From an uncultured Erythrobacter sp. (lineage in GTDB: Bacteria > Pseudomonadota > Alphaproteobacteria > Sphingomonadales > Sphingomonadaceae): 64,000 nt of DNA. The position numbers were made by a program, and so were the translations under genes. Below are positions 1 through 64,000 of this stretch, one piece after another (within the stretch, counting starts at the first letter, position 1; every line of letters begins with the position of its first letter). The notes under the pieces were generated by a model. That model had not been told where the DNA came from. It saw only the letters and a list, made by a program, of their open reading frames with translations, and did not search any database. The DNA lies in contig NZ_CANLMB010000001.1 of NCBI RefSeq assembly GCF_947492365.1, positions 744,001 to 808,000 on the forward strand, written 5' to 3'.

Positions 1-442
1 AGGCTGCCAGCGTGATCCCGATCTCCAGCGGCATGGCAACCTCGGGAAAGTTCCAGAGGCCAAGGCCGTAAGTGTGCTCTCCGCCTGCAATAGTAAGGTC
101 AGGGGCATGCGTGACCCAGTCGAGCACCCAGTGCGAGGCCACCACCAAAGCCGCAAGCAATCCTCCCAGAGTGTCGCGGTGCCAGATGGCGATCACTATA
201 CCAAAGGCCAGCGCCCATGCTGCCGTGCCCGCCAGACTGTGCGTGTAGGGCATGAAATAGAGGTCAAACGGCACCATCTGGGTAAAGCCCGGCACGATCC
301 GCAATTTCTCCACACCTATGATGGCGAGGCCGAAAAACGCCCAGTCGACCAGCTGCGCAGCGATGAAATAGGTGCCGAGCTTGGGTCCGCGCGAATAGGC
401 GGCTGCGGCGACAAAGGCTGGCGCGAAATGGCCGATAAACAT
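1..442 (-). CDS. Multi-pass membrane protein, 3' end beyond the window
   Basis: An open frame starts at ATG 442 (N-terminus MFIGHFAPAFVAAA) and runs off the left edge without a stop, so the C-terminus is missing. The 147 visible residues form several hydrophobic segments separated by short charged loops, including residues about 20-45 and 68-105. A histidine-containing stretch (ASHWVLDWVTHAPDL) resembles the H-x-D patterns of membrane-bound, metal-dependent hydrolase-like proteins, but I cannot name the family. It is followed 48 bp upstream by another minus-strand membrane protein gene, so the two may be cotranscribed. The long plus-strand frame opposite it (74-583) is a shadow. Confidence 0.7.
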   Translation of the reverse strand, partial: MFIGHFAPAFVAAAAYSRGPKLGTYFIAAQLVDWAFFGLAIIGVEKLRIVPGFTQMVPFDLYFMPYTHSLAGTAAWALAFGIVIAIWHRDTLGGLLAALVVASHWVLDWVTHAPDLTIAGGEHTYGLGLWNFPEVAMPLEIGITLAA

Positions 443-489
443 GAAAGTGTCCCCGTTGGTCGCCTTTGCGGCGTTTCTTGCTTTTGCGC

Positions 490-894
490 TTACTTGCCGA
501 ATCGAAGCGCGATTAACGTAGCTAACGCGCTCGCCGTGCCCGTGGCAAACGCGCCCCACGCAATGTCTACGATTGTGACATAAGTCGCCCACACCTTGAA
601 CACCGCCTGGCTGGTCAGGTCAAAGGTTGCATAGCACAGTGCCCCCAGCAAAATGCCGTTGATAAGCGCTGTTCGAACGCTGCCGCTCTGCAAGCCCGGC
701 CTAACGGCAAACCACAAGGTTCCCGCCAGGTAGATAAAGTAGAACGCCGCCGCCGCGCCTGCGTTGAAATTCTCAGCCATCAGCTCGCCGATATTGGGCT
801 CGTAGAGATTGGGACCGGCCCAATTGAGCCACATTGCGTCGAGCGCGCCGAATATCACCGCTGCCGATAGTGCCGCGATCACCCATTGCTTCAT
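490..894 (-). CDS. DUF2177-like small membrane protein
   Basis: Predicted 134-residue inner-membrane protein with four hydrophobic segments, the first at the N-terminus (MKQWVIAALSAAVIFGALDA). The layout of a small four-helix protein with W-L-N-W near the end of helix 1 and F-D-L-T in the third matches the DUF2177 family as I remember it. Function is unknown. I chose the ATG at 894 because AGGGGA lies about 7 nt upstream. A longer reading from 909 would put that ribosome site inside the gene. It lies upstream of the truncated membrane protein at 1-442. Confidence 0.7.
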   Translation of the reverse strand: MKQWVIAALSAAVIFGALDAMWLNWAGPNLYEPNIGELMAENFNAGAAAAFYFIYLAGTLWFAVRPGLQSGSVRTALINGILLGALCYATFDLTSQAVFKVWATYVTIVDIAWGAFATGTASALATLIALRFGK

Positions 895-996
895 TGTCTG
901 TCCCCTCAAGCGGCTGCTCAGCGCCCGCTGTGTTCCACGCGATTAGTGGTGGCTCTGCCCGCTGCGCAGCCTTGACCGCGCACCCGCGCAGCGTCA

Positions 997-1266
997 ATGC
1001 TCGCTCTCATGAATGAAGCATCCGAACCACCGCCAATCGAGCAGATGAGCTTTGAGCAGGCGCTTCGTGCGCTGGAGGAGATCGTAACCCAGCTCGAACG
1101 CGGCGATGTCCCACTCGACCAGTCAATCTCGCTTTACGAGCGCGGCGAGAAGCTGCGCGCGGCGTGTCAGGACCGGCTCGATTCGGCGCAGGCGCGGATT
1201 GAGAAGATTGTGGCCGGTGCGGACGGTTCGCCCACCGGCATTGCGCCGCTCGACGGAGGCAGCTGA
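997..1266 (+). CDS. xseB: Exodeoxyribonuclease VII small subunit
   Basis: XseB is the small subunit of exonuclease VII, which degrades single-stranded DNA in both directions together with XseA. The 89-residue product has the family core: SFEQALRALEEIVTQLERGD, then LDQSISLYERGEKL and a coiled helix ending in R-I-E-K-I. ATG 1009 (MNEASEPPP) is an equally good start, since neither has a clear ribosome site. The stop is 1 bp before the GTG of ispA, the usual xseB-ispA pairing in proteobacteria. xseA is not in the window. Confidence 0.93.
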   Translation: MLALMNEASEPPPIEQMSFEQALRALEEIVTQLERGDVPLDQSISLYERGEKLRAACQDRLDSAQARIEKIVAGADGSPTGIAPLDGGS

Positions 1267-1267
1267 G

Positions 1268-2182
1268 GTGAATGTCGTCGGGATCGATGGCGATGCGCTC
1301 GGCGACAGCCTGAAACGGGTCCAGCGCGAGGTGGATTCGGTGTTCGACGCCGAATTGCCTTTGCCATCGGACACCAGCGCGCGACTGGTCGAGGCGATGC
1401 GCTATGCCGCAATCGGCGGCGGCAAAAGGGTGCGCCCGCTGCTCGTCGTGAGCACTGCCGAACTGTTTGGAGTCGACCGCGATGCGGCGCTTCGTGCAGG
1501 CGCGGCGGTTGAGGCGATCCATGTCTATTCGCTGATCCATGACGATCTGCCCTGCATGGATGATGACGACCTGCGCCACGGCAAGCCGACCGTTCACAAG
1601 GCCTATGACGAGGCAACCGCCGTCCTGGCAGGCGATGCGCTCCACGCGCTGGCTTTTGAAATTCTCGCCGACAATGACACCAGCGCAGATCCCTTTGTCC
1701 GTAGCGAGCTGATCGCCACGCTTGGCACTGCCAGCGGGATGAAGGGCATGGCGGGCGGCCAGATGATGGACATGGTCGCGGATGAGGAGGGGGTCGAATA
1801 CGATCTGCGCTCGATCACGCGGCTCCAGCAGCTGAAAACCGGCGCATTGCTCGCCGCATCAGTAGAGATGGGCGCTGTGCTGGGCAGGGTTCCTCCAGAG
1901 GGCCGCGCGCATCTCAGAGCCTATGCCCGCGATATCGGCCTCGCCTTCCAGATTGCCGACGACCTACTCGACGTGACAGGTGACGCGGACAAAGCGGGCA
2001 AGGCGCTGCGCAAGGACCAGAGCCAGGGCAAGCAGACTTTCGTGACATTGATGGGCGTCGACAAAGCGCGCGAACAGGCAGACGCGCTGGTCGATCAGGC
2101 CATCGCGCATCTCGGCAGCCACGGCCGCGAAGCTGACACTTTGCGCGCTCTTGCTAGGTTTATTGTCGAGCGGGATCGGTAA
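1268..2182 (+). CDS. ispA: Farnesyl diphosphate synthase (polyprenyl synthetase family)
   Basis: Condenses isopentenyl diphosphate with dimethylallyl and geranyl diphosphate to give farnesyl diphosphate, the precursor of undecaprenyl lipid, quinones and carotenoids. The 304-residue protein contains the first aspartate-rich motif DDLPCMDDDDLRHGKPT, the GGKRVRP substrate-binding segment, GGQMMDM, K-T-G, and the second aspartate motif DDLLD in FQIADDLLDVTGD. Two bulky residues inside the first motif (DDxxCMDDDD) are normal for the bacterial short-chain subclass. The GTG at 1268 is preferred because it follows the xseB stop directly. A frame extending upstream to 1106 would overlap all of xseB. 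Confidence 0.95.
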   Translation: MNVVGIDGDALGDSLKRVQREVDSVFDAELPLPSDTSARLVEAMRYAAIGGGKRVRPLLVVSTAELFGVDRDAALRAGAAVEAIHVYSLIHDDLPCMDDDDLRHGKPTVHKAYDEATAVLAGDALHALAFEILADNDTSADPFVRSELIATLGTASGMKGMAGGQMMDMVADEEGVEYDLRSITRLQQLKTGALLAASVEMGAVLGRVPPEGRAHLRAYARDIGLAFQIADDLLDVTGDADKAGKALRKDQSQGKQTFVTLMGVDKAREQADALVDQAIAHLGSHGREADTLRALARFIVERDR

Positions 2183-2232
2183 AAGCACAAAGGGGCGCAA
2201 GACCCCGAGCCTTACAGGGGAATTGAAGAGCC

Positions 2233-2745
2233 ATGACACGCCGCGTCGGAATTTACCCGGGCACATTTGACCCGATCACTCTGGGCCATGCCGATATCAT
2301 CCGGCGCGGAGCCAAGCTCGTGGATCACCTCATTCTGGGTGTGACAACCAATCCGTCAAAGAACCCAATGTTCACCACCGAAGAGCGCTTTGCGATGGTC
2401 GAACGCGAAGTGAAAGGGCTGGGCCTCGATAATGTCGAAGTTGTCGGGTTCAATTCACTGCTGGTGAAATTTGCCCACTCGCAGAACGCAAATGTCATCA
2501 TTCGCGGCCTGCGCGCTGTGGCGGACTTTGAATATGAGTACCAAATGGCCGGCATGAACCAGCAGCTCGACGACGATATCGAGACGATCTTCCTGATGGC
2601 GGACGTATCGCTGCAACCGATTGCGTCGAAGCTGGTGAAAGAAATCGCGCTCTATGGCGGCGACATCACCCCGTTTGTGAGCGCCGAGGTGCGCGATGAT
2701 GTGAATGCGCGGGTCGAGAAACTAGGCCGCAAGGGCGATTTATAG
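2233..2745 (+). CDS. coaD: Phosphopantetheine adenylyltransferase
   Basis: Transfers AMP from ATP to 4'-phosphopantetheine to make dephospho-CoA, the penultimate step of coenzyme A synthesis. The 170-residue protein has the nucleotidyltransferase signature GTFDPITLGH (residues 10-19), the R-G-L-R substrate loop, and the C-terminal S-K-L-V-K-E-I segment with the following G-G-D that closes over ATP. In place of the common SSTxVKE it reads IASKLVKE, a small variation. A GAAGAG ribosome site precedes the ATG. Confidence 0.96.
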   Translation: MTRRVGIYPGTFDPITLGHADIIRRGAKLVDHLILGVTTNPSKNPMFTTEERFAMVEREVKGLGLDNVEVVGFNSLLVKFAHSQNANVIIRGLRAVADFEYEYQMAGMNQQLDDDIETIFLMADVSLQPIASKLVKEIALYGGDITPFVSAEVRDDVNARVEKLGRKGDL

Positions 2746-2838
2746 CCTTTTGCACGCATCTGTCGAAGCGAGTGAAGTCATTCATTGAAGTGTCAGCGAA
2801 GCACGGTTAGACGCGTGAGCGAAGACTTGGACAAACAC

Positions 2839-3561
2839 ATGAAGAAGCTGATGCTCAAACCCACACTCGGCGTAATGGCCGCAATTTCTCTGCTCGCCGC
2901 ACCCTCCGCGCTCGCCGCGCAGGATTCCGATCGCGACATGGTCGAAAGCGGGGATGAGGAAGCCACCAGCGCGGCGGTCGACACGCGCACCTATCCGCCG
3001 GTCAATTTCGACGCGAGCGCTGATCTCGATGATATCTGGGTGCTGGACCTGTCGAATGGTGAGCGGGTCAAGATTCGCCTGATGGAAGAATGGGCACCTG
3101 CCCATATCGAACGGATCAAGACGCTCACCCGTCAGGGCTTTTATGACGGAGTGATCTTTCACCGCGTGATCGACGGCTTCATGGCGCAGGGCGGCGATCC
3201 GACCGGCACTGGGCAGGGCGGCTCGCAGCTTCCTGACCTCAACGAAGAATTCAACCCGATGCCGCATGTCCGCGGAACCCTCGCTATGGCGCGGGCGACT
3301 GAAGAAAACAGCGCGAACAGCCAGTTCTTCATCGTGTTCTATCCGCGTTTCAGCTTGGACAAACGCTACACCAATCTTGGCCGCGTGATCGAGAATATGG
3401 CCGGCGTTGATACGATTGTTCGCGGCGAACCGCCCGGCAACCCGACCCGCATCCTGCAGGCTTCGCTTGCCAGCGATAACCGTCCGGTTCCTGTCGCAGC
3501 GCCTGCTCCTGCGCCAGAGCAGGACATCACCGCAGACCTTCTCAACGCGCCGCTTCAATAA
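2839..3561 (+). CDS. Exported cyclophilin-type peptidyl-prolyl isomerase
   Basis: Catalyses cis-trans isomerisation of X-Pro bonds, probably in the periplasm. The start at ATG 2839 gives a signal peptide (MKKLMLKPTLGVMAAISLLA, cleavage near ALAAQ). A GTG at 2815 is in frame but would bury the signal. The cyclophilin core carries FHRVIDGFMAQGGDPTGTG and the later FFIVF segment with catalytic-type Arg, Phe and Gln residues. About 45 residues of low-complexity linker precede the domain, and a proline/alanine-rich tail (APAPAPEQ) ends the 240-residue protein. It sits between coaD and queA on the same strand. Confidence 0.92.
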   Translation: MKKLMLKPTLGVMAAISLLAAPSALAAQDSDRDMVESGDEEATSAAVDTRTYPPVNFDASADLDDIWVLDLSNGERVKIRLMEEWAPAHIERIKTLTRQGFYDGVIFHRVIDGFMAQGGDPTGTGQGGSQLPDLNEEFNPMPHVRGTLAMARATEENSANSQFFIVFYPRFSLDKRYTNLGRVIENMAGVDTIVRGEPPGNPTRILQASLASDNRPVPVAAPAPAPEQDITADLLNAPLQ

Positions 3562-3604
3562 GGGGCTATCGCTGAGAGCGAGCACGCGATAGGCGCGGGC
3601 GATC

Positions 3605-4642
3605 ATGCGTGTTGACCTGTTCGATTTCGACCTTCCGCAAGACCGGATAGCGCTGCGCCCCGTGCGGCCGCGTGATGCCGCGCGCATGCTGGTTGTGCGC
3701 GGGGGCGAAGCGCCGTTCGAGGATCGCGGGGTGCTCGATTTGCCCGACCTGCTGGAACCCGGCGATGTGCTGGTCTTCAACGACACGCGCGTCATCCCCG
3801 CACAGCTCGAAGGACGTCGCGCGGGCGGAGAGGCCAAGATCGGCGCAACCTTGCACAAGCGCATCGATCTGCGCCGCTGGCAGGCCTTCATCCGCAATGC
3901 GAAGCGCGTGAAAGAGGGCGATCAGCTGGTCTTCGGAGGCGGCGTCACTGCGATTGCCGAAACGCGCCACGCGGACGGCTCGATCACGCTGATGTTCGAA
4001 GGGGAGGAGCCGGTCGAAGTCCTGCTCGACCGTGCAGGCACTATGCCGCTGCCACCTTACATTGCAGGCAAACGCGGGGTCGATGCGCAAGACCTCGAAG
4101 ACTACCAGACCATGTTCGCAGCCGAGGACGGCGCTGTCGCCGCTCCTACAGCGTCGCTCCACTTCACCGACAGGCTGGTCGAGCCGCTTGATGCGCGCGG
4201 GATCGGGCGTGAGATGCTAACCTTGCATGTGGGCGCGGGCACGTTCCTGCCGGTCAAAGCTGACGACACCGATGATCACGCCATGCACTCCGAATTCGGG
4301 CGGATCAGTGCGGAGACAGCGGAGCGCCTCAACGCTGCGCGCGCTGCTGGCGGGCGGATCATCGCGGTTGGCACGACTTCGCTGAGATTGCTCGAAAGCG
4401 CTGCCAGCGAAGATGGGTTTGTGCAGGAGTTCGCTGCCGACACCGACATTTTCATCACGCCGGGATACAAGTTCAAAGTCGTCGATGGTCTGATGACCAA
4501 CTTCCATCTGCCGAAATCCACGCTGGTCATGCTGGTCAGCGCGCTGATGGGGCGCGAGCGGATGATGGCGGCTTACGATCACGCCATCGAAAATCGCTAC
4601 CGCTTCTATTCCTATGGTGACTCCTCGCTGTTGCTGCCTTAA
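3605..4642 (+). CDS. queA: tRNA preQ1(34) S-adenosylmethionine ribosyltransferase-isomerase
   Basis: QueA moves the ribosyl group of S-adenosylmethionine to preQ1 in the tRNA wobble position, giving epoxyqueuosine. The 345-residue product has the expected full length and conserved blocks: the N-terminal [57 protein letters not shown] and the C-terminal [17 protein letters not shown]. tgt, which acts earlier in the same pathway, lies about 1.7 kb downstream, so this is a queuosine cluster interrupted by an ABC transporter. Confidence 0.97.
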
Positions 4643-4653
4643 CCCCGCGCTCT

Positions 4654-5594
4654 ATGTCTGAAACGATCCTCTCCATTGCGGGCCTGAGCAAGGTATATGC
4701 CGGCGGCACGAAAGCGCTCGACAATGTTGATCTCGACATTCGTAAGGGCGAGATTTTCGCGCTGCTCGGCCCCAATGGTGCGGGTAAGACCACGCTGATT
4801 GGCGCGGTGTGCGGGATTGTGCGTCCGACCTCTGGCACGATCACGGCCTTTGGCGAAGACCTGTCGCGCAATTGGCGCGCTGCCCGCTCGCGCATCGGGC
4901 TCGTCCCTCAAGAGCTGAGCACCGATATGTTCGAGACGGTGTGGCGCGCGGTCTCTTATTCGCGCGGCCTGTTCGGTCACCCGCCAGACAAAGCGCGGAT
5001 CGAGGAGGTTCTTCGTTCGCTCTCGCTCTACGAGAAGAAGGACAGTCAGATCCGCGAGCTTTCGGGTGGGATGAAGCGCCGCGTGCTGATAGCCAAGGCG
5101 CTGGCGCACGAACCGGACTTGCTGTTCCTCGACGAGCCCACCGCAGGCGTCGATGTCGAACTGCGCAAAGGAATGTGGGAGCAGATCGCTGCCCTTCGCG
5201 AGCGCGGGACAACGATCATTCTCACCACACATTATATCGAGGAAGCCGAGCTGATGGCCGACCGTGTCGGTATCATTCGCGGCGGCAAGATCCTGATGGT
5301 GGATGACAAACAGGCGATCATGCAGCGCATGGGCACGACCGAGGCGATTTTTCAACTGGTAGAGCCGCTTACGGAGCTTCCCGATGCCATCGCTTCATTC
5401 CCGGTGACGTTGGGCGATGGCGGGCGCGAGCTGTGCTATCGCGGCGGCGACGGTTCGGGCAGCGGCAGCGAGGAAGTCGCCGCGCTGACTAAGGCGCTGA
5501 TCGCCAGCGGGATCGACTATCGCGGGATCGACATTCACGATTCCTCGCTGGAGGATATCTTCGTCGACCTCGTCTCTGCAAAAGAGGAGGCTGC

Positions 5595-5598
<4 letters not shown>
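4654..5598 (+). CDS. ABC-2 type transporter, ATP-binding subunit
   Basis: Energises an ABC-2 exporter with the permease encoded next. The 314-residue protein has Walker A GPNGAGKTT (residues 39-47), signature LSGGMKRR, Walker B LLFLDEPTAGVD and an H-loop histidine in TTHYIEEAE. The C-terminal third (about 230-314) is the accessory region typical of drug or polysaccharide ABC-2 ATPases (CcmA/YadG-like). Its stop overlaps the permease start by 4 bp, so translation is coupled. The substrate cannot be told from sequence. Confidence 0.93.
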
Positions 5599-7492
<1,894 letters not shown>

Positions 7493-7543
7493 TCGTTTGA
7501 AGCGCACGCGCGGGGGCCGTGTGCGCAACAGGGTCACGCAGAA

Positions 7544-9574
7544 ATGAAGCTTTTCGCACAATACAAAGGCGGTGTTTTCGCCTTTATCGCCGCCTTGGCA
7601 ATCGCGGTCCCTGTGGTAACCGCGCCCGCTGCCGCTCAGGAAGCAGAAACCGCCGGGACCGCGGAAGATATCGCCATGCGCTTTGGCATCCGCTCCTCGG
7701 TTCTTGATGTCAGCCTTTCGCCAAATGGCACCAAGTTGGCATGGGTTGCGCCCGGACCAAACCATACCGAAATCCTGAAAGTCATCGACCTGGAACGCGA
7801 TGACGGGGTGCAGATGATCATGTCGAACACGATGATCCATGCAGACATTACCAAGTGCGACTGGGTCACCAATGACCGCCTTTTGTGCAAGTTGAGCGGC
7901 GTGGCCGAAAGGCGGGACGATGTGCTTCTTGGCTATGATCGGCTTTTTTCTCTGAATGACGACGGATCTGACGTTCAGGTTATCTCAGAGAGCAACTTGC
8001 GGCGATCTGCTCGATTTGTGCAGGATGGGGGTGACGTAATTGCGCTCGATGTCGAAGGCGAAACTGGGCAAATTCTTGTCACCCGCGATTGGACCCCGCG
8101 CCGCGGTACCTTGTCCCGCAGCACGGGAAATGAAGGATTGGGCGTAGAGCGTCTCGACATCACCACATCTGAGAAAAGCATCGAAGTGCATCCTGAGGAC
8201 CGGGCCGAACGCTATCTAGCCGACGAAACTGGCTGGGTTCGGTTGCAAGAACGAATGCCGGTTGACCATCGAGGTTATCGAACTGGTGATCGAATCTATT
8301 TGGTGCGTGAGAGAGGGGAAACACGCTGGCGCGAGGTCGATGACGTCTATCTGAATGGACAAGTGATCGAAGATTATCGCCCGATCAGCGTGAATGCCGC
8401 ACGCAACTCGATTTATGCCTATCACACCATCGGAGGATATCGCGCAGTCATCGAGATTCCTCTCGATGGTGAAGGTCAGGCGCAAGTTGTGGCCTCGCGA
8501 GATGATGTCGATGTCCTGGGATTGATTCGTATCGGACGCCAACGCCGCGTGGTCGGTGTGAGCTATGCGACAGAAAAGCGTTCGGTCGAATATTTTGATG
8601 CCACATTGGCCAATTTGGCCGGTGGATTGAGGCGGGCATTGCCAGAAACGCCGTTGATTAGCATTGTCGGGGCAAACGCGGATGAAAGCCGTATCCTGCT
8701 TATCGCCTCCTCGGATACACAGCCGGGCACGGTCTATCTCTATGACAAGGCCAGCCGCCAGCTCGAGCCGCTGTTGCAGATGCGAGATTATCTGGTCGAC
8801 CGGCCTATGGGTCAAATGCAGGCAATCACCTTTCCTGCCGCCGATGGCACTCAGATACCGGGCTATCTGACGCTGCCGCCGGGTTCAGATGGGACCAACC
8901 TACCGGCGGTTGTGCTGCCTCATGGCGGCCCAGCTGCGCGCGATTACTGGGGATTTGACTGGTTGGTCCAGTTCTTCACGGCGCGCGGCTATGCCGTGCT
9001 CCAGCCCAATTATCGCGGCTCGGCCGGCTACGGAGAGGCTTGGTTCGGCCGCAATGGATATCAGGCATGGGACGTCGCGATTGGCGATGTGAACGATGCC
9101 GGGCGCTGGCTGGTGGAGAAGGGCTTCGCCAATCCCGATCAGCTTGCAATCGTCGGGTGGTCCTATGGTGGATATGCCGCACTGCAGTCGCAAGTGGTCG
9201 ATCCCGATCTCTACAAGGCCGTAGTTGCCATCGCGCCGGTAACCGATCTGGAATATCTGCGCGAAGATGCGCGTGCTTACACCAGTTTTCGGCTGCGCAA
9301 TGAACAGTTAGGCGATGGCCCCCATATCAGAGAAGGCAGTCCTCGCCGCCATGCCGAGAAATTCCTCGCACCGGTCATTCTGTTCCACGGCACCCGCGAT
9401 CTCAATGTCAATGTGCGCCATTCTCAGCGGATGGCCGACGCGCTTCAGGATGAGAATAAACAGGTCACCTATGTCGAATTTGAAGATCTTGAGCACAGCC
9501 TCGATGACAGCCGCGCTCGGGTCGAGATGCTGGGCGCGATTGATGATTTCCTGAACGAGGCGCTTGGCCGCTGA
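7544..9574 (+). CDS. Secreted S9-family prolyl oligopeptidase-like serine peptidase
   Basis: Probable periplasmic peptidase of 676 residues. An N-terminal signal peptide (cleavage near APAAAQEA) is followed by a beta-propeller-like region (about 50-410) and a C-terminal alpha/beta hydrolase domain. The triad is visible: Ser540 in G-W-S-Y-G-G-Y, Asp619 in HGTRDLNV and His651 in LEHSLDD. An HGGP oxyanion motif lies near residue 465. These are S9C (acylaminoacyl-peptidase/DPP-like) hallmarks. Base composition in the propeller half is lower in GC than in its neighbours. It appears to be a single-gene unit. Confidence 0.92.
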   Translation: MKLFAQYKGGVFAFIAALAIAVPVVTAPAAAQEAETAGTAEDIAMRFGIRSSVLDVSLSPNGTKLAWVAPGPNHTEILKVIDLERDDGVQMIMSNTMIHADITKCDWVTNDRLLCKLSGVAERRDDVLLGYDRLFSLNDDGSDVQVISESNLRRSARFVQDGGDVIALDVEGETGQILVTRDWTPRRGTLSRSTGNEGLGVERLDITTSEKSIEVHPEDRAERYLADETGWVRLQERMPVDHRGYRTGDRIYLVRERGETRWREVDDVYLNGQVIEDYRPISVNAARNSIYAYHTIGGYRAVIEIPLDGEGQAQVVASRDDVDVLGLIRIGRQRRVVGVSYATEKRSVEYFDATLANLAGGLRRALPETPLISIVGANADESRILLIASSDTQPGTVYLYDKASRQLEPLLQMRDYLVDRPMGQMQAITFPAADGTQIPGYLTLPPGSDGTNLPAVVLPHGGPAARDYWGFDWLVQFFTARGYAVLQPNYRGSAGYGEAWFGRNGYQAWDVAIGDVNDAGRWLVEKGFANPDQLAIVGWSYGGYAALQSQVVDPDLYKAVVAIAPVTDLEYLREDARAYTSFRLRNEQLGDGPHIREGSPRRHAEKFLAPVILFHGTRDLNVNVRHSQRMADALQDENKQVTYVEFEDLEHSLDDSRARVEMLGAIDDFLNEALGR

Positions 9575-9628
9575 TTTGTCGCGCGCAGGCACTCGACAAA
9601 TCGTCTGACACAGGCCAAGTGCCTGCGC

Positions 9629-9943
9629 ATGAATGAGAACACGGCGAAAGCGCCTGAAGACTGCGAGAATATGGGCGAAGTGCGCGTCGGTGTCGATGCG
9701 ACAGACCGCGAGCTGGTGGCACTGCTGGAGCGGCGTTTCGGCTATATGCGCGCTGCTGCCCGCATCAAACCGACCCGCGGCGCGGTGCGTGATGAGGAGC
9801 GCAAGGCTTCGGTTATCAATGCTGCGGTCGCAGATGCCGAAGCCCGCGGTATTCCTGGAGATGTCGTCGCGGATATCTGGGACCGCCTCGTCGAAGGCTC
9901 GATCGCCTACGAATTCGTCGAGTGGGACCGGATCCGGGACTAG
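9629..9943 (+). CDS. Chorismate mutase, AroQ type
   Basis: Converts chorismate to prephenate on the way to phenylalanine and tyrosine. The 104-residue, all-helical product has the AroQ pattern: D-x-x-L-v-x-L-L-x-x-R (ATDRELVALLERRF) followed by A-R-I-K-x-x-x-x-x-x-x-D-x-x-R and R-I-P-x-D-x-x-x-x-x-W in later helices. It resembles monofunctional chorismate mutase/PchB-like proteins. The stop overlaps the stop of the convergent gene in a CTAG tetranucleotide. Confidence 0.88.
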   Translation: MNENTAKAPEDCENMGEVRVGVDATDRELVALLERRFGYMRAAARIKPTRGAVRDEERKASVINAAVADAEARGIPGDVVADIWDRLVEGSIAYEFVEWDRIRD

Positions 9944-10575
9944 CGCGTGGCTCCTGCGAGGAAACTCGCGAGCCGCATTTGCTTCTTGTTCGGTGACTTT
10001 GCGCGGATGGAACCTGCCATGCGTTCAATCTTGCGGGTCCACTTCCCGATGCTCTTTTCCGCGCCGCCATCCTTGATCGGGCCGCATGCGAGAAACCTTA
10101 CCGGATCAAACCCGACAAAGCCGAGCACCTGCTTCTTCCAGCGATGGATAATTGAATTGCCGTAGAGGAGGCGTAGAAAGAGAGGCGGGGTATCCATAGT
10201 CGCTATTACGTCCGCGGATCGACCTTCGAGATATCTGTCCCAAAGCGAGCTGCCAGAGCGGAACTGGTACATGAAACCGGGCAAAAACAGGCGGTCAAGC
10301 AGACCCTTTAACTCTGCCGGTTCGGCACCCCACCACATCGGAAAGGCAAATACGGCGTGGTCGCAATCGTCGAATGCCTGCGCGAGCGACAGGATGTCGG
10401 GTTCCCAATCGGTGCGCTTGAGATAGCCACGCCTGAGAATAGGAGTGAATTCTAGCTCGCGAATGTTGAGCCGTGTGACAGTGCAGCTTGCGGGCAGCGA
10501 ATTTTCGTAGATGTCGAGCAGATGAGATGCGAAGCGTCCTTCGTCGGGATGGCCGTCAACGAGTAGTACGTTCAT
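9940..10575 (-). CDS. NAD(P)H-dependent quinone oxidoreductase, flavodoxin-like fold
   Basis: Predicted FMN- or FAD-binding NAD(P)H oxidoreductase of the Flavodoxin_2 (KefF/MdaB/NQO1-like) family. The 211-residue protein opens with MNVLLVDGHPDEGRFASHL, the flavin phosphate-binding strand-loop-helix. It contains FAFPMWWGAEPAELKGLLDR followed by F-L-P-G-F-M-Y, the family's P-x-W-W and lid signature. The start is ATG 10575. A longer reading to 10908 would run into rpsD and is not credible. It shares overlapping stops with the chorismate mutase gene. Confidence 0.88.
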   Translation of the reverse strand: MNVLLVDGHPDEGRFASHLLDIYENSLPASCTVTRLNIRELEFTPILRRGYLKRTDWEPDILSLAQAFDDCDHAVFAFPMWWGAEPAELKGLLDRLFLPGFMYQFRSGSSLWDRYLEGRSADVIATMDTPPLFLRLLYGNSIIHRWKKQVLGFVGFDPVRFLACGPIKDGGAEKSIGKWTRKIERMAGSIRAKSPNKKQMRLASFLAGATR

Positions 10576-10622
10576 GCAAGCGTTCCTTGTTTTGATTTCC
10601 CCTAGGTTGGATGGATTGGCCG

Positions 10623-10655
10623 CAAAAGAAAAGGGCGGCCCCGCAGGGCCGCCCC
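10623..10655 (-). terminator. Rho-independent terminator of rpsD
   Basis: A GC-rich perfect stem (GGGCGGCCC pairing with GGGCCGCCC around a CGCA-type loop) lies at 10633-10655. Read on the minus strand it is followed by TTTTCTTTT. It lies 27 bp after the rpsD stop and before the flavodoxin-like gene. Confidence 0.88.
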
Positions 10656-10681
10656 AATTCTTCTCGCTGTCAGCTCGCGGT

Positions 10682-11296
10682 TTAGCGCGAGTAGAACTCG
10701 ACCACGAGGTTCGGTTCCATCGTGACCGGGTAGGGCACTTCGTCGAGCTTCGGCACGCGAGAGAATGCCACTTTGTCATTGCCTTCAGGCACGACATAGT
10801 CGGGAATCTCACGCTCGGGCAGGCTCTGAGCTTCGATGACGAGAGCCATTTCCTTGGCCTTGTTGCCCAGGCTGATGACGTCACCAACATCGATGCGGCG
10901 GCTTGCAATGTTGCACTTCACGCCGTTCACATAGATGTGGCCGTGGCTGACGATCTGACGTGCGGAGAAGATCGTCGGAGCGAACTTCGCGCGGTAGACG
11001 ATCATGTCGAGGCGGCGCTCGAGCAGACCGATCAGGTTCTGACCGGTGTCACCCTTCATGCGGGTGGCGTCCTTGTAGGTCGAACGGAACTGCTTCTCGG
11101 TCACGTCGCCGTAATAGCCTTTGAGCTTCTGCTTGGCGCGCAGCTGCAGGCCGAAGTCGCTCATCTTGCTCTTGCGGCGCTGACCATGCTGGCCGGGGCC
11201 GTATTGACGCTTGTTGACCGGAGAATTCGGGCGACCCCAGATGTTTTCACCCATCCGGCGGTCGAGTTTGTACTTGGCGCTCTTGCGCTTCGACAT
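10682..11296 (-). CDS. rpsD: 30S ribosomal protein S4
   Basis: Primary 16S rRNA-binding protein that nucleates the small subunit body. The 204-residue product starts [20 protein letters not shown] and has the S4 RNA-binding domain ([34 protein letters not shown]). The C-terminus VVEFYSR is the invariant family end. Extension to 11329 has no support. It is a solitary gene, as usual in Sphingomonadales, with its own terminator downstream. Confidence 0.98.
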
Positions 11297-11472
11297 AAGT
11301 CTTTCCTTCAAATTTGCAGACCCACCCATTTGGCGAGCATCGAACCCGGCATCGCACCGCTGGAACGATATTCCAGCGCGGCCACCGCTTCACCGGGGTG
11401 CGGGGCCAACTTGCGAAGGCGCGCGGATAACAGAAAGCGCGCGCCAGTCAAGCTACCTGTGAGTGCAAACGA

Positions 11473-11793
11473 TCAACGGCGTTGGTTGAACTCGCGCCAT
11501 TCGTCGCGAGTCATGCACACGCGAGTAGCGCGCCGGCTCGACATGTCCACGCGGATGCGGCGACAGATGCGCTCCTCTTCCTCGGGCGCTTCAATAGCCG
11601 GAATTTCGATGGGAGCGGGCGCAGGAGCCGGGGTTGCCGGTTCAGCGTCTGCAGCGGTTTCTTCAGCTGCCTCGGCGGCTTCGCTGGTCTGCTGGGGCGC
11701 CTGTTCAGTTGTCGGAGCGCGCGGCTCATCAGCGAAAGCCGGAACGGAGAGCGCAACACCAGCGGCTGCGAGCAGCGAAAGGGTCAATTTCAT
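11473..11793 (-). CDS. Small exported protein of unknown function
   Basis: 106 residues. A signal peptide (MKLTLSLLAAAGVALSVPAF, cleavage after FADE) precedes an Ala/Pro/Glu-rich linker (residues about 25-70). The compact C-terminal motif is C-R-R-I-R-V-D-M-S-S-R-R-A-T-R-V-C-M-T-R and ends EWREFNQRR. Two cysteines there could form a disulfide. I remember similar short C-terminal modules in other sphingomonad proteins, but no function is known to me. Confidence 0.75.
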   Translation of the reverse strand: MKLTLSLLAAAGVALSVPAFADEPRAPTTEQAPQQTSEAAEAAEETAADAEPATPAPAPAPIEIPAIEAPEEEERICRRIRVDMSSRRATRVCMTRDEWREFNQRR

Positions 11794-11873
11794 CGTGGAA
11801 CTCGTTGAATTAGCTAGAGGGAAGCAGCTGGCTAGCGTCCTGCGACTGGATTGTCCATGTCGCTAGTCGAGCG

Positions 11874-12617
11874 TCAGTCCTCTGGGCGTTTTTCGCGCCC
11901 GAGCGTGGTCAGAATGCCGCGCAAGGTACGCACTTCGAGGTGGTTCCAGCCTGGTCTGGTCAGCACACTTCGCAATGTGCGCTGCGTTGCCTCGCGCCGT
12001 GCCTCGGGCAGAAAGTACCCGCGCGGATCGAGCAATTTCTCGAAATGCGCGATCAGACCTTCTAGCTCTTCCTGCGGTGCCGGAGGCAGCTTTTCGTCTT
12101 CATCGGTCGGTTGGACCAGTTCGCTCGCGTTCAGCTCGCTTCCGATCCGCGACCATTCATAGGCGACAAGGATCACCGCCTGCGCCAGATTTAGAGAGCC
12201 GAATTCTGGGTTGATAGGGACGGTCAGGATGTGCCGGGCGAGCTCCACATCCTCGGTCGCCAGTCCCGAAGCCTCGCGCCCGAACAGCACCGCATGGCGC
12301 CCTGGCTCGGAGTGGACCAGCCGCGCTGCACCGTCGGGGCCGACCACCGTCTTGGTCACGCCGCGTTTGCGCACGGTCGTGGCATAGACATGCTCGCAAT
12401 CGGCGACCGCTTCGGCGGTGCTGGAATAGACCTTCGCCTGATCCAGCACGATGTCTGCACCTGCCGCAGCGGGACCGGCAGAGGGGTTAGGCCAGCCATC
12501 GCGCGGATTGACGATGCGCATTTCGGTCAGCCCGAAATTGAGCATTGCGCGCGCGGCTTTGCCGATATTCTCGCCCAGTTGCGGGCGCACCAGCACGATG
12601 ATCGGCTTGTTCGTCAC
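11874..12617 (-). CDS. trmJ: TrmJ-type tRNA/rRNA 2'-O-methyltransferase (SPOUT)
   Basis: Methylates a ribose 2'-hydroxyl, by family analogy at position 32 of tRNA. The 247-residue protein has the SPOUT knot motifs: N-terminal VLVRPQLGENIGKAARAM, middle HAVLFGREASGL, and C-terminal INPEFGSLNLAQAVILVAYE. The GTG at 12617 is supported by AGGA 8 nt upstream and abuts the nrdR stop. An ATG at 12653 would overlap nrdR. The substrate could instead be rRNA. Confidence 0.88.
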   Translation of the reverse strand: MTNKPIIVLVRPQLGENIGKAARAMLNFGLTEMRIVNPRDGWPNPSAGPAAAGADIVLDQAKVYSSTAEAVADCEHVYATTVRKRGVTKTVVGPDGAARLVHSEPGRHAVLFGREASGLATEDVELARHILTVPINPEFGSLNLAQAVILVAYEWSRIGSELNASELVQPTDEDEKLPPAPQEELEGLIAHFEKLLDPRGYFLPEARREATQRTLRSVLTRPGWNHLEVRTLRGILTTLGREKRPED

Positions 12618-12618
12618 G

Positions 12619-13092
12619 CTAATCCTGCGCGGCTTCGGCGACAGTGCTGGCAAATTCCTCGAAATCGCGCGCTTCGGAGAAGTCGCGATAGACGCTGGCG
12701 AAGCGGATATAGGCGACCGAATCGATCTGCTTGAGGCCGTCCATTACCATTTCGCCAATGCGCGAGGACGGGACTTCGGGCTCGCCTGCGGTTTCGACCT
12801 GCCGCTGGATTCCAGAGATCAGCTGGTCGATCCGTTCCTGCGAGACACCGCGTTTCCGGCAAGCGAGCGCGACCGATTGTTCGATCTTCGAGCGGTCGAA
12901 TGGCTCGGTGCGCGCTTGTCCATTGGTCCCCGATTTTACGATCGTGACTTCGCGCAATTGCACGCGCTCAAACGTCGTAAAGCGCGCCCCGCACGAACCG
13001 CATTGGCGGCGACGGCGGATCGCGGTGGAGTCTTCGGTGGGACGCGAATCCTTTACTTGCGTGTCATCATTGGCACAAAAAGGACATCGCAT
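12619..13092 (-). CDS. nrdR: Transcriptional repressor NrdR
   Basis: Zinc-ribbon/ATP-cone repressor that senses dATP and binds NrdR boxes upstream of ribonucleotide reductase genes. The 157-residue protein starts [17 protein letters not shown], with C-x2-C paired with C-G-S-C-G in [19 protein letters not shown]. The ATP-cone (about 48-138) follows, with IVKSG and R-S-K. It lies in a minus-strand operon between an 86-residue protein and trmJ, downstream of glyA, a frequent partner of nrdR. Confidence 0.96.
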
Positions 13093-13100
13093 TCAGCAAG

Positions 13101-13361
13101 TTACTTCCGGATTGCGTGATGCAGAGCAAGGCCGGCACCCGCGACAAGACCAGCCGCAAGACCCACGCCAGGAAGCACAACGCCAGCAACCGCGCCAACC
13201 GCAGCGGCTTTCAAAACCGGCTTGGTCGAATCGTGATCAAAGCCGTCCTTGACCATGCCAGCGATTTCTTCGCGCGTATCCTGAATCCAATCAGGACCGT
13301 TTTCGACCGCGTCCTGCTTGCTTTCCTTCTTCTTGCTTTTGCTCACAACCACCTCATTCAT
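13101..13361 (-). CDS. Small protein with one C-terminal membrane segment
   Basis: 86 residues. A lysine-rich N-terminus ([13 protein letters not shown]) and an acidic middle lead into a glycine/alanine/valine hydrophobic helix (residues about 53-80) ending in HHAIRK. The start overlaps the glyA stop by 8 bp and the stop is 8 bp before nrdR, so it is an integral member of that operon. No family recognised. Confidence 0.75.
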
Positions 13362-14664
13362 TGGGATACACCTGAAAGTTATTACAAAGTTCAGTCACTT
13401 GTGAACGGACATGTTCTTCGATCTGGGCATCGCCTTCGGGTCCGTTACTAGAAAGACCCTCTACCACCTTGGCGATCAATTGTCCCACTTTTCTGAATTC
13501 ATTCGGACCAAAGCCGCGCGTTGTGCCTGCTGGCGTGCCGAGGCGGATGCCGCTGGTCACAAACGGCGAGCGCGTGTCGAACGGGATGCCGTTCTTGTTG
13601 CAGGTCAGCCATGCGCGGTCGAGGCCGGTTTCGGCGGCCTTGCCTGTGACGTCTTTCGCAGTGAGATCGACCAGCATCGAGTGATTGTCGGTCCCGCCAG
13701 AGACGATGCGCAGGCCGTTTTCCTCAAGGCTAGCCGCCAGCGCGCGGGCGTTCTCGACCACGCGGTGAGCGTAGTCCTTGAACTCCGGTGTAAGCGCTTC
13801 TTTGAACGCTACGGCTTTGGCCGCAATGACATGCATCAGCGGGCCGCCCTGTAGGCCGGGGAAGACTGCCATGTTGAGCGGCTTGGTAAACTTTTCGTCG
13901 TTCCACAGGATAACGCCCGAACGCGGACCGCGAAGGCTCTTATGGGTCGTCGTGGTGACGATGTCGCAATGGGGGAAGGGCGAGGGGTGTGCGCCGCCCG
14001 CGACGAGGCCTGAAATATGGCTCATATCGCACAGCAGAACCGCGCCCACTTCGTCCGCCACTTTGCGGAAGGCGGCAAAATCCCAGATCCGCGAATAAGC
14101 AGTGCCGCCGCATATGATCAGCTTGGGCTTGTGCTCGCGTGCGGTGGCGGCGACGACGTCCATGTCGATCAATTCGTCGCCTTGGGAAACGCCGTAGCTG
14201 ACCGGGTTGAACCACTTTCCGCTCATATTCACGGGCGATCCGTGGGTGAGGTGACCGCCGCTGTTCAGGTCGAGGCCCATGAAGGTGTCGCCCGGCTGTA
14301 GCATGGCGAGGAACACAGCTTGGTTCATCTGGCTGCCGCTGTTCGGCTGCACATTGGCAAACTCGCATCCAAACAGCTGCTTGGCGCGCTCAATTGCCAG
14401 CGTTTCGACCACATCGGCATAGTCGCAGCCGCCGTAATAGCGCTTGCCCGGATAGCCCTCGGCATATTTGTTGGTGAAGACACTGCCGGTCGCTTCGAGA
14501 ACGGCGGTCGAGGCGATGTTCTCGCTCGCGATCAGCTCGATCTTGTCCTGTTGACGTTTCAGCTCGTTGTCGATCGCCGCTGCAATTTCGGGATCGGTCG
14601 TGGCCAGATCATTGTGCCAGAAAGCGTGCATGGGGTTCACTACCTCGGATGGAGCCGTGCTCAT
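13354..14664 (-). CDS. glyA: Serine hydroxymethyltransferase
   Basis: PLP enzyme interconverting serine and glycine with tetrahydrofolate, the main one-carbon source. The 436-residue product shows [31 protein letters not shown], and the PLP-lysine segment [14 protein letters not shown]. The C-terminal third has [15 protein letters not shown]. Length is normal. The start overlaps the rpiB stop by 4 bp (ATGA), so rpiB and glyA are translationally coupled. Confidence 0.98.
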
Positions 14665-15140
14665 TGATGCGTCTCGATGTGATCAGGGTCGATGGGGGGA
14701 TTGCCGAGCTTGGCAACGCGGCGCTGATGGCGGCCATTGGGATTGCCTTCATCGGCGAATGGGGTCGAGACAAAGGCCGCGAGGCAGGCCTTGGCCAGTT
14801 CAATGCCGGTCACCCGCGCGCCCATTGCAATGCAATTGGCGTTGTTGTGCTCGCGTGCAAGTGAGGCTGAAAGCGGCTCTGACACAAGTGCACACCGCAC
14901 GCCGGGATGGCGATTGACGCTGATCGAAATGCCGATGCCGGATCCGCACAGCGCGACGCCCAGATCGGCGGTGCCATCGGCGATGACATTGGCCAGTTTG
15001 TAGCCGTAATCGGGATAGTCGACACTATCGCCGTTATCCGGGCCGAGATCGGCGACTTCGTGGCCTTCATCCATCAGATATTCGGCTAGATCGGCCTTCA
15101 TTTCGAGGGCGGCGTGGTCAGAGGCTATGGCAATACGCAT
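14661..15140 (-). CDS. rpiB: Ribose-5-phosphate isomerase B
   Basis: Interconverts ribose 5-phosphate and ribulose 5-phosphate in the pentose phosphate pathway. The 159-residue protein starts [15 protein letters not shown] and has [20 protein letters not shown] with the catalytic cysteine, then [16 protein letters not shown] 15140 is chosen because homologous sequence begins there; the frame is open to 15176. It is first in the minus-strand operon leading through glyA and nrdR to trmJ. Confidence 0.95.
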
Positions 15141-15321
15141 GGGCGCGTCATAGAGATGCGAATTACAGGACTCCACCCCGCAAAAGCGGCTTTTCGACGT
15201 TTCGAAACAGAATTTTTCGTAATGTTGCGCGTGCGAGGGTAAATAGGCAGGCCTTGCACTGGCGCGCGGCTTGTTTCATCTCATCCACCCCACGCCACAA
15301 AACAATCGGGTTTTCGCCGCC

Positions 15322-15999
15322 ATGCGCTTTGGATTTGCTGCACTTCTTCTCGCTTGCCTGACGCTGCCTGGCTGGAGCGCGGCCTTGGCCGATCCGGGGA
15401 CGCGGGCAGAACGTGTCTCGCGCGCCTCTGCGGTTGATGAAGGATATGGCGCGGTGGTGATCTCGATCCGCAGCGAGCTGTATCTCGAAGACACTTTGGG
15501 CGTCTTTTTCCTGCGCGAAGGGGGGAGCATCGCCAACGACGCGGATGTCGTGCGATTCGAGCGCAAGCAGGGCTTCCTCTCTTTCGGCAATGATACGCTC
15601 GGCTTCAAGGTGCGCGCGTTCCAATTGCGACCGGGCACCTACCGGCTCGTCGCGCACGGAGTAAGCTGCGCGAAAGTTCCGGCAGAGGACGAACGGTGCC
15701 TCGTCGATTTTCGCGGGATCGGCGGAACGCAAGAAATCTCTCGCCCCAGCCGCGGCTACCACGAGATCGCTCCGACATTCGAAGTGCGCGCGGGATCGGT
15801 GACTTATGCCGGCGACTATATCCTCACTGCGCGTAATCAGATCGAATGGGCCGAATTGCCGCGTGAGGAAATCGAGCGCACCCGCAATCGCTTCGCTCGC
15901 ATGCCGAGCGCGCCTGAGCCGGTCATTCCCGGCGAATACCGGCTGAGATACGGGCTGAACGCGCGCAGCCTCGAAGATGACTGGAACCGGCGGTATTAG
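15322..15999 (+). CDS. Exported hypothetical protein
   Basis: 225 residues. A signal peptide (MRFGFAALLLACLTLPGWSA, cleavage near ALADP) precedes a mostly beta-strand-predicted mature domain with two cysteines (GVSCAKVPAEDERCLVDF), which may bond. No family recognised. It is transcribed divergently from rpiB across a 181-bp gap, and convergently with the membrane protein gene at 16016. Confidence 0.75.
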   Translation: MRFGFAALLLACLTLPGWSAALADPGTRAERVSRASAVDEGYGAVVISIRSELYLEDTLGVFFLREGGSIANDADVVRFERKQGFLSFGNDTLGFKVRAFQLRPGTYRLVAHGVSCAKVPAEDERCLVDFRGIGGTQEISRPSRGYHEIAPTFEVRAGSVTYAGDYILTARNQIEWAELPREEIERTRNRFARMPSAPEPVIPGEYRLRYGLNARSLEDDWNRRY

Positions 16000-16015
16000 G
16001 CAGGCCGCTCGGGCG

Positions 16016-16435
16016 CTAGATCAAGAGCGTCCGAGGGCGCGGCATGGGCTTTTGCCGCACCGCATTGATCATCGCATAGACTGTCCGCGCCGAGGCGAGG
16101 ATCAGCGTCGCAAAGGCCAACAATGCGCCAGCGATAATGCCGGCGCCGCCATCGGTCTGAATTGCAACGACGATTCCGCCGATCAAAGCGACCATCCATG
16201 AGCCAACCAACATCCAGAATGTGCGGATGAGATATTGGAACTGGGTGTGTTCCCACTCTTCCTTCGCGCCTTCGATAAAAACATGCGCGAGCACCACGCC
16301 TACGATAGCGCTGATGCCGGTGAAGTAGCTGCACAGATACAGCACGCAGATGATGAAAGGCCGATTGGCGAGCAGATTGGTCGCATTCCACGGCGCTTCA
16401 TCTGGAGTTGGAAGGCGGGGTGGTGTTTCGGTCAT
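16016..16435 (-). CDS. DUF4870-like inner-membrane protein
   Basis: 139 residues with three hydrophobic helices at about 28-50, 70-92 and 95-120. There is a short proline-rich cytoplasmic N-terminus and a basic tail. The pattern C-x-Y-L-C-S-Y-F-T-G-I-S-A-I-V-G-V-V-L-A-H then W-E-H-T-Q-F-Q-Y-L-I-R-T-F resembles COG3671/DUF4870-type proteins (H..FQ.RT). Function unknown. It is the last gene of the yqeY-dnaG-rpoD transcript if that reads through. Confidence 0.7.
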   Translation of the reverse strand: MTETPPRLPTPDEAPWNATNLLANRPFIICVLYLCSYFTGISAIVGVVLAHVFIEGAKEEWEHTQFQYLIRTFWMLVGSWMVALIGGIVVAIQTDGGAGIIAGALLAFATLILASARTVYAMINAVRQKPMPRPRTLLI

Positions 16436-16454
16436 ATCTGTCGCGGCGGATGCG

Positions 16455-17053
16455 TCAGCTTGTGACCTGTTCGCCTGCCGCTTGTTGCTCGGCCATGTAG
16501 GTGCGCAGACGTTCGATCAAATCGTTCATCGCGCCCGGAAGCAATGCCTGCGAATCGTTCATATAGGCTTGATTGGCGGCGGCGAAGTTCGGTTCGGCAA
16601 GGATCGCGGACGAGAGCTCGAAGTATCGCTGGCCACTGGGCGTCGAGACGAAAGCGAGAATATCCTCTAGCTCACGACGGGTGAAGATTGCGGCATAGCT
16701 CGCTGCGAGCCCGTCAATCAGCGACGGGATATGCGAACGCAGGACATCTTTGCTGTCCTCCATGTAGTCCGCAACCCATTGATCCATAATGGCAATCGCG
16801 CCTTCATCTTCCAGCTCGTAAGCCCGCAGAGTGGCTTCTCGGGTTTGGGCTACCATTTGATCCATGGTCCCGAAGAAAATCTGCTCGCGCGTTTCAACCG
16901 GAAATCCCAAATCGACGATCTGCCTCGCAATTGCGAGATTGACCTCGTTTGGCGCTTCGATTGCCGGATCTGATGAATCCTGCGCATTGGCTGCGTAGGG
17001 CAATGCGGCGAGGGCGACTGCCGCGCAAAGCACAATCTTCTTCGAGTGGTGCA

Positions 17054-17057
<4 letters not shown>
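16455..17057 (-). CDS. Exported DUF2059 protein
   Basis: 200 residues with a signal peptide (cleavage after YAANAQ). The DUF2059 core lies at about 115-160: [20 protein letters not shown] followed by S-G-Q-R-Y-F. It is a predicted periplasmic helical protein of unknown role. The start overlaps the rpoD stop by 4 bp, so its translation is linked to sigma factor synthesis. Confidence 0.82.
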
Positions 17058-19075
<2,018 letters not shown>

Positions 19076-19177
19076 ATAAACTCGTCAATCTGTTCCCTGG
19101 TGAAGTGTGAAGGCGTTGCGCGACGCCTTGTGGACACATTCACCAATGTTGGTCCCTAACCAGCCAATGCGGCCAGC

Positions 19178-21022
19178 CTAATCCTGCTGTGCCGGAGCAC
19201 CGGCTTTTTTGCGTCCGAAAGCCTTCAGGCGCTCTTCAACTGTCGTGAGCTGTGCTCGCAAGCGGGCCTGCTCGGCAAAAGACCCCTCGGGATCTTCGTC
19301 AAAACGCGCGATCGTAGCCGCCATAGCAGCTTCGAGCGCTGGTTTTTGGGCCAGCAGCGACACAGCTTCGGCCAGTTCCTCGCGCGCTTCACCGGGTGGT
19401 GTGCCTTCTCGAAGAAAGGCGTAACGTTGGTCTTCCGGTGGGGCAGGTTGGCCTTGCAAGTGCGATATGGCGTCTTCGCCGTGCGAATCAAGCGTTTCTG
19501 ACAGTTCAATCAACGATTCGATGGCGGGTGCGGCTTTCGGGTCGAGTTTTGCGAGGCGGGTCAGGGACTCTGAATGGCGCGAAATCTCGCCGGGATGGCG
19601 CACGAAACCGGCGATCACGGCGGTCAGGAAATCCGCGCGCTGCCCGCCCGCCATGGCGCGCTGGAGCGTCGAGCGTGCCTCTTGTGACAGGCTGCGCGGG
19701 GCCACTGGGCGCCCGCCTTTCCAAGGTGCGCCGCGGTTCTGCTGGCGCGGCTCGCGCGGGGGATAGGCAAAGGCGGAAAAACGGTCGAGCAACTCGCGTC
19801 TGTACAGCGACTGGATATCGCGGTCCTGAATAGTGTCGACATGCTCCATCAGCCGCGCCTTGAGGCCTGCCTTGGCCTCGGGACTGGTGAGCGGCTGCGC
19901 GTCGCGTTCAAACTTCCACACCATGTCGAGCAGGCTCTTGGGCGAAGTGAGCAGCTTTTCCATCGCGCCGACGCCTTGCTGGTTGATGAGATCATCGGGA
20001 TCGAGGCCTGCGGGCAGCCGGACAATACTAAGTGAACGCATCGGAGCGAGCATTGGAAGGGCGCGGGTCACAGCTCGCATCGCCGCCTTTTGCCCTGCCG
20101 CATCGCCGTCAAAGCAAAGGACCGGCACCTCAACCATACGCCACAGCATCTCGAGCTGCGTCTCGGTGAGCGCGGTGCCGAGCGGCGCGACCGCGTCCTC
20201 GAACCCGGCCTGCGCGAGCGCGATTACATCCATATAGCCTTCGACCACGATAATGCGTCCGGTCTGGCGCGAAGCGGGTGCGGCGCGGTGCAGGTTGTAA
20301 AGCGTGCGTCCCTTGTCGAAGAGAGGCGTGTCGGGCGAGTTCAGATATTTCGCGAGGCCATCGCGGTTTTCTAGAATGCGCCCGCCAAAAGCGATCACCC
20401 GTCCGCGCGCATCCTGAATGGGCAGCATGACGCGCCCACGGAACCTGTCATAGGTGGTGCCGTCGTCAGTCTCGATCCGCATGCCCGTTTCGACCAACAT
20501 CCGGTCATCAAACTTCGCCAGCGCATTGTTAAGCGCTTGCTTGCTCTCAGGCGCATAGCCGAAGCCGAATTCGCGCAGGATTTCGGGTTTGAGCCCGCGC
20601 CGTTTGAGATAATCGAGCGCCTCGCGCCCTTGCTCACCGCGCAGATTGTGTACGAACCAATCCTGCGCTTCTGTCGTCACATCGACCAACTCTGCGCGCT
20701 TTTCTGCGCGTTTTGCGGCGACAGGGTCGGGGGCGGGGACTTCCATCCCGGCTTCAGCGGCCAGCTCCTTTATCGCATCGATAAAGGATAGCCCGCGCTG
20801 CTCGATCATCCAGCTGATGACATCGCCATGCGCGCCGCAGCCAAAGCAGTGGTAGAAGCCCTTCTGATCGTTGACCGTAAAGCTCGGCGTCTTCTCGTCA
20901 TGGAACGGGCAACAGGCCTTCCACTCGCGGCCCGCGCGCTGAAGCTTGTCCGTGCGCATGATTACGGTCGAAAGCGTAATCCGCGCGCGCAGCTCGTCCT
21001 TCCATTGCGGGGTGATGGCCAT
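19178..21022 (-). CDS. dnaG: DNA primase
   Basis: Makes RNA primers at the replication fork. The 614-residue protein has the CHC2 zinc finger (CPFHDEKTPSF ... YHCFGCGAHGD, residues about 38-66), the catalytic core and a TOPRIM fold (VVEGYMDVIALAQAGF with acidic residues, then CFDGDAAG). The C-terminal third, the expected helicase-binding region, is poorly conserved. It lies between yqeY and rpoD, 102 bp upstream of rpoD. Confidence 0.97.
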   Translation of the reverse strand: MAITPQWKDELRARITLSTVIMRTDKLQRAGREWKACCPFHDEKTPSFTVNDQKGFYHCFGCGAHGDVISWMIEQRGLSFIDAIKELAAEAGMEVPAPDPVAAKRAEKRAELVDVTTEAQDWFVHNLRGEQGREALDYLKRRGLKPEILREFGFGYAPESKQALNNALAKFDDRMLVETGMRIETDDGTTYDRFRGRVMLPIQDARGRVIAFGGRILENRDGLAKYLNSPDTPLFDKGRTLYNLHRAAPASRQTGRIIVVEGYMDVIALAQAGFEDAVAPLGTALTETQLEMLWRMVEVPVLCFDGDAAGQKAAMRAVTRALPMLAPMRSLSIVRLPAGLDPDDLINQQGVGAMEKLLTSPKSLLDMVWKFERDAQPLTSPEAKAGLKARLMEHVDTIQDRDIQSLYRRELLDRFSAFAYPPREPRQQNRGAPWKGGRPVAPRSLSQEARSTLQRAMAGGQRADFLTAVIAGFVRHPGEISRHSESLTRLAKLDPKAAPAIESLIELSETLDSHGEDAISHLQGQPAPPEDQRYAFLREGTPPGEAREELAEAVSLLAQKPALEAAMAATIARFDEDPEGSFAEQARLRAQLTTVEERLKAFGRKKAGAPAQQD

Positions 21023-21094
21023 GCTTTGTTATGACGCACCCGCGCACCCGCTGTCGAGCGGCTGCGTGACGTCAGTTGTGCAAGGGTCTGTGGA

Positions 21095-21547
21095 TCAGCT
21101 CAAAGCAGCCTTCACCAGCCCGCTCGCCAGCTTGCCGTCGAGCACGGCGCCATGTTTCGCCTTAAGCGCGCCCATGACCTTGCCCATGTCGGCCATTGAG
21201 GAAGCACCGGTTTCGGCTTTGATCGCTTCGATCGCGGCCGCCGTTTCGGCTTCGCTCATCATCTGGGGCAGGAATTCGTCGATCACCGAAAGCTCGGCCT
21301 TTTCCTTGTCGGCGAGTTCCTGACGGCCGCCAGTTTCATACATCTCGATCGATTCGCGCCGCTGCTTGGCCATTTTCTGGAGCACCGAGGTCACAAGAGC
21401 ATCGTCGTCGATCTCTTTGGAGCTGGTGCGCTCCTCGATATCGCGATCCTTGATCTTGGCGCTAATCTGGCGGAGCGTCGCGGTGCGATCTTTCTCCTTG
21501 GCCTTCATTGCGGTGATTGTGGCGGCCTTGATGTCGTCGCGGATCAT
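21095..21547 (-). CDS. yqeY: GatB/YqeY domain protein
   Basis: 150 residues, helical, starting MIRDDIKAATITAMKAKEKD and ending with the YqeY/GatB tail pattern MADMGKVMGALKAKHG ... ASGLVKAALS. The tail is thought to bind tRNA, as in GatB, but the free-standing protein has no firm function. It opens the minus-strand yqeY-dnaG-rpoD operon and is divergent from carA. Confidence 0.92.
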   Translation of the reverse strand: MIRDDIKAATITAMKAKEKDRTATLRQISAKIKDRDIEERTSSKEIDDDALVTSVLQKMAKQRRESIEMYETGGRQELADKEKAELSVIDEFLPQMMSEAETAAAIEAIKAETGASSMADMGKVMGALKAKHGAVLDGKLASGLVKAALS

Positions 21548-21695
21548 CGTCTTGCGGTCTTTCTTGTGGATGGTTTGAGAATTCGGCGGCTTAGCCGATA
21601 TTTGACACCTGAGATAGGTTGACGGACGCCATGCGCAAGCTTAGCCGGTGAGACTTAGCGACATTGCTGGAAACCCCTGACTCGGAGAGCCCCAA

Positions 21696-22877
21696 ATGGC
21701 TTCTGCTCCCATTCGTCCTGCGCAGCCCAAAGGCGCGACAGGTTGTCTTGTTCTGGCCGACGGAACGGTGATCTGGGGCAAGGGCTTTGGCGCCAGCGGC
21801 AGCGCAGTGGGTGAGGTGTGCTTTAACACCGCGATGACCGGCTATCAGGAGGTGATGACCGATCCCTCTTACGCCGCGCAAATCGTAACCTTCACCTTCC
21901 CGCATATCGGCAATGTCGGCGCGAATGCAGAGGACGTGGAGAGCAAGGTAGAAGGCGCGGTCGGGTGCATTGTGCGCGAGGATGTGACCGAGCCGAGCAA
22001 CTTCCGCAGTCTGGAACGCTACACCGACTGGATGGAGCGCAATGGCAAGATTGGCCTGTCAGGCGTGGATACCCGCGCGCTGACCCGCCGCATCCGCCTC
22101 TCGGGCGCTCCCAATGCAGTTGTCGCGCATGAGCCGGACGGGAAGTTCGACCTCGACGCTTTGCTGGCGCGCGCAAGCGATTGGGCCGGGCTGGAAGGCA
22201 TGGACCTGGCCAAGCGGGTGACGCGCGAAGGGCAAGAGAATTGGGAAGGCGGCTATTGGCGGCTGGGCCACGGCTATGGCCGCGCGGCTCACGACGCGAC
22301 GCCGCATGTGGTCGCGATCGACTATGGGGCGAAGGACAACATCTTCCGCAACCTCGTGCGCGCAGGGGCCAAGGTGACGGTGGTTCCGGCCAAGACCTCT
22401 TACGAGGACATTATGGCGCTCTCGCCCGATGGCGTGTTCCTCTCCAACGGCCCCGGCGATCCGGCGGCGACCGGCGAATATGCGGTGCCGGTGATAAAGG
22501 CGCTGCTCGATGCGGACATGCCGCTGTTCGGCATATGCCTCGGCCACCAGATGCTCGCGCTCGCGGCGGGAGCCAAGACGGTGAAGATGCACCAAGGCCA
22601 TCGCGGTGCAAACCATCCGGTTCAGCGAGTGGGCGAGGGATGGGGCGAGACCTCGGGTCGGGTCGAGATCACCAGCATGAACCACGGCTTCGCGGTCGAT
22701 GCAGACACTCTGCCCGACACGCTGGAGCAGACCCATGTGAGCCTGTTCGACGGCTCGAACTGCGGCATCGCGGTGAAGGGCAAGCGCGCGTTCGGCGTGC
22801 AGTATCATCCTGAGGCAAGCCCGGGGCCGCAGGATAGCTTCTACCTGTTCGAGAAGTTTGTTGGGGGGCTGGGGTGA
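21696..22877 (+). CDS. carA: Carbamoyl-phosphate synthase small subunit (glutaminase)
   Basis: Hydrolyses glutamine and passes ammonia to CarB for pyrimidine and arginine synthesis. The 393-residue product has the N-terminal CPSase domain (LADGTVIWGKGFGASGSAVG ... NTAMTGYQEV) and a class I amidotransferase domain. Its triad is nucleophile Cys281 in GICLGHQM, His371 and Glu373 in QYHPEASPGP. The stop overlaps the next gene's GTG by 4 bp. Confidence 0.98.
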   Translation: MASAPIRPAQPKGATGCLVLADGTVIWGKGFGASGSAVGEVCFNTAMTGYQEVMTDPSYAAQIVTFTFPHIGNVGANAEDVESKVEGAVGCIVREDVTEPSNFRSLERYTDWMERNGKIGLSGVDTRALTRRIRLSGAPNAVVAHEPDGKFDLDALLARASDWAGLEGMDLAKRVTREGQENWEGGYWRLGHGYGRAAHDATPHVVAIDYGAKDNIFRNLVRAGAKVTVVPAKTSYEDIMALSPDGVFLSNGPGDPAATGEYAVPVIKALLDADMPLFGICLGHQMLALAAGAKTVKMHQGHRGANHPVQRVGEGWGETSGRVEITSMNHGFAVDADTLPDTLEQTHVSLFDGSNCGIAVKGKRAFGVQYHPEASPGPQDSFYLFEKFVGGLG

Positions 22878-23434
22878 ACGGGCTGGTGTTCTTTTCAATC
22901 CTTTTGCTGGCTTCCGGTGAAGGGCATCCTCCCAGCGACGGCGGCATCGAGTTGCAGCGTCAATCGCATGATCACGCCATCTATGAACTCGCGGGTGATC
23001 CCAGCCTAGTCCGACAGTTTCACGAAGAGATCGGCAGTAATTGGATTGGGGGAGAACTGCTGGATGCAGATGAGGAAGAGGGCATATATCGATATTGGGC
23101 CTATGGTTGGCGCACCGCGCCGCAATCACGCAGCTTCATGATGCCCGCAGTGTTCTTGGGGCTCGATCTCGAAATTGTCGCCTACGAACAGACTGCTGCA
23201 TTTCCCGATCTAAGGTCGAACTTGGATGAAGTCTCCATGGGTTGCGGTCTAAGTGTTGATCCATTCCTTATCCTACCGAACCGCTACATTACGTTCGTTC
23301 CCACCCTTCAGGGATCGCAATCAACAATTTCGGGACAAGAATGCGTGATTGAAAAACTGCGGACCGAGGCACGGTTCAGCAGCGAGCAGTTCGGTTTCTT
23401 CGGCAACGAAAGGTCGGAGGATGACAGTGACTAA
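22874..23434 (+). CDS. Hypothetical exported protein inside the car operon
   Basis: 186 residues from GTG 22874, coupled to carA by a GTGA overlap. A short hydrophobic N-terminus (MNGLVFFSILLLASGEG) suggests export. The rest is acidic, rich in aromatic residues, with two cysteines. Codon use is less GC-biased than in carA and carB. No family recognised. Its 3' end overlaps the next lipoprotein gene by 14 bp. Confidence 0.7.
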   Translation: MNGLVFFSILLLASGEGHPPSDGGIELQRQSHDHAIYELAGDPSLVRQFHEEIGSNWIGGELLDADEEEGIYRYWAYGWRTAPQSRSFMMPAVFLGLDLEIVAYEQTAAFPDLRSNLDEVSMGCGLSVDPFLILPNRYITFVPTLQGSQSTISGQECVIEKLRTEARFSSEQFGFFGNERSEDDSD

Positions 23435-23957
23435 AACCAAAATTTTGACTCTACCTTTCCTGTTCCTCCTCCCCTCCTGCGCGCTGTTCGACGACACCGA
23501 TCCGCGCGAGCTGGCAGAGCCGTTGGAGCAGTGCCTTGCGCGCTTTGGCGATCTCAAAGCCGAGCTTGCGGACGATGCCAGCAACGTTCAGGCGACACCC
23601 ATCTTGACCTTCGACATTACCAAGCTTTCGCTCGGTGAGATTCAGGAGCTGGTGAAGCCGGGCAGCGACGATACCGCCGGGCAGCGCCTGATGCAGCAAA
23701 CCAATGAGACCGGCACCGCCGTCCAGCTGTTCAAGACCGAACCGGTCGATGAAAACGGCTCCTTCTTCCTCGGCCGCGATCCGGCGCTTTACCGTGTGCG
23801 CACCGATCCGGTCTGGCCGCGCGATGCGGTTGAGGCGGCTTGCGAAATGCAAAAGGCGGGCATGCGGCTGATCGACATCAACGTCGCACACAACATCACC
23901 ATCGAACCGGCTCCTGAAACCGACGACACCGGCACATTAGACGAGACCCAGAACTGA
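23421..23957 (+). CDS. Putative lipoprotein inside the car operon
   Basis: 178 residues from ATG 23421. The N-terminus [18 protein letters not shown] contains a lipobox (L-P-S-C), so the mature protein should be lipid-anchored. The rest is soluble, acidic and ends in a Thr/Glu-rich tail. No domain recognised. The stop overlaps the carB start by 1 bp (TGATG), and the start lies in the preceding gene, so carA to carB is a four-gene coupled unit. An upstream frame extension to 23349 is not needed. Confidence 0.75.
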
Positions 23958-26900
23958 TGCCCAAACGTACTGACATTTCCTCCATCCTCGTCATTGGCGC
24001 TGGTCCGATCATCATTGGTCAGGCGTGCGAGTTCGATTATTCGGGCACGCAGGCGATCAAGGCGCTGAAAGAGGACGGCTACCGCGTCATTCTGGTCAAC
24101 AGCAATCCGGCGACGATCATGACCGATCCGGAATTTGCCGACGCGACCTATGTCGAGCCGATCACGCCGGAAATCGTCGAGAAGATCATCGCCAAGGAAA
24201 GGCCCGACGCGCTGCTTCCCACGATGGGCGGGCAGACCGCGCTCAACTGCGCGCTCAAGCTTGACGAGATGGGTGTGCTCGAAAAGTATGGCGTGGAGAT
24301 GATCGGGGCGAAAGCCGACGCCATCGACAAGGCCGAAAACCGCCAGCGTTTCCGCGATGCGATGGACAAGATCGGACTGGAAAGCGCGCGCTCCGGCATT
24401 GCTAACACTCTTGAGGAAGCGCGCGAAGTTCTGGAGCGCACCGGCCTGCCATCGATCATCCGCCCCAGCTTTACGCTAGGCGGCACCGGCGGGGGGATCG
24501 CTTACAACAAGAACGAGTTCGAGCGGATTGTGCGCGAGGGCCTTGATGCCTCGCCGACTACCGAAGTGCTGATCGAGGAATCGCTGCTCGGCTGGAAAGA
24601 ATACGAGATGGAGGTGGTCCGCGACCGCGCGGACAACGCCATCATCATCTGCGCGATTGAAAATGTTGATCCGATGGGTGTGCATACCGGGGATTCGATC
24701 ACGGTCGCTCCGGCGCTGACCCTGACGGACAAAGAGTACCAGATCATGCGCACCGCCAGCATAGATGTGCTGCGCGAGATTGGGGTCGAAACCGGCGGCT
24801 CGAACGTGCAATTCGCGGTGAACCCCAAGGATGGCCGCCTGATCGTGATCGAGATGAACCCGCGCGTCTCTCGCTCATCGGCGCTCGCCTCCAAGGCCAC
24901 CGGCTTCCCGATCGCACGCGTCGCGGCGAAGCTGGCGGTGGGCTACACACTCGACGAGATCACCAACGAGATTACCGGCGCGACGCCTGCGAGCTTTGAG
25001 CCGACCATCGACTATGTCGTGACCAAGATCCCGCGCTTTGCCTTTGAAAAGTTCAAAGGCACCGAAGCGACGCTTGCGACCGCGATGAAGTCGGTCGGTG
25101 AAGTCATGGCGATTGGCCGCAACTTCGCCGAATCATTGCAAAAGGCCCTGCGCGGTCTGGAAACCGACCTAGACGGGTTCAACCGCGTGACCGAGCTGGA
25201 AGGCGTGTCGCGCGATGTCATCACCGCGGCAATCTCGCGCCGGACGCCGGACCGGCTGCTCAAGGTCGGCCAAGCCTTCCGCGAGGGGCTGAGCGTCGAG
25301 GACATCAACAATGTCACCGGCTACGATCCGTGGTTCCTGCGCCAGATTGAGGCGATTATCGCTGCCGAGAAAGAGGTGGCGAGCGAGGGCCTGCCCAATG
25401 ATGCGGCTTCGCTTCGGCGTCTGAAGTCCATGGGTTTTTCAGACAAGCGGCTGGCGACACTGGCGGTTCGCTCTGTCGGCGTAGCGGGCGGTCTGGCGGA
25501 GACGCAGGCGCGGCGTTCGGGCCTGCTCCACGATGCTTTGCAGGCGATGGCCGGTGCAACCAGCGAAGACGAAGTGCGCCAACTGCGTCACAAGCTCGGC
25601 GTGCTGCCGGTATTCAAGCGGATCGACAGCTGCGCCGCCGAATTCGAGGCGATCACGCCCTATATGTACTCGACCTACGAAGCGCCCAGCTTTGGCGAGG
25701 CCGAATGCGAAGCCGCGCCGTCTGATCGCAAGAAGATCGTCATTCTCGGCGGCGGTCCCAATCGGATCGGGCAGGGGATCGAGTTCGATTATTGCTGCGT
25801 TCACGCCTGCTTCGCGCTGGCCGAGCAAGGCTATGAAACGATCATGGTCAACTGCAATCCGGAGACTGTCTCGACCGATTACGACACCTCCGACCGCCTC
25901 TATTTCGAGCCGCTGACGGCCGAAGACGTGCTCGAAATCCTGCGGGTCGAGCAGCAATCGGGTGAGCTGGTGGGTGTGATCGTGCAGTTTGGGGGGCAGA
26001 CACCGCTTAAGCTCGCGCAGGCGTTGGAAGATGCGGGGATTCCGATCCTTGGCACCTCTCCCGATGCCATCGACCATGCCGAAGACCGCGAGCGTTTTGC
26101 CAAGCTGGTCGACAAGCTCGACCTCAAACAGCCGGACAACGGTATCGCCTACACCCGCGACGAAGCCGCTGCGGTGGCCGCACGAATCGGCTATCCAGTG
26201 CTGCTTCGCCCCTCGTTCGTCCTGGGCGGACGCGCGATGGAGATCGTCGATTCCGAAGCGCAGCTTGATGACTACATCAAGACCGCGGTGAATGTGTCGG
26301 GCGATAGTCCGGTGCTGGTCGATCAATATCTGCGCGATGCGATCGAATGCGATGTCGACGTTCTCTGCGATGGCGAGGAAGTGCGCATTGCCGGTGTGAT
26401 GCAGCATATCGAGGAGGCCGGGGTCCATTCGGGCGACAGCGCCTGCACCCTGCCGCCATACTCGCTCTCTGACGAGATCATCGCCGAGATGGAGCGCCAG
26501 GGCGAGGCTCTTGCCCACGCGCTCAAGGTGCGCGGGTTGATGAATGTGCAATTCGCGGTGAAGGATGGCGAGGTCTATCTGATCGAGGTCAATCCGCGCG
26601 CCAGCCGCACGGTTCCCTTCGTCGCAAAGGCCATCGGACAGCCGGTTGCCAAGATCGCATCGCGGATCATGGCTGGCGAAAAGCTGGCCGATTTCGCGCC
26701 GTTCAAGCGCGACTTTGATTATATGGCGATCAAGGAAGCGGTCTTCCCGTTCAGTCGTTTCCCTGGTGCCGACCCGGTCCTGACGCCTGAAATGAAGTCC
26801 ACCGGCGAAGTTATGGGTATCGACAGAACGTTCGAGCCTGCTTTCTACAAATCACAATTGGGCGCAGGCATGACCTTGCCCCGCGAAGGCACCGTGTTCG

Positions 26901-27280
26901 TCTCGGTCAAGAACTCGGACAAGGCCGTGATCGTGCCCGCGGTCAAGCAGCTGCTCGATTTCGGCTTCAAGGTTGTCGCAACGGGCGGGACGCAAAGTTA
27001 CCTGTCGGAACAGGGGCTTAGTGTCGAGCGGGTCAAGAAAGTCGCAGAAGGTCAGCCGCATATCGTCGACAAGATTATCGACGGTGAAATCGCGCTGATC
27101 TTCAACACAACGGAAGGTTGGCAGTCACTTTTGGACTCAAAATCGATCCGTGCGACGGCGCTTGAAAAGAAGGTTCCGTACTACACCACCGCCGCTGCAT
27201 CGCTGGCTGCCGCAGCGTCAATTGCCGCGATTACGCCGTCACAGCTTGAAGTCCGCTCATTGCAGGACTATTATAGCTGA
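23957..27280 (+). CDS. carB: Carbamoyl-phosphate synthase large subunit
   Basis: Makes carbamoyl phosphate from bicarbonate, ammonia and two ATP. The 1107-residue protein shows two homologous ATP-grasp halves: the first starts [20 protein letters not shown], the second [22 protein letters not shown]-terminal allosteric MGS-like domain (about 970-1107) contains VVATGGTQ. Length is slightly above the E. coli enzyme. Partner CarA is encoded two genes upstream. Confidence 0.98.
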
Positions 27281-27403
27281 CGAATAACGCAGACCTTCCC
27301 CCACATTTCGCTGGAAAGAGGCCGATCCTAGCCGGAGCGGTCATAGTCGAAATTACCGTAGTGCAATTGTGGGGGCAGGCGGAAAAGTTAGAAAGACACG
27401 GGA

Positions 27404-27880
27404 ATGGCGACGATGGATAAAGTTCCGATGCTGGCGGAGGGGTATGAGCGCCTGACGACCGACCTCAAAGCGCTGCGCGAGGAACGCCCGAAGATTGTTG
27501 ATGCGATCGAGGAAGCTCGCGCGCATGGTGATCTGTCGGAAAACGCTGAATATCACGCTGCGAAAGAGCGTCAGGGCCAGGTTGAGGCCATGATCGGCGA
27601 TATCGAGGGCAAGATCAGCCGCGCACAGATCATCGATCCCAAATCGCTAAGCGGTGACAGGATCGTATTCGGCTCCACCGTTACCTTGCTCGATGATCAC
27701 GACAAGCCAGTCAAATATCAGATCGTGGGTGAGACCGAAGCCGATGCGACGCAAGGCCGGATCTCGTATTCGTCACCCATGGCGCGCGCGATGATCGGCA
27801 AACAGGTCGAGGACGAGATCGAAGTGACTGTGCCTTCAGGCGACAAGTTCTACCTCGTCCAGAAGATCGAATTCATCTGA
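27404..27880 (+). CDS. greA: Transcription elongation factor GreA
   Basis: Rescues backtracked RNA polymerase by stimulating transcript cleavage. The 158-residue protein has the N-terminal coiled coil with the acidic tip ([17 protein letters not shown]) and a C-terminal FKBP-like domain ([20 protein letters not shown]). Start [10 protein letters not shown] at ATG 27404; M4 at 27413 is an alternative. It lies 123 bp after carB, with a possible weak hairpin at 27891-27914 downstream shared with the convergent acetyltransferase gene. Confidence 0.96.
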
Positions 27881-27899
27881 AGAACTTGCGCGAAGCCTC

Positions 27900-28376
27900 T
27901 CAATCGAGGGGCTTCTCCATCGCGTAATTGTGGATCGCCACACCTTCGATTTCGAAGTCACGGCGATGCGTCACGCTATAACCGGCGCGCTCGAATGCGG
28001 GGCGGGCGAGTTCGCTTGCCTCGGTATAGAGCCGCGTCATCTCGTGGCTGCGCGCATCTTGTTCCGCATGGGCCAAGAGCTCGTCGGCGAGGCCCTGCCG
28101 GGTATGGTCAGGGTGGCAATAGAGCATGTCGAGATGGCCGTCGCCTTCAAGCAGGGTGTATGCCACCGCCTGATCCTCGACGTCTGCGGCGACAAAGATG
28201 CGGTGTCCTGACAGGGCGCGTTCAAGGAACCGTTCAGGCCCCGGATGCCGCGAGGCCCAGACTTCCACCTGCTCGGGTGAATAGCCATGGGCGCCCACCG
28301 CGCGGATCGCAGCGAGCGTCAACGCGGCGAGGGCAGGGGCGTCCTCCTCGCGGAAAGGGCGGATTGTGTAGGCCAT
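27900..28376 (-). CDS. GNAT-family N-acetyltransferase
   Basis: 158-residue acetyl-CoA-dependent acyltransferase. The GNAT pattern is visible: IRPFREEDAPALAALTLAAI at the N-terminus, and the acetyl-CoA-binding motif in LDMLYCHPDHTRQGLADELL (consensus Q/R-x-x-G-x-G/A, here R-Q-G-L-A). A C-terminal Y-x-x-x-x-R-R-D-F-E-I-E-G-V-A-I-H-N-Y-A-M strand completes the fold. It resembles YafP-type acetyltransferases. The substrate is unknown. Convergent with greA. Confidence 0.88.
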   Translation of the reverse strand: MAYTIRPFREEDAPALAALTLAAIRAVGAHGYSPEQVEVWASRHPGPERFLERALSGHRIFVAADVEDQAVAYTLLEGDGHLDMLYCHPDHTRQGLADELLAHAEQDARSHEMTRLYTEASELARPAFERAGYSVTHRRDFEIEGVAIHNYAMEKPLD

Positions 28377-28411
28377 AAATCCTGCGCACTGCTGCCTGTT
28401 TGGCCGCCGGA

Positions 28412-28642
28412 TCAGGCGTCGGGCGTCAGCAGTTTGTGGATGTGGACGACGACATATTTCATCTCCGCATCATCAACAGTTCGCTGGGCCTGCGCGCGCC
28501 ATGCATCCACCGCGGCGTCATACGAGGTGAAGATGCCGACGACGTGGAGGCTTTCCGGGTCCTGAAATTCGTGGCCGCGCGGATCTTTTACGCGTCCGCC
28601 CATAACCAGATGAAGCCGCTGTTCGGGAGTTGTTTCTTCCAT
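28412..28642 (-). CDS. DUF4170 protein
   Basis: 76 residues: LHLVMGGRVKDPRGHEFQDP, then VVGIFTSYDAAVDAWRAQAQ and a C-terminal MKYVVVHIHKLL. These match DUF4170, a small soluble alphaproteobacterial family often annotated near lipid A or inositol genes. Function unknown. It lies 35 bp upstream of the acetyltransferase gene on the same strand. Confidence 0.8.
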   Translation of the reverse strand: MEETTPEQRLHLVMGGRVKDPRGHEFQDPESLHVVGIFTSYDAAVDAWRAQAQRTVDDAEMKYVVVHIHKLLTPDA

Positions 28643-28726
28643 GAGTGTCTATTCCTGGGGAGTTGCCTGTGCCGCGCGCTTTAGCGCGGTGCGCTGAGTT
28701 CGCAACCCTGGGAAGGTTGGACTAGC

Positions 28727-29305
28727 CTAGTTCGACACCCGGTCGGTCAAATCACGCACGGCGCGTTCGGCGCGGCGGCGGGTCCGGCGGGCGACGTTGC
28801 GGCTCTTGTCCGCAGCGCTGCCGGCGAGGTAGCTGGCCTCGCGGCGCAATTCGCGCGCTTTGGCGCTGGCTGTGTCGCCGACGTCTTCGATCACATCCTG
28901 ACCTTTGCGCGCGCCGCTCATCGCTTCGTCGATGAACTTGATCCCGTATGCGATTACGGCATCGGCAATAAGGGCGGTGAAGGCCGAGCCGCGCTTCTTC
29001 GCAGCGCCTGATACGCTGCGCGCCGCTCCCGAAGCAGCTCCGCCAACAGCATCGACAGCACCGGTGGCGGCCCGCTTTGCGACGCGGCGACCCGGCTTAG
29101 TCATAGCACCGACAATGAGTCCGGCGATAATTGCGCCGCCAATCACCTTGAGCGGATTGGCTTTGGCGTAATCGGTCGCGGCTTCGGCGGCTTCACGAGC
29201 CTGATCGGCAAGCGTGCGCTGGGCTATCCGGCGTTCGGACGCCTCGATCTTGGCACGCAGTTCGTCGCGCGGATTTTTGTCTGCTGGGGTAGGTTCACTG
29301 CTCAT
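28727..29305 (-). CDS. Hypothetical protein, last gene of a YqjD/YqjE-like operon
   Basis: 192 residues from ATG 29305. A charged N-terminus precedes a glycine-rich hydrophobic helix (LKVIGGAIIAGLIVGAMTKP, about 48-67). A long Ala/Arg/Lys-rich amphipathic region follows, with repeated A-A-x-G spacings, and the end is basic (NVARRTRRRAERAVRDLTDR). The composition suggests a membrane-anchored, DUF883-like stress protein with a positively charged cytoplasmic tail. The start overlaps the previous gene by 11 bp. Extension to 29392 is unsupported. Confidence 0.7.
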   Translation of the reverse strand: MSSEPTPADKNPRDELRAKIEASERRIAQRTLADQAREAAEAATDYAKANPLKVIGGAIIAGLIVGAMTKPGRRVAKRAATGAVDAVGGAASGAARSVSGAAKKRGSAFTALIADAVIAYGIKFIDEAMSGARKGQDVIEDVGDTASAKARELRREASYLAGSAADKSRNVARRTRRRAERAVRDLTDRVSN

Positions 29306-29654
29306 TATCGTCTCCAGGGGGTGAGACCTCGGGGGAGGGTTCTTCGATCTCGGTGTCCGGCTGCGAACCGTCTTCGTCTTCGGCCAGCCCAAGCAATTCC
29401 AAAATGGTGTCGCGGCCTAGCCACAACAAGATCGCGCCAATCAGTGCCGCGATAATTCCGCGATTTGAGTCGGCCTGCGTCTTGGCGACTTCGAGCACGT
29501 CTTTCGCGCCATCGCCAATCCGTCCGCCCACGCGGTCAGCCACGCCCTTGGCGGAAAAGCTCACCCGCGCATGTTCGATGTCCGCCAACAAGACCGCGCG
29601 CGCCGCATCGCGGATTGCACGGTCTTCGTGAAATTGTTCAAGCCGCTTGCTCAC
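29295..29654 (-). CDS. Hypothetical single-pass membrane protein in a YqjD/YqjE-like operon
   Basis: 119 residues: a soluble helical N-terminus (MSKRLEQFHEDRAIRDAARA), then a transmembrane helix (IIAALIGAILLWLGRDTILE, about 71-90) and a strongly acidic C-terminal tail. The topology (helical base, one helix, charged tail) fits YqjK-like or DUF883-like small envelope proteins. It overlaps the upstream holin-like gene by 4 bp and the downstream gene by 11 bp, so the operon is tightly coupled. No certain family. Confidence 0.7.
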   Translation of the reverse strand: MSKRLEQFHEDRAIRDAARAVLLADIEHARVSFSAKGVADRVGGRIGDGAKDVLEVAKTQADSNRGIIAALIGAILLWLGRDTILELLGLAEDEDGSQPDTEIEEPSPEVSPPGDDNEQ

Positions 29655-30100
29655 ACATCCTCCGGCTTTGAGAATAACCCGGAAAGGGTCTTGGCACGCT
29701 TGTAAGCGGTACGGCCCAGCAACACGACCAGCAGCAGCAATCCGCCAACCACGATCGCGATTGCGCCCCAGATTGTCACCAGTGGAGCGAGTGCGATCAC
29801 CAGACCGACAGCAAGCGCGAGGAACGCGATATGCAGCAGGATCAGTGCCAGCGCGATCGCCAATGCGGCCACACCGACGGAGCGCCCCGCCAGCTTCGCG
29901 CGGGTCTTCTGAAACGCCAGTTCCGCTTCGGCATAGTTGCGCCCGTCATCGATCAGGGTCGAGACTTCTTCGAACAGGCCTTCTTCAAATTCCGTTTCAG
30001 GATCAGTGTGTTGCGCAGGGCCGTCGGACGGCAAATCCGGCATTTCGGGCGCAGTTTCGCTCAGCGGTTCTGCGCCCGTCTGCCTGTCATTACCGTCCAT
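29651..30100 (-). CDS. Holin superfamily III / YqjE-like membrane protein
   Basis: 149 residues. An acidic N-terminal region (about 1-45) is followed by an amphipathic helix (TLIDDGRNYAEAELAFQKTR) and two long adjacent transmembrane helices (about 72-96 and 102-128). This is the layout of PF07332 (putative holin-X/YqjE) proteins. Despite the holin label these chromosomal proteins are not phage genes. It lies in the second position of the operon, matching E. coli yqjD-yqjE order. Confidence 0.78.
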   Translation of the reverse strand: MDGNDRQTGAEPLSETAPEMPDLPSDGPAQHTDPETEFEEGLFEEVSTLIDDGRNYAEAELAFQKTRAKLAGRSVGVAALAIALALILLHIAFLALAVGLVIALAPLVTIWGAIAIVVGGLLLLVVLLGRTAYKRAKTLSGLFSKPEDV

Positions 30101-30125
30101 TCAGTCCCCCTAAGCCGTTCTCAGC

Positions 30126-30722
30126 CTAGTCGCGCGAGCCGCGGAACAGGCGTGCCAGCAGGAAGCCGGCAACCGCTGCGATACCGACAGCAACTGCCGG
30201 GCTCTTGCGGACCATTTCGCGGGCATCATCGCCCAGTTCCTCAACGCTCTTCGCTTCGAGCTTGGCCGAGGTTTCAGCCAAAGTGCGCGAGGCCGAGCGG
30301 GCATAGTCGCCATATTGTTCACCAAAGCGATCATCGATCTGTTCGGCGGTTTCACCAACGACTTTGCCAATCGAGGAGATTGCGTCGCTCGCGCTGGTCT
30401 TTGCATCGGTTGCGAGTTCACCAGCGCGGGTGCGCGCCTTGTCGCCATAGACTTTCACGTCACTCATCAAATCGTCTCCTCGGCTTTTCGCCTGATCGCG
30501 GTATTCCTCTGCGCGGGTGCCAGCTTCGGCGCGCAGGGCGGCTGCACCGGCCTTGGCTTCCTCAAGCGCGGTGTTGAACCGGCTCTTCGCCTCGGCGGCT
30601 CCGCCACTGGTTTCTGCCGCTTTCGCAGTCGCACCGGTTTTCTTCGGGGCTGCCTTTTTGGCGGTGGTGGATTTCTTGGTCGAGCGTTTAGGGGCGCTCT
30701 TGGTGGTTTTTTTCTCTGCCAT
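30126..30722 (-). CDS. YqjD/ElaB-like (DUF883) membrane-anchored protein
   Basis: 198 residues. The N-terminus is Lys/Ala/Thr-rich (low complexity, residues 1-45), the middle is a long helical region with repeated A-x-x-R/K heptad-like spacing, and the C-terminus is a helix (AVAVGIAAVAGFLLARLF). This is the typical ElaB/YqjD/YgaM plan: a C-tail-anchored protein that associates with ribosomes in E. coli stationary phase. It is the first gene of a four-gene operon reading to 28727. Confidence 0.8.
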   Translation of the reverse strand: MAEKKTTKSAPKRSTKKSTTAKKAAPKKTGATAKAAETSGGAAEAKSRFNTALEEAKAGAAALRAEAGTRAEEYRDQAKSRGDDLMSDVKVYGDKARTRAGELATDAKTSASDAISSIGKVVGETAEQIDDRFGEQYGDYARSASRTLAETSAKLEAKSVEELGDDAREMVRKSPAVAVGIAAVAGFLLARLFRGSRD

Positions 30723-30907
30723 CTGGTCTCTTTGCCTTTCAATCGCGCGCTTTTCCAGAGGGAATGCGCGCAGTTTTAATATGGGGTCTGTCTAGTTAAA
30801 CTTACACCGCTTGCGCCGCTTTGTTCCGAAGAATAGGGGTGCGCGGACAAACGTAACGGGGTGCCCTGCAAGAATAGGTAATTTCGCAGGGTGTCTTATT
30901 TAAGTAG

Positions 30908-32221
<1,314 letters not shown>

Positions 32222-32249
32222 TCAGGAAAGGGCGCTTAACCAGGTGCGC

Positions 32250-32295
32250 CTGGGCCCGTCTCATTCACTACAGGGGTCAGATGAGACAGGCCCAG
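32250..32295. terminator. Strong stem-loop between convergent eno and the MarR gene
   Basis: Fifteen-base arms with one mismatch (32250-32264 and 32281-32295, CTGGGCCxGTCTCAT against its complement) flank a 16-nt loop. It sits between two stop codons, 28 bp after eno and 17 bp after the MarR gene, so it could end both transcripts. There is no T-tract on either side, so it is not a canonical intrinsic terminator. Confidence 0.5.
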
Positions 32296-32312
32296 ACACT
32301 GCCAGCAAGCAG

Positions 32313-32903
32313 CTATGCAGGGGCCGCAGTGCTGGCAAAGAATTCGTCCATCGCTGCCAGACCTTCTTCGGTCAGGCGCACTAGGACGCGGCGTTGATCG
32401 TCCGGATCGTGTTCGCGCAAAATCAGATCGTGCTCCGCCAATACACCGAGCCAGCGGAGGCCGGTTGTGGGCGGAGCGGCTGAGCCGATACACGCGCTGG
32501 ACACCGAAACAGGCTTACCCTCGACATGCGCGACATACAGGTCTAGCAGAATGTCCCAGGCAGGCTCGCCAAACAGTTCGGGGTTGCCGAAAATGGTCGA
32601 GCGGCGCCGGCGCGTGGAGTAGATTTCGCGGGCGATTTGGGCGTTGAGCTGGCGAACATGCATAGGATCGCTGAAGCCGGAATTCGCTGGGCTGGGAGGC
32701 AGTGAAGGGCGCTGATCGCGCCTCTTCGCCGCGAGTGTTCCACCATTGATTTGAACCGGCGGCGCTCCGACGCCCGCGCGCAATTCGTTTGCGATTTCGA
32801 CCAACTGGTCGGCGAGCGATTCAATATCAAGGTGCGGAGATGCAGCGTCACTGGTCTGCACCGTCAACCCGGATAGCAATTGGTGGTTCTTCAGTTCGGT
32901 CAC
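32313..32903 (-). CDS. MarR-family transcriptional regulator with N-terminal extension
   Basis: 196 residues from GTG 32903, chosen because GGGGAGG lies 6 nt upstream. The C-terminal half (about 110-190) is a MarR winged helix: AWDILLDLYVAHVEG, recognition-helix region IGSAAPPTTGLRWLGVLAEH, then the wing DPDDQRRVLVRLTEEGLAAM. The N-terminal about 95 residues are not MarR-like and may be a dimerisation or sensory part. The target is unknown. Confidence 0.82.
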   Translation of the reverse strand: MTELKNHQLLSGLTVQTSDAASPHLDIESLADQLVEIANELRAGVGAPPVQINGGTLAAKRRDQRPSLPPSPANSGFSDPMHVRQLNAQIAREIYSTRRRRSTIFGNPELFGEPAWDILLDLYVAHVEGKPVSVSSACIGSAAPPTTGLRWLGVLAEHDLILREHDPDDQRRVLVRLTEEGLAAMDEFFASTAAPA

Positions 32904-33221
32904 GCGCACCTCCCCATGCTGGAAAGCGTGTGAAAACCGGTCCCAAAATGTCCCGAACGTATAGCGCCGCAATCTGGTTTGAACCGGGGCGTCAATCCGT
33001 GGTCAAACCCAGACTTTTGCGAAATCCGTTGAGAAGGGTTGCCCCGCAACACCAGAACGATCTCCAACCGGGGCGGGCTGTCAAAATGACAGTAAAACGA
33101 TCCCTATCCGCCCCAGTCAATAAGTAGGCGAATTGATGCGCAAAGGTCATTACGCAGAACCCCTTAAGGGAGGAGAAAATGTTGGTAATGCTATGAATTA
33201 ATTTGAAAAATCAGCGGAATC
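32904..33221. other. Intergenic region with a palindrome and a tiny ORF, no gene recognised
   Basis: About 320 bp without a convincing gene, upstream of the MarR gene. It holds a palindrome, CTGTCA-AAA-TGACAG, at 33078-33092, a candidate operator for the MarR protein by location only. Near 33167-33195 a very strong ribosome site (AAGGGAGGAG) precedes a five-codon frame, ATG TTG GTA ATG CTA TGA, at 33180. Nothing follows it on that strand until the ribH region. No further signal seen. Confidence 0.5.
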
Positions 33222-33449
33222 CTAGTGCACGATGCGCATTCTTGCGTATGTTGAACCGGCATCAAAATCGCACTCGTTCGAGGTTTGCACTTCAGCCGAA
33301 GCGAGATTGCCACGAAGCTGCTCAATCGCGGCATCGACATGGATTGCAGCTATTCCTGCGCCTATGGCGTCAAGTTTTGAAAGGACGTCTTCGAGATCGT
33401 CCATGCAGTGCAGAATTTCCGATTTTACGGTGTTTGTTATGTTTTTCAC
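33222..33449 (-). CDS. Hypothetical 75-residue protein
   Basis: 75 residues from GTG 33449. The N-terminal 55 residues look helical and coiled (MDDLEDVLSKLDAIGAGIAA ... AIEQLRGNL); the rest is polar, with one cysteine. Codon use is plausible but the ribosome site is weak, and M16 (ATG 33404) is an alternative start. It stands alone between the MarR gene and ribH. No family recognised. Confidence 0.45.
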   Translation of the reverse strand: MKNITNTVKSEILHCMDDLEDVLSKLDAIGAGIAAIHVDAAIEQLRGNLASAEVQTSNECDFDAGSTYARMRIVH

Positions 33450-33610
33450 GTGACCATCCAGTCCCAGCGCGACCCGGAATTGATGACGGCAGTGTGAGGC
33501 TCCTCAACACCCGGTCTGCATAGGCCCCTTATGTATAACTGCATCAGGGAAACTACGTAGTTTAAGGCGGTTTGAGTGCCTTTTACGGCCAATTCGTGCG
33601 AAAAACTTAC

Positions 33611-34033
33611 CTAACGGTCAAACCGGCCCGCCAGATCATAGAGCGCAATCGCCGCTTTGGCCGCTTCGCCGCCCTTGTCCTTTTGGGCAGAGTCGGCGCG
33701 GACCAGCGCCTGCGCTTCGTTCTCGACTGTCAAAATGCCGTTGCCGATAGGGATACCATCCATCGTCAGCGCCATGATTGCGCGCGCGCTTTCTCCGGCG
33801 ACGATTTCGAAGTGATAGGTTTCACCGCGAATAACCACGCCGATGGCGACAAAGCCGTCATAGCCTCCGCTTTCGGCAGCCATAGCGATTGCACCGGGAA
33901 TTTCGAGTGCACCGGGCACCGTGAGCACTTCGACCTCGTGCCCGGCTTCCTCCAGAGCCGCTTTCGCGCCTGCGACAAGCATGTCGTTGAGCGAGGCGTA
34001 AAAACGCGCCTCGACGATCAGAAATTTGGCCAT
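33611..34033 (-). CDS. ribH: 6,7-dimethyl-8-ribityllumazine synthase
   Basis: Penultimate enzyme of riboflavin synthesis; joins 3,4-dihydroxy-2-butanone 4-phosphate to the ribitylamino-pyrimidine. The 140-residue product begins [19 protein letters not shown]. It has [28 protein letters not shown] with the catalytic histidine, and [17 protein letters not shown]. The start at 34033 matches the family N-terminus. It is 7 bp downstream of ribB, so the two are cotranscribed. Confidence 0.96.
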
Positions 34034-34040
34034 TGGGGGA

Positions 34041-35291
34041 TTACTCCGGGATCGGTTGGTGGTCGGTGATGGTGATGCCATAACCTTCGAGTGCGACAAG
34101 ATCAGGGCGCGAATTGGTCAGCAGCACCATTTCCTGAACGCCTAGATCGGCAAGGATCTGTGAGCCGATGCCGATATTGCGGTTGGCTTCTTCCTGAGAC
34201 CAATTGCCGCTGGAACCAACGCGCTGGGTCAGGATGACAATCACACCAGACCCATGATCGCCAATCGCCGACATGGCGCGTTGCAAGGTGCGCTTGCGCG
34301 GGCCGGGCGCGCCCAGAACATCGTCAAAAACAGAGATCGGGTGAACGCGGGCGAGGGTGGGCTCGTCGGGAGAGACATGCCCCTTTTGCAGGACATAGGC
34401 TTCGCTGTCGGCGACGATGTTGCGGTATGTGATCATGCGCCACTGGCCGCCATAATCGCTTTCAAAGCTGCGTTCGTCGATCCGTTCGACCAGATGATCG
34501 TTGCGCATGCGGTAGGCGATGAGGTCGCGGATTGTTCCGATCTTGAGGTCGTGCTTGCGCGCGAAAGCCACCAGATCGTCCAGCCGCGCCATCGTGCCGT
34601 CTTCGTTCATGATCTCGCAGATCACGCCCGAGGGGTTGAGGCCTGCAAGCCGCGAGATATCGACCGCTGCCTCGGTGTGGCCCGCGCGGACCAGTGTTCC
34701 GCCATCGCGAGCGGTGAGCGGAAAGACATGGCCCGGCGTCACAATATCGTCGGGGCCCTTGGTCGCGTCGATGGCGACAGAGACGGTGCGCGCGCGGTCG
34801 GCGGCGGAGATGCCGGTGGTCACGCCTTCCTTCGCCTCGATCGAAATCGTGAAGGCGGTCTGCATCGATTCCTTGTTGTTACGGCTCATCGGTTCAAGGC
34901 CGAGTTCGTCCACGCGTGCCTTGTCGAGCGCGAGGCAGATCAGCCCGCGACCGTGAGTGGCCATGAAGTTAATCGCAGCAGGGGTCGCCATCTGCGCGGG
35001 GATGATGAGGTCGCCTTCATTCTCGCGGTCCTCGTCATCGACCAGGATATACATGCGGCCATTGCGCGCTTCGTCGATGATCTCCTCGATCCCGACCAGC
35101 ACGGGGCGCTCATCATTGGCATCGAGGAAACTTTCGAGCTTCGCCAAAGTCTCGGCAGTAGGGTTCCAGTCGGGCTCGGCCGCGTCGCGCAAAGTGTTGG
35201 CATGCAGACCGGCAGCGCGGGCAAGCCCGGCCTTGGTCATCTCTCCGCTTTCAACAAGATCGCGGACGCGTGTGATCGTGGATGTGCTCAT
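34041..35291 (-). CDS. ribB: 3,4-dihydroxy-2-butanone 4-phosphate synthase with N-terminal HTH and degenerate RibA-like domain
   Basis: Makes the four-carbon unit of riboflavin from ribulose 5-phosphate. In the 416-residue protein, residues about 1-58 look like an XRE-type helix-turn-helix ([20 protein letters not shown]). About 68-265 is Rib[17 protein letters not shown], then [17 protein letters not shown] and the R-A-G-H-T-E-A motif. About 275-416 is homologous to GTP cyclohydrolase II but reads [13 protein letters not shown] where RibA has its zinc cysteines, so cyclohydrolase activity is unlikely (RibBX-type). A separate ribA is expected elsewhere. ribH follows. A palindrome lies 12-29 bp upstream. 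Confidence 0.93.
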
Positions 35292-35302
35292 ACGCGGTTC
35301 GT

Positions 35303-35353
35303 ATCACACCACAATGTGATCGCAAGCTATCAGAAGTGTTATTGTCGTGTGAT
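35303..35353. promoter_or_regulatory. Candidate operator upstream of ribB
   Basis: Perfect inverted repeat ATCACA-N6-TGTGAT at 35303-35320, plus a further TGTGAT at 35348-35353. The orientation (TCACA outside-in) is opposite to a CRP site. Location just before the ribB start suggests it controls ribB-ribH, possibly through the HTH of RibB itself; that link is inference. No FMN riboswitch is visible. Confidence 0.45.
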
Positions 35354-35383
35354 TGGGGAATGCTTGGACGGAGGAGTGGAAGG

Positions 35384-35431
35384 AATGGTGGACGCACTAG
35401 GGTTCGAACCTAGGACCCGCTGATTAAGAGT
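35384..35431. repeat. Left attachment repeat (attL), tRNA-Lys 3' fragment
   Basis: 48 bp identical to 52908-52955. It contains the 3' 46 nt of tRNA-Lys from the anticodon loop through CCA, in the minus orientation, and is not a functional tRNA by itself. Confidence 0.95.
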
Positions 35432-35748
35432 ACTGCTTAAGCTCTTGTTAAATCGCTGCAAATTTCCTCACTTCGTTCAAAAATCATACGGTTGGGGTCT
35501 GCAGATCGTTGCAGGCTCTTTCAGGTCCTAGCAGACAAGTTCAGGCGTCTGCGACCCTAGTGGGACCCAGCACGAGACACGCATCTTATTGAAGCTCAAA
35601 TTTCTAGAAAATGTCGCGCGGCACTTGGTGTGGCGTGTGGGGTAGGGCGCCCAACCAAAGGACCGGCGGGTCGACGTGCGCATCATATCGACTGGGGTCA
35701 TCCGTGTCAGGAAGTTTCCTAGTTTTCAAGTGTCGAAGGCGGACCGCC
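35432..35748. other. Left island end: non-coding, with integrase arm-type repeats
   Basis: About 315 bp with no supported gene. It holds a 17-bp sequence, GACCCTAGTGGGACCCA (35553-35569), matched at 15 of 17 positions in the same orientation at 52847-52863 near the right end. Short repeats (GTCTGC, TTCAGG) cluster just inside the att repeat. These look like integrase arm or excisionase sites; that function is inferred. Confidence 0.55.
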
Positions 35749-37512
35749 TTATCGATGCAATATCTCTTCAACCTGTGCACCAATATGAGAAAACGCCGAA
35801 ATGACTCCATCGAACACGTGATCGAGGGCTTTGCCAAAGCCTTGGTTCACAGCGGCGATATCAAAACCCGCATTTTCGAGATGAGCCAGCGTCTCGCCTG
35901 CATCATGTGCATCGGAGATGCGCAGATCATTGTTGATGAAGAGCAGAGCTAGTGACGGGTTCCGCGTTGTAAGATCGTCCGGATCGCCTCCGGCACCGAA
36001 GGCATCAAGACTTTCTCCGTCTCGATTCAAACGTTCAAATACGTTCGTGAGGCCCTGCAAAAGCTTGAGGCTGCCCAGATCCTTGATTGACACTCGGGCA
36101 TGGCCAGCATGGACGAGAAGGTCTCGAAGGAATGCATTGGGTGTTTTCTGCCAGAGTTCATGAATACTTTTGCAACGCGACAGGAAAGCTTGCTCTGTCA
36201 TGTCGAGCGAAGCGACTTGCGCCAATCGCACTAGCTGCGGGTAATGAAGCCAACCGTTTGCATTTATCTCAGCGCGGGAAATACCGACGATCTCGTCAGC
36301 TCCCCGATCATCCCCGAAGTGTTGCCCAACTACCGAAAGAACATCTCCGAACCTGAGCAACTCAGCCACAAACCTACCCGTTTTCGAAGCAATGTGCTCT
36401 TCGGCTTGATCAAATTCAGCAACCTTCGCTGGTGTCAGCACATGCGCATGGGCATGAAGAATTTCTCGGTCCGGTTTGGGCTTATACAACTCGCGCATCG
36501 GCAGGCGGATCATGTTTCGACCAACTCGAATGCAATCTGTGAAACTCCACTGTCCTAGATAAGAAGGGTTACAATACCATGCCTGCTCAACCCGCGTGGG
36601 AACGGTGTTGAAGAAACCGCTTTGTTCGTAGCGTTCCAGAAATCGATCATCGAGATAGACAGGCGTCATCGCAGTAAGTGCGTTCGCCCTTGCATGAGTC
36701 ATTGGGCCTTCAATACCGGGCCAATTTAATCCTTCAGCGGACGGTTCGGGGCAAAGCTCCGGCGCGATGGCATGCACGATTGCCCAGAGTTGAATAAGGA
36801 GCCCGCCGTCATGCTCGCGGATGTCGAGGTCATACCAGCCACCTTTCGGCCTTAGCACCTCGTGTGCTTTGCCATTCATCAGGCCTCGAATTTCAGCATG
36901 ATCCGGCAGCAAAGCTTGATAGTAGATCAATCGAGCACCGTGGTTGCCCCGCATCCAGAGATATCGGCGCAGGTACTCATTCGACATCGTCCAGTTTACG
37001 TTGCGTTTTGACGTGTAATAATACTCCGTGGAGGTTTCCCCCTCAGAGACGCCAAACTCAGGCAATGATAGATCGTCGTAAATCAGTTTCTGTTGCTCAC
37101 CGCCAAGCACACGCGGCGTTAGACCAAGGGCGATCCAAACCTTTTCTGCGAGTTGATATCCGTAGAAGGAGCTATTCCCTTGCGAAGCGACAATGTAATC
37201 GAGACCTGAAATGGATGGAGAAAATTCCTTTATTTCGCCAAGCTCCCTCACATCAGGTTGCGAGAAATACACAACGCCGTGACCTGATTCATCATATTTC
37301 GAGATGTCGCCAGGTCCATCATCTGGAGCGAGCGCCATGATCATGTAAACGTGTTCGCGATTGGCTCCATATGGATCGAACTCAATTCGCGTCGTCACAT
37401 CAACTCGAAGATTTCTGTCTAGTCCTACAGGTTCCAGAAGGGCCACCAAGCGCGGAGGCAAGAACTCTACTTGTATTGGGAATTCATCAAGATAATCGAT
37501 CATCGCGGGCAC
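35749..37512 (-). CDS. Large unknown protein paired with an AlbA_2 protein
   Basis: 587 residues from GTG 37512 (or 584 from ATG 37503). No known domain recognised. It is soluble and mixed alpha/beta. Notable stretches are YWY-type aromatic clusters near 165-200, a D-rich region, and a C-terminal part with LALLFINNDLRISDAHDAGE and KALDHVFDGV that looks helical. It starts 12 bp after the AlbA_2-type gene, so the two form an operon at the left end of the island. Cargo location and pairing suggest a defence role, but nothing in the sequence proves it. Confidence 0.8.
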   Translation of the reverse strand: MPAMIDYLDEFPIQVEFLPPRLVALLEPVGLDRNLRVDVTTRIEFDPYGANREHVYMIMALAPDDGPGDISKYDESGHGVVYFSQPDVRELGEIKEFSPSISGLDYIVASQGNSSFYGYQLAEKVWIALGLTPRVLGGEQQKLIYDDLSLPEFGVSEGETSTEYYYTSKRNVNWTMSNEYLRRYLWMRGNHGARLIYYQALLPDHAEIRGLMNGKAHEVLRPKGGWYDLDIREHDGGLLIQLWAIVHAIAPELCPEPSAEGLNWPGIEGPMTHARANALTAMTPVYLDDRFLERYEQSGFFNTVPTRVEQAWYCNPSYLGQWSFTDCIRVGRNMIRLPMRELYKPKPDREILHAHAHVLTPAKVAEFDQAEEHIASKTGRFVAELLRFGDVLSVVGQHFGDDRGADEIVGISRAEINANGWLHYPQLVRLAQVASLDMTEQAFLSRCKSIHELWQKTPNAFLRDLLVHAGHARVSIKDLGSLKLLQGLTNVFERLNRDGESLDAFGAGGDPDDLTTRNPSLALLFINNDLRISDAHDAGETLAHLENAGFDIAAVNQGFGKALDHVFDGVISAFSHIGAQVEEILHR

Positions 37513-37524
37513 ACTTCGTCATGA

Positions 37525-38667
37525 CTAAGTATTGAAGGGGTTTTCAGGCCGCCGAATTCCGAAGGCCAGCCAGAAAGATCTTAGTAGGGGAATGAGGGCA
37601 GCGCGATTCATCATTTCAACACGTAGCGAAGGCAGTGTGACCTGATCACGCCATGCCGGATCAGACCAATATTCATTGTTCACGACGAGGTGATAGTTTC
37701 GAATGCCCGTAAGGCTGGCGTGGACCGTCCACGGGCCTTCTATGCCGAAAGGTTGGAGCCTTGCGACGCCCGATATCGCGGCGTCCAAAACACCATCTTC
37801 GAACCGTTTGGGCCAAACAATAGGCGCTTCAACTTTCCGGAGTTCATGGACGACACGTCCGATCGTCCAGACAACGTCGATTCTGCCTTGGCGATATGTG
37901 ATTGCATAGGAGCGGACAGCCCCGCTTTCGCTTGGGTTGGTGTGAAGCAAGACACCTTCAATCATCTCCACGGAATCCATGTAACCGGACGGCTTAATTG
38001 GTGCGAGCGCATTTTCGGGTTTAATGTCGAGATCACGTCTTTCGCGAAAGTAGGTCATAGGCACTAGCGATACGATTGCTTTCGGATCATCGCCGAGCCC
38101 GACTGGCAGATCGCCCCGGACGGCGGCTTCAACCGCTTGCAGGTGTAGGGAGTGGATGCGATTGGGAAGGGCCTCGCCAGCTACGAAAGCCTCGCGCAAT
38201 TCGTGCGTGTCCATCTCATATTTGGCATTCGATCTCCGGCTGAAAAAGCGGCTCCAGTTGCCGAAGATAATCCGATGAGGCCCTACTGGGCTTGGCGGCA
38301 CGCGGATAAGCAATACCCCTCGGCCCTCAGCGTAAGCGATCCATCGAAAATGGAGGCCTGGAATACGAGGCTCTACACCACTTTGGATGATGTCCTCCCA
38401 CCGCCGAAGCTCGGCGTCCGGATCGTCAATTGATAACTCGGCTATCGCGGTTGGTATGCCCCTAGGGGCATCGATTCCGTATAGGAGGTCACCGCCCTGC
38501 GAGTTGGCAAATGACGTGACGTCTGCGAGAAACTCTCGCTTGCTATCCTTGTCCTTCGGGTTGGGCAGATCCCTCTTATATTCGAGTGTCCGGTTTTCAG
38601 CGACACCGTTTGCTATCAGCCGATCAAGCGTGTCCGTGCCGATCGCCTCAAGTGGTTCAGAGATCAT
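37525..38667 (-). CDS. AlbA_2 / Schlafen-type putative DNA- or ATP-binding protein
   Basis: 380 residues. The N-terminal domain (about 12-160) matches AlbA_2 (PF04326): ENRTLEYKRDLPNPKDKDSK, REFLADVTSFANSQGGDLLYGI, and later LIRVPPSPVGPHR with a basic R-F-F-S-R-R-S. This domain occurs in regulators and in Schlafen-like nucleases and anti-phage proteins. The C-terminal 200 residues are unassigned. It is the first gene of a two-gene unit with the 587-residue protein, and divergent from the integrase. Confidence 0.85.
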   Translation of the reverse strand: MISEPLEAIGTDTLDRLIANGVAENRTLEYKRDLPNPKDKDSKREFLADVTSFANSQGGDLLYGIDAPRGIPTAIAELSIDDPDAELRRWEDIIQSGVEPRIPGLHFRWIAYAEGRGVLLIRVPPSPVGPHRIIFGNWSRFFSRRSNAKYEMDTHELREAFVAGEALPNRIHSLHLQAVEAAVRGDLPVGLGDDPKAIVSLVPMTYFRERRDLDIKPENALAPIKPSGYMDSVEMIEGVLLHTNPSESGAVRSYAITYRQGRIDVVWTIGRVVHELRKVEAPIVWPKRFEDGVLDAAISGVARLQPFGIEGPWTVHASLTGIRNYHLVVNNEYWSDPAWRDQVTLPSLRVEMMNRAALIPLLRSFWLAFGIRRPENPFNT

Positions 38668-38810
38668 GATTGCCTACTGCCTTGCTTAACTCGATTCCAG
38701 CATATCGTATCAGGCTGGAGTTTTCTGCTTTATACTGTTTGCAACCCAGGCTTTTCTTTGAGATTGCTTGAAAACTGTGATTATTGATGTGCCGTTGAAA
38801 GGAACGGCAC

Positions 38811-39953
38811 GTGCGCAAGGCGCTCACTGACAAGTCACTCAAGGCCCTAAAACCCAAGGCCAAGCGCTATGAGGTGCACGACCTTTTGTGCCCCGGTTTT
38901 AGTGCAAGGGTGAGCGTCCGTGGGAGAATCAGCTTCAGCGTCAAATACCGTTACGGTACAAAGCAAAAGCGGTTCTCATGCGGCATCTATCCTCGCGTTT
39001 CGTTAGCCAAAGCACGGGAGATCGCGTTGGAGGTCTTGCGGCAGGTCGATGAAGGGATCGATCCGGCACGTCGTCGTCGACAGATCGATCTCACGGTTGA
39101 GGCTGTAGTCGGCGACTTCGTCAAGATCTATGCCTGTCCGAATAACAGGAGCTGGAAGGAAGCCCAGCGTGTTTTGAACCGAGAACTTGTAAGCGTTCAT
39201 GGGCAGCGCGACATCCGCAAGATCTCACGCGAAGACGTTCTCGAAATCATGGACGCTGCATCAGCACGTGGCGCGCTCTATCAGTCGAACCGCATTCTCG
39301 CGCATATTCGTAAGTTGTTTAACTGGTGCATCGAACGCGGGATAGTTGAGACGAACCCAACCAACGGTATCCGCAAACAGCATAGGGAGGTCGCGCGCAG
39401 CCGCGTTCTGGACGAGCAGGAAATCACGAGCCTGCTCAATGCCTGCGCTCAGGATGGTTATCCGTACAAGCAATATGTGCCGCTGCTTCTTGCGACGGCC
39501 CAGCGACGCGGTGAGCTAGCCAATATGCGCTGGTCCGAACTGGATCTCGAGAATCGCACTTGGACTATTCCTGCCGAGCGATCGAAGAACGGAAAACCGC
39601 ATGTCGTGCCGCTTAGCGATTATGCGATGAAGCTGCTCGATGAGGTACCGCAGTTCGTGGATTGCGATCTCGTATTCACGACTACCCGAGTGTCGCCGAT
39701 AAGCAGTTTCAGCAAGGCGCTTCGCCGCCTTCAGGCGGTCTCTGGAACATCAGATTGGCATATGCATGACCTGCGCCGTACAGCCACTTCGGGCATGGCC
39801 AGTTTGGGCGTCGATCCTCATGTTGCTGACAAAATTCTCAACCATATGAGCGGAATCATTTCGGGGGTAGCGCTGGTGTATAATCGGCATAATTACAAGG
39901 ACGAGAAGCGCGAAGCGCTAGAGAAATGGGGGCAGTATCTTGCAAGACTCTGA
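38811..39953 (+). CDS. Tyrosine recombinase / P4-type integrase
   Basis: Catalyses island integration at tRNA-Lys. The 380-residue protein starts at GTG 38811 behind AAGGA. It has an N-terminal DUF4102-like arm-binding domain (SFSVKYRYGTKQKRFSCGIY), a core-binding SAM-like domain, and a catalytic domain. The catalytic residues are Arg232 (ATAQRRGEL), His319 and Arg322 (HDLRRTATSGM), a later His in LNHMSG, and nucleophile Tyr357 (VYNRHNY). All catalytic residues are present. The next gene overlaps it by 14 bp. Confidence 0.95.
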   Translation: MRKALTDKSLKALKPKAKRYEVHDLLCPGFSARVSVRGRISFSVKYRYGTKQKRFSCGIYPRVSLAKAREIALEVLRQVDEGIDPARRRRQIDLTVEAVVGDFVKIYACPNNRSWKEAQRVLNRELVSVHGQRDIRKISREDVLEIMDAASARGALYQSNRILAHIRKLFNWCIERGIVETNPTNGIRKQHREVARSRVLDEQEITSLLNACAQDGYPYKQYVPLLLATAQRRGELANMRWSELDLENRTWTIPAERSKNGKPHVVPLSDYAMKLLDEVPQFVDCDLVFTTTRVSPISSFSKALRRLQAVSGTSDWHMHDLRRTATSGMASLGVDPHVADKILNHMSGIISGVALVYNRHNYKDEKREALEKWGQYLARL

Positions 39954-40572
39954 TCGAATGTTCGACGCTCAATTCGAAAACGAGCTGCGAAAGAAAACAG
40001 GCCTCGAACCCCAGACTACTGCCAAGTTGGCGAGAGCATTCGAGCCGATTGGGAAGCGGTTTCACAAGGTCCTTGAGACCACCCCCACAAAATTCGAAGT
40101 TGGTCCGCGCTACATTACTCCTAAGAAGCACCTAGAGTGGCTGGAGGACAACGCGCGAGAACCACTCTCTAAGCTGGTTGGCGCTCTTGCGAAGCGCGAG
40201 AAGTTTTCCTCTCGACCCGATATTCTCGCTAGCGAGTTAACTGAAGCGGACTGGACCGAACTCACTCGTGTTCTCGGCAAACTTGACCTGTATTCGAACG
40301 AGCTTTCTGACTGCATTGAAGGCCGGAAGGCTGACAAATCAACCGTCAACGCGGAGTTGCGATTTGAGCTCATTTGTGAGCTGGCCGATGCTTGTGAGCT
40401 AGCTGGTGTCGAAGTGTCGCGTGATCACCATAGCAGCGGAGAAGATACAGCAACATCTGCCATCATTCTGAAAGCTGCTAGCGCAAGGATATGCGGGAAG
40501 CCATTTACCCTCGATCACCACTTGCGTGACTATCTGAAACTTCGTCCGGCAAAGAAACTTAGAAACGCCTGA
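39940..40572 (+). CDS. Hypothetical protein coupled to the integrase
   Basis: 210 residues from TTG 39940, inside the integrase 3' end. ATG 39958 gives a 204-residue version. It is a soluble, helical, charged protein with no recognised domain and ends in the basic RPAKKLRNA. Its location between integrase and the AlpA-like regulator suggests a role in the element's maintenance, not in cargo functions. Confidence 0.7.
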   Translation: MQDSDRMFDAQFENELRKKTGLEPQTTAKLARAFEPIGKRFHKVLETTPTKFEVGPRYITPKKHLEWLEDNAREPLSKLVGALAKREKFSSRPDILASELTEADWTELTRVLGKLDLYSNELSDCIEGRKADKSTVNAELRFELICELADACELAGVEVSRDHHSSGEDTATSAIILKAASARICGKPFTLDHHLRDYLKLRPAKKLRNA

Positions 40573-40676
40573 TTTTTTGCCAGAGCAAGTGTTGGCGCCC
40601 GGAAGCAGATGGCGTCATTTAGGACCACGAAGGTCCGGACCTTCATCAATTCAGACTGATGAAGGAAACCTTGAAA

Positions 40677-40901
40677 ATGACAGATCAATCAAATGACGGC
40701 GGTGTGCGCCGCCGGTTCTACACGCGCGAACACCTGCGCAGATTAGGTGTTACGCAAAGTGCAAGCACACTCTTGCGGTTAGAGGCTGCTGGGCGCTGGC
40801 CCAAGCGGATTCGAATTGGCGACCATTCGGTCGCATGGATCAAAGAAGAGGTTGACGCTCATCTCGATGCGCTTGCCGCTGAGCGGGAGGCTGGTCGATG
40901 A
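40677..40901 (+). CDS. AlpA-family / excisionase-like helix-turn-helix protein
   Basis: 74 residues from ATG 40677, preceded by AAGGA; ATG 40659 would add six residues. The MerR/AlpA-like wing-helix pattern is clear: YTREHLRRLGVTQSASTLLR, then RWPKRIRIGDHSVAWIKEEVD. Such proteins activate integrase or act as excisionase in P4-like elements. It overlaps the next small gene by 4 bp. Confidence 0.85.
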   Translation: MTDQSNDGGVRRRFYTREHLRRLGVTQSASTLLRLEAAGRWPKRIRIGDHSVAWIKEEVDAHLDALAAEREAGR

Positions 40902-41071
40902 ACCATTTTGTGATGCGCGAATATCGCGATCCTCAAACGGGTATCAGCATTACCCGAGTTTTTGCGTTCGAGGCCGAGACACAGGAAGAATATCAAGCGA
41001 CACTGGAAGAGATCAATCGAATGCCGCCGCCTGATGTTCCCGACGGATTGGGTGGGGAGGATATCCAATGA
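40898..41071 (+). CDS. 57-residue protein between the AlpA and primase genes
   Basis: A small gene bounded by ATGA overlaps on both sides: ATG 40898 in the AlpA stop, TGA 41069-41071 in the primase ATG. The product (MNHFVMREYRDPQTGISITR ... ending GGEDIQ) is soluble and acidic, with a predicted helix (EEYQATLEEINRM). No family recognised. Double coupling strongly supports that it is translated. Confidence 0.7.
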   Translation: MNHFVMREYRDPQTGISITRVFAFEAETQEEYQATLEEINRMPPPDVPDGLGGEDIQ

Positions 41072-42831
41072 GCAAATCCACCACCATTCGCGTTCGTTTC
41101 GATCAATCTGCGTCGGTGTTTGGCATGATGCAGTGGTTTGCAGGGCAGGGCATTCCTGTCCTGCCGATCCACGGTATCGTCAATGGCTCCTGCACATGCG
41201 GGCGCAAAAACTGCGAAAGTCCGGGCAAGCATCCCATTAGCGCGCTTGTGCCGAACGGCGTGAAAGGAGCGACAACAAAGCTCAAAACCATCCGCAAATG
41301 GCATCGCGAATATCCGGATATGAACTATGCGGTTGCTACTGAGGGCCTGGTGGTCATCGATTGCGACAGCAGGGAGGCGATAGCCTCGTTCAGGTCTCGC
41401 TACCGGCCACCGCGAACACTTACCGTGAAGACAGCGCGAGGCCTCCATTTCTACTTTGATGGCGAAATGCCTTCGCGCAACGGTGCTCAGCACAAGCTCG
41501 ATGTGAAGAGCGGGAAGGGGGCTTATGTTGTCGGCCCTGGATCACGTCATGTGAACGGTGCGATCTATGCAGTTTGGGAGGATCGCCCGATTGCTGCGCT
41601 TCCCGTTAACATCGCTTCGATCACAAAGAGAGTTCGCGAGCACGAGGAAGAAACCGGCGGTGCCCCCATTCCTAAGGGCATGCGCAACAGCACACTGACC
41701 CAGTTTGCGGGTTACCTTCATTCGAAGGGCGTGCCACAGCAAGCTGCTCTGGCGGCGTTGAAAACACTCAATCAGGATATGTCTGATGAGCCTTTACCTG
41801 ATCGCGAGGTGCGAAAAATAACGCGCAGTGTGTCGCGCTATCCGGCCAAGGCATTCCCTCAGATGATTCCATTCTCGGAGATACCTGAGGAGCAGCTGGA
41901 ATTCCTATGGTACCCCTACATCTGTCTCGGTACGCTGGGACTTCTCGATGGTGATCCAGGCGATGGCAAGAGCCAGTTCACCGCATGGCTCTGCTCACGC
42001 GTGAGCCGGGGTCAGACCCTGCCCAACGGCGAGAAGATCAAGCCTTCAAATTGCTTCTTGCTCAATTTCGAAGACTTGAAGGGCGCAGTGATAAAGCCGC
42101 GATTGATAGCGAACGGAGCAGACCTGTCTCGCGTGTTTATCCAGACTGTCGCGTTCGATCTCTCGAAGGAAATGACGGATTGGTTGGACGGCGAAATCGC
42201 CGAGAAGCAAGTGCGCCTAGTGTTCATCGACCCGATCCAAGCAACGATGACAGGCGTTGACGGCAACAGCAACATTCAGGTTCGCGAGTTCATGTCTCGC
42301 CTCGGAGAAATTGCCGATAGGCGACGTTGCGCGATAATCTGCGTCCGCCATTTCGGTAAGGGTCCGCAAGAGCAGGCCATGAAAAAAGGGTTGGGGTCGA
42401 CCGACTTCGTTGGCATTTCACGCAACCAATTCGGTCTTGTCCGACGCAATGATGACGTGCGTGGGTTTATCCTACTTCACCTAAAAACCAACTTCGAGAA
42501 GGGCGATGCCATGCTATTCACGATGGGCGACGCGGATGGTCGGAAGGGCGAACAGCCGAAGATCGCTTTCGACAAATTCGCTGATATCGACGCTGATGAA
42601 TTCTTGTCAGCTGATCCAACTTCACGCGGTCCACAGCAGGACGAACGGCAGGTAGCCAAAGACTATCTACTGGAAGAGCTCGCCGATGGGCGAAAAGAGG
42701 TCGGACCGTTGAAACGCAATGCCGAGGCAAGGGCTATCAGTGCGTCAACCTTGGATCGGGCGCGCAAGGAACTCGAAATCACCCCTCAACGTGAAGGCAA
42801 GAAATGGTTCTGGGAATTGCCGCCTGAATGA
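41068..42831 (+). CDS. Primase-polymerase with RepA-type AAA ATPase domain
   Basis: Replication initiator or primase of the element, 587 residues. The N-terminal prim-pol domain (PF09250-like, about 18-190) has catalytic D98-C-D100 in LVVIDCDSRE, His127 in TARGLHFYF and a Cys pair (C-T-C-G ... C) that may bind zinc. The C-terminal AAA_25/RepA-like ATPase (about 280-500) has Walker A DGDPGDGKSQF and Walker B VRLVFIDPIQ, then the sensor-like VRHFGKG. It is the last gene of the int-AlpA-primase series and is followed by iteron-like repeats. Confidence 0.9.
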   Translation: MSKSTTIRVRFDQSASVFGMMQWFAGQGIPVLPIHGIVNGSCTCGRKNCESPGKHPISALVPNGVKGATTKLKTIRKWHREYPDMNYAVATEGLVVIDCDSREAIASFRSRYRPPRTLTVKTARGLHFYFDGEMPSRNGAQHKLDVKSGKGAYVVGPGSRHVNGAIYAVWEDRPIAALPVNIASITKRVREHEEETGGAPIPKGMRNSTLTQFAGYLHSKGVPQQAALAALKTLNQDMSDEPLPDREVRKITRSVSRYPAKAFPQMIPFSEIPEEQLEFLWYPYICLGTLGLLDGDPGDGKSQFTAWLCSRVSRGQTLPNGEKIKPSNCFLLNFEDLKGAVIKPRLIANGADLSRVFIQTVAFDLSKEMTDWLDGEIAEKQVRLVFIDPIQATMTGVDGNSNIQVREFMSRLGEIADRRRCAIICVRHFGKGPQEQAMKKGLGSTDFVGISRNQFGLVRRNDDVRGFILLHLKTNFEKGDAMLFTMGDADGRKGEQPKIAFDKFADIDADEFLSADPTSRGPQQDERQVAKDYLLEELADGRKEVGPLKRNAEARAISASTLDRARKELEITPQREGKKWFWELPPE

Positions 42832-42836
42832 CCAGC

Positions 42837-42945
42837 TTTTCACCTTTTCAAGTTTTCAACGCCGGGTGGGGGGAGGTTGTGCAATCACATCCTTCCTCCT
42901 CAATCACCAATGATTGCCGGTGTTGAAAACCTGAAAACATGAATT
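42837..42945. repeat. Iteron-like repeats forming an inverted repeat, candidate replication origin
   Basis: Three tandem 8-mers of the type TTTTCAnn (42837-42860) are mirrored 51 bp away (42922-42945). The larger arms, 42845-42865 and 42917-42937, match inversely at 19 of 21 positions. Placed directly after the primase/helicase gene in a convergent intergenic space. The arrangement suggests an origin; a terminator is the alternative. Confidence 0.5.
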
Positions 42946-42980
42946 TCTAATGGGAATCCGATTTGTTGGCCCGGCGTCCT

Positions 42981-43247
42981 TCATTCGGCCAAGGTTGTCA
43001 GCGCCTTCCGCGCTTCTTCAAGGGCGTTAGACCCAACTGTCCATTGCCATGGCTGACGCGGCACATGAGCTTCGGCCAAGGCTGGGAACTCATCCTTCTT
43101 GCTGACCGCAAGCCGCAGCAGCATTCGCGCTTCACGCGGCTTCATCTTCATTTGCTCGCACAGATCGGCAAGCGTGATGGTTTTAGCTTTGTTGGTCGCC
43201 TTCCGGCTGCGAGAGGCAGCACCTGAGTTGATCGTCGTTTTCGTCAT
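42981..43247 (-). CDS. Hypothetical 88-residue protein
   Basis: 88 residues from ATG 43247, which has CAGGAG about 6 nt upstream. The N-terminus is basic and disordered (SGAASRSRKATNKAKT). A helix-turn-helix-like region follows, TLADLCEQMKMKPREARMLL then RLAV, suggesting a DNA-binding regulator. The last part (WQWTVGSNALEEARKALTTL) is helical. Convergent with the primase gene. Confidence 0.65.
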   Translation of the reverse strand: MTKTTINSGAASRSRKATNKAKTITLADLCEQMKMKPREARMLLRLAVSKKDEFPALAEAHVPRQPWQWTVGSNALEEARKALTTLAE

Positions 43248-43333
43248 AGTGGTCTCCTGTCGTTGACCATCAGACCGATTAAGACAGGTTCCCAAGGCTT
43301 GTCAGGGTCGAAATCCAGAAATCCTACAAAACT

Positions 43334-43350
43334 GGACCCGCTGATTTAGA
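43334..43350. repeat. Internal attachment-site-like sequence
   Basis: GGACCCGCTGATT at 43334-43346 is identical to 13 bp of the 48-bp att core (35413-35425) in the same orientation, followed by a near match (TAGA versus AAGA). It lies between two gene blocks of the island. It may be a relic of a second insertion or of tandem elements. Confidence 0.5.
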
Positions 43351-43438
43351 ATGAGGCTGTCTGGGGCGGATAGACTATGGGATTGCGTGTCTTTTTGCTG
43401 TCAATCGACAGCGCTGGGTCACCACTGGGTACCAGACC

Positions 43439-44323
43439 TCACTTCTTCCACTTTTTAGTCTTGCTGAACTTCTGAACAGCGATGGACACCTCAGATCCAC
43501 TGCCGATGCGCTTGTAGTACTTGATACTCTTTTCAAGTGCCGCTTGCTCATCGGCCCAAGCGCTTCTGGGTCCGAGTGAATCAAGCGAGAAATTGTTGTT
43601 GGTCAATGCTGCAATGATCTTCGGATATCGCCGAGAATAGAAGTCCCAGACGGTGAGAGCTTTAGCGCGAACGGTAGGCTCTTTGTTGTTTCTCATCATC
43701 TTGTAAGTGTCTTGAAGGAACCGGATAGATTCCGGCATGTTTGGTGCCATATCCGCTACTTCGTGATACGAGACTGGATACGATTTAGCACCTAGTTCGT
43801 GTAACTGCTCAATTGGTCTAGAAAGGTAGACAAACGAGTACTCATCATCAAACTGATCAAGGCGAAAAAAGCGATTATAGGGAACACAGTCTTGGTGCAT
43901 GAGAAGCCCAAAGAACGGCAGTCCCTGCTCAGCGAGATAAGCACGAATAAGTGCGCCTCCGAAGAAGCATTCGACATTATCCAATTGAAAATGATGGAAG
44001 TCGCCGCCCACTAGAATTGCACGAAAGTAGATGTCTTGCCCAACCAAACGAGAATAAAGATCTTCCGCGAATTCAGTAAGATACCATACTATGTATTCGC
44101 GATCCTCTTTGCTTTCCACAAGCTCAGGGTTGTAGGTTAAGATCGTGTCTGAGAATACGATTGTCTTGAAGTTTGGGTGATCGTGAACATTCAACCTATC
44201 CAATATGGAATATACCCGCGCAACCTTGCGAGGATCATTAAGTGTCATGTCCTTAAAGCCAAGAATGTCGATGTATAAGAGAAAACGGGTGGGAGATTCA
44301 GCGCTCAAAACACTTCCTTGCAT
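43439..44323 (-). CDS. Divergent class III nucleotide-cyclase-like protein (homologue of 44534-45493)
   Basis: 294 residues. The pattern fits a class III cyclase-type fold: first metal-Asp motif in FLLYIDILGFKDM (D19), second in TIVFSDTILTY (D59), then FRAILVGGDFHH and FFGGALIRAYLAEQ (about 100-132). The downstream gene in the opposite direction encodes the same series of motifs. Catalytic activity is inferred; no substrate motif is clear. GC content is visibly lower than in core genes. The gene is divergent from its homologue across 210 bp. Confidence 0.75.
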   Translation of the reverse strand: MQGSVLSAESPTRFLLYIDILGFKDMTLNDPRKVARVYSILDRLNVHDHPNFKTIVFSDTILTYNPELVESKEDREYIVWYLTEFAEDLYSRLVGQDIYFRAILVGGDFHHFQLDNVECFFGGALIRAYLAEQGLPFFGLLMHQDCVPYNRFFRLDQFDDEYSFVYLSRPIEQLHELGAKSYPVSYHEVADMAPNMPESIRFLQDTYKMMRNNKEPTVRAKALTVWDFYSRRYPKIIAALTNNNFSLDSLGPRSAWADEQAALEKSIKYYKRIGSGSEVSIAVQKFSKTKKWKK

Positions 44324-44533
44324 GATCCAGCTCGCTTGTTAGACTACCTCATTAGCCAATTTGAAGCGGAGTCACGAGTTTAGCAGAAGATATCGAAGGT
44401 GAGCTTGTCTTCTGAAGATCGGCTGGTTTGAAATATGCGCGCGTCATCCCGAAATGTCTTGACTGAGGGTGAGTAAATTGTCGTTCGCTTCCTGCACCGG
44501 TGCCTTTCCCTCTTCAGCACAGGAGAATAAACC

Positions 44534-45493
44534 ATGGCCGATCGTCAAAGCCCTGTGCAAACCGTCGCAGAAGTTGTGGAATCAGTGGAACGGCGGGCAA
44601 AGGACCGGAAGAAGGCACGCTCTGAGTTGGCAGCAGAAGTGGCGGCTCGCGTTCCAGGTGAAGGCTATGAGCCGTGCATTGTTAGCTTCATTGACGTATT
44701 GGGGTTTCGCGATCTTCTGACCACGCGTCATGCGCATGAGATCAGGGACATCATGCTGAGGCTGCGCGAATTTACGATGCCAGATAAAGCAAAGACGCCG
44801 AGGCGAATGAAAGACGCGCGTCTCTTCAGCCAGCCGTTTTCGGAGTCAGTCTCGGACGCAGTTGTACGTGTTCGTGTCTTTGAGACCCAATATCATGACG
44901 GCGCCTTTTTTCACGAGCTGCTCGACCTGCTTCATGCGCAAGTTCGATGCGTAGGTAGCGGAGTTGTCATTCGCGCCGGAGTTACCATTGGCGATGCTCA
45001 TACTGGCATTGACGGCAGTGGTCCGGTCTTCGGACCAGCGATGGTTCGAGCATACGAAATTGAAAGCAACGAAGCAGTTCAACCGCGAATTGTAATTGAC
45101 GAAAGCGCATATCAATCTTTCCTCACTGATACTCGCCTACACAAGGAAGACCATTGTGCCGAGGAAGAGATTGGTTACGTAAACAACCTGTTACGAACCG
45201 ATATCGATGGAACTCGATTCATTGACTATCTCTCGGCTAGTGAATCTGAGTTTGATCACCCTGGCGAGTACTTTGAGTTCTTGGATGATCACACAGCACT
45301 GATCCGCGACAAGGTGGCAACAACAAACGTAAAGGTGCGTGCCAAATTCGCGTGGCTCGCCAGTTATCACAATGAAATTGTAGAGCAGGTTATTGATGAG
45401 TTCTCTAACGGGGCAAGGTCGAGTAATGCATTTTGGGACGAGTTCGATTGCGACCCATTGCCGTTGCTCCAGGCGATGGTAGTCGACATCTAA
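44534..45493 (+). CDS. Divergent class III nucleotide-cyclase-like protein (homologue of 43439-44323)
   Basis: 319 residues, start ATG 44534 behind GGAG. An N-terminal coiled helix (about 10-40) precedes the domain: IVSFIDVLGFRDLL (D54), ESVSDAVVRV (D108), VIRAGVTIGDAHTG (about 145-158), GPVFGPAMVRAYEIES (about 163-178) and RIVIDESAYQ. A later shared block reads KVRAKFAWLASY. These match the order of class III adenylate/guanylate cyclase motifs. The family is undefined to me. The stop overlaps that of the convergent gene by 4 bp. Confidence 0.75.
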   Translation: MADRQSPVQTVAEVVESVERRAKDRKKARSELAAEVAARVPGEGYEPCIVSFIDVLGFRDLLTTRHAHEIRDIMLRLREFTMPDKAKTPRRMKDARLFSQPFSESVSDAVVRVRVFETQYHDGAFFHELLDLLHAQVRCVGSGVVIRAGVTIGDAHTGIDGSGPVFGPAMVRAYEIESNEAVQPRIVIDESAYQSFLTDTRLHKEDHCAEEEIGYVNNLLRTDIDGTRFIDYLSASESEFDHPGEYFEFLDDHTALIRDKVATTNVKVRAKFAWLASYHNEIVEQVIDEFSNGARSSNAFWDEFDCDPLPLLQAMVVDI

Positions 45494-46074
45494 TGCCGAG
45501 GCACCTCGCCAACGGCTGCCCGTAGCCGTTCGCTATAGAGCTCTTGAGCACCATCTTTCGCCAGTTTTAGTTCCTGAACCTTGGTGTATCGATTTCGACC
45601 ACGTGGACGAGAATAGCGCCTATCCCCTTCGACCTGCCTGTTCAGCTTTCGCACTTTTCGACGAGCGCGGGATAGGTCATCCTCACTCTGGCTGGCGTAA
45701 GCGAGCCTATGGGCCTTGCGTGATGCGAATATGCCATCGACGACGAAAAGCTGCTCACACCGTGATCCAGTTAGCGGGCATAGGAAGTAGCAGCGATAAC
45801 CACCGTAGGGGCAGGGAACACACTCGATCGCCGCGCGCTGATTTGGTACGTCACCGGCAATGCGTATTGCGGCATCGCTCTCGTCGCTCAAATCGAAGAA
45901 AATTCGCACCTCAAGCGCCTCTAGATCCTGATTTCGCCATCGCAACGTGTCATACGTGCATTCACCGGGTTTCAGCAGCCCAGCGCGCTTCAGCACGCGT
46001 AGGTCGATGACAGGAAACTGCTCGACTGCTCCGTGATGGACAGTGCGTTTCCGCCCGGAATTGATGCCGCCCAT
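45490..46074 (-). CDS. Uncharacterised alphaproteobacterial protein with degenerate zinc-ribbon
   Basis: 194 residues from ATG 46074, with GAGAGG upstream. It begins MGGINSGRKRT and has VIDLRVLKRAGLLKPGE, CVPCPYGGYRCYFLCPLTGS and a C-terminal RLAYASQSEDDLSRARRKVR. I recall a widespread alphaproteobacterial family with the same blocks, in which two C-x2-C pairs surround a ribbon. Here the second pair (usually C-R-x-C) is replaced by S-R-K-A, so zinc binding is probably lost or altered. Function unknown. Convergent with the cyclase-like gene. Confidence 0.7.
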   Translation of the reverse strand: MGGINSGRKRTVHHGAVEQFPVIDLRVLKRAGLLKPGECTYDTLRWRNQDLEALEVRIFFDLSDESDAAIRIAGDVPNQRAAIECVPCPYGGYRCYFLCPLTGSRCEQLFVVDGIFASRKAHRLAYASQSEDDLSRARRKVRKLNRQVEGDRRYSRPRGRNRYTKVQELKLAKDGAQELYSERLRAAVGEVPRH

Positions 46075-46191
46075 GATAGCCTCTCTGTGCCGCTGCAACT
46101 GGGCGATTATACGAAATAGTCTGGCGAAGATCAGGTAAAACCCCGGCTATACAGCTTTCTATTGCCTGAAAGGCCCACCCGTCCCATACAG

Positions 46192-46375
46192 CTTGGTGAT
46201 GCCGCCACGCACGGCATTGGGGATTAGTAACCCCGAACCGAACGGTCGGTGCAGACCGAAAACTGCACCACACGCCTTGACCTATGGTCGGGGTGCCCAT
46301 GGCGCATGTCCAGGGCTCCCGCCTAAAGGTCATGGGGCCGATTCGGTTCGGTTTACTAACACCCCGATCACCAAG
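46192..46375. repeat. Long imperfect inverted repeat between divergent genes
   Basis: Ends CTTGGTGAT (46192-46200) and ATCACCAAG (46367-46375) are perfect 9-bp inverted termini. Inside, both arms carry TTACTAA with CCCC, TTCGGTTCGG and AGGTCA-type blocks in mirror order, with a unique 18-bp insertion in the left arm. A 7-bp hairpin (GGTGCAG/CTGCACC) lies at 46248-46269. It could be a shared divergent promoter/operator or a MITE-like element. No clear target-site duplication. Confidence 0.55.
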
Positions 46376-46384
46376 TCTTGGTGT

Positions 46385-46418
46385 GAAGTCGAAGCGGGGG
46401 CGTACCGCCATCGACTTC
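46385..46418 (+). promoter_or_regulatory. Stem-loop in the leader of the DUF5818 gene
   Basis: GAAGTCGA pairs with TCGACTTC around an inner GCGG/CCGC stem, ending 17 bp before the ATG at 46435. It partly precedes the ribosome site GGGGAG. It could regulate translation. Confidence 0.4.
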
Positions 46419-46434
46419 CGGGGAGTTACCCGAA

Positions 46435-46659
46435 ATGCCGATGGGAACACGTCACACGGTGACGGGCATCCTGCGTCCGTCGCAATATGGCCTTTACGCA
46501 CTAGAGATGGATGGAGGCGGTGTCTGGCAACTCGATTGCGGGTGGGGCTGGAAAGCGCGGAAGTTGGCCGGTCAGCGTGTCACGGTCGAAGGCACTAGGG
46601 GTGGGTTTAATTTGCTGGACGTTAATCGGATGCGGATTGCTTGTTCGGACAGTGCTTAA
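46435..46659 (+). CDS. DUF5818 small protein
   Basis: 74 residues: TRHTVTGILRPSQYGLYALE, then a G-G-G-V-W-Q-L-D block and RVTVEGTRGGFNLLDVNRM. This matches the small DUF5818 family of Sphingomonadales, a predicted OB-like beta barrel, function unknown. GGGGAG is about 8 nt upstream. It has no same-strand neighbour; a short hairpin with a T-run follows at 46688. Confidence 0.78.
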   Translation: MPMGTRHTVTGILRPSQYGLYALEMDGGGVWQLDCGWGWKARKLAGQRVTVEGTRGGFNLLDVNRMRIACSDSA

Positions 46660-46687
46660 GCCATTTGGCTAGACTGCTGTAGATGGG

Positions 46688-46710
46688 CCGGAGTCGGTTG
46701 GTCCGGTTTT
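46688..46710 (+). terminator. Weak intrinsic terminator after the DUF5818 gene
   Basis: Stem CCGGA/TCCGG with a 9-nt loop followed by TTTT, 29 bp after the DUF5818 stop. Confidence 0.4.
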
Positions 46711-46740
46711 GAAACGCAAACAGCCGAAAACCGCTGCCCG

Positions 46741-49167
46741 TCACGAGTTCGCACGCTGAATATGAAACGCCATCGGAACGTTCGGAAGATGATGCTCTGA
46801 GCTCGACATGAGCAGAAGCCTATTGATCGTATTGTCTTGAATGCCAGCAGGCGGGATAACGCACGAGACTTTTCCCTCGTTTCCCGGCTCGCCTCGTTTG
46901 CGGAGCTCTTTCTGAACTGAAAAATGGATTTGTGAAAAGCGCGCGGCAAGCCCTTCTTCAAAATTTGGTTTGACGCCACGATCGGAGACAGAACTTAGAT
47001 ACCGAAACATCTTAGCGAATATGCTTGGATAACCGTCCAGTACTCCCTGACATGACAGATCGACGATGCGGTACGGATTGTCAGGGAAAAGGAAAGAGGC
47101 GTGAGCAATCTTCGCCGAAAGGCTCCGAAGCCTCACAGATGGAGCATCCGTGCGCGGCCTAGAGGCCCAAAGGACTTCACGCCATCGGAAGGTGCTGTCG
47201 GTAACAATAGAAGCTCCGGTCGCTTGTGCGAGATACATAGCGATCTCGAAATTCGGACCCATCTGCATCAATCGCATCTGCCCTCCATCCTCTCCGCCGC
47301 CAAAAATGCCGTCCTGTAAGGCAGACAGTGGATCCTCTTTTTTCAGTCGCTCGAGTTCGAACCACATTTTGGCTAAGCCAACATCATCAATGTCCGGAAA
47401 GTTCTCACGAATCCGTGCCTCCTGCGCTTCGCGCGGCCACATCAAAACGTCACGGAGAAAGTCGACACGCATCAGCTCATCCATTCGCGGTTCGTCTTTC
47501 AGGCTGATTTTAAGTCCGGCAGTGCGCGCTTTCGCCATCGCCATGGTCTCTCGTCGAAGATTGTAGTCGAAGTTCCATGGGTCTGGGATGAGGTTGATGA
47601 GCCCTGCATCCACCAACGGCATCACGTTAAGTAGGAACGCGACAGATTTAAGAAACTCGAGGTGATAACTCTTAGGCTTCTCCGTTGGTCTAAATTTCTC
47701 GGCAATCGTACCCGCGTGAGCCATTGGGTTCTGGATGATTAGCTCATCGAAATAAAGTGATGCGCCCAAAGCAAACTCACCGATTGATTGCGGGTGAAGG
47801 GAGCCGGTGTAAACCGCTCGTGGTCGACCGTCAGGCTTGGGCAGAAGAGAAAGCAGATCAGTTTCCAGCGGCCAAAGCGCCTCGTTCAGGACGTAAACTT
47901 CCCGAATTTGATCTTCGGTCAGGTCACGCCTGACAGCGGTCCAGTCTTTGCCCGTCTCCATGCCGAGGATCGACAAAATGCCCCGATGTAATGCTAGGTT
48001 TCGTTCGCGAATGCTCTTTTCTGTCCAACTCGGTCTGAGGGCAGCGGGTCTGGTCCGACAGCAATCCCGATAGGCGATGCCGGACCCACATCCACAAAAA
48101 TCCTTGGGATTGAGGCCCTCTGCTGGCGGTGACCTTTTTAGAAACGCGCGTTCCTTTTCGGTGCGCCCGTAGGCGTCCTGATAGTGGAAGTCGCCGTTCT
48201 CAAATTTTGCATAAATTTCACCACCAAAATGCCAAAGCTCGTCAACTGGCGGGAGCAGGACGCGACGAAGGTCTTCCCAGTCTGCGGTGACCGATCGTTC
48301 AGGAAACAACCACTCTTTACGACCCGCTGCGACATAACGCCGTGTCCTCGATTTTAGGATCATATTCACCGCGGCCACTTCGCTGCTCTGCAGCTTTCTT
48401 GTCCGAATGAAGTCGATCGTACTAACCATTGACTGGCGGTAATTGCGAGCAAAGGTCCGCTTCTCAAGGGGCGGCGCATTTTGGTCCTGAGCATATTCAA
48501 GGTTGGTGAGGATTAGGCAGTGGTCGCGGCCTAGCGGAAAGACTGTCTGTGATCCTTTGAGCGCTATGCTCGGATCCTGCGGATCGGCACATTCAGGCGC
48601 GTCAGGCGGCAGGGCGTGGTTGAATATCGTGACCGGGTGATCCGTTACGATAAACTTCACATCGCTATCTTCAGCGGAGACAATCTCACGCACGCCTTCA
48701 GTCCAGATCGTACAATGAAGATTGCGTATGCCCTGCATCTCCATCATCAACTCATTTTGCGACAGCGATGGATATTGGCTCCGCAACCAGTCGAGCCCTT
48801 TTGGCGTCCGGAGCTTTTGGACATCGACATACTCGAATAAGTCTTGAAAATGGTCGTGCCAAAGAGATTGGTCATCTTGCTGAAACGCCCGCACCGCCCG
48901 CGATCCGCGTTCGTCGATGGCTCCAAACAAGCGCTTTTCTATCTCGTCGTTTACGGATGTTCCAAAAAAAGTGGAATAGAGGTCGGTCTGAAAGAAGCAG
49001 CGAGACGTTGGCGAGGAAAATAGCGCTCGTCCAGTAACGGTACCCCCATCAGGCAGTACATGCTGTTCGGGCTGCAGGTCGAGAAAGGCTAGCGTCTGCT
49101 TCTCTGGTTCAAAGAACTCGCGTTGATACCATTGAGGCACATAGTGATTGTCTCTGCTCTTGGACAT
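46741..49167 (-). CDS. Large DUF4238 protein with SEC-C zinc motif
   Basis: 808 residues. The N-terminal DUF4238 domain (about 1-290) has NHYVPQWYQREFF at residues 7-19 and the F-I-V-T-D-H-P-V motif. A SEC-C zinc-binding motif follows: FCGCGSGIAYRDCC (Cys358, 360, 369, 370). The C-terminal 400 residues contain a G-x-x-D/E-rich region and are unassigned. DUF4238 appears again in 50643-51743, so two members of the same family lie in this island. Function unknown. Convergent with the DUF5818 gene. Confidence 0.82.
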   Translation of the reverse strand: MSKSRDNHYVPQWYQREFFEPEKQTLAFLDLQPEQHVLPDGGTVTGRALFSSPTSRCFFQTDLYSTFFGTSVNDEIEKRLFGAIDERGSRAVRAFQQDDQSLWHDHFQDLFEYVDVQKLRTPKGLDWLRSQYPSLSQNELMMEMQGIRNLHCTIWTEGVREIVSAEDSDVKFIVTDHPVTIFNHALPPDAPECADPQDPSIALKGSQTVFPLGRDHCLILTNLEYAQDQNAPPLEKRTFARNYRQSMVSTIDFIRTRKLQSSEVAAVNMILKSRTRRYVAAGRKEWLFPERSVTADWEDLRRVLLPPVDELWHFGGEIYAKFENGDFHYQDAYGRTEKERAFLKRSPPAEGLNPKDFCGCGSGIAYRDCCRTRPAALRPSWTEKSIRERNLALHRGILSILGMETGKDWTAVRRDLTEDQIREVYVLNEALWPLETDLLSLLPKPDGRPRAVYTGSLHPQSIGEFALGASLYFDELIIQNPMAHAGTIAEKFRPTEKPKSYHLEFLKSVAFLLNVMPLVDAGLINLIPDPWNFDYNLRRETMAMAKARTAGLKISLKDEPRMDELMRVDFLRDVLMWPREAQEARIRENFPDIDDVGLAKMWFELERLKKEDPLSALQDGIFGGGEDGGQMRLMQMGPNFEIAMYLAQATGASIVTDSTFRWREVLWASRPRTDAPSVRLRSLSAKIAHASFLFPDNPYRIVDLSCQGVLDGYPSIFAKMFRYLSSVSDRGVKPNFEEGLAARFSQIHFSVQKELRKRGEPGNEGKVSCVIPPAGIQDNTINRLLLMSSSEHHLPNVPMAFHIQRANS

Positions 49168-49249
49168 TTGCCCCGACTAGCACGCCGATGGCGCTCAAAC
49201 GATCCGCTTGCGTGTTTAGCAAACTTAACTTCTTATGGTTTGACTACTC

Positions 49250-50605
49250 TTAAGGCAACACAAATGGGCGAGCAGAAGGATCATCCGAGAAATAGAGAAT
49301 CAAGTGATCGTCATCTTCATCTAAGTCTCGGGGTGCCATCTCGGCCCCGCTTATCGTCAAACCCCGGCTCAGCCAATGCTCAAAGATATTCCGAGAGTTG
49401 TTTGGTTCGAGCAGAAGTCGGAATTGCTTTTCCGTCATTCGGCCGGCGAGGAGGTCGAGTAACATTCTTGCGGGAAACTCAATTCGCAGATCATCTTTCC
49501 CTGTGGTGCTCTTGATGGTCATACCTAGATACTGCCCTCTCGAGTTTGGTTGGAAGGAGCCTTGTCGAAATAGCGACCTAGCTTGGTAACCTTCGTAGTG
49601 GGGTGCCGGGAGCGAACTGGCTATCTCTTCCAACGCAGGAGGCGGATCGGGCAGCTTGGATGTTCCGAAGAAACTCACGTTCCACCGGCGACGTTTCCGT
49701 CCGATAATGTCAGTTTCACCAAATCCAGAGCTGTCTTTGCAAGGCGAGAACACGACGATTGCGTCGACCTCTTCACTGTATTTGGCAACAAAGTGGCTGA
49801 TAATCTGAGACCCAGAGAAGGTTAGTTGGCTACCGTACGTTTCTCTCCCCTCTCCAATTCTTCTCAGCAAGGTAGAACCGACATCGGCAACAAAGATGAC
49901 CCGCAAGGTGTCTGCGTGTGCTGCCTTGAGTTGTCGCTTCTTTCTACGCAGCAGTCCAAATAGTGGATTGCCCTCAAGAGAGTGGGTCTCAGGCGGCATG
50001 CTGCTATGGATGTTGTGGTACCGCGTTTGACGGTACGATTTCCGCTCCACGGTCACGTCAAGTCCTGCATCGCTCAGCCTGATTCTTTGGGTCAATGATC
50101 TTCCGCTCGAGACCCATTGCGCCAACGCTTGTTTGATATGTTCCCGCAGTTCATAGTTCTTTGGTGCCATGCGTTTCCGGAAATACTGACCTCTCTCGAA
50201 CCCACTTTCCTCCGCGAAACTGAAATAGAGAAAGTTCCCGCTACCTTTCTCCGCTTCGTTTGCCGCCGCACTCATTTGCCGTGCGATCGCGTCCATCTCT
50301 TCTTCGCCGGAAATCGCGTTATCGTTTGTCGCGGCTATTTCGATCGCTGCCTCGCGTCCGGGCACTAGCCTATCGGTAACGATATCGGGGCGCTTTTGAT
50401 CACCCCACCATTCGGGCTCGATTTCAAGGCCACCCAAACGTCCAGTAGCCCAGACAAGAGCCAGTTCCATTTCTGCTGGAAGTGCCTGCGCGACATACTT
50501 TGTATCGTTAAGTCGGCGCAAGAGATCGCGACCCTTCTGCGGGTCGAGCGTGGGGGCGAGCTGGTCGAGCATTGTTTGTATCCGCCGACGCGCAAAAATC
50601 GTCAT
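49250..50605 (-). CDS. Hypothetical 451-residue protein, possibly nuclease-related
   Basis: Start ATG 50605 has AAGGG 6 nt upstream. Residues about 45-95 contain E-M-E-L-A-L-V, then R-P-D-I-V-T-D (73-74 are P-D) and A-A-I-E-I-A, a spacing like the PD-(D/E)xK nuclease fold, but the final lysine is replaced by alanine (E89-I-A91). This is weak evidence. A conserved-looking middle (VIFVADVGSTLLRRIGEGRE) and acidic C-terminus follow. It is divergent from the DUF4238 gene across only 37 bp, so they may share regulation. Confidence 0.75.
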   Translation of the reverse strand: MTIFARRRIQTMLDQLAPTLDPQKGRDLLRRLNDTKYVAQALPAEMELALVWATGRLGGLEIEPEWWGDQKRPDIVTDRLVPGREAAIEIAATNDNAISGEEEMDAIARQMSAAANEAEKGSGNFLYFSFAEESGFERGQYFRKRMAPKNYELREHIKQALAQWVSSGRSLTQRIRLSDAGLDVTVERKSYRQTRYHNIHSSMPPETHSLEGNPLFGLLRRKKRQLKAAHADTLRVIFVADVGSTLLRRIGEGRETYGSQLTFSGSQIISHFVAKYSEEVDAIVVFSPCKDSSGFGETDIIGRKRRRWNVSFFGTSKLPDPPPALEEIASSLPAPHYEGYQARSLFRQGSFQPNSRGQYLGMTIKSTTGKDDLRIEFPARMLLDLLAGRMTEKQFRLLLEPNNSRNIFEHWLSRGLTISGAEMAPRDLDEDDDHLILYFSDDPSARPFVLP

Positions 50606-50642
50606 TACTTACCCTTAACAACCATCTATACTACAAAAGCCG

Positions 50643-51743
50643 ATGCCTCAGAACAAAAGCCATCACTACGTGCCGCAAATGTATATGCGTCTATTCGCGC
50701 GTGCTGGCGACAACAGAATCGGCGTCTTTGCGATCGAACGCGAAAAGTTCATCCCCAACGCTCCGATACGCGGTCAAGCGTGCCGGGACTACTTCTATGG
50801 CAAGGATGGCCTCGCCGAGCGCGCCTTTGGTAGAATCGAAGGACCTGCCGCACGTATATTCGCTCGTGCGATCGCCGAGCGCCAACTGCCGACCACAGGG
50901 AGTCAGGAGCATGAATGGCTGATCTTTTATCTTGGCATGCAGCACTCTCGCACTCTCGGCGCTGCTGAGCAGCACAATGAGATTTCGGAAAAGGCCGCTA
51001 AATCGGTGCTCCGGACAAAGGCCGAGCTTGAGGGAAATCAAGAAGTTATCGACGCACTTGCAAGGGTTAAGATCAGACGTTCAAACGCCGTTTCCGAGCT
51101 CGTGCAATACGCGACAATTGGTGCCTCCTTGCTTGCCGATCTCGAATTTGTGCTCATAGATAACTCATGTACGACGCCTTTCATTGCCTCGGACACGCCG
51201 GTTGTCCTCCACAACAGGCTCTATGAAGACCAGGACATAAGCGTGACAGGCTATGCCAATGTCGGATTGCAGCTATTTTTGCCGCTTGGACCAAAGCTTG
51301 CGCTGTTTGGTTTCGACCGCGCCGCCTACCAGGTCGAGACAAACGCGCGCGGCACTATTCAACTTTTTGATGATGCGCAGGTCGCGCTTATTAATGACCT
51401 TCAGTGGGAGGCGGCGCAGGCCGCACTATTCAGTTCAGCAAGCACATCGGAACGCGAATTTTTAGCCTCGGCTTTGAAGTGGGCTAAGCTCAGAAAGAGA
51501 GAACGAACATTTTTCCGCGAGGAGATTGTCGCGCAATCAGAAAGTGAAGTGCGGACGCGGCATGGATCGGGCGCCGCACCATCAACAATCAAGCTCGACC
51601 TCTCGTTCGTTCGTTGCATATTGACCCGTCCGAGAACACTGAGGGCTTGGGAAGTGCCGCCATTCCGCGATGCGGATCGCGTTGCGCGTGTTGACCGCGC
51701 GTTTGCACGTTTGGATATGTTGAACGAGTTGAGGGAGCAGTGA
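50643..51743 (+). CDS. DUF4238 protein
   Basis: 366 residues. The signature HHYVPQMYMRLFA is near the N-terminus and F-I-A-S-D-T-P-V-V near residue 182. These are the same two motifs as in the 808-residue protein. No Shine-Dalgarno is evident before the ATG, so the transcript may be leaderless. The next gene, HNH-like, begins 3 bp after the stop, forming a two-gene operon. Biological function unknown. Confidence 0.85.
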   Translation: MPQNKSHHYVPQMYMRLFARAGDNRIGVFAIEREKFIPNAPIRGQACRDYFYGKDGLAERAFGRIEGPAARIFARAIAERQLPTTGSQEHEWLIFYLGMQHSRTLGAAEQHNEISEKAAKSVLRTKAELEGNQEVIDALARVKIRRSNAVSELVQYATIGASLLADLEFVLIDNSCTTPFIASDTPVVLHNRLYEDQDISVTGYANVGLQLFLPLGPKLALFGFDRAAYQVETNARGTIQLFDDAQVALINDLQWEAAQAALFSSASTSEREFLASALKWAKLRKRERTFFREEIVAQSESEVRTRHGSGAAPSTIKLDLSFVRCILTRPRTLRAWEVPPFRDADRVARVDRAFARLDMLNELREQ

Positions 51744-51746
51744 GAG

Positions 51747-52622
51747 ATGCCAGAACCGCCGAATGATCGGTTCGGGCCAGAGGGGATTACACGCTGGGAC
51801 CGCGACACTGAAAGTTGGGTCACGTTTGATCCATTCCCAAGAAAGTCTGAATTTCGATGTGCGCCAGCGGGTTTGTGCATCTATTGCGGTGCTACCACGT
51901 ACACAAAGGAGGGAGGAAAGCTGCACGAAGAGCATGTCGTGCCGCTCTCTATCAACGGGAACTTTGTGTTCCCTGAGGCTAGTTGCAGGAGCTGCGAGCA
52001 AATCACTGGTCGCAATGAGGCAATGATAATGCGCGGTGGCTTTCGAGCCGTGAGGGAATACCTTCAGCTTCGATCACGGACTAAGAAGCGGCCCCTCGAA
52101 CTGCCTTTGTTCGATGTGAACCGCATCGAGGGCAATAAGGTCATGGTTCCGGTCGATGACTATCCTGTGATGTGGATGATACCTCGTTTTGATCTTCCAG
52201 GGGTTTTGAGGCCGCCTGGTTATGCTTCTGTGGGTAATCCACCGCCTTGGTCGACAGCGTTAAACTTTGACCTCGAGAAGCTTGCAAAGCACGGCATCGA
52301 GAACTTCACGACGAACAGAATGGACGTGTTCGCCTTCGTTAGGATGATTGCGAAGATCGGACACGCTCTCGCGGTTGCCCGTTACGGACCGGATTATTTT
52401 GTCCCTTTCTTACGCGACATCATTTTGGAGGACGCAGGCCCAGAAGCTTTCGAGTACGTTGGCGGTCGTCCCGAAGTACCGCACGAGACTGACGAGTTAC
52501 ACGGTTTGACCTTGCGGACGCTCAGAGTCGGCAGGCGTATTCTGCTCGTCGCGGAGGTCCGACTCTTTGCAACCCTAGGAGCTCCGGTCCATATGGCTGT
52601 GGTTGGTGAAATCCGGGACTGA
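51747..52622 (+). CDS. HNH-like endonuclease (DUF4238 operon partner)
   Basis: 291 residues. Zinc and active-site pattern: C44-x2-C47 (CIYCG), H60-E-E-H63 (LHEEHVVPL), C80-x2-C83 and N90 (SCRSCEQITGRNE), the arrangement of HNH/treble-clef nucleases. The remaining 200 residues are unassigned. It is coupled to the preceding DUF4238 gene (3-bp gap) and followed by a terminator-like hairpin. It may cut DNA or RNA as the effector of this pair; this is inferred. Confidence 0.82.
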   Translation: MPEPPNDRFGPEGITRWDRDTESWVTFDPFPRKSEFRCAPAGLCIYCGATTYTKEGGKLHEEHVVPLSINGNFVFPEASCRSCEQITGRNEAMIMRGGFRAVREYLQLRSRTKKRPLELPLFDVNRIEGNKVMVPVDDYPVMWMIPRFDLPGVLRPPGYASVGNPPPWSTALNFDLEKLAKHGIENFTTNRMDVFAFVRMIAKIGHALAVARYGPDYFVPFLRDIILEDAGPEAFEYVGGRPEVPHETDELHGLTLRTLRVGRRILLVAEVRLFATLGAPVHMAVVGEIRD

Positions 52623-52697
52623 AGCGTGCGAACAATTGTCCCAAACTGCCAATGGAAAGCGCGCCAGTTCGCAACTGTGCTCCCTGGCAATGACCTC

Positions 52698-52739
52698 TGC
52701 CGACGATGACCATCTTTGAGTCTAGCTCGTCGGCATTTT
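52698..52739 (+). terminator. Likely intrinsic terminator of the DUF4238-HNH operon
   Basis: TGCCGACGA (52698-52706) pairs perfectly with TCGTCGGCA (52727-52735) around a 20-nt loop, then TTTT. It lies 75 bp after the HNH gene stop. The rest of 52623-52909 shows no gene. Confidence 0.55.
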
Positions 52740-52846
52740 GGATGTAGTGCGTTCAATCACCATTTTTGGGGGGAGGTGTCCGAGAGTATGAACATTTTCA
52801 TTTGGGGCGCAAAGCAGCCATACAAGTAACTATCTCACTATTCTGT

Positions 52847-52863
52847 GACCCCATTGGGACCCA
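52847..52863. repeat. Right arm-type repeat of the island
   Basis: GACCCCATTGGGACCCA differs from 35553-35569 at two positions and has the same orientation. It lies 44 bp inside the right att repeat. The TGGGACCCA core is nearly palindromic, as expected for an integrase arm site. Confidence 0.5.
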
Positions 52864-52907
52864 CGAACGGTCGCTGACTGAACCAATCGCCAATAACTCA
52901 TTGAAAA

Positions 52908-52985
<78 letters not shown>

Positions 52986-53097
52986 GTACCGATCCATCTC
53001 GGTCTGCGTGAGTGGGAGCGTCTGTAGCAGAGGTCCGAATCACGCGATTCCCGCTTGGGTCGCCGCATATAACGCGCCGCTTCGGGAATGAAAGCCT

Positions 53098-53448
53098 TTA
53101 TCCTGCTGCTTGTACGTCAGGGCGCGCCAGAGCGGATTCGAATCGCTTGCTCGCATCTTCGCTCAGCGTGATCCGCGATTCGAAGGCATCGCTCAGATCG
53201 CGCTCGATCATGACGGTCCCGGCATTCTCCAGCTGCGCCGCAACATTAAGGGCCTCGGCCTGGCTCAGATCGCAGATCGTGTGCAATTGACGCAGGCTGG
53301 TTTGCAGACCTGCCTTCTGACGATTGTGGAGCGCCTCACTCACCTCAATCATCCGGATGGTGACGGGTTGCGCAGCATCGACTCCCGCCCCTCTAGAAAG
53401 GGTTAAGTTGCGACAAACGCGTGAAATTGCAGTCCGCAGGCGGAGCAT
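53098..53448 (-). CDS. Small winged-helix-like hypothetical protein
   Basis: 116 residues from ATG 53448, which has GAGG 8 nt upstream. M33 (ATG 53352) would remove an arginine-rich N-terminus. The middle (ICDLSQAEALNVAAQLENAG) resembles a winged-helix recognition region, followed by a wing-like VMIERDLSDAFESRITLSED. It is divergent from the LuxR-type gene across 203 bp, so it may regulate it. The family is not certain. Confidence 0.55.
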   Translation of the reverse strand: MLRLRTAISRVCRNLTLSRGAGVDAAQPVTIRMIEVSEALHNRQKAGLQTSLRQLHTICDLSQAEALNVAAQLENAGTVMIERDLSDAFESRITLSEDASKRFESALARPDVQAAG

Positions 53449-53651
53449 GGCAAAACCTCGATTGAGCGATCAGACAAATGCCTGACGGCAGGGCGCAAAT
53501 TGGGGGGAGCACACCTGCCGCCAGGGCTTGAACGCTCAACGTTTCCTCCAGTGCAACTGGTGGATGCGACCCGAACGCCCAGGCTCCTTCGAGCCTTGTC
53601 CCCATATTGCCGTTCCTTACGTAAACGGAAAGTCGCCCAGTTGGGGGACGT

Positions 53652-54380
53652 GTGGTATCAAGATGTATCATGCAGCGGTATTTCGATCAGATCGATGCCT
53701 TGAATGACATCGGGGCCGTGCTCGGCTTTGCGAGAGATATCTTCGCAGAGCAGGGCATTGTCAGGATGAGCTATCATGTGACGCCACTTTTCGGGGAGCC
53801 CAATTCTATTGCGACGGCTGTCTATGCGGACGGCTTCACCAAAGAATGGCTGGCCTGTTATGATCGCGAAGGGTTTCGCTCATCAGACCCGATTCCTGGC
53901 CGCGTTATGGCAAGCGGCAAGATGATGACGTGGCAAGAAGCGCAGCAAGCGGCTCCCAACAGCGCAGCCAATGAAGCCTATTTCGAGGCGATGCACGAGC
54001 ACGGCCTGATCCATGGCTTTGGCATAGCCCTGTTCGGGCCGGGTGGGCGCGATGCCTATGCCGGGTTTGACTTCGAAAAGCCGGTGGGGGAGGTCGCAGC
54101 AGATAAGATCGGGACCGTGCGCAGCGTTGCGCAAGCAGGGCATCAGCGGATTTGCATGCTGCTGGAGCAAGCGACACCGACGCCCGCTCTGTCCGAACGC
54201 GAGATTGAAGTGCTCACATGGGCAGCACGCGGCAAGTCGCAAAGCACGATTGCGACCATCCTCGATATCTCGCCTGATACGGTGAAGACGTACTCCAAAC
54301 GCATCTATGCCAAGCTTGATGTGACTGACCGGGTGGGCGCGGTTGTGAAGGCGCTCAGGCTGGGACTGGTGAAGGTCTAG
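53652..54380 (+). CDS. LuxR-family regulator with autoinducer-binding domain
   Basis: 242 residues from GTG 53652 (GGGGGA upstream); ATG 53670 is possible. The N-terminal autoinducer-binding domain (PF03472) shows the conserved W-x3-Y (EWLACYD), D-P (RSSDPIPG) and W (MTWQEA), then a G in HGFGIAL. The C-terminal LuxR HTH is LSEREIEVLTWAARGKSQST. No luxI is visible within 10 kb, so this looks like a LuxR solo. It may sense acyl-homoserine lactones made elsewhere or by neighbours. Confidence 0.92.
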   Translation: MVSRCIMQRYFDQIDALNDIGAVLGFARDIFAEQGIVRMSYHVTPLFGEPNSIATAVYADGFTKEWLACYDREGFRSSDPIPGRVMASGKMMTWQEAQQAAPNSAANEAYFEAMHEHGLIHGFGIALFGPGGRDAYAGFDFEKPVGEVAADKIGTVRSVAQAGHQRICMLLEQATPTPALSEREIEVLTWAARGKSQSTIATILDISPDTVKTYSKRIYAKLDVTDRVGAVVKALRLGLVKV

Positions 54381-54402
54381 CGCGCGCTAGCCCGACAACC
54401 CG

Positions 54403-55530
54403 CTACCCCGACAGGCCGCCGCGCGGTGCATTGCGGTTCCAGCGATTGACCATCATCAGCGCGCCGATGCAGATCATGTTGGTCATCATCGACGATCCGC
54501 CATGGCTCATAAAGGGCAGCGGGATGCCCACCACAGGCGCCATGCCCATCACCATCAGCAGATTGACCGCGATGTAGAAGAATATCGTCGCCACCATCCC
54601 GGCGGCAAGCAGGCTGGCAAACCGGTCCCGGCTTTCACGCGCGACCCTTAGGCCCCAGCGCAGAATGATGCTGAATACTGCCAGCACGAACAATCCGCCG
54701 ACCAGCCCCCATTCCTCTGCCATGGTGGCAAAGACAAAGTCGGTATGCGGCTCTGGCAGATATTGCAGGTGGCTTTGCGAGCCATTGTTGAAACCCTTGC
54801 CGAACAATCCGCCTGACCCGATTGCGATCTTGGACTGGGTGATGTGATAGCCAGCACCCAGCGCGTCTTCTTCAGGGTTGAACATCGTGAGCACGCGGCG
54901 CTGCTGATATTCCTGAAGCCCGAAGAAGAAGATGAGCGGAGCCGCCGCAACCGCTGCCGTCCCCCCCGCAATGAACCAGCGCAGCGGAAGGCCCGCGAGC
55001 AGCATCACGACCGCTCCGCCAAACGCAATCGCCAACGAGGTTCCGAGATCTGGCTGCAAGAGGACCAACGCCATCGGAACCGCAATCATTGCGCCGGGCA
55101 GCACAATTGCCCGCCAGCTGGAGATCAGGCCGACCGGCAGAGTTGAATAGAACTGCGCGAGCGTGACCACGATCACCGGCTTCATTAGCTCCGATGGCTG
55201 CAGCACCATGAAACCAAGATCCAGCCAGCGCTGGCTTCCACCTCGCAGTGCGCCCATTGCCTCCACTCCGACCAGCATCAGCAGCACCGCGATATAGGCG
55301 GGATAGGTCATGAACCGGACGAGCTCGCGCGGGAATGAGGCGATCACCGCCGCCATCACCAGAAAGACGCTGAAACGGATGAGGTGAGAGGATGCGAACG
55401 GGTCCATCGAACCGCCCGCTGCCGAGAACAGCACCGCTGCGCCGAAAGCGACCAGCATGAAGAGCGGGATCAACATCTCCCACGGCTGACGCGCAATCGG
55501 TTCTGGAATTATGCCTCCGCGCGCACTCAT
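54403..55530 (-). CDS. rodA: Rod-shape peptidoglycan glycosyltransferase RodA
   Basis: SEDS-family polymerase that makes glycan strands with PBP2 during elongation. The 375-residue protein has about ten transmembrane segments. It contains LQPSELMKPVIVV, LVLLQPDLGTSLAIAFGG and the C-terminal VVGIPLPFMSHGGSSMMTNM. The start overlaps the mrdA stop by 4 bp, and it is the last gene of the mre-mrd operon. Confidence 0.96.
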   Translation of the reverse strand: MSARGGIIPEPIARQPWEMLIPLFMLVAFGAAVLFSAAGGSMDPFASSHLIRFSVFLVMAAVIASFPRELVRFMTYPAYIAVLLMLVGVEAMGALRGGSQRWLDLGFMVLQPSELMKPVIVVTLAQFYSTLPVGLISSWRAIVLPGAMIAVPMALVLLQPDLGTSLAIAFGGAVVMLLAGLPLRWFIAGGTAAVAAAPLIFFFGLQEYQQRRVLTMFNPEEDALGAGYHITQSKIAIGSGGLFGKGFNNGSQSHLQYLPEPHTDFVFATMAEEWGLVGGLFVLAVFSIILRWGLRVARESRDRFASLLAAGMVATIFFYIAVNLLMVMGMAPVVGIPLPFMSHGGSSMMTNMICIGALMMVNRWNRNAPRGGLSG

Positions 55531-57629
55531 TCTGTCGGCTCCGCAGTGGGGGCGGGTGTGAGCGCATCAGGGGGAGGGGTGCCAACCGCATTCTGGTCCT
55601 CGCGCGGCGCGACGAACTCATCGGCGATCTGCTCGGATTGCTGGGCTGCGACGCGTGCTTCTGCTTCCACCCGGTCGAAAATATCCTCATCACGGCGGGG
55701 AGGGGCGACGACGGTTGCGCCGCGCTCGGCGGCATAGGCGGCGTAGCGTTGCTCAAGCCGTTCCTGCGCGGTGCCGCCCCATTGCCGCTCGAGAGCGCTC
55801 AAAGCCTCCAGGCCCTTTTGCGGGTCGAACATGAAGGTCATCACGTCGCGCGCAATGGGATAGGCAGAACCCGACCCGCCGCCATGTTCGATCACCACCG
55901 CGCCAGCATAGCGCGGGTTTTCGGTGGGCGCGAAGAAGGTGAAAAGGCCGTGATCGCGGTACTTCCACGGGCCGCTGCGCCCGTCTGAAATGCTCAGCGA
56001 GACAACTTGCGCGGTGCCGGTCTTGCCTGCGATCTGAACGTCAGGGATTGGCAGCTGTGCGCGCCGCGCAGTGCCCGCGCCGTTCACAACATTGCTCATC
56101 GCCTGGCGCACATGGGCAATATCTTCCGGCCTGAAATTGTAATCGGCAGGATCAACATCCGCGCCGTCGAGCACAAGGCGCGGATTGAGCCGCTTGCCGG
56201 TCGCAAGCCGCGCAGTCATCACCGCCAATTGCAGCGGGCTTGCGAGGTAATAGCCCTGACCGATCGAGGCGTTAACCGTGTCATAGGCCGCCCATTCGCG
56301 CCCGAACTTGTTGAACTTCCATTCCGGCGTCGGGACGGTGCCGTAGAACTGGCTGGTCACGGGAAGTGGGAATTCCTGCCCCATGCCCAGATCCTTGGCC
56401 ATTTCCGCCACTGCGTCGAACCCGATTTGCTGGGCGAAGTGGTAGAAATAGCTGTCGCAGCTCTGAGCAATCGCGCGGTCCATATTCACGACGCCGTGAT
56501 TGCTGTGACAATTGAAGAAGCGGTTGCCGATCCGCCGGCCGCCGCCGCACACAATCGTCTCGCTGGGGTCAATTCCGGCCTTGAGAAATGCCATGCAATG
56601 CATCGGCTTGACCGTGGAGCCGGGCGGGTAGAGGCCTTTCAAAACCTTGTTGCGCAAAGGCACGCGCTGATCCTCGCGCAGCATCGCATATTCGACGCTG
56701 CCAATCCCGTCGGAGAAACTGTTCGGGTCAAAGCTGGGCATGCTTGCCATGCAGAGCAGATCGCCCGTCCGGCAGTCCATCACCACCACCGATCCGCTCT
56801 CAAGCCCGATGCGGCGTGCGGCGTAATCCTGCAGCGGCCCGTCGATGGTGAGCTGCACCGGATCGCCCTGAATGTCGTCGCGCGTTTCGAGATCGCGCAC
56901 GATCCGTCCCCCTGCGGTCACTTCGACCCGCCGCGCTCCCGGAACGCCGCGCAGATCCTGTTCGAACTGACGCTCCAGCCCGTCCTTGCCGATTTTATAG
57001 CCCGGCGTGATCAGCAGCGGGTTGCGCTCTTCCTCGTCATATTCCTCGGCATTGGCGGGGCCGACATAGCCGATCAGATGGCCGACCGAGGATGCGGTGG
57101 GGTAGAAGCGCGAGAAGCCGCGCTGCGGGATCACGCCCTGCATATCGGGCAGGCGGACGCTGAGCGCGGCGAATTGTTCGTATTCCAGCCCGCTTGCGAC
57201 CTCGACCGGTTGATAGCCGCTGCTCGCCTCGATCTTGGCCTTGAGGTCGGCGATCCGCGCTTCACCAAGCTCGAGAAGCTGGCCAAGTCTGTCGATTGTC
57301 GCATCGGGATCGTTCAGCCGTTCGGGGATCACATCGACGCGGAAATCGGCGCGATTGGAGGCGAGCGGCGCGCCGTTACGGTCGAGTATCCACCCGCGGC
57401 GCGGCGGGATCAGCGTCAGATTGACACGGTTGCTTTCGGATTCGAGCCGGTATTTCTCATTCTCGGCAATCGCGAGATAGCCCATCCGCACCGCCAGCAG
57501 CACACCGATACCGCCCTGAATGCCGCCGATGACCATCGCCCGCCGGTCGAATGTGTGCTTCAGCATCGAAGCGTTGATCGGGACGCTGCGTTTCTGCGCG
57601 CCGCTGCGCTGCTTGAACGATCTCTTCAC
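55527..57629 (-). CDS. mrdA: Penicillin-binding protein 2 (transpeptidase)
   Basis: Cross-links peptidoglycan for cell elongation. 700 residues from GTG 57629 (VKRSFKQRSGAQKR), overlapping the mreD stop by 4 bp. The longer frame to 57842 would overlap mreD. An N-terminal membrane anchor (about 35-55) is followed by the pedestal and transpeptidase domain. Catalytic motifs are S-T-V-K (YPPGSTVKPM), S-C-D (SCDSYFYHFA) and K-T-G (AGKTGTAQV). The C-terminal 60 residues are proline/alanine-rich. Confidence 0.96.
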   Translation of the reverse strand: MKRSFKQRSGAQKRSVPINASMLKHTFDRRAMVIGGIQGGIGVLLAVRMGYLAIAENEKYRLESESNRVNLTLIPPRRGWILDRNGAPLASNRADFRVDVIPERLNDPDATIDRLGQLLELGEARIADLKAKIEASSGYQPVEVASGLEYEQFAALSVRLPDMQGVIPQRGFSRFYPTASSVGHLIGYVGPANAEEYDEEERNPLLITPGYKIGKDGLERQFEQDLRGVPGARRVEVTAGGRIVRDLETRDDIQGDPVQLTIDGPLQDYAARRIGLESGSVVVMDCRTGDLLCMASMPSFDPNSFSDGIGSVEYAMLREDQRVPLRNKVLKGLYPPGSTVKPMHCMAFLKAGIDPSETIVCGGGRRIGNRFFNCHSNHGVVNMDRAIAQSCDSYFYHFAQQIGFDAVAEMAKDLGMGQEFPLPVTSQFYGTVPTPEWKFNKFGREWAAYDTVNASIGQGYYLASPLQLAVMTARLATGKRLNPRLVLDGADVDPADYNFRPEDIAHVRQAMSNVVNGAGTARRAQLPIPDVQIAGKTGTAQVVSLSISDGRSGPWKYRDHGLFTFFAPTENPRYAGAVVIEHGGGSGSAYPIARDVMTFMFDPQKGLEALSALERQWGGTAQERLEQRYAAYAAERGATVVAPPRRDEDIFDRVEAEARVAAQQSEQIADEFVAPREDQNAVGTPPPDALTPAPTAEPTE

Positions 57630-58186
57630 CCGATCCTCCGCGTGCGCGAAAGGCGGAAACGGTCGAGCCACGCAATCACCCGCGCGATCAGCGGGTACAG
57701 CAGGATCGCCAGCAGGATTTGCGGGATCGCCGCGATGAAGAGATGCGCGCTCAAAGTCGCGCCTGAGATGGTCATGGCAGCGATGATATAGAGCAAGATG
57801 CCAAGACCGGCGGTGAACCAGTCCTGCCAAAACCCGCGCCACGGAAAGCGCGTTTCGACGATTTCCAGTGCAATCATGGTGAGCGAATATAGCAGAATTC
57901 CGCTGCCAAAAGGCTGACCGCTGAACAGATCATCCAACGCGCCAAGCGGCACTCCAACCCAAAGCGGCATGAGACCGGGCCGCATCAACCTCCACCCAAG
58001 GAACAGGATAAAGCCGAGCGGCGGCGCGAGCGGCATCACATCGGCGATCAGCAGGAACGGCAGAAGCGATCCAAGTGCAATCGAGATGTAGGGGACGCTG
58101 TTCGCGCGCAGCGGGGATTCAACGCGGTTGATCCCGCCAGATCCATAGGCGCGGTGACGGACGGGTGGATCGAGCCGGTCGATCAA
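57626..58186 (-). CDS. mreD: Rod shape-determining protein MreD
   Basis: 186-residue inner-membrane component of the elongasome with about five hydrophobic helices. Typical features are the F-L-L-I-A-D-V-M-P-L early helix, a P-L-G-A-L-D-D-L-F-S-G-Q-P-F-G turn and a basic C-terminus. It overlaps mreC and mrdA by 4 bp each, so the whole operon is coupled. Confidence 0.93.
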   Translation of the reverse strand: MIDRLDPPVRHRAYGSGGINRVESPLRANSVPYISIALGSLLPFLLIADVMPLAPPLGFILFLGWRLMRPGLMPLWVGVPLGALDDLFSGQPFGSGILLYSLTMIALEIVETRFPWRGFWQDWFTAGLGILLYIIAAMTISGATLSAHLFIAAIPQILLAILLYPLIARVIAWLDRFRLSRTRRIG

Positions 58187-59088
58187 TCCTCCAGCTCCGC
58201 ATCGGTCAATTCATCTCGTGCGCGCACTTCGCTGGCATCGACAGCAAGCGGTTCGTAAATCGGCTCGACATTGACATAGTTTGTGGCGGATGGCTCCGCG
58301 ATCAGCTGCGCGATCCCGCCATCAGGGGTCAGCTCGCTCAGCACCGCGACCGCGACGCCGGGGCGGTAATATCCGCCTGCCCCGCTGGTGACGAAGACGT
58401 CGCCGACTTCAAGCGGGTTCAGCCCGAGGTTGATAAGCCGGATGCGCAGCAGGCCGTCTCCGCGCCCTTCGGCAAAGGCGACGGTCTGGTCCGAAGCGCG
58501 GCGCACCGGCAGCACGCTCTCAGTGTCAGTCAGCAGCAGAATGCGCGAGGAGCTGCGCGCGGTTTCGAGCACGCGCCCGATCACGCCGCGCTCCGAATGG
58601 ACCGGCATCCCGATCTCGACGCCTTCCGAAGCGCCGACCCCGATATAGGCAAAGCGCCGCGCGCTCGACGAGCTGGAGCCGACGAGCCGTGTGGTGGCGA
58701 TAGGAGCGGCTTCTTCGGTGCTGAGCCCGAGCAGCGCTTTCAAACGCCGGTTTTCGGCTTCGACGGCTTCGGCTTCTGCGAGACGGATGCGGGCGACTTC
58801 TACCTCGCGGCGCAAAGCAGCGTTTTGGCTTGCGGCATTCCAGTAACCCGCGATCGAATCCGCCGCATTATTGCGGCCTGCGCGCACGGTAGCGGTGGCT
58901 TCACCAGCAGGAGCCACAACTTCACTCGCACCGCTGCGCAAGGGCTGGAGCGCGCCCGGTTGCCACAGAGATAATGCCAGCAAGGCAAGGCCCAGCAGCG
59001 CGCCAAGGGTCGCCAGCAAATATCCGGTAAAGACCGAATATTGCTGCTTTCTCGAAAAGCCTGATCGACGCGATGATGGCGGCGCCAT
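58183..59088 (-). CDS. mreC: Rod shape-determining protein MreC
   Basis: 301-residue periplasmic scaffold that activates PBP2-RodA. One N-terminal transmembrane helix (about 18-40), a coiled-coil segment rich in A, E and R (about 75-115), and beta domains with V-G-V-G-A-S-E-G-V, V-I-G-R-V-L and V-F-V-T-S-G-A-G. There is an acidic C-terminal tail. A 54-bp gap separates it from mreB. Confidence 0.94.
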   Translation of the reverse strand: MAPPSSRRSGFSRKQQYSVFTGYLLATLGALLGLALLALSLWQPGALQPLRSGASEVVAPAGEATATVRAGRNNAADSIAGYWNAASQNAALRREVEVARIRLAEAEAVEAENRRLKALLGLSTEEAAPIATTRLVGSSSSSARRFAYIGVGASEGVEIGMPVHSERGVIGRVLETARSSSRILLLTDTESVLPVRRASDQTVAFAEGRGDGLLRIRLINLGLNPLEVGDVFVTSGAGGYYRPGVAVAVLSELTPDGGIAQLIAEPSATNYVNVEPIYEPLAVDASEVRARDELTDAELED

Positions 59089-59142
59089 GGCCTCTTACTT
59101 CCCTTGTTTCATCTCCCGCGTCCGTTCCCGCGTGGATTGGTG

Positions 59143-60297
<1,155 letters not shown>

Positions 60298-60377
60298 CTA
60301 AAATTTTCGTTGATGGGATTAGGTATTTTCCCCCGTAGCACTCGAATTTGCGGCGTGTGACGTCTAGCTTGCGACAA

Positions 60378-62216
60378 ATGCCCCAAATTCGCCGCCTCCC
60401 CAATGCACTTGTGAACCGGATTGCCGCCGGTGAAGTGGTCGAACGGCCCGCCGCTGCGCTCAAGGAACTGGTCGAAAACGCGATTGATGCCGGCGCTCGG
60501 CGAATCGCTGTGGCGCTGACCGATGGCGGGCTGACGCGGCTTGAAGTCACCGATGATGGCTGCGGGATGTCGCCTGCGGATATGGAGCTGGCGCTGGAAC
60601 GCCACGCGACTTCCAAACTGCCGGATGAGGCGATCGAGATGGTGGCCACGCTCGGCTTTCGCGGAGAGGCCTTGCCCTCGATTGCCAGTGTCGCGCGGTT
60701 GACGTTGGAAAGCCGCCCTCAAGGCGCCGCTGATGGCTGGCGGCGCATCGTGAATCATGGCAAGCTGGTAGAGGATGGACCGGCGGCTTTGCCCGTGGGC
60801 ACGCGCGTTCGGGTCGAGCAGATCTTTGCCAAGGTTCCTGCACGCCGCAAATTCCTGCGCACGGCCCGCAGCGAATACATTGCCTGCCTTGATGTCACCC
60901 GCCGCCTGGCCATGGCGCGGCCTGACATTGCCTTCACTTTGGAGAACGGCGCAGAGGGCAAGTCGCGCAAGGCTTTGTCCACGCAAAGCGACGAGGCGCT
61001 TTCCACCCGCGTCGCCCAGATCATCGCGCGCGAACTCAAAGACAATGCGGTGGCCATCGAGCTGGAGCGCGAGACGCCACATGGAGCGATGCGGCTCACC
61101 GGAATTGCGGGTCTGCCGACCTACAATCGCGGGGTTGCCGATCACCAGTACCTCTTCGTCAATGGCCGTCCGGTAAAGGACAAGCTGCTGACCGGAGCGG
61201 TGCGCGGGGCTTACTCTGACATGCTTGCGCGCGATCGCCATGCTGTGCTTGCGCTGTTCCTCCACGTGCCGCCGCAGGATGTCGATGTGAACGTCCATCC
61301 GGCCAAGACTGAGGTCCGATTCCGCGATGCGACCGGCGTGCGCGGCTTTATCGTCTCCGGTTTGCGTCAGGCGCTTGCGTCCGGCGACCGGCGCAGTGCT
61401 CAGGGGCCGGACCGCGCGGCGATGGAGCGATGGCAGGCAGAACCGGAGCAACCCGCAGCTTTGCGCTCGATCTTTGAAGGGCACGACTGGAGCGCGCCGC
61501 AGCAGCACGTCGCTGAACCGCGCAGTGATTGGGCACCGCGCCAGCCTTTGCCTACAAGCGATGCTCTGCCGCAAGGCCGCGCTGAAGAAGCCGCTCCGCT
61601 CCCCGAGGACGCCGCGCAATTCCCGCTCGGCATTGCGCGCGGACAGGTCGCCAATACCTACATCGTTGCTGAAAGCGCTGACGGGTTGGTGCTGGTCGAT
61701 CAACACGCAGCGCATGAGCGGCTTGTACTCGAACGCCTCAAAAGCGCCGGAGCTGCCGAGGCTACGCAGCGCTCGCAAGCCTTGCTCGTCCCCGATGTGG
61801 TCGAGATGGACGAGGCGGATTGCGACCGGCTCGAAGACGCAGCCGAGGGTCTTGCGCGTTATGGCCTCAGCGTAGAGCGGTTCGGACCGTCGGCGATGCT
61901 GGTGCGCGCGGTTCCCTCTGCCATTGCGAAGGCGGATTCAGCCAAGCTGCTGCGCGATCTCGCCGACGACATCGCCAAGCACGGCAAGCAGGAAGACAGC
62001 GGCTCGCTGCTTCTCGCCGAGCGGCTCGAATATGTGCTCGCAACAATGGCCTGCCACGGTTCGGTGCGCGCAGGGCGGGTGCTTAGCGTGGCCGAGATGA
62101 ACGCTCTTTTGCGCGAAATGGAGGCCACCCCAAGGTCCGGCCAGTGCAATCACGGCCGCCCGACTTGGGTGAAGCTGAGCATGGAAGACGTCGAGAAATT
62201 GTTCGGGCGACATTGA
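60378..62216 (+). CDS. mutL: DNA mismatch repair protein MutL (endonuclease type)
   Basis: Couples mismatch recognition by MutS to strand incision. 612 residues from ATG 60378 (MPQIRRLPNALVNRIAAGEV), the usual N-terminus; TTG 60348 and GTG 60357 lie in frame upstream. The GHKL ATPase motifs are E-N-A-I-D-A-G, D-D-G-C-G-M and G-F-R-G-E-A-L. The C-terminal domain has the metal-dependent endonuclease motif D-Q-H-A-x2-E-x4-E (VDQHAAHERLVLE) plus A-C-H-G-S and C-N-H-G-R-P-T. It therefore nicks DNA itself, as expected without MutH. Confidence 0.97.
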   Translation: MPQIRRLPNALVNRIAAGEVVERPAAALKELVENAIDAGARRIAVALTDGGLTRLEVTDDGCGMSPADMELALERHATSKLPDEAIEMVATLGFRGEALPSIASVARLTLESRPQGAADGWRRIVNHGKLVEDGPAALPVGTRVRVEQIFAKVPARRKFLRTARSEYIACLDVTRRLAMARPDIAFTLENGAEGKSRKALSTQSDEALSTRVAQIIARELKDNAVAIELERETPHGAMRLTGIAGLPTYNRGVADHQYLFVNGRPVKDKLLTGAVRGAYSDMLARDRHAVLALFLHVPPQDVDVNVHPAKTEVRFRDATGVRGFIVSGLRQALASGDRRSAQGPDRAAMERWQAEPEQPAALRSIFEGHDWSAPQQHVAEPRSDWAPRQPLPTSDALPQGRAEEAAPLPEDAAQFPLGIARGQVANTYIVAESADGLVLVDQHAAHERLVLERLKSAGAAEATQRSQALLVPDVVEMDEADCDRLEDAAEGLARYGLSVERFGPSAMLVRAVPSAIAKADSAKLLRDLADDIAKHGKQEDSGSLLLAERLEYVLATMACHGSVRAGRVLSVAEMNALLREMEATPRSGQCNHGRPTWVKLSMEDVEKLFGRH

Positions 62217-62226
62217 GGAATTTGTG

Positions 62227-63138
62227 ATGGTGAAATGGCTGAAGAGAATTGGATGGGCGCTGGCCCTCATTGCGTTGCTCTTCTGTGCGCTCCTGGCTGT
62301 CATGCTGCTTCCTGCGCATTTCCAGATCCGGTCCATCGAACCTGAGCTTCCGACCAAGGCGGAAATCACAAGCTTGATGAGTGCGGCGGACCGCCCGACC
62401 CGGATCAGCTATTTCGTCACCTCGGATCAGGAATCCGATGCGCGCACGCTGGGCCATTCCACCTTCGTGATCGAGTGGGAGGATGGCAAAATACTGCTCA
62501 TCGACACCGGAATGGACCGCGCGAACGCTATTGAGTTTGGCGAGTTGTTTGAAACGCTCTTGGGCGCAGATCCGGCCACATTTTACGGCACGGTTCCGGA
62601 CCTGATGGGAGATGACATTGCCCGCGTCGAAGGGATAGGCTTTACCCATTTGCACGTCGATCATGTGCAGGGGATCGAGGCGATTTGCGGCGAGATCGAT
62701 CGCCCCGTAACCATCCTGCAAACAAGTGATCAGGCCACTGAGCACAATCTGCACACAAGCGAACAAGCCGACATGCTGGAGGCCAATAGCTGCGCGCAGC
62801 AGGTGCGATTGGCCGAAGGTGAGCGTGCATCGCCAGACTTCCCGGGCATCGGTATCTATCCGATGGGCGGCCACACGCCGGGCAGCACGATGTTTGCAGT
62901 GCCGGTAGGCGACACGCTCTGGCTTCTGTCAGGCGACATAGCCAATACCCGCGAAAATCTGGTTGAAAACCACCCCAAGGGGTTCTTCTACAGCTACCTG
63001 ATGGTCCCTGAATACGAGGCGCGGCTGGAGCAAATCCGGCTGCTCTTGATGGAGTTCGACGCGGAACCGAACATCAACGTGATCGTCTCGCACGACGCCG
63101 AAGCGATTTCGGCGAGCGGGATGGAGCTTTGGGAGTAG
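62227..63138 (+). CDS. Metallo-beta-lactamase-fold hydrolase, probably membrane-anchored
   Basis: 303 residues from ATG 62227 (GAGGA 7 nt upstream); GTG 62224 is one codon earlier. One N-terminal transmembrane helix (about 9-30) precedes the MBL domain with T-H-L-H-V-D-H (HxHxDH, about 139), G-G-H-T-P-G, G-D-I-A-N and a late S-H-D. The two-metal site is complete. The exact substrate (thioester, lactone or other) cannot be told. Confidence 0.88.
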   Translation: MVKWLKRIGWALALIALLFCALLAVMLLPAHFQIRSIEPELPTKAEITSLMSAADRPTRISYFVTSDQESDARTLGHSTFVIEWEDGKILLIDTGMDRANAIEFGELFETLLGADPATFYGTVPDLMGDDIARVEGIGFTHLHVDHVQGIEAICGEIDRPVTILQTSDQATEHNLHTSEQADMLEANSCAQQVRLAEGERASPDFPGIGIYPMGGHTPGSTMFAVPVGDTLWLLSGDIANTRENLVENHPKGFFYSYLMVPEYEARLEQIRLLLMEFDAEPNINVIVSHDAEAISASGMELWE

Positions 63139-63140
63139 GG

Positions 63141-64000
63141 CTAGGCAGCCGCGCGTGTGCTGGCTCGCTCTTCCTCCTCGACCGGCGTGACCTGTAGGCG
63201 GTTCCACAGGTCCAGTGCGGCGACTTTGTAGCCCTCGGCAAGGGTGGGATAGTTGAAACTGTTCTCGACGAAGTAGTCGATCGTTCCGCCCAGATTGATG
63301 ACCGCTTGGCCGATATGGACAAGCTCGCTCGCGCCTTCGCCGATGACGTGGACGCCGATCAGCTTGCGCGTGGCGCGGTCGCAGATGAGCTTCAGGATGC
63401 CCGATTCCAAACCCATAATGTGCCCGCGTGACGTCTCGCGAAAGCGCGCAATGCCGCATTCGTAGGATATGCCCGCCTTGCGCGCATCTTCCTCGGTCAG
63501 GCCAACAGAGGACAATTCGGGCACGGCATAGACGCCGTAAGGCGGCTTTTGATCGTCGGTCTCGATCGCATTGCCAAAGGCGTGGCAAGCGACCGCGCGG
63601 CCTTGTTCCATCGAGGTTGAGGCAAGGCTGGGAAAGCCGATCACATCGCCGGCGGCATAGATATCGGGGTTGGCGGTCTGGAAGGTCGTGCGGTTGACTT
63701 CGAGCCGCCCGCGCTCATCAGCCTCAATCCCCACTTTCTCCAACCCAAGCCCGCCAATCGCGCCTTTGCGGCCCGCGGCAAAGAGCACCATTTCGGAGCC
63801 GATCAGCCGCCCGTCGCCCAGCTGGCAGATGGGATTGCCGCTTTCGCTGAAGTGGACATGGGTGAGGGTGCAGCCAAGCCGCAATGTGATCCCCCGCTCG
63901 CGCATCGAATGGATCAGGTGCTCAACGATCTCCCCGTCCATGAACTCGAGCAAGCGCTCGCGCGGTTCGATCAGCGTCACAGGAATGTCGAGCGCGCTGA
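63141..64000 (-). CDS. sthA: Soluble NAD(P)+ transhydrogenase, 5' end beyond the window
   Basis: Flavoprotein that balances NADPH and NADH. The frame is open to the right edge, so the N-terminal FAD domain is missing. The visible part has a NAD-binding strand (DIPVTLIEPRERLLEFMDGE), AAGRKG, the FAD motif IYAAGDVIGFPSLASTSMEQ, Y-G-V-Y-A-V-P-E-L-S-S-V-G and the dimerisation domain HIGQAVINLGGTIDYFVENS. These match E. coli SthA more closely than lipoamide dehydrogenase; the N-terminal redox-cysteine region lies outside the window. Confidence 0.9.
   Translation of the reverse strand, partial: SALDIPVTLIEPRERLLEFMDGEIVEHLIHSMRERGITLRLGCTLTHVHFSESGNPICQLGDGRLIGSEMVLFAAGRKGAIGGLGLEKVGIEADERGRLEVNRTTFQTANPDIYAAGDVIGFPSLASTSMEQGRAVACHAFGNAIETDDQKPPYGVYAVPELSSVGLTEEDARKAGISYECGIARFRETSRGHIMGLESGILKLICDRATRKLIGVHVIGEGASELVHIGQAVINLGGTIDYFVENSFNYPTLAEGYKVAALDLWNRLQVTPVEEEERASTRAAA

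Follow-up and report, generated by a model that had tools for sequence, protein, structure and literature searches.

Pycsar and CBASS are nucleotide-signalling immune systems in which an enzyme is paired with a linked effector. We analysed a 64,000-nucleotide stretch of DNA from an uncultured Erythrobacter sp. (hereafter the window), in which two divergent neighbouring genes, A and B, encode proteins whose predicted fold is of the same class as that of PycC of Pycsar and which, likewise, are carried on mobile DNA. The family to which they belong apparently travels alone on mobile elements, with an altered active site, and none of the Pfam, NCBIfam and PADLOC matches of A and B is a model specific to it. 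The papers listed in a literature search included no description of this cyclase-fold family, and a term search of PMC9519451 gave no mention of cyclase.

The reading we prefer, with a probability of about 0.5, is that A and B are separate, stand-alone, mobile enzymes of an uncharacterised family, converting NTPs on a class III cyclase fold in answer to a phage-type trigger and probably anti-phage in function; their relatives may aid bacterial resistance to viruses. Such a family would either supply nucleotide signals from a new source or put the cyclase fold to a new use, and either outcome is directly testable using single-gene constructs.

The integrative element and its two predicted cyclase-fold genes

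A and B are cargo of a 17.5 kb tRNA-Lys integrative element, with the following features:

35384..52955: integrative element, 17.5 kb, with a 48-bp perfect direct repeat at both ends
35384..35431: distal attachment-site copy, a tRNA-Lys segment
37525..38667, minus strand: SLFN_AlbA_2 protein, cargo
38811..39953, plus strand: tyrosine recombinase (integrase), named from its own sequence and a match to locus L029, which encodes a Pfam phage integrase
40659..40901, plus strand: small AlpA-like regulator, named by sequence reading, without family match
41068..42831, plus strand: primase/helicase with Prim-Pol, PriCT_1 and AAA_25
43439..44323, minus strand: gene A, predicted cyclase-fold protein, 294 aa from ATG; key residues metal Asps D19 and D59, C-terminal K221
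44324..44533: divergent A/B intergenic region, 210 bp between the ATG starts
44534..45493, plus strand: gene B, predicted cyclase-fold protein, 319 aa; key residues metal Asps D54 and D108, C-terminal K271
46741..49167, minus strand: 808-aa protein with DUF4238 at its N-terminus, cargo
50643..51743, plus strand: DUF4238 protein, 3 bp upstream of the HNH gene
51747..52622, plus strand: HNH_5 protein, under the Pfam cut-off, with a weak PtuB-like match
52908..52955: attachment-site copy overlapping tRNA-Lys(CTT) (tRNA gene 52910-52985, minus strand)

No family was assigned to the remaining element genes. GC content in 2-kb steps is 0.51-0.55 between 36001 and 54000, and 0.57-0.63 in the other steps of the window. 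In two relatives from the genus (G419 and G402), part of the same tRNA-Lys segment is duplicated, and comparison of the 14 island genes with these genomes gave the integrase as the sole match (36% identity, in G402); the tRNA-Lys site is a recurrent integration site whose content differs between genomes. The first-pass annotation had placed the two genes in a defence-type island, in agreement with an integrative element that carries other genes of defence-like type. By eye, the 808-aa protein has an apparent SEC-C-like motif (CGCGSG...CC) after its DUF4238 domain, and the N-terminus of a 451-aa protein without family (49250-50605, minus strand) gives the impression of a PD-(D/E)xK nuclease pattern.

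Both open reading frames were found at the positions first assigned to them. The ATG of gene B has AGGAGA 7 nt upstream. The database copy of A (P0001) is 289 aa long and the A relative P0003 starts, with MSTDSPTRF, at the equivalent of A residue 6, so that the true start of A is probably the TTG at 44308, giving a 289-aa product. The 210-bp divergent gap would leave room for separate A and B promoters; a sigma-70 scan of 43300-45700 returned no match (2.8 on average in shuffles). Both proteins carry the same ordered motif blocks, exactly as had been described at first pass: the first Asp lies in LYIDILGF in A (D19) and SFIDVLGF in B (D54), the second in FSDT (D59) and VSDA (D108), respectively, followed by FRA....GDFHH and IRA....GDAH, by FGGALIRAYLAE in A and FGPAMVRAYEIE in B, and by a common VRAK.

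A single BLASTP comparison between A and B gave 27% identity over 129 aa (E 5e-5). At E <= 1e-3, 246 homologues were found for A and 207 for B; among the best 120 of each, those that bear a name are hypothetical or uncharacterized, two B relatives being also called 'Guanylate cyclase domain-containing'. A matched no family in Pfam, PADLOC or NCBIfam at E <= 1, and B gave weak Pfam matches and nothing stronger, PF00211 among them at 12.0 bits for a cut-off of 21.9, so that neither protein reaches the PF00211 cut-off. PF00211 appears at E <= 1 in 15 of the 62 aligned B-type relatives (best E 0.004) and is absent among the families listed for the 60 aligned A-type relatives. Profile-profile comparison with nine ordinary cyclase domains yielded no useful score for A and a weak score for B, and the B alignment alone was used. 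Confident models predict that A and B share the class III cyclase catalytic-domain fold, which supports the fold class proposed at first pass; the fold matches listed for these models include no PycC entry. Given the number of homologues, the confident models of one fold and the conservation of both Asps, the likeness between A and B goes beyond chance.

Conserved and replaced residues of the active site

Like the class III cyclases (PF00211; Rv1264, Rv1625c, CyaB, soluble guanylate cyclase), with which they share the predicted core fold, A and B have their first metal Asp in (F/Y)xDxxGF and their second in the following hairpin, which are the standard class III places as judged from sequence and predicted secondary structure, and they keep the Arg and Gly of the R.G....G strand and the Glu after the VNxAxR position. 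Unlike these cyclases, they have SD for GD, their transition-state Asn and Arg are replaced, they add a C-terminal helical extension with VRxK and they score under the PF00211 cut-off. The likeness to the catalytic metal motifs noted in the first-pass annotation thus holds for the metal Asps, rightly placed in the predicted structures, and ends there because the canonical Asn and Arg are replaced.

The two metal Asps are kept in 59/59 and 60/60 sequences of the A homologue alignment and each in 62/62 of the B alignment, and the C-terminal Lys is found in 60/60 and 62/62, respectively. The equivalents of the VNxAxR Asn and Arg are I126 and L130 in A, and V171 and E175 in B, the latter two placed by alignments to Rv1625c and to ordinary cyclase domains. 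In place of the Asn, all 60 A sequences have I or V and all 62 B sequences have V or A; R occupies the Arg position in 2 of the 62 B sequences. A wider set comprised 75 distinct sequences: Asp stands at the first metal position in all 74 with a letter there, SD is found in 75/75 and the C-terminal Lys in 72/73; N stands at the Asn position in 3/75, R and K at the Arg position in 4/75 and 7/75, and NxA[AS][RK] occurs in none of the 75. Scans with peptide patterns containing the Asp motifs supplied 48 of these sequences; the other 27 agree, with both Asps in 27/27. Because the MAFFT family alignment misplaced the row of one ordinary cyclase (CAN_L066), canonical residues were taken from CAN_L067, the Rv1625c alignment and the ordinary-cyclase profile alignment. 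With Asn and Arg so rare and the NxA[AS][RK] pattern absent, cyclisation is not to be assumed, a point that weighs against the reading we prefer. Class III cyclases select their base through Lys/Asp or Glu/Cys pairs; the residue four before the second Asp is I55 in A and E104 in B, and the counterpart second position is ambiguous.

The replacement of Asn and Arg in A, B and nearly all of the 75 relatives, beside two invariant metal Asps, is what would be expected if the fold had been kept and cyclisation lost, A and B binding metal-nucleotide as sensors, NTP hydrolases or some other transferase. We judge this unlikely: the near-invariant C-terminal Lys could restore catalysis and, according to PMC11224242, PycC enzymes can differ in their pocket residues and still be active. 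If A and B are instead NTP-converting enzymes, as we prefer, each protein would probably form a homodimer in which the two invariant Asps hold a metal-bound NTP. A trigger such as phage infection would lead to conversion of the NTP to a nucleotide product, the conserved Lys in the C-terminal helical extension probably making up for the lost transition-state Asn and Arg, a role that we infer from sequence. The product would act via a host receptor encoded at another chromosomal site, or the consumption of NTP would itself halt growth. Rather unlikely, in our view, is the further proposal of a large unnamed cyclase-fold branch with a rebuilt centre (SD, no VNxAxR, and a catalytic Lys belonging to a new C-terminal domain), a new nucleotide product and one-gene immunity without a linked effector.

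Comparison with Pycsar

No membrane or TIR effector of Pycsar type had been visible next to the two genes at first pass, and each search made near them came back empty: Pycsar effector families were not found in the 10 of 14 island proteins scanned, a hydropathy count gave no multi-span protein in the genes around A and B, and the six cNMP_binding matches of the genome, in five open frames, all lie outside the window. That no linked receptor was found near A and B counts against our preferred reading. PADLOC PycC models matched neither A nor B (E <= 1), nor any of six scanned relatives (E <= 10). The genome also encodes two ordinary PF00211 cyclases; nine PycC models match one of them and no PycC model matches the other, indicating that the sensitivity of this test is limited. 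One strong PycC (match to PDLC00766, E 4.5e-102), adjoining a cNMP-binding/TIR-like gene named by eye, reads AANHAAK and keeps the Asn and Lys at the positions replaced in A and B. Since the PycC models are unmatched, the Asn and Lys of the PycC examined are replaced and the window has no cNMP_binding match, we do not assign A and B to Pycsar; they further differ from PycC in that no linked cNMP-binding TIR or membrane effector was found, and are best read as non-Pycsar.

An orphaned Pycsar-like cyclase signalling to a chromosomal cyclic-nucleotide receptor would fit the PycC fold class of A and B, the cNMP_binding proteins encoded elsewhere in the genome and the imperfect sensitivity of PADLOC, which leaves one ordinary cyclase without a PycC match. 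The aromatic residue two before the first Asp is also as in PycC, where the pairs are F60/D62 and F100/D102 (PMC11224242), yet it occurs in both ordinary cyclases of the genome too. In Pseudomonas (locus L006, 9950-13174), 1.4 kb separates an A relative from an opposite-strand CAP12/Pycsar-type TIR gene, with one small gene between. Such an origin is nevertheless improbable in view of the PycC models that A, B and the six relatives fail to match and the other ordinary cyclase does match, of the Asn and Lys retained by the strong PycC, and of the placement of every cNMP_binding match outside the window.

Genomic setting and distribution of relatives

The setting of A, B and their relatives is mobile and defence-like, and the family would travel as cargo of integrative elements, prophages and plasmids. 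A relatives occur in 7 IMG/VR contigs and B relatives, weakly, in one; none of 50,697 phage records matches A or B. Both the single weak viral contig for B and the lack of matches in phage records count against the preferred reading. At one locus (L059), an A relative lies between a Phage_GPA gene and a portal gene, with further genes intervening; this is the position of P2 cargo between gpA and gpQ, a defence hotspot according to PMC9122126, the main text of which has no occurrence of 'cyclase'. The window element differs from that hotspot in being an integrative element of the tRNA-Lys type. Another A relative (L004) sits amid tail and baseplate genes, and when the small gene upstream of A in the related prophage loci L004 and L061 was compared with the other 10 upstream proteins, no match was found. 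On conjugative repABC plasmids, a B relative comes directly after repC in Agrobacterium (L070) and after repC and a small ORF in Rhizobium (L071), before integrase and DUF1403 genes in both. In Sulfitobacter a B relative adjoins AbiEi/AbiEii, and in Mesorhizobium one lies near HipA.

These positions after repC would suit a function of A and B in element maintenance (plasmid stability or copy control, excision control) in place of immunity. We give this little credence: relatives are found in prophages and chromosomal loci too, and tblastn (E <= 1e-3) against the other fetched loci gave nothing for 11 of the 12 island genes besides A and B, the integrase matching five of these loci at 26-45% identity, A loci in four cases.

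Neighbouring genes were compared all against all (212 entries, each of 100 aa or more and no further than three genes away, two-member loci being partly counted twice). The largest cluster, of 6 entries from 5 loci, is integrase-like, and the rest are clusters of two, six of which span two loci; a conserved partner gene was rejected for lack of a frequent neighbour, which counts against the preferred reading. A Pfam scan of 20 chosen neighbours gave a mixed set (UvrD helicase, LRR, TPR/GIY-YIG, HNH, AbiGi and others, with WG repeat plus trypsin in two loci). For two distant A relatives from Bacteroidia (L038 and L041), the gene that directly follows encodes a WG-repeat plus trypsin-like protein, and other distant relatives adjoin LRR, TPR/GIY-YIG or DUF4062 proteins. 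With PADLOC, 109 neighbour proteins from 16 loci matched 134 families, the 25 listed including LmuA/LmuB (which we take to be Lamassu), SngA (presumably Shango), SIR2, AbiE and a type II methyltransferase. In a control, six stretches chosen arbitrarily from the window's own genome supplied 92 proteins, which matched 45 families, with very strong matches among the 25 listed to DpdF (1e-227), PsyrT, IetA, BrxH and SngC. Defence enrichment near the relatives was rejected, the two scans being poorly separated, and this too counts against the preferred reading; the contrast in defence families between neighbours and control is suggestive only.

A and B occur independently of each other and are best read as independently mobile. 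Among 278 genomes of the family, A is present in 1 and B in 4, both together in the window's own genome alone; at the level of the class, 10 genomes out of 385 have B. A scan of GTDB contigs gave 43 A loci from several phyla, none with an intact B-type neighbour within the fetched flanks (up to 10 kb per side, often shorter), one of them (L039) having an A-type gene with a broken B-type remnant; 72,556 plasmid records gave 48 matches to B and none to A. A tree of 74 family rows, with one ordinary cyclase as root, separates the A clade (51 rows, support 0.98) from the B clade (23 rows, support 0.84) at its first split, so that the pair does not stem from a recent duplication. The conserved pairing envisaged in the first-pass annotation was therefore rejected as a general system, almost every relative inspected being unpaired. 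The only sign of an A and B pair elsewhere is a longest-contig value of 13479 shared by P0003, the second-closest A relative, and P0121, the closest listed B relative. That one two-gene system has A and B as its subunits (a heterodimer, or a sensor plus an enzyme), as their divergent adjacency, this shared value and the L039 remnant might suggest, is very improbable given the tree split and the occurrence of B without A in 3/4 B-carrying family genomes and 48/48 B-carrying plasmid records. In two family genomes (G800 and G747), the B relatives (L107 and L108) have a stop within the match, indicating that decay of B-type genes occurs too.
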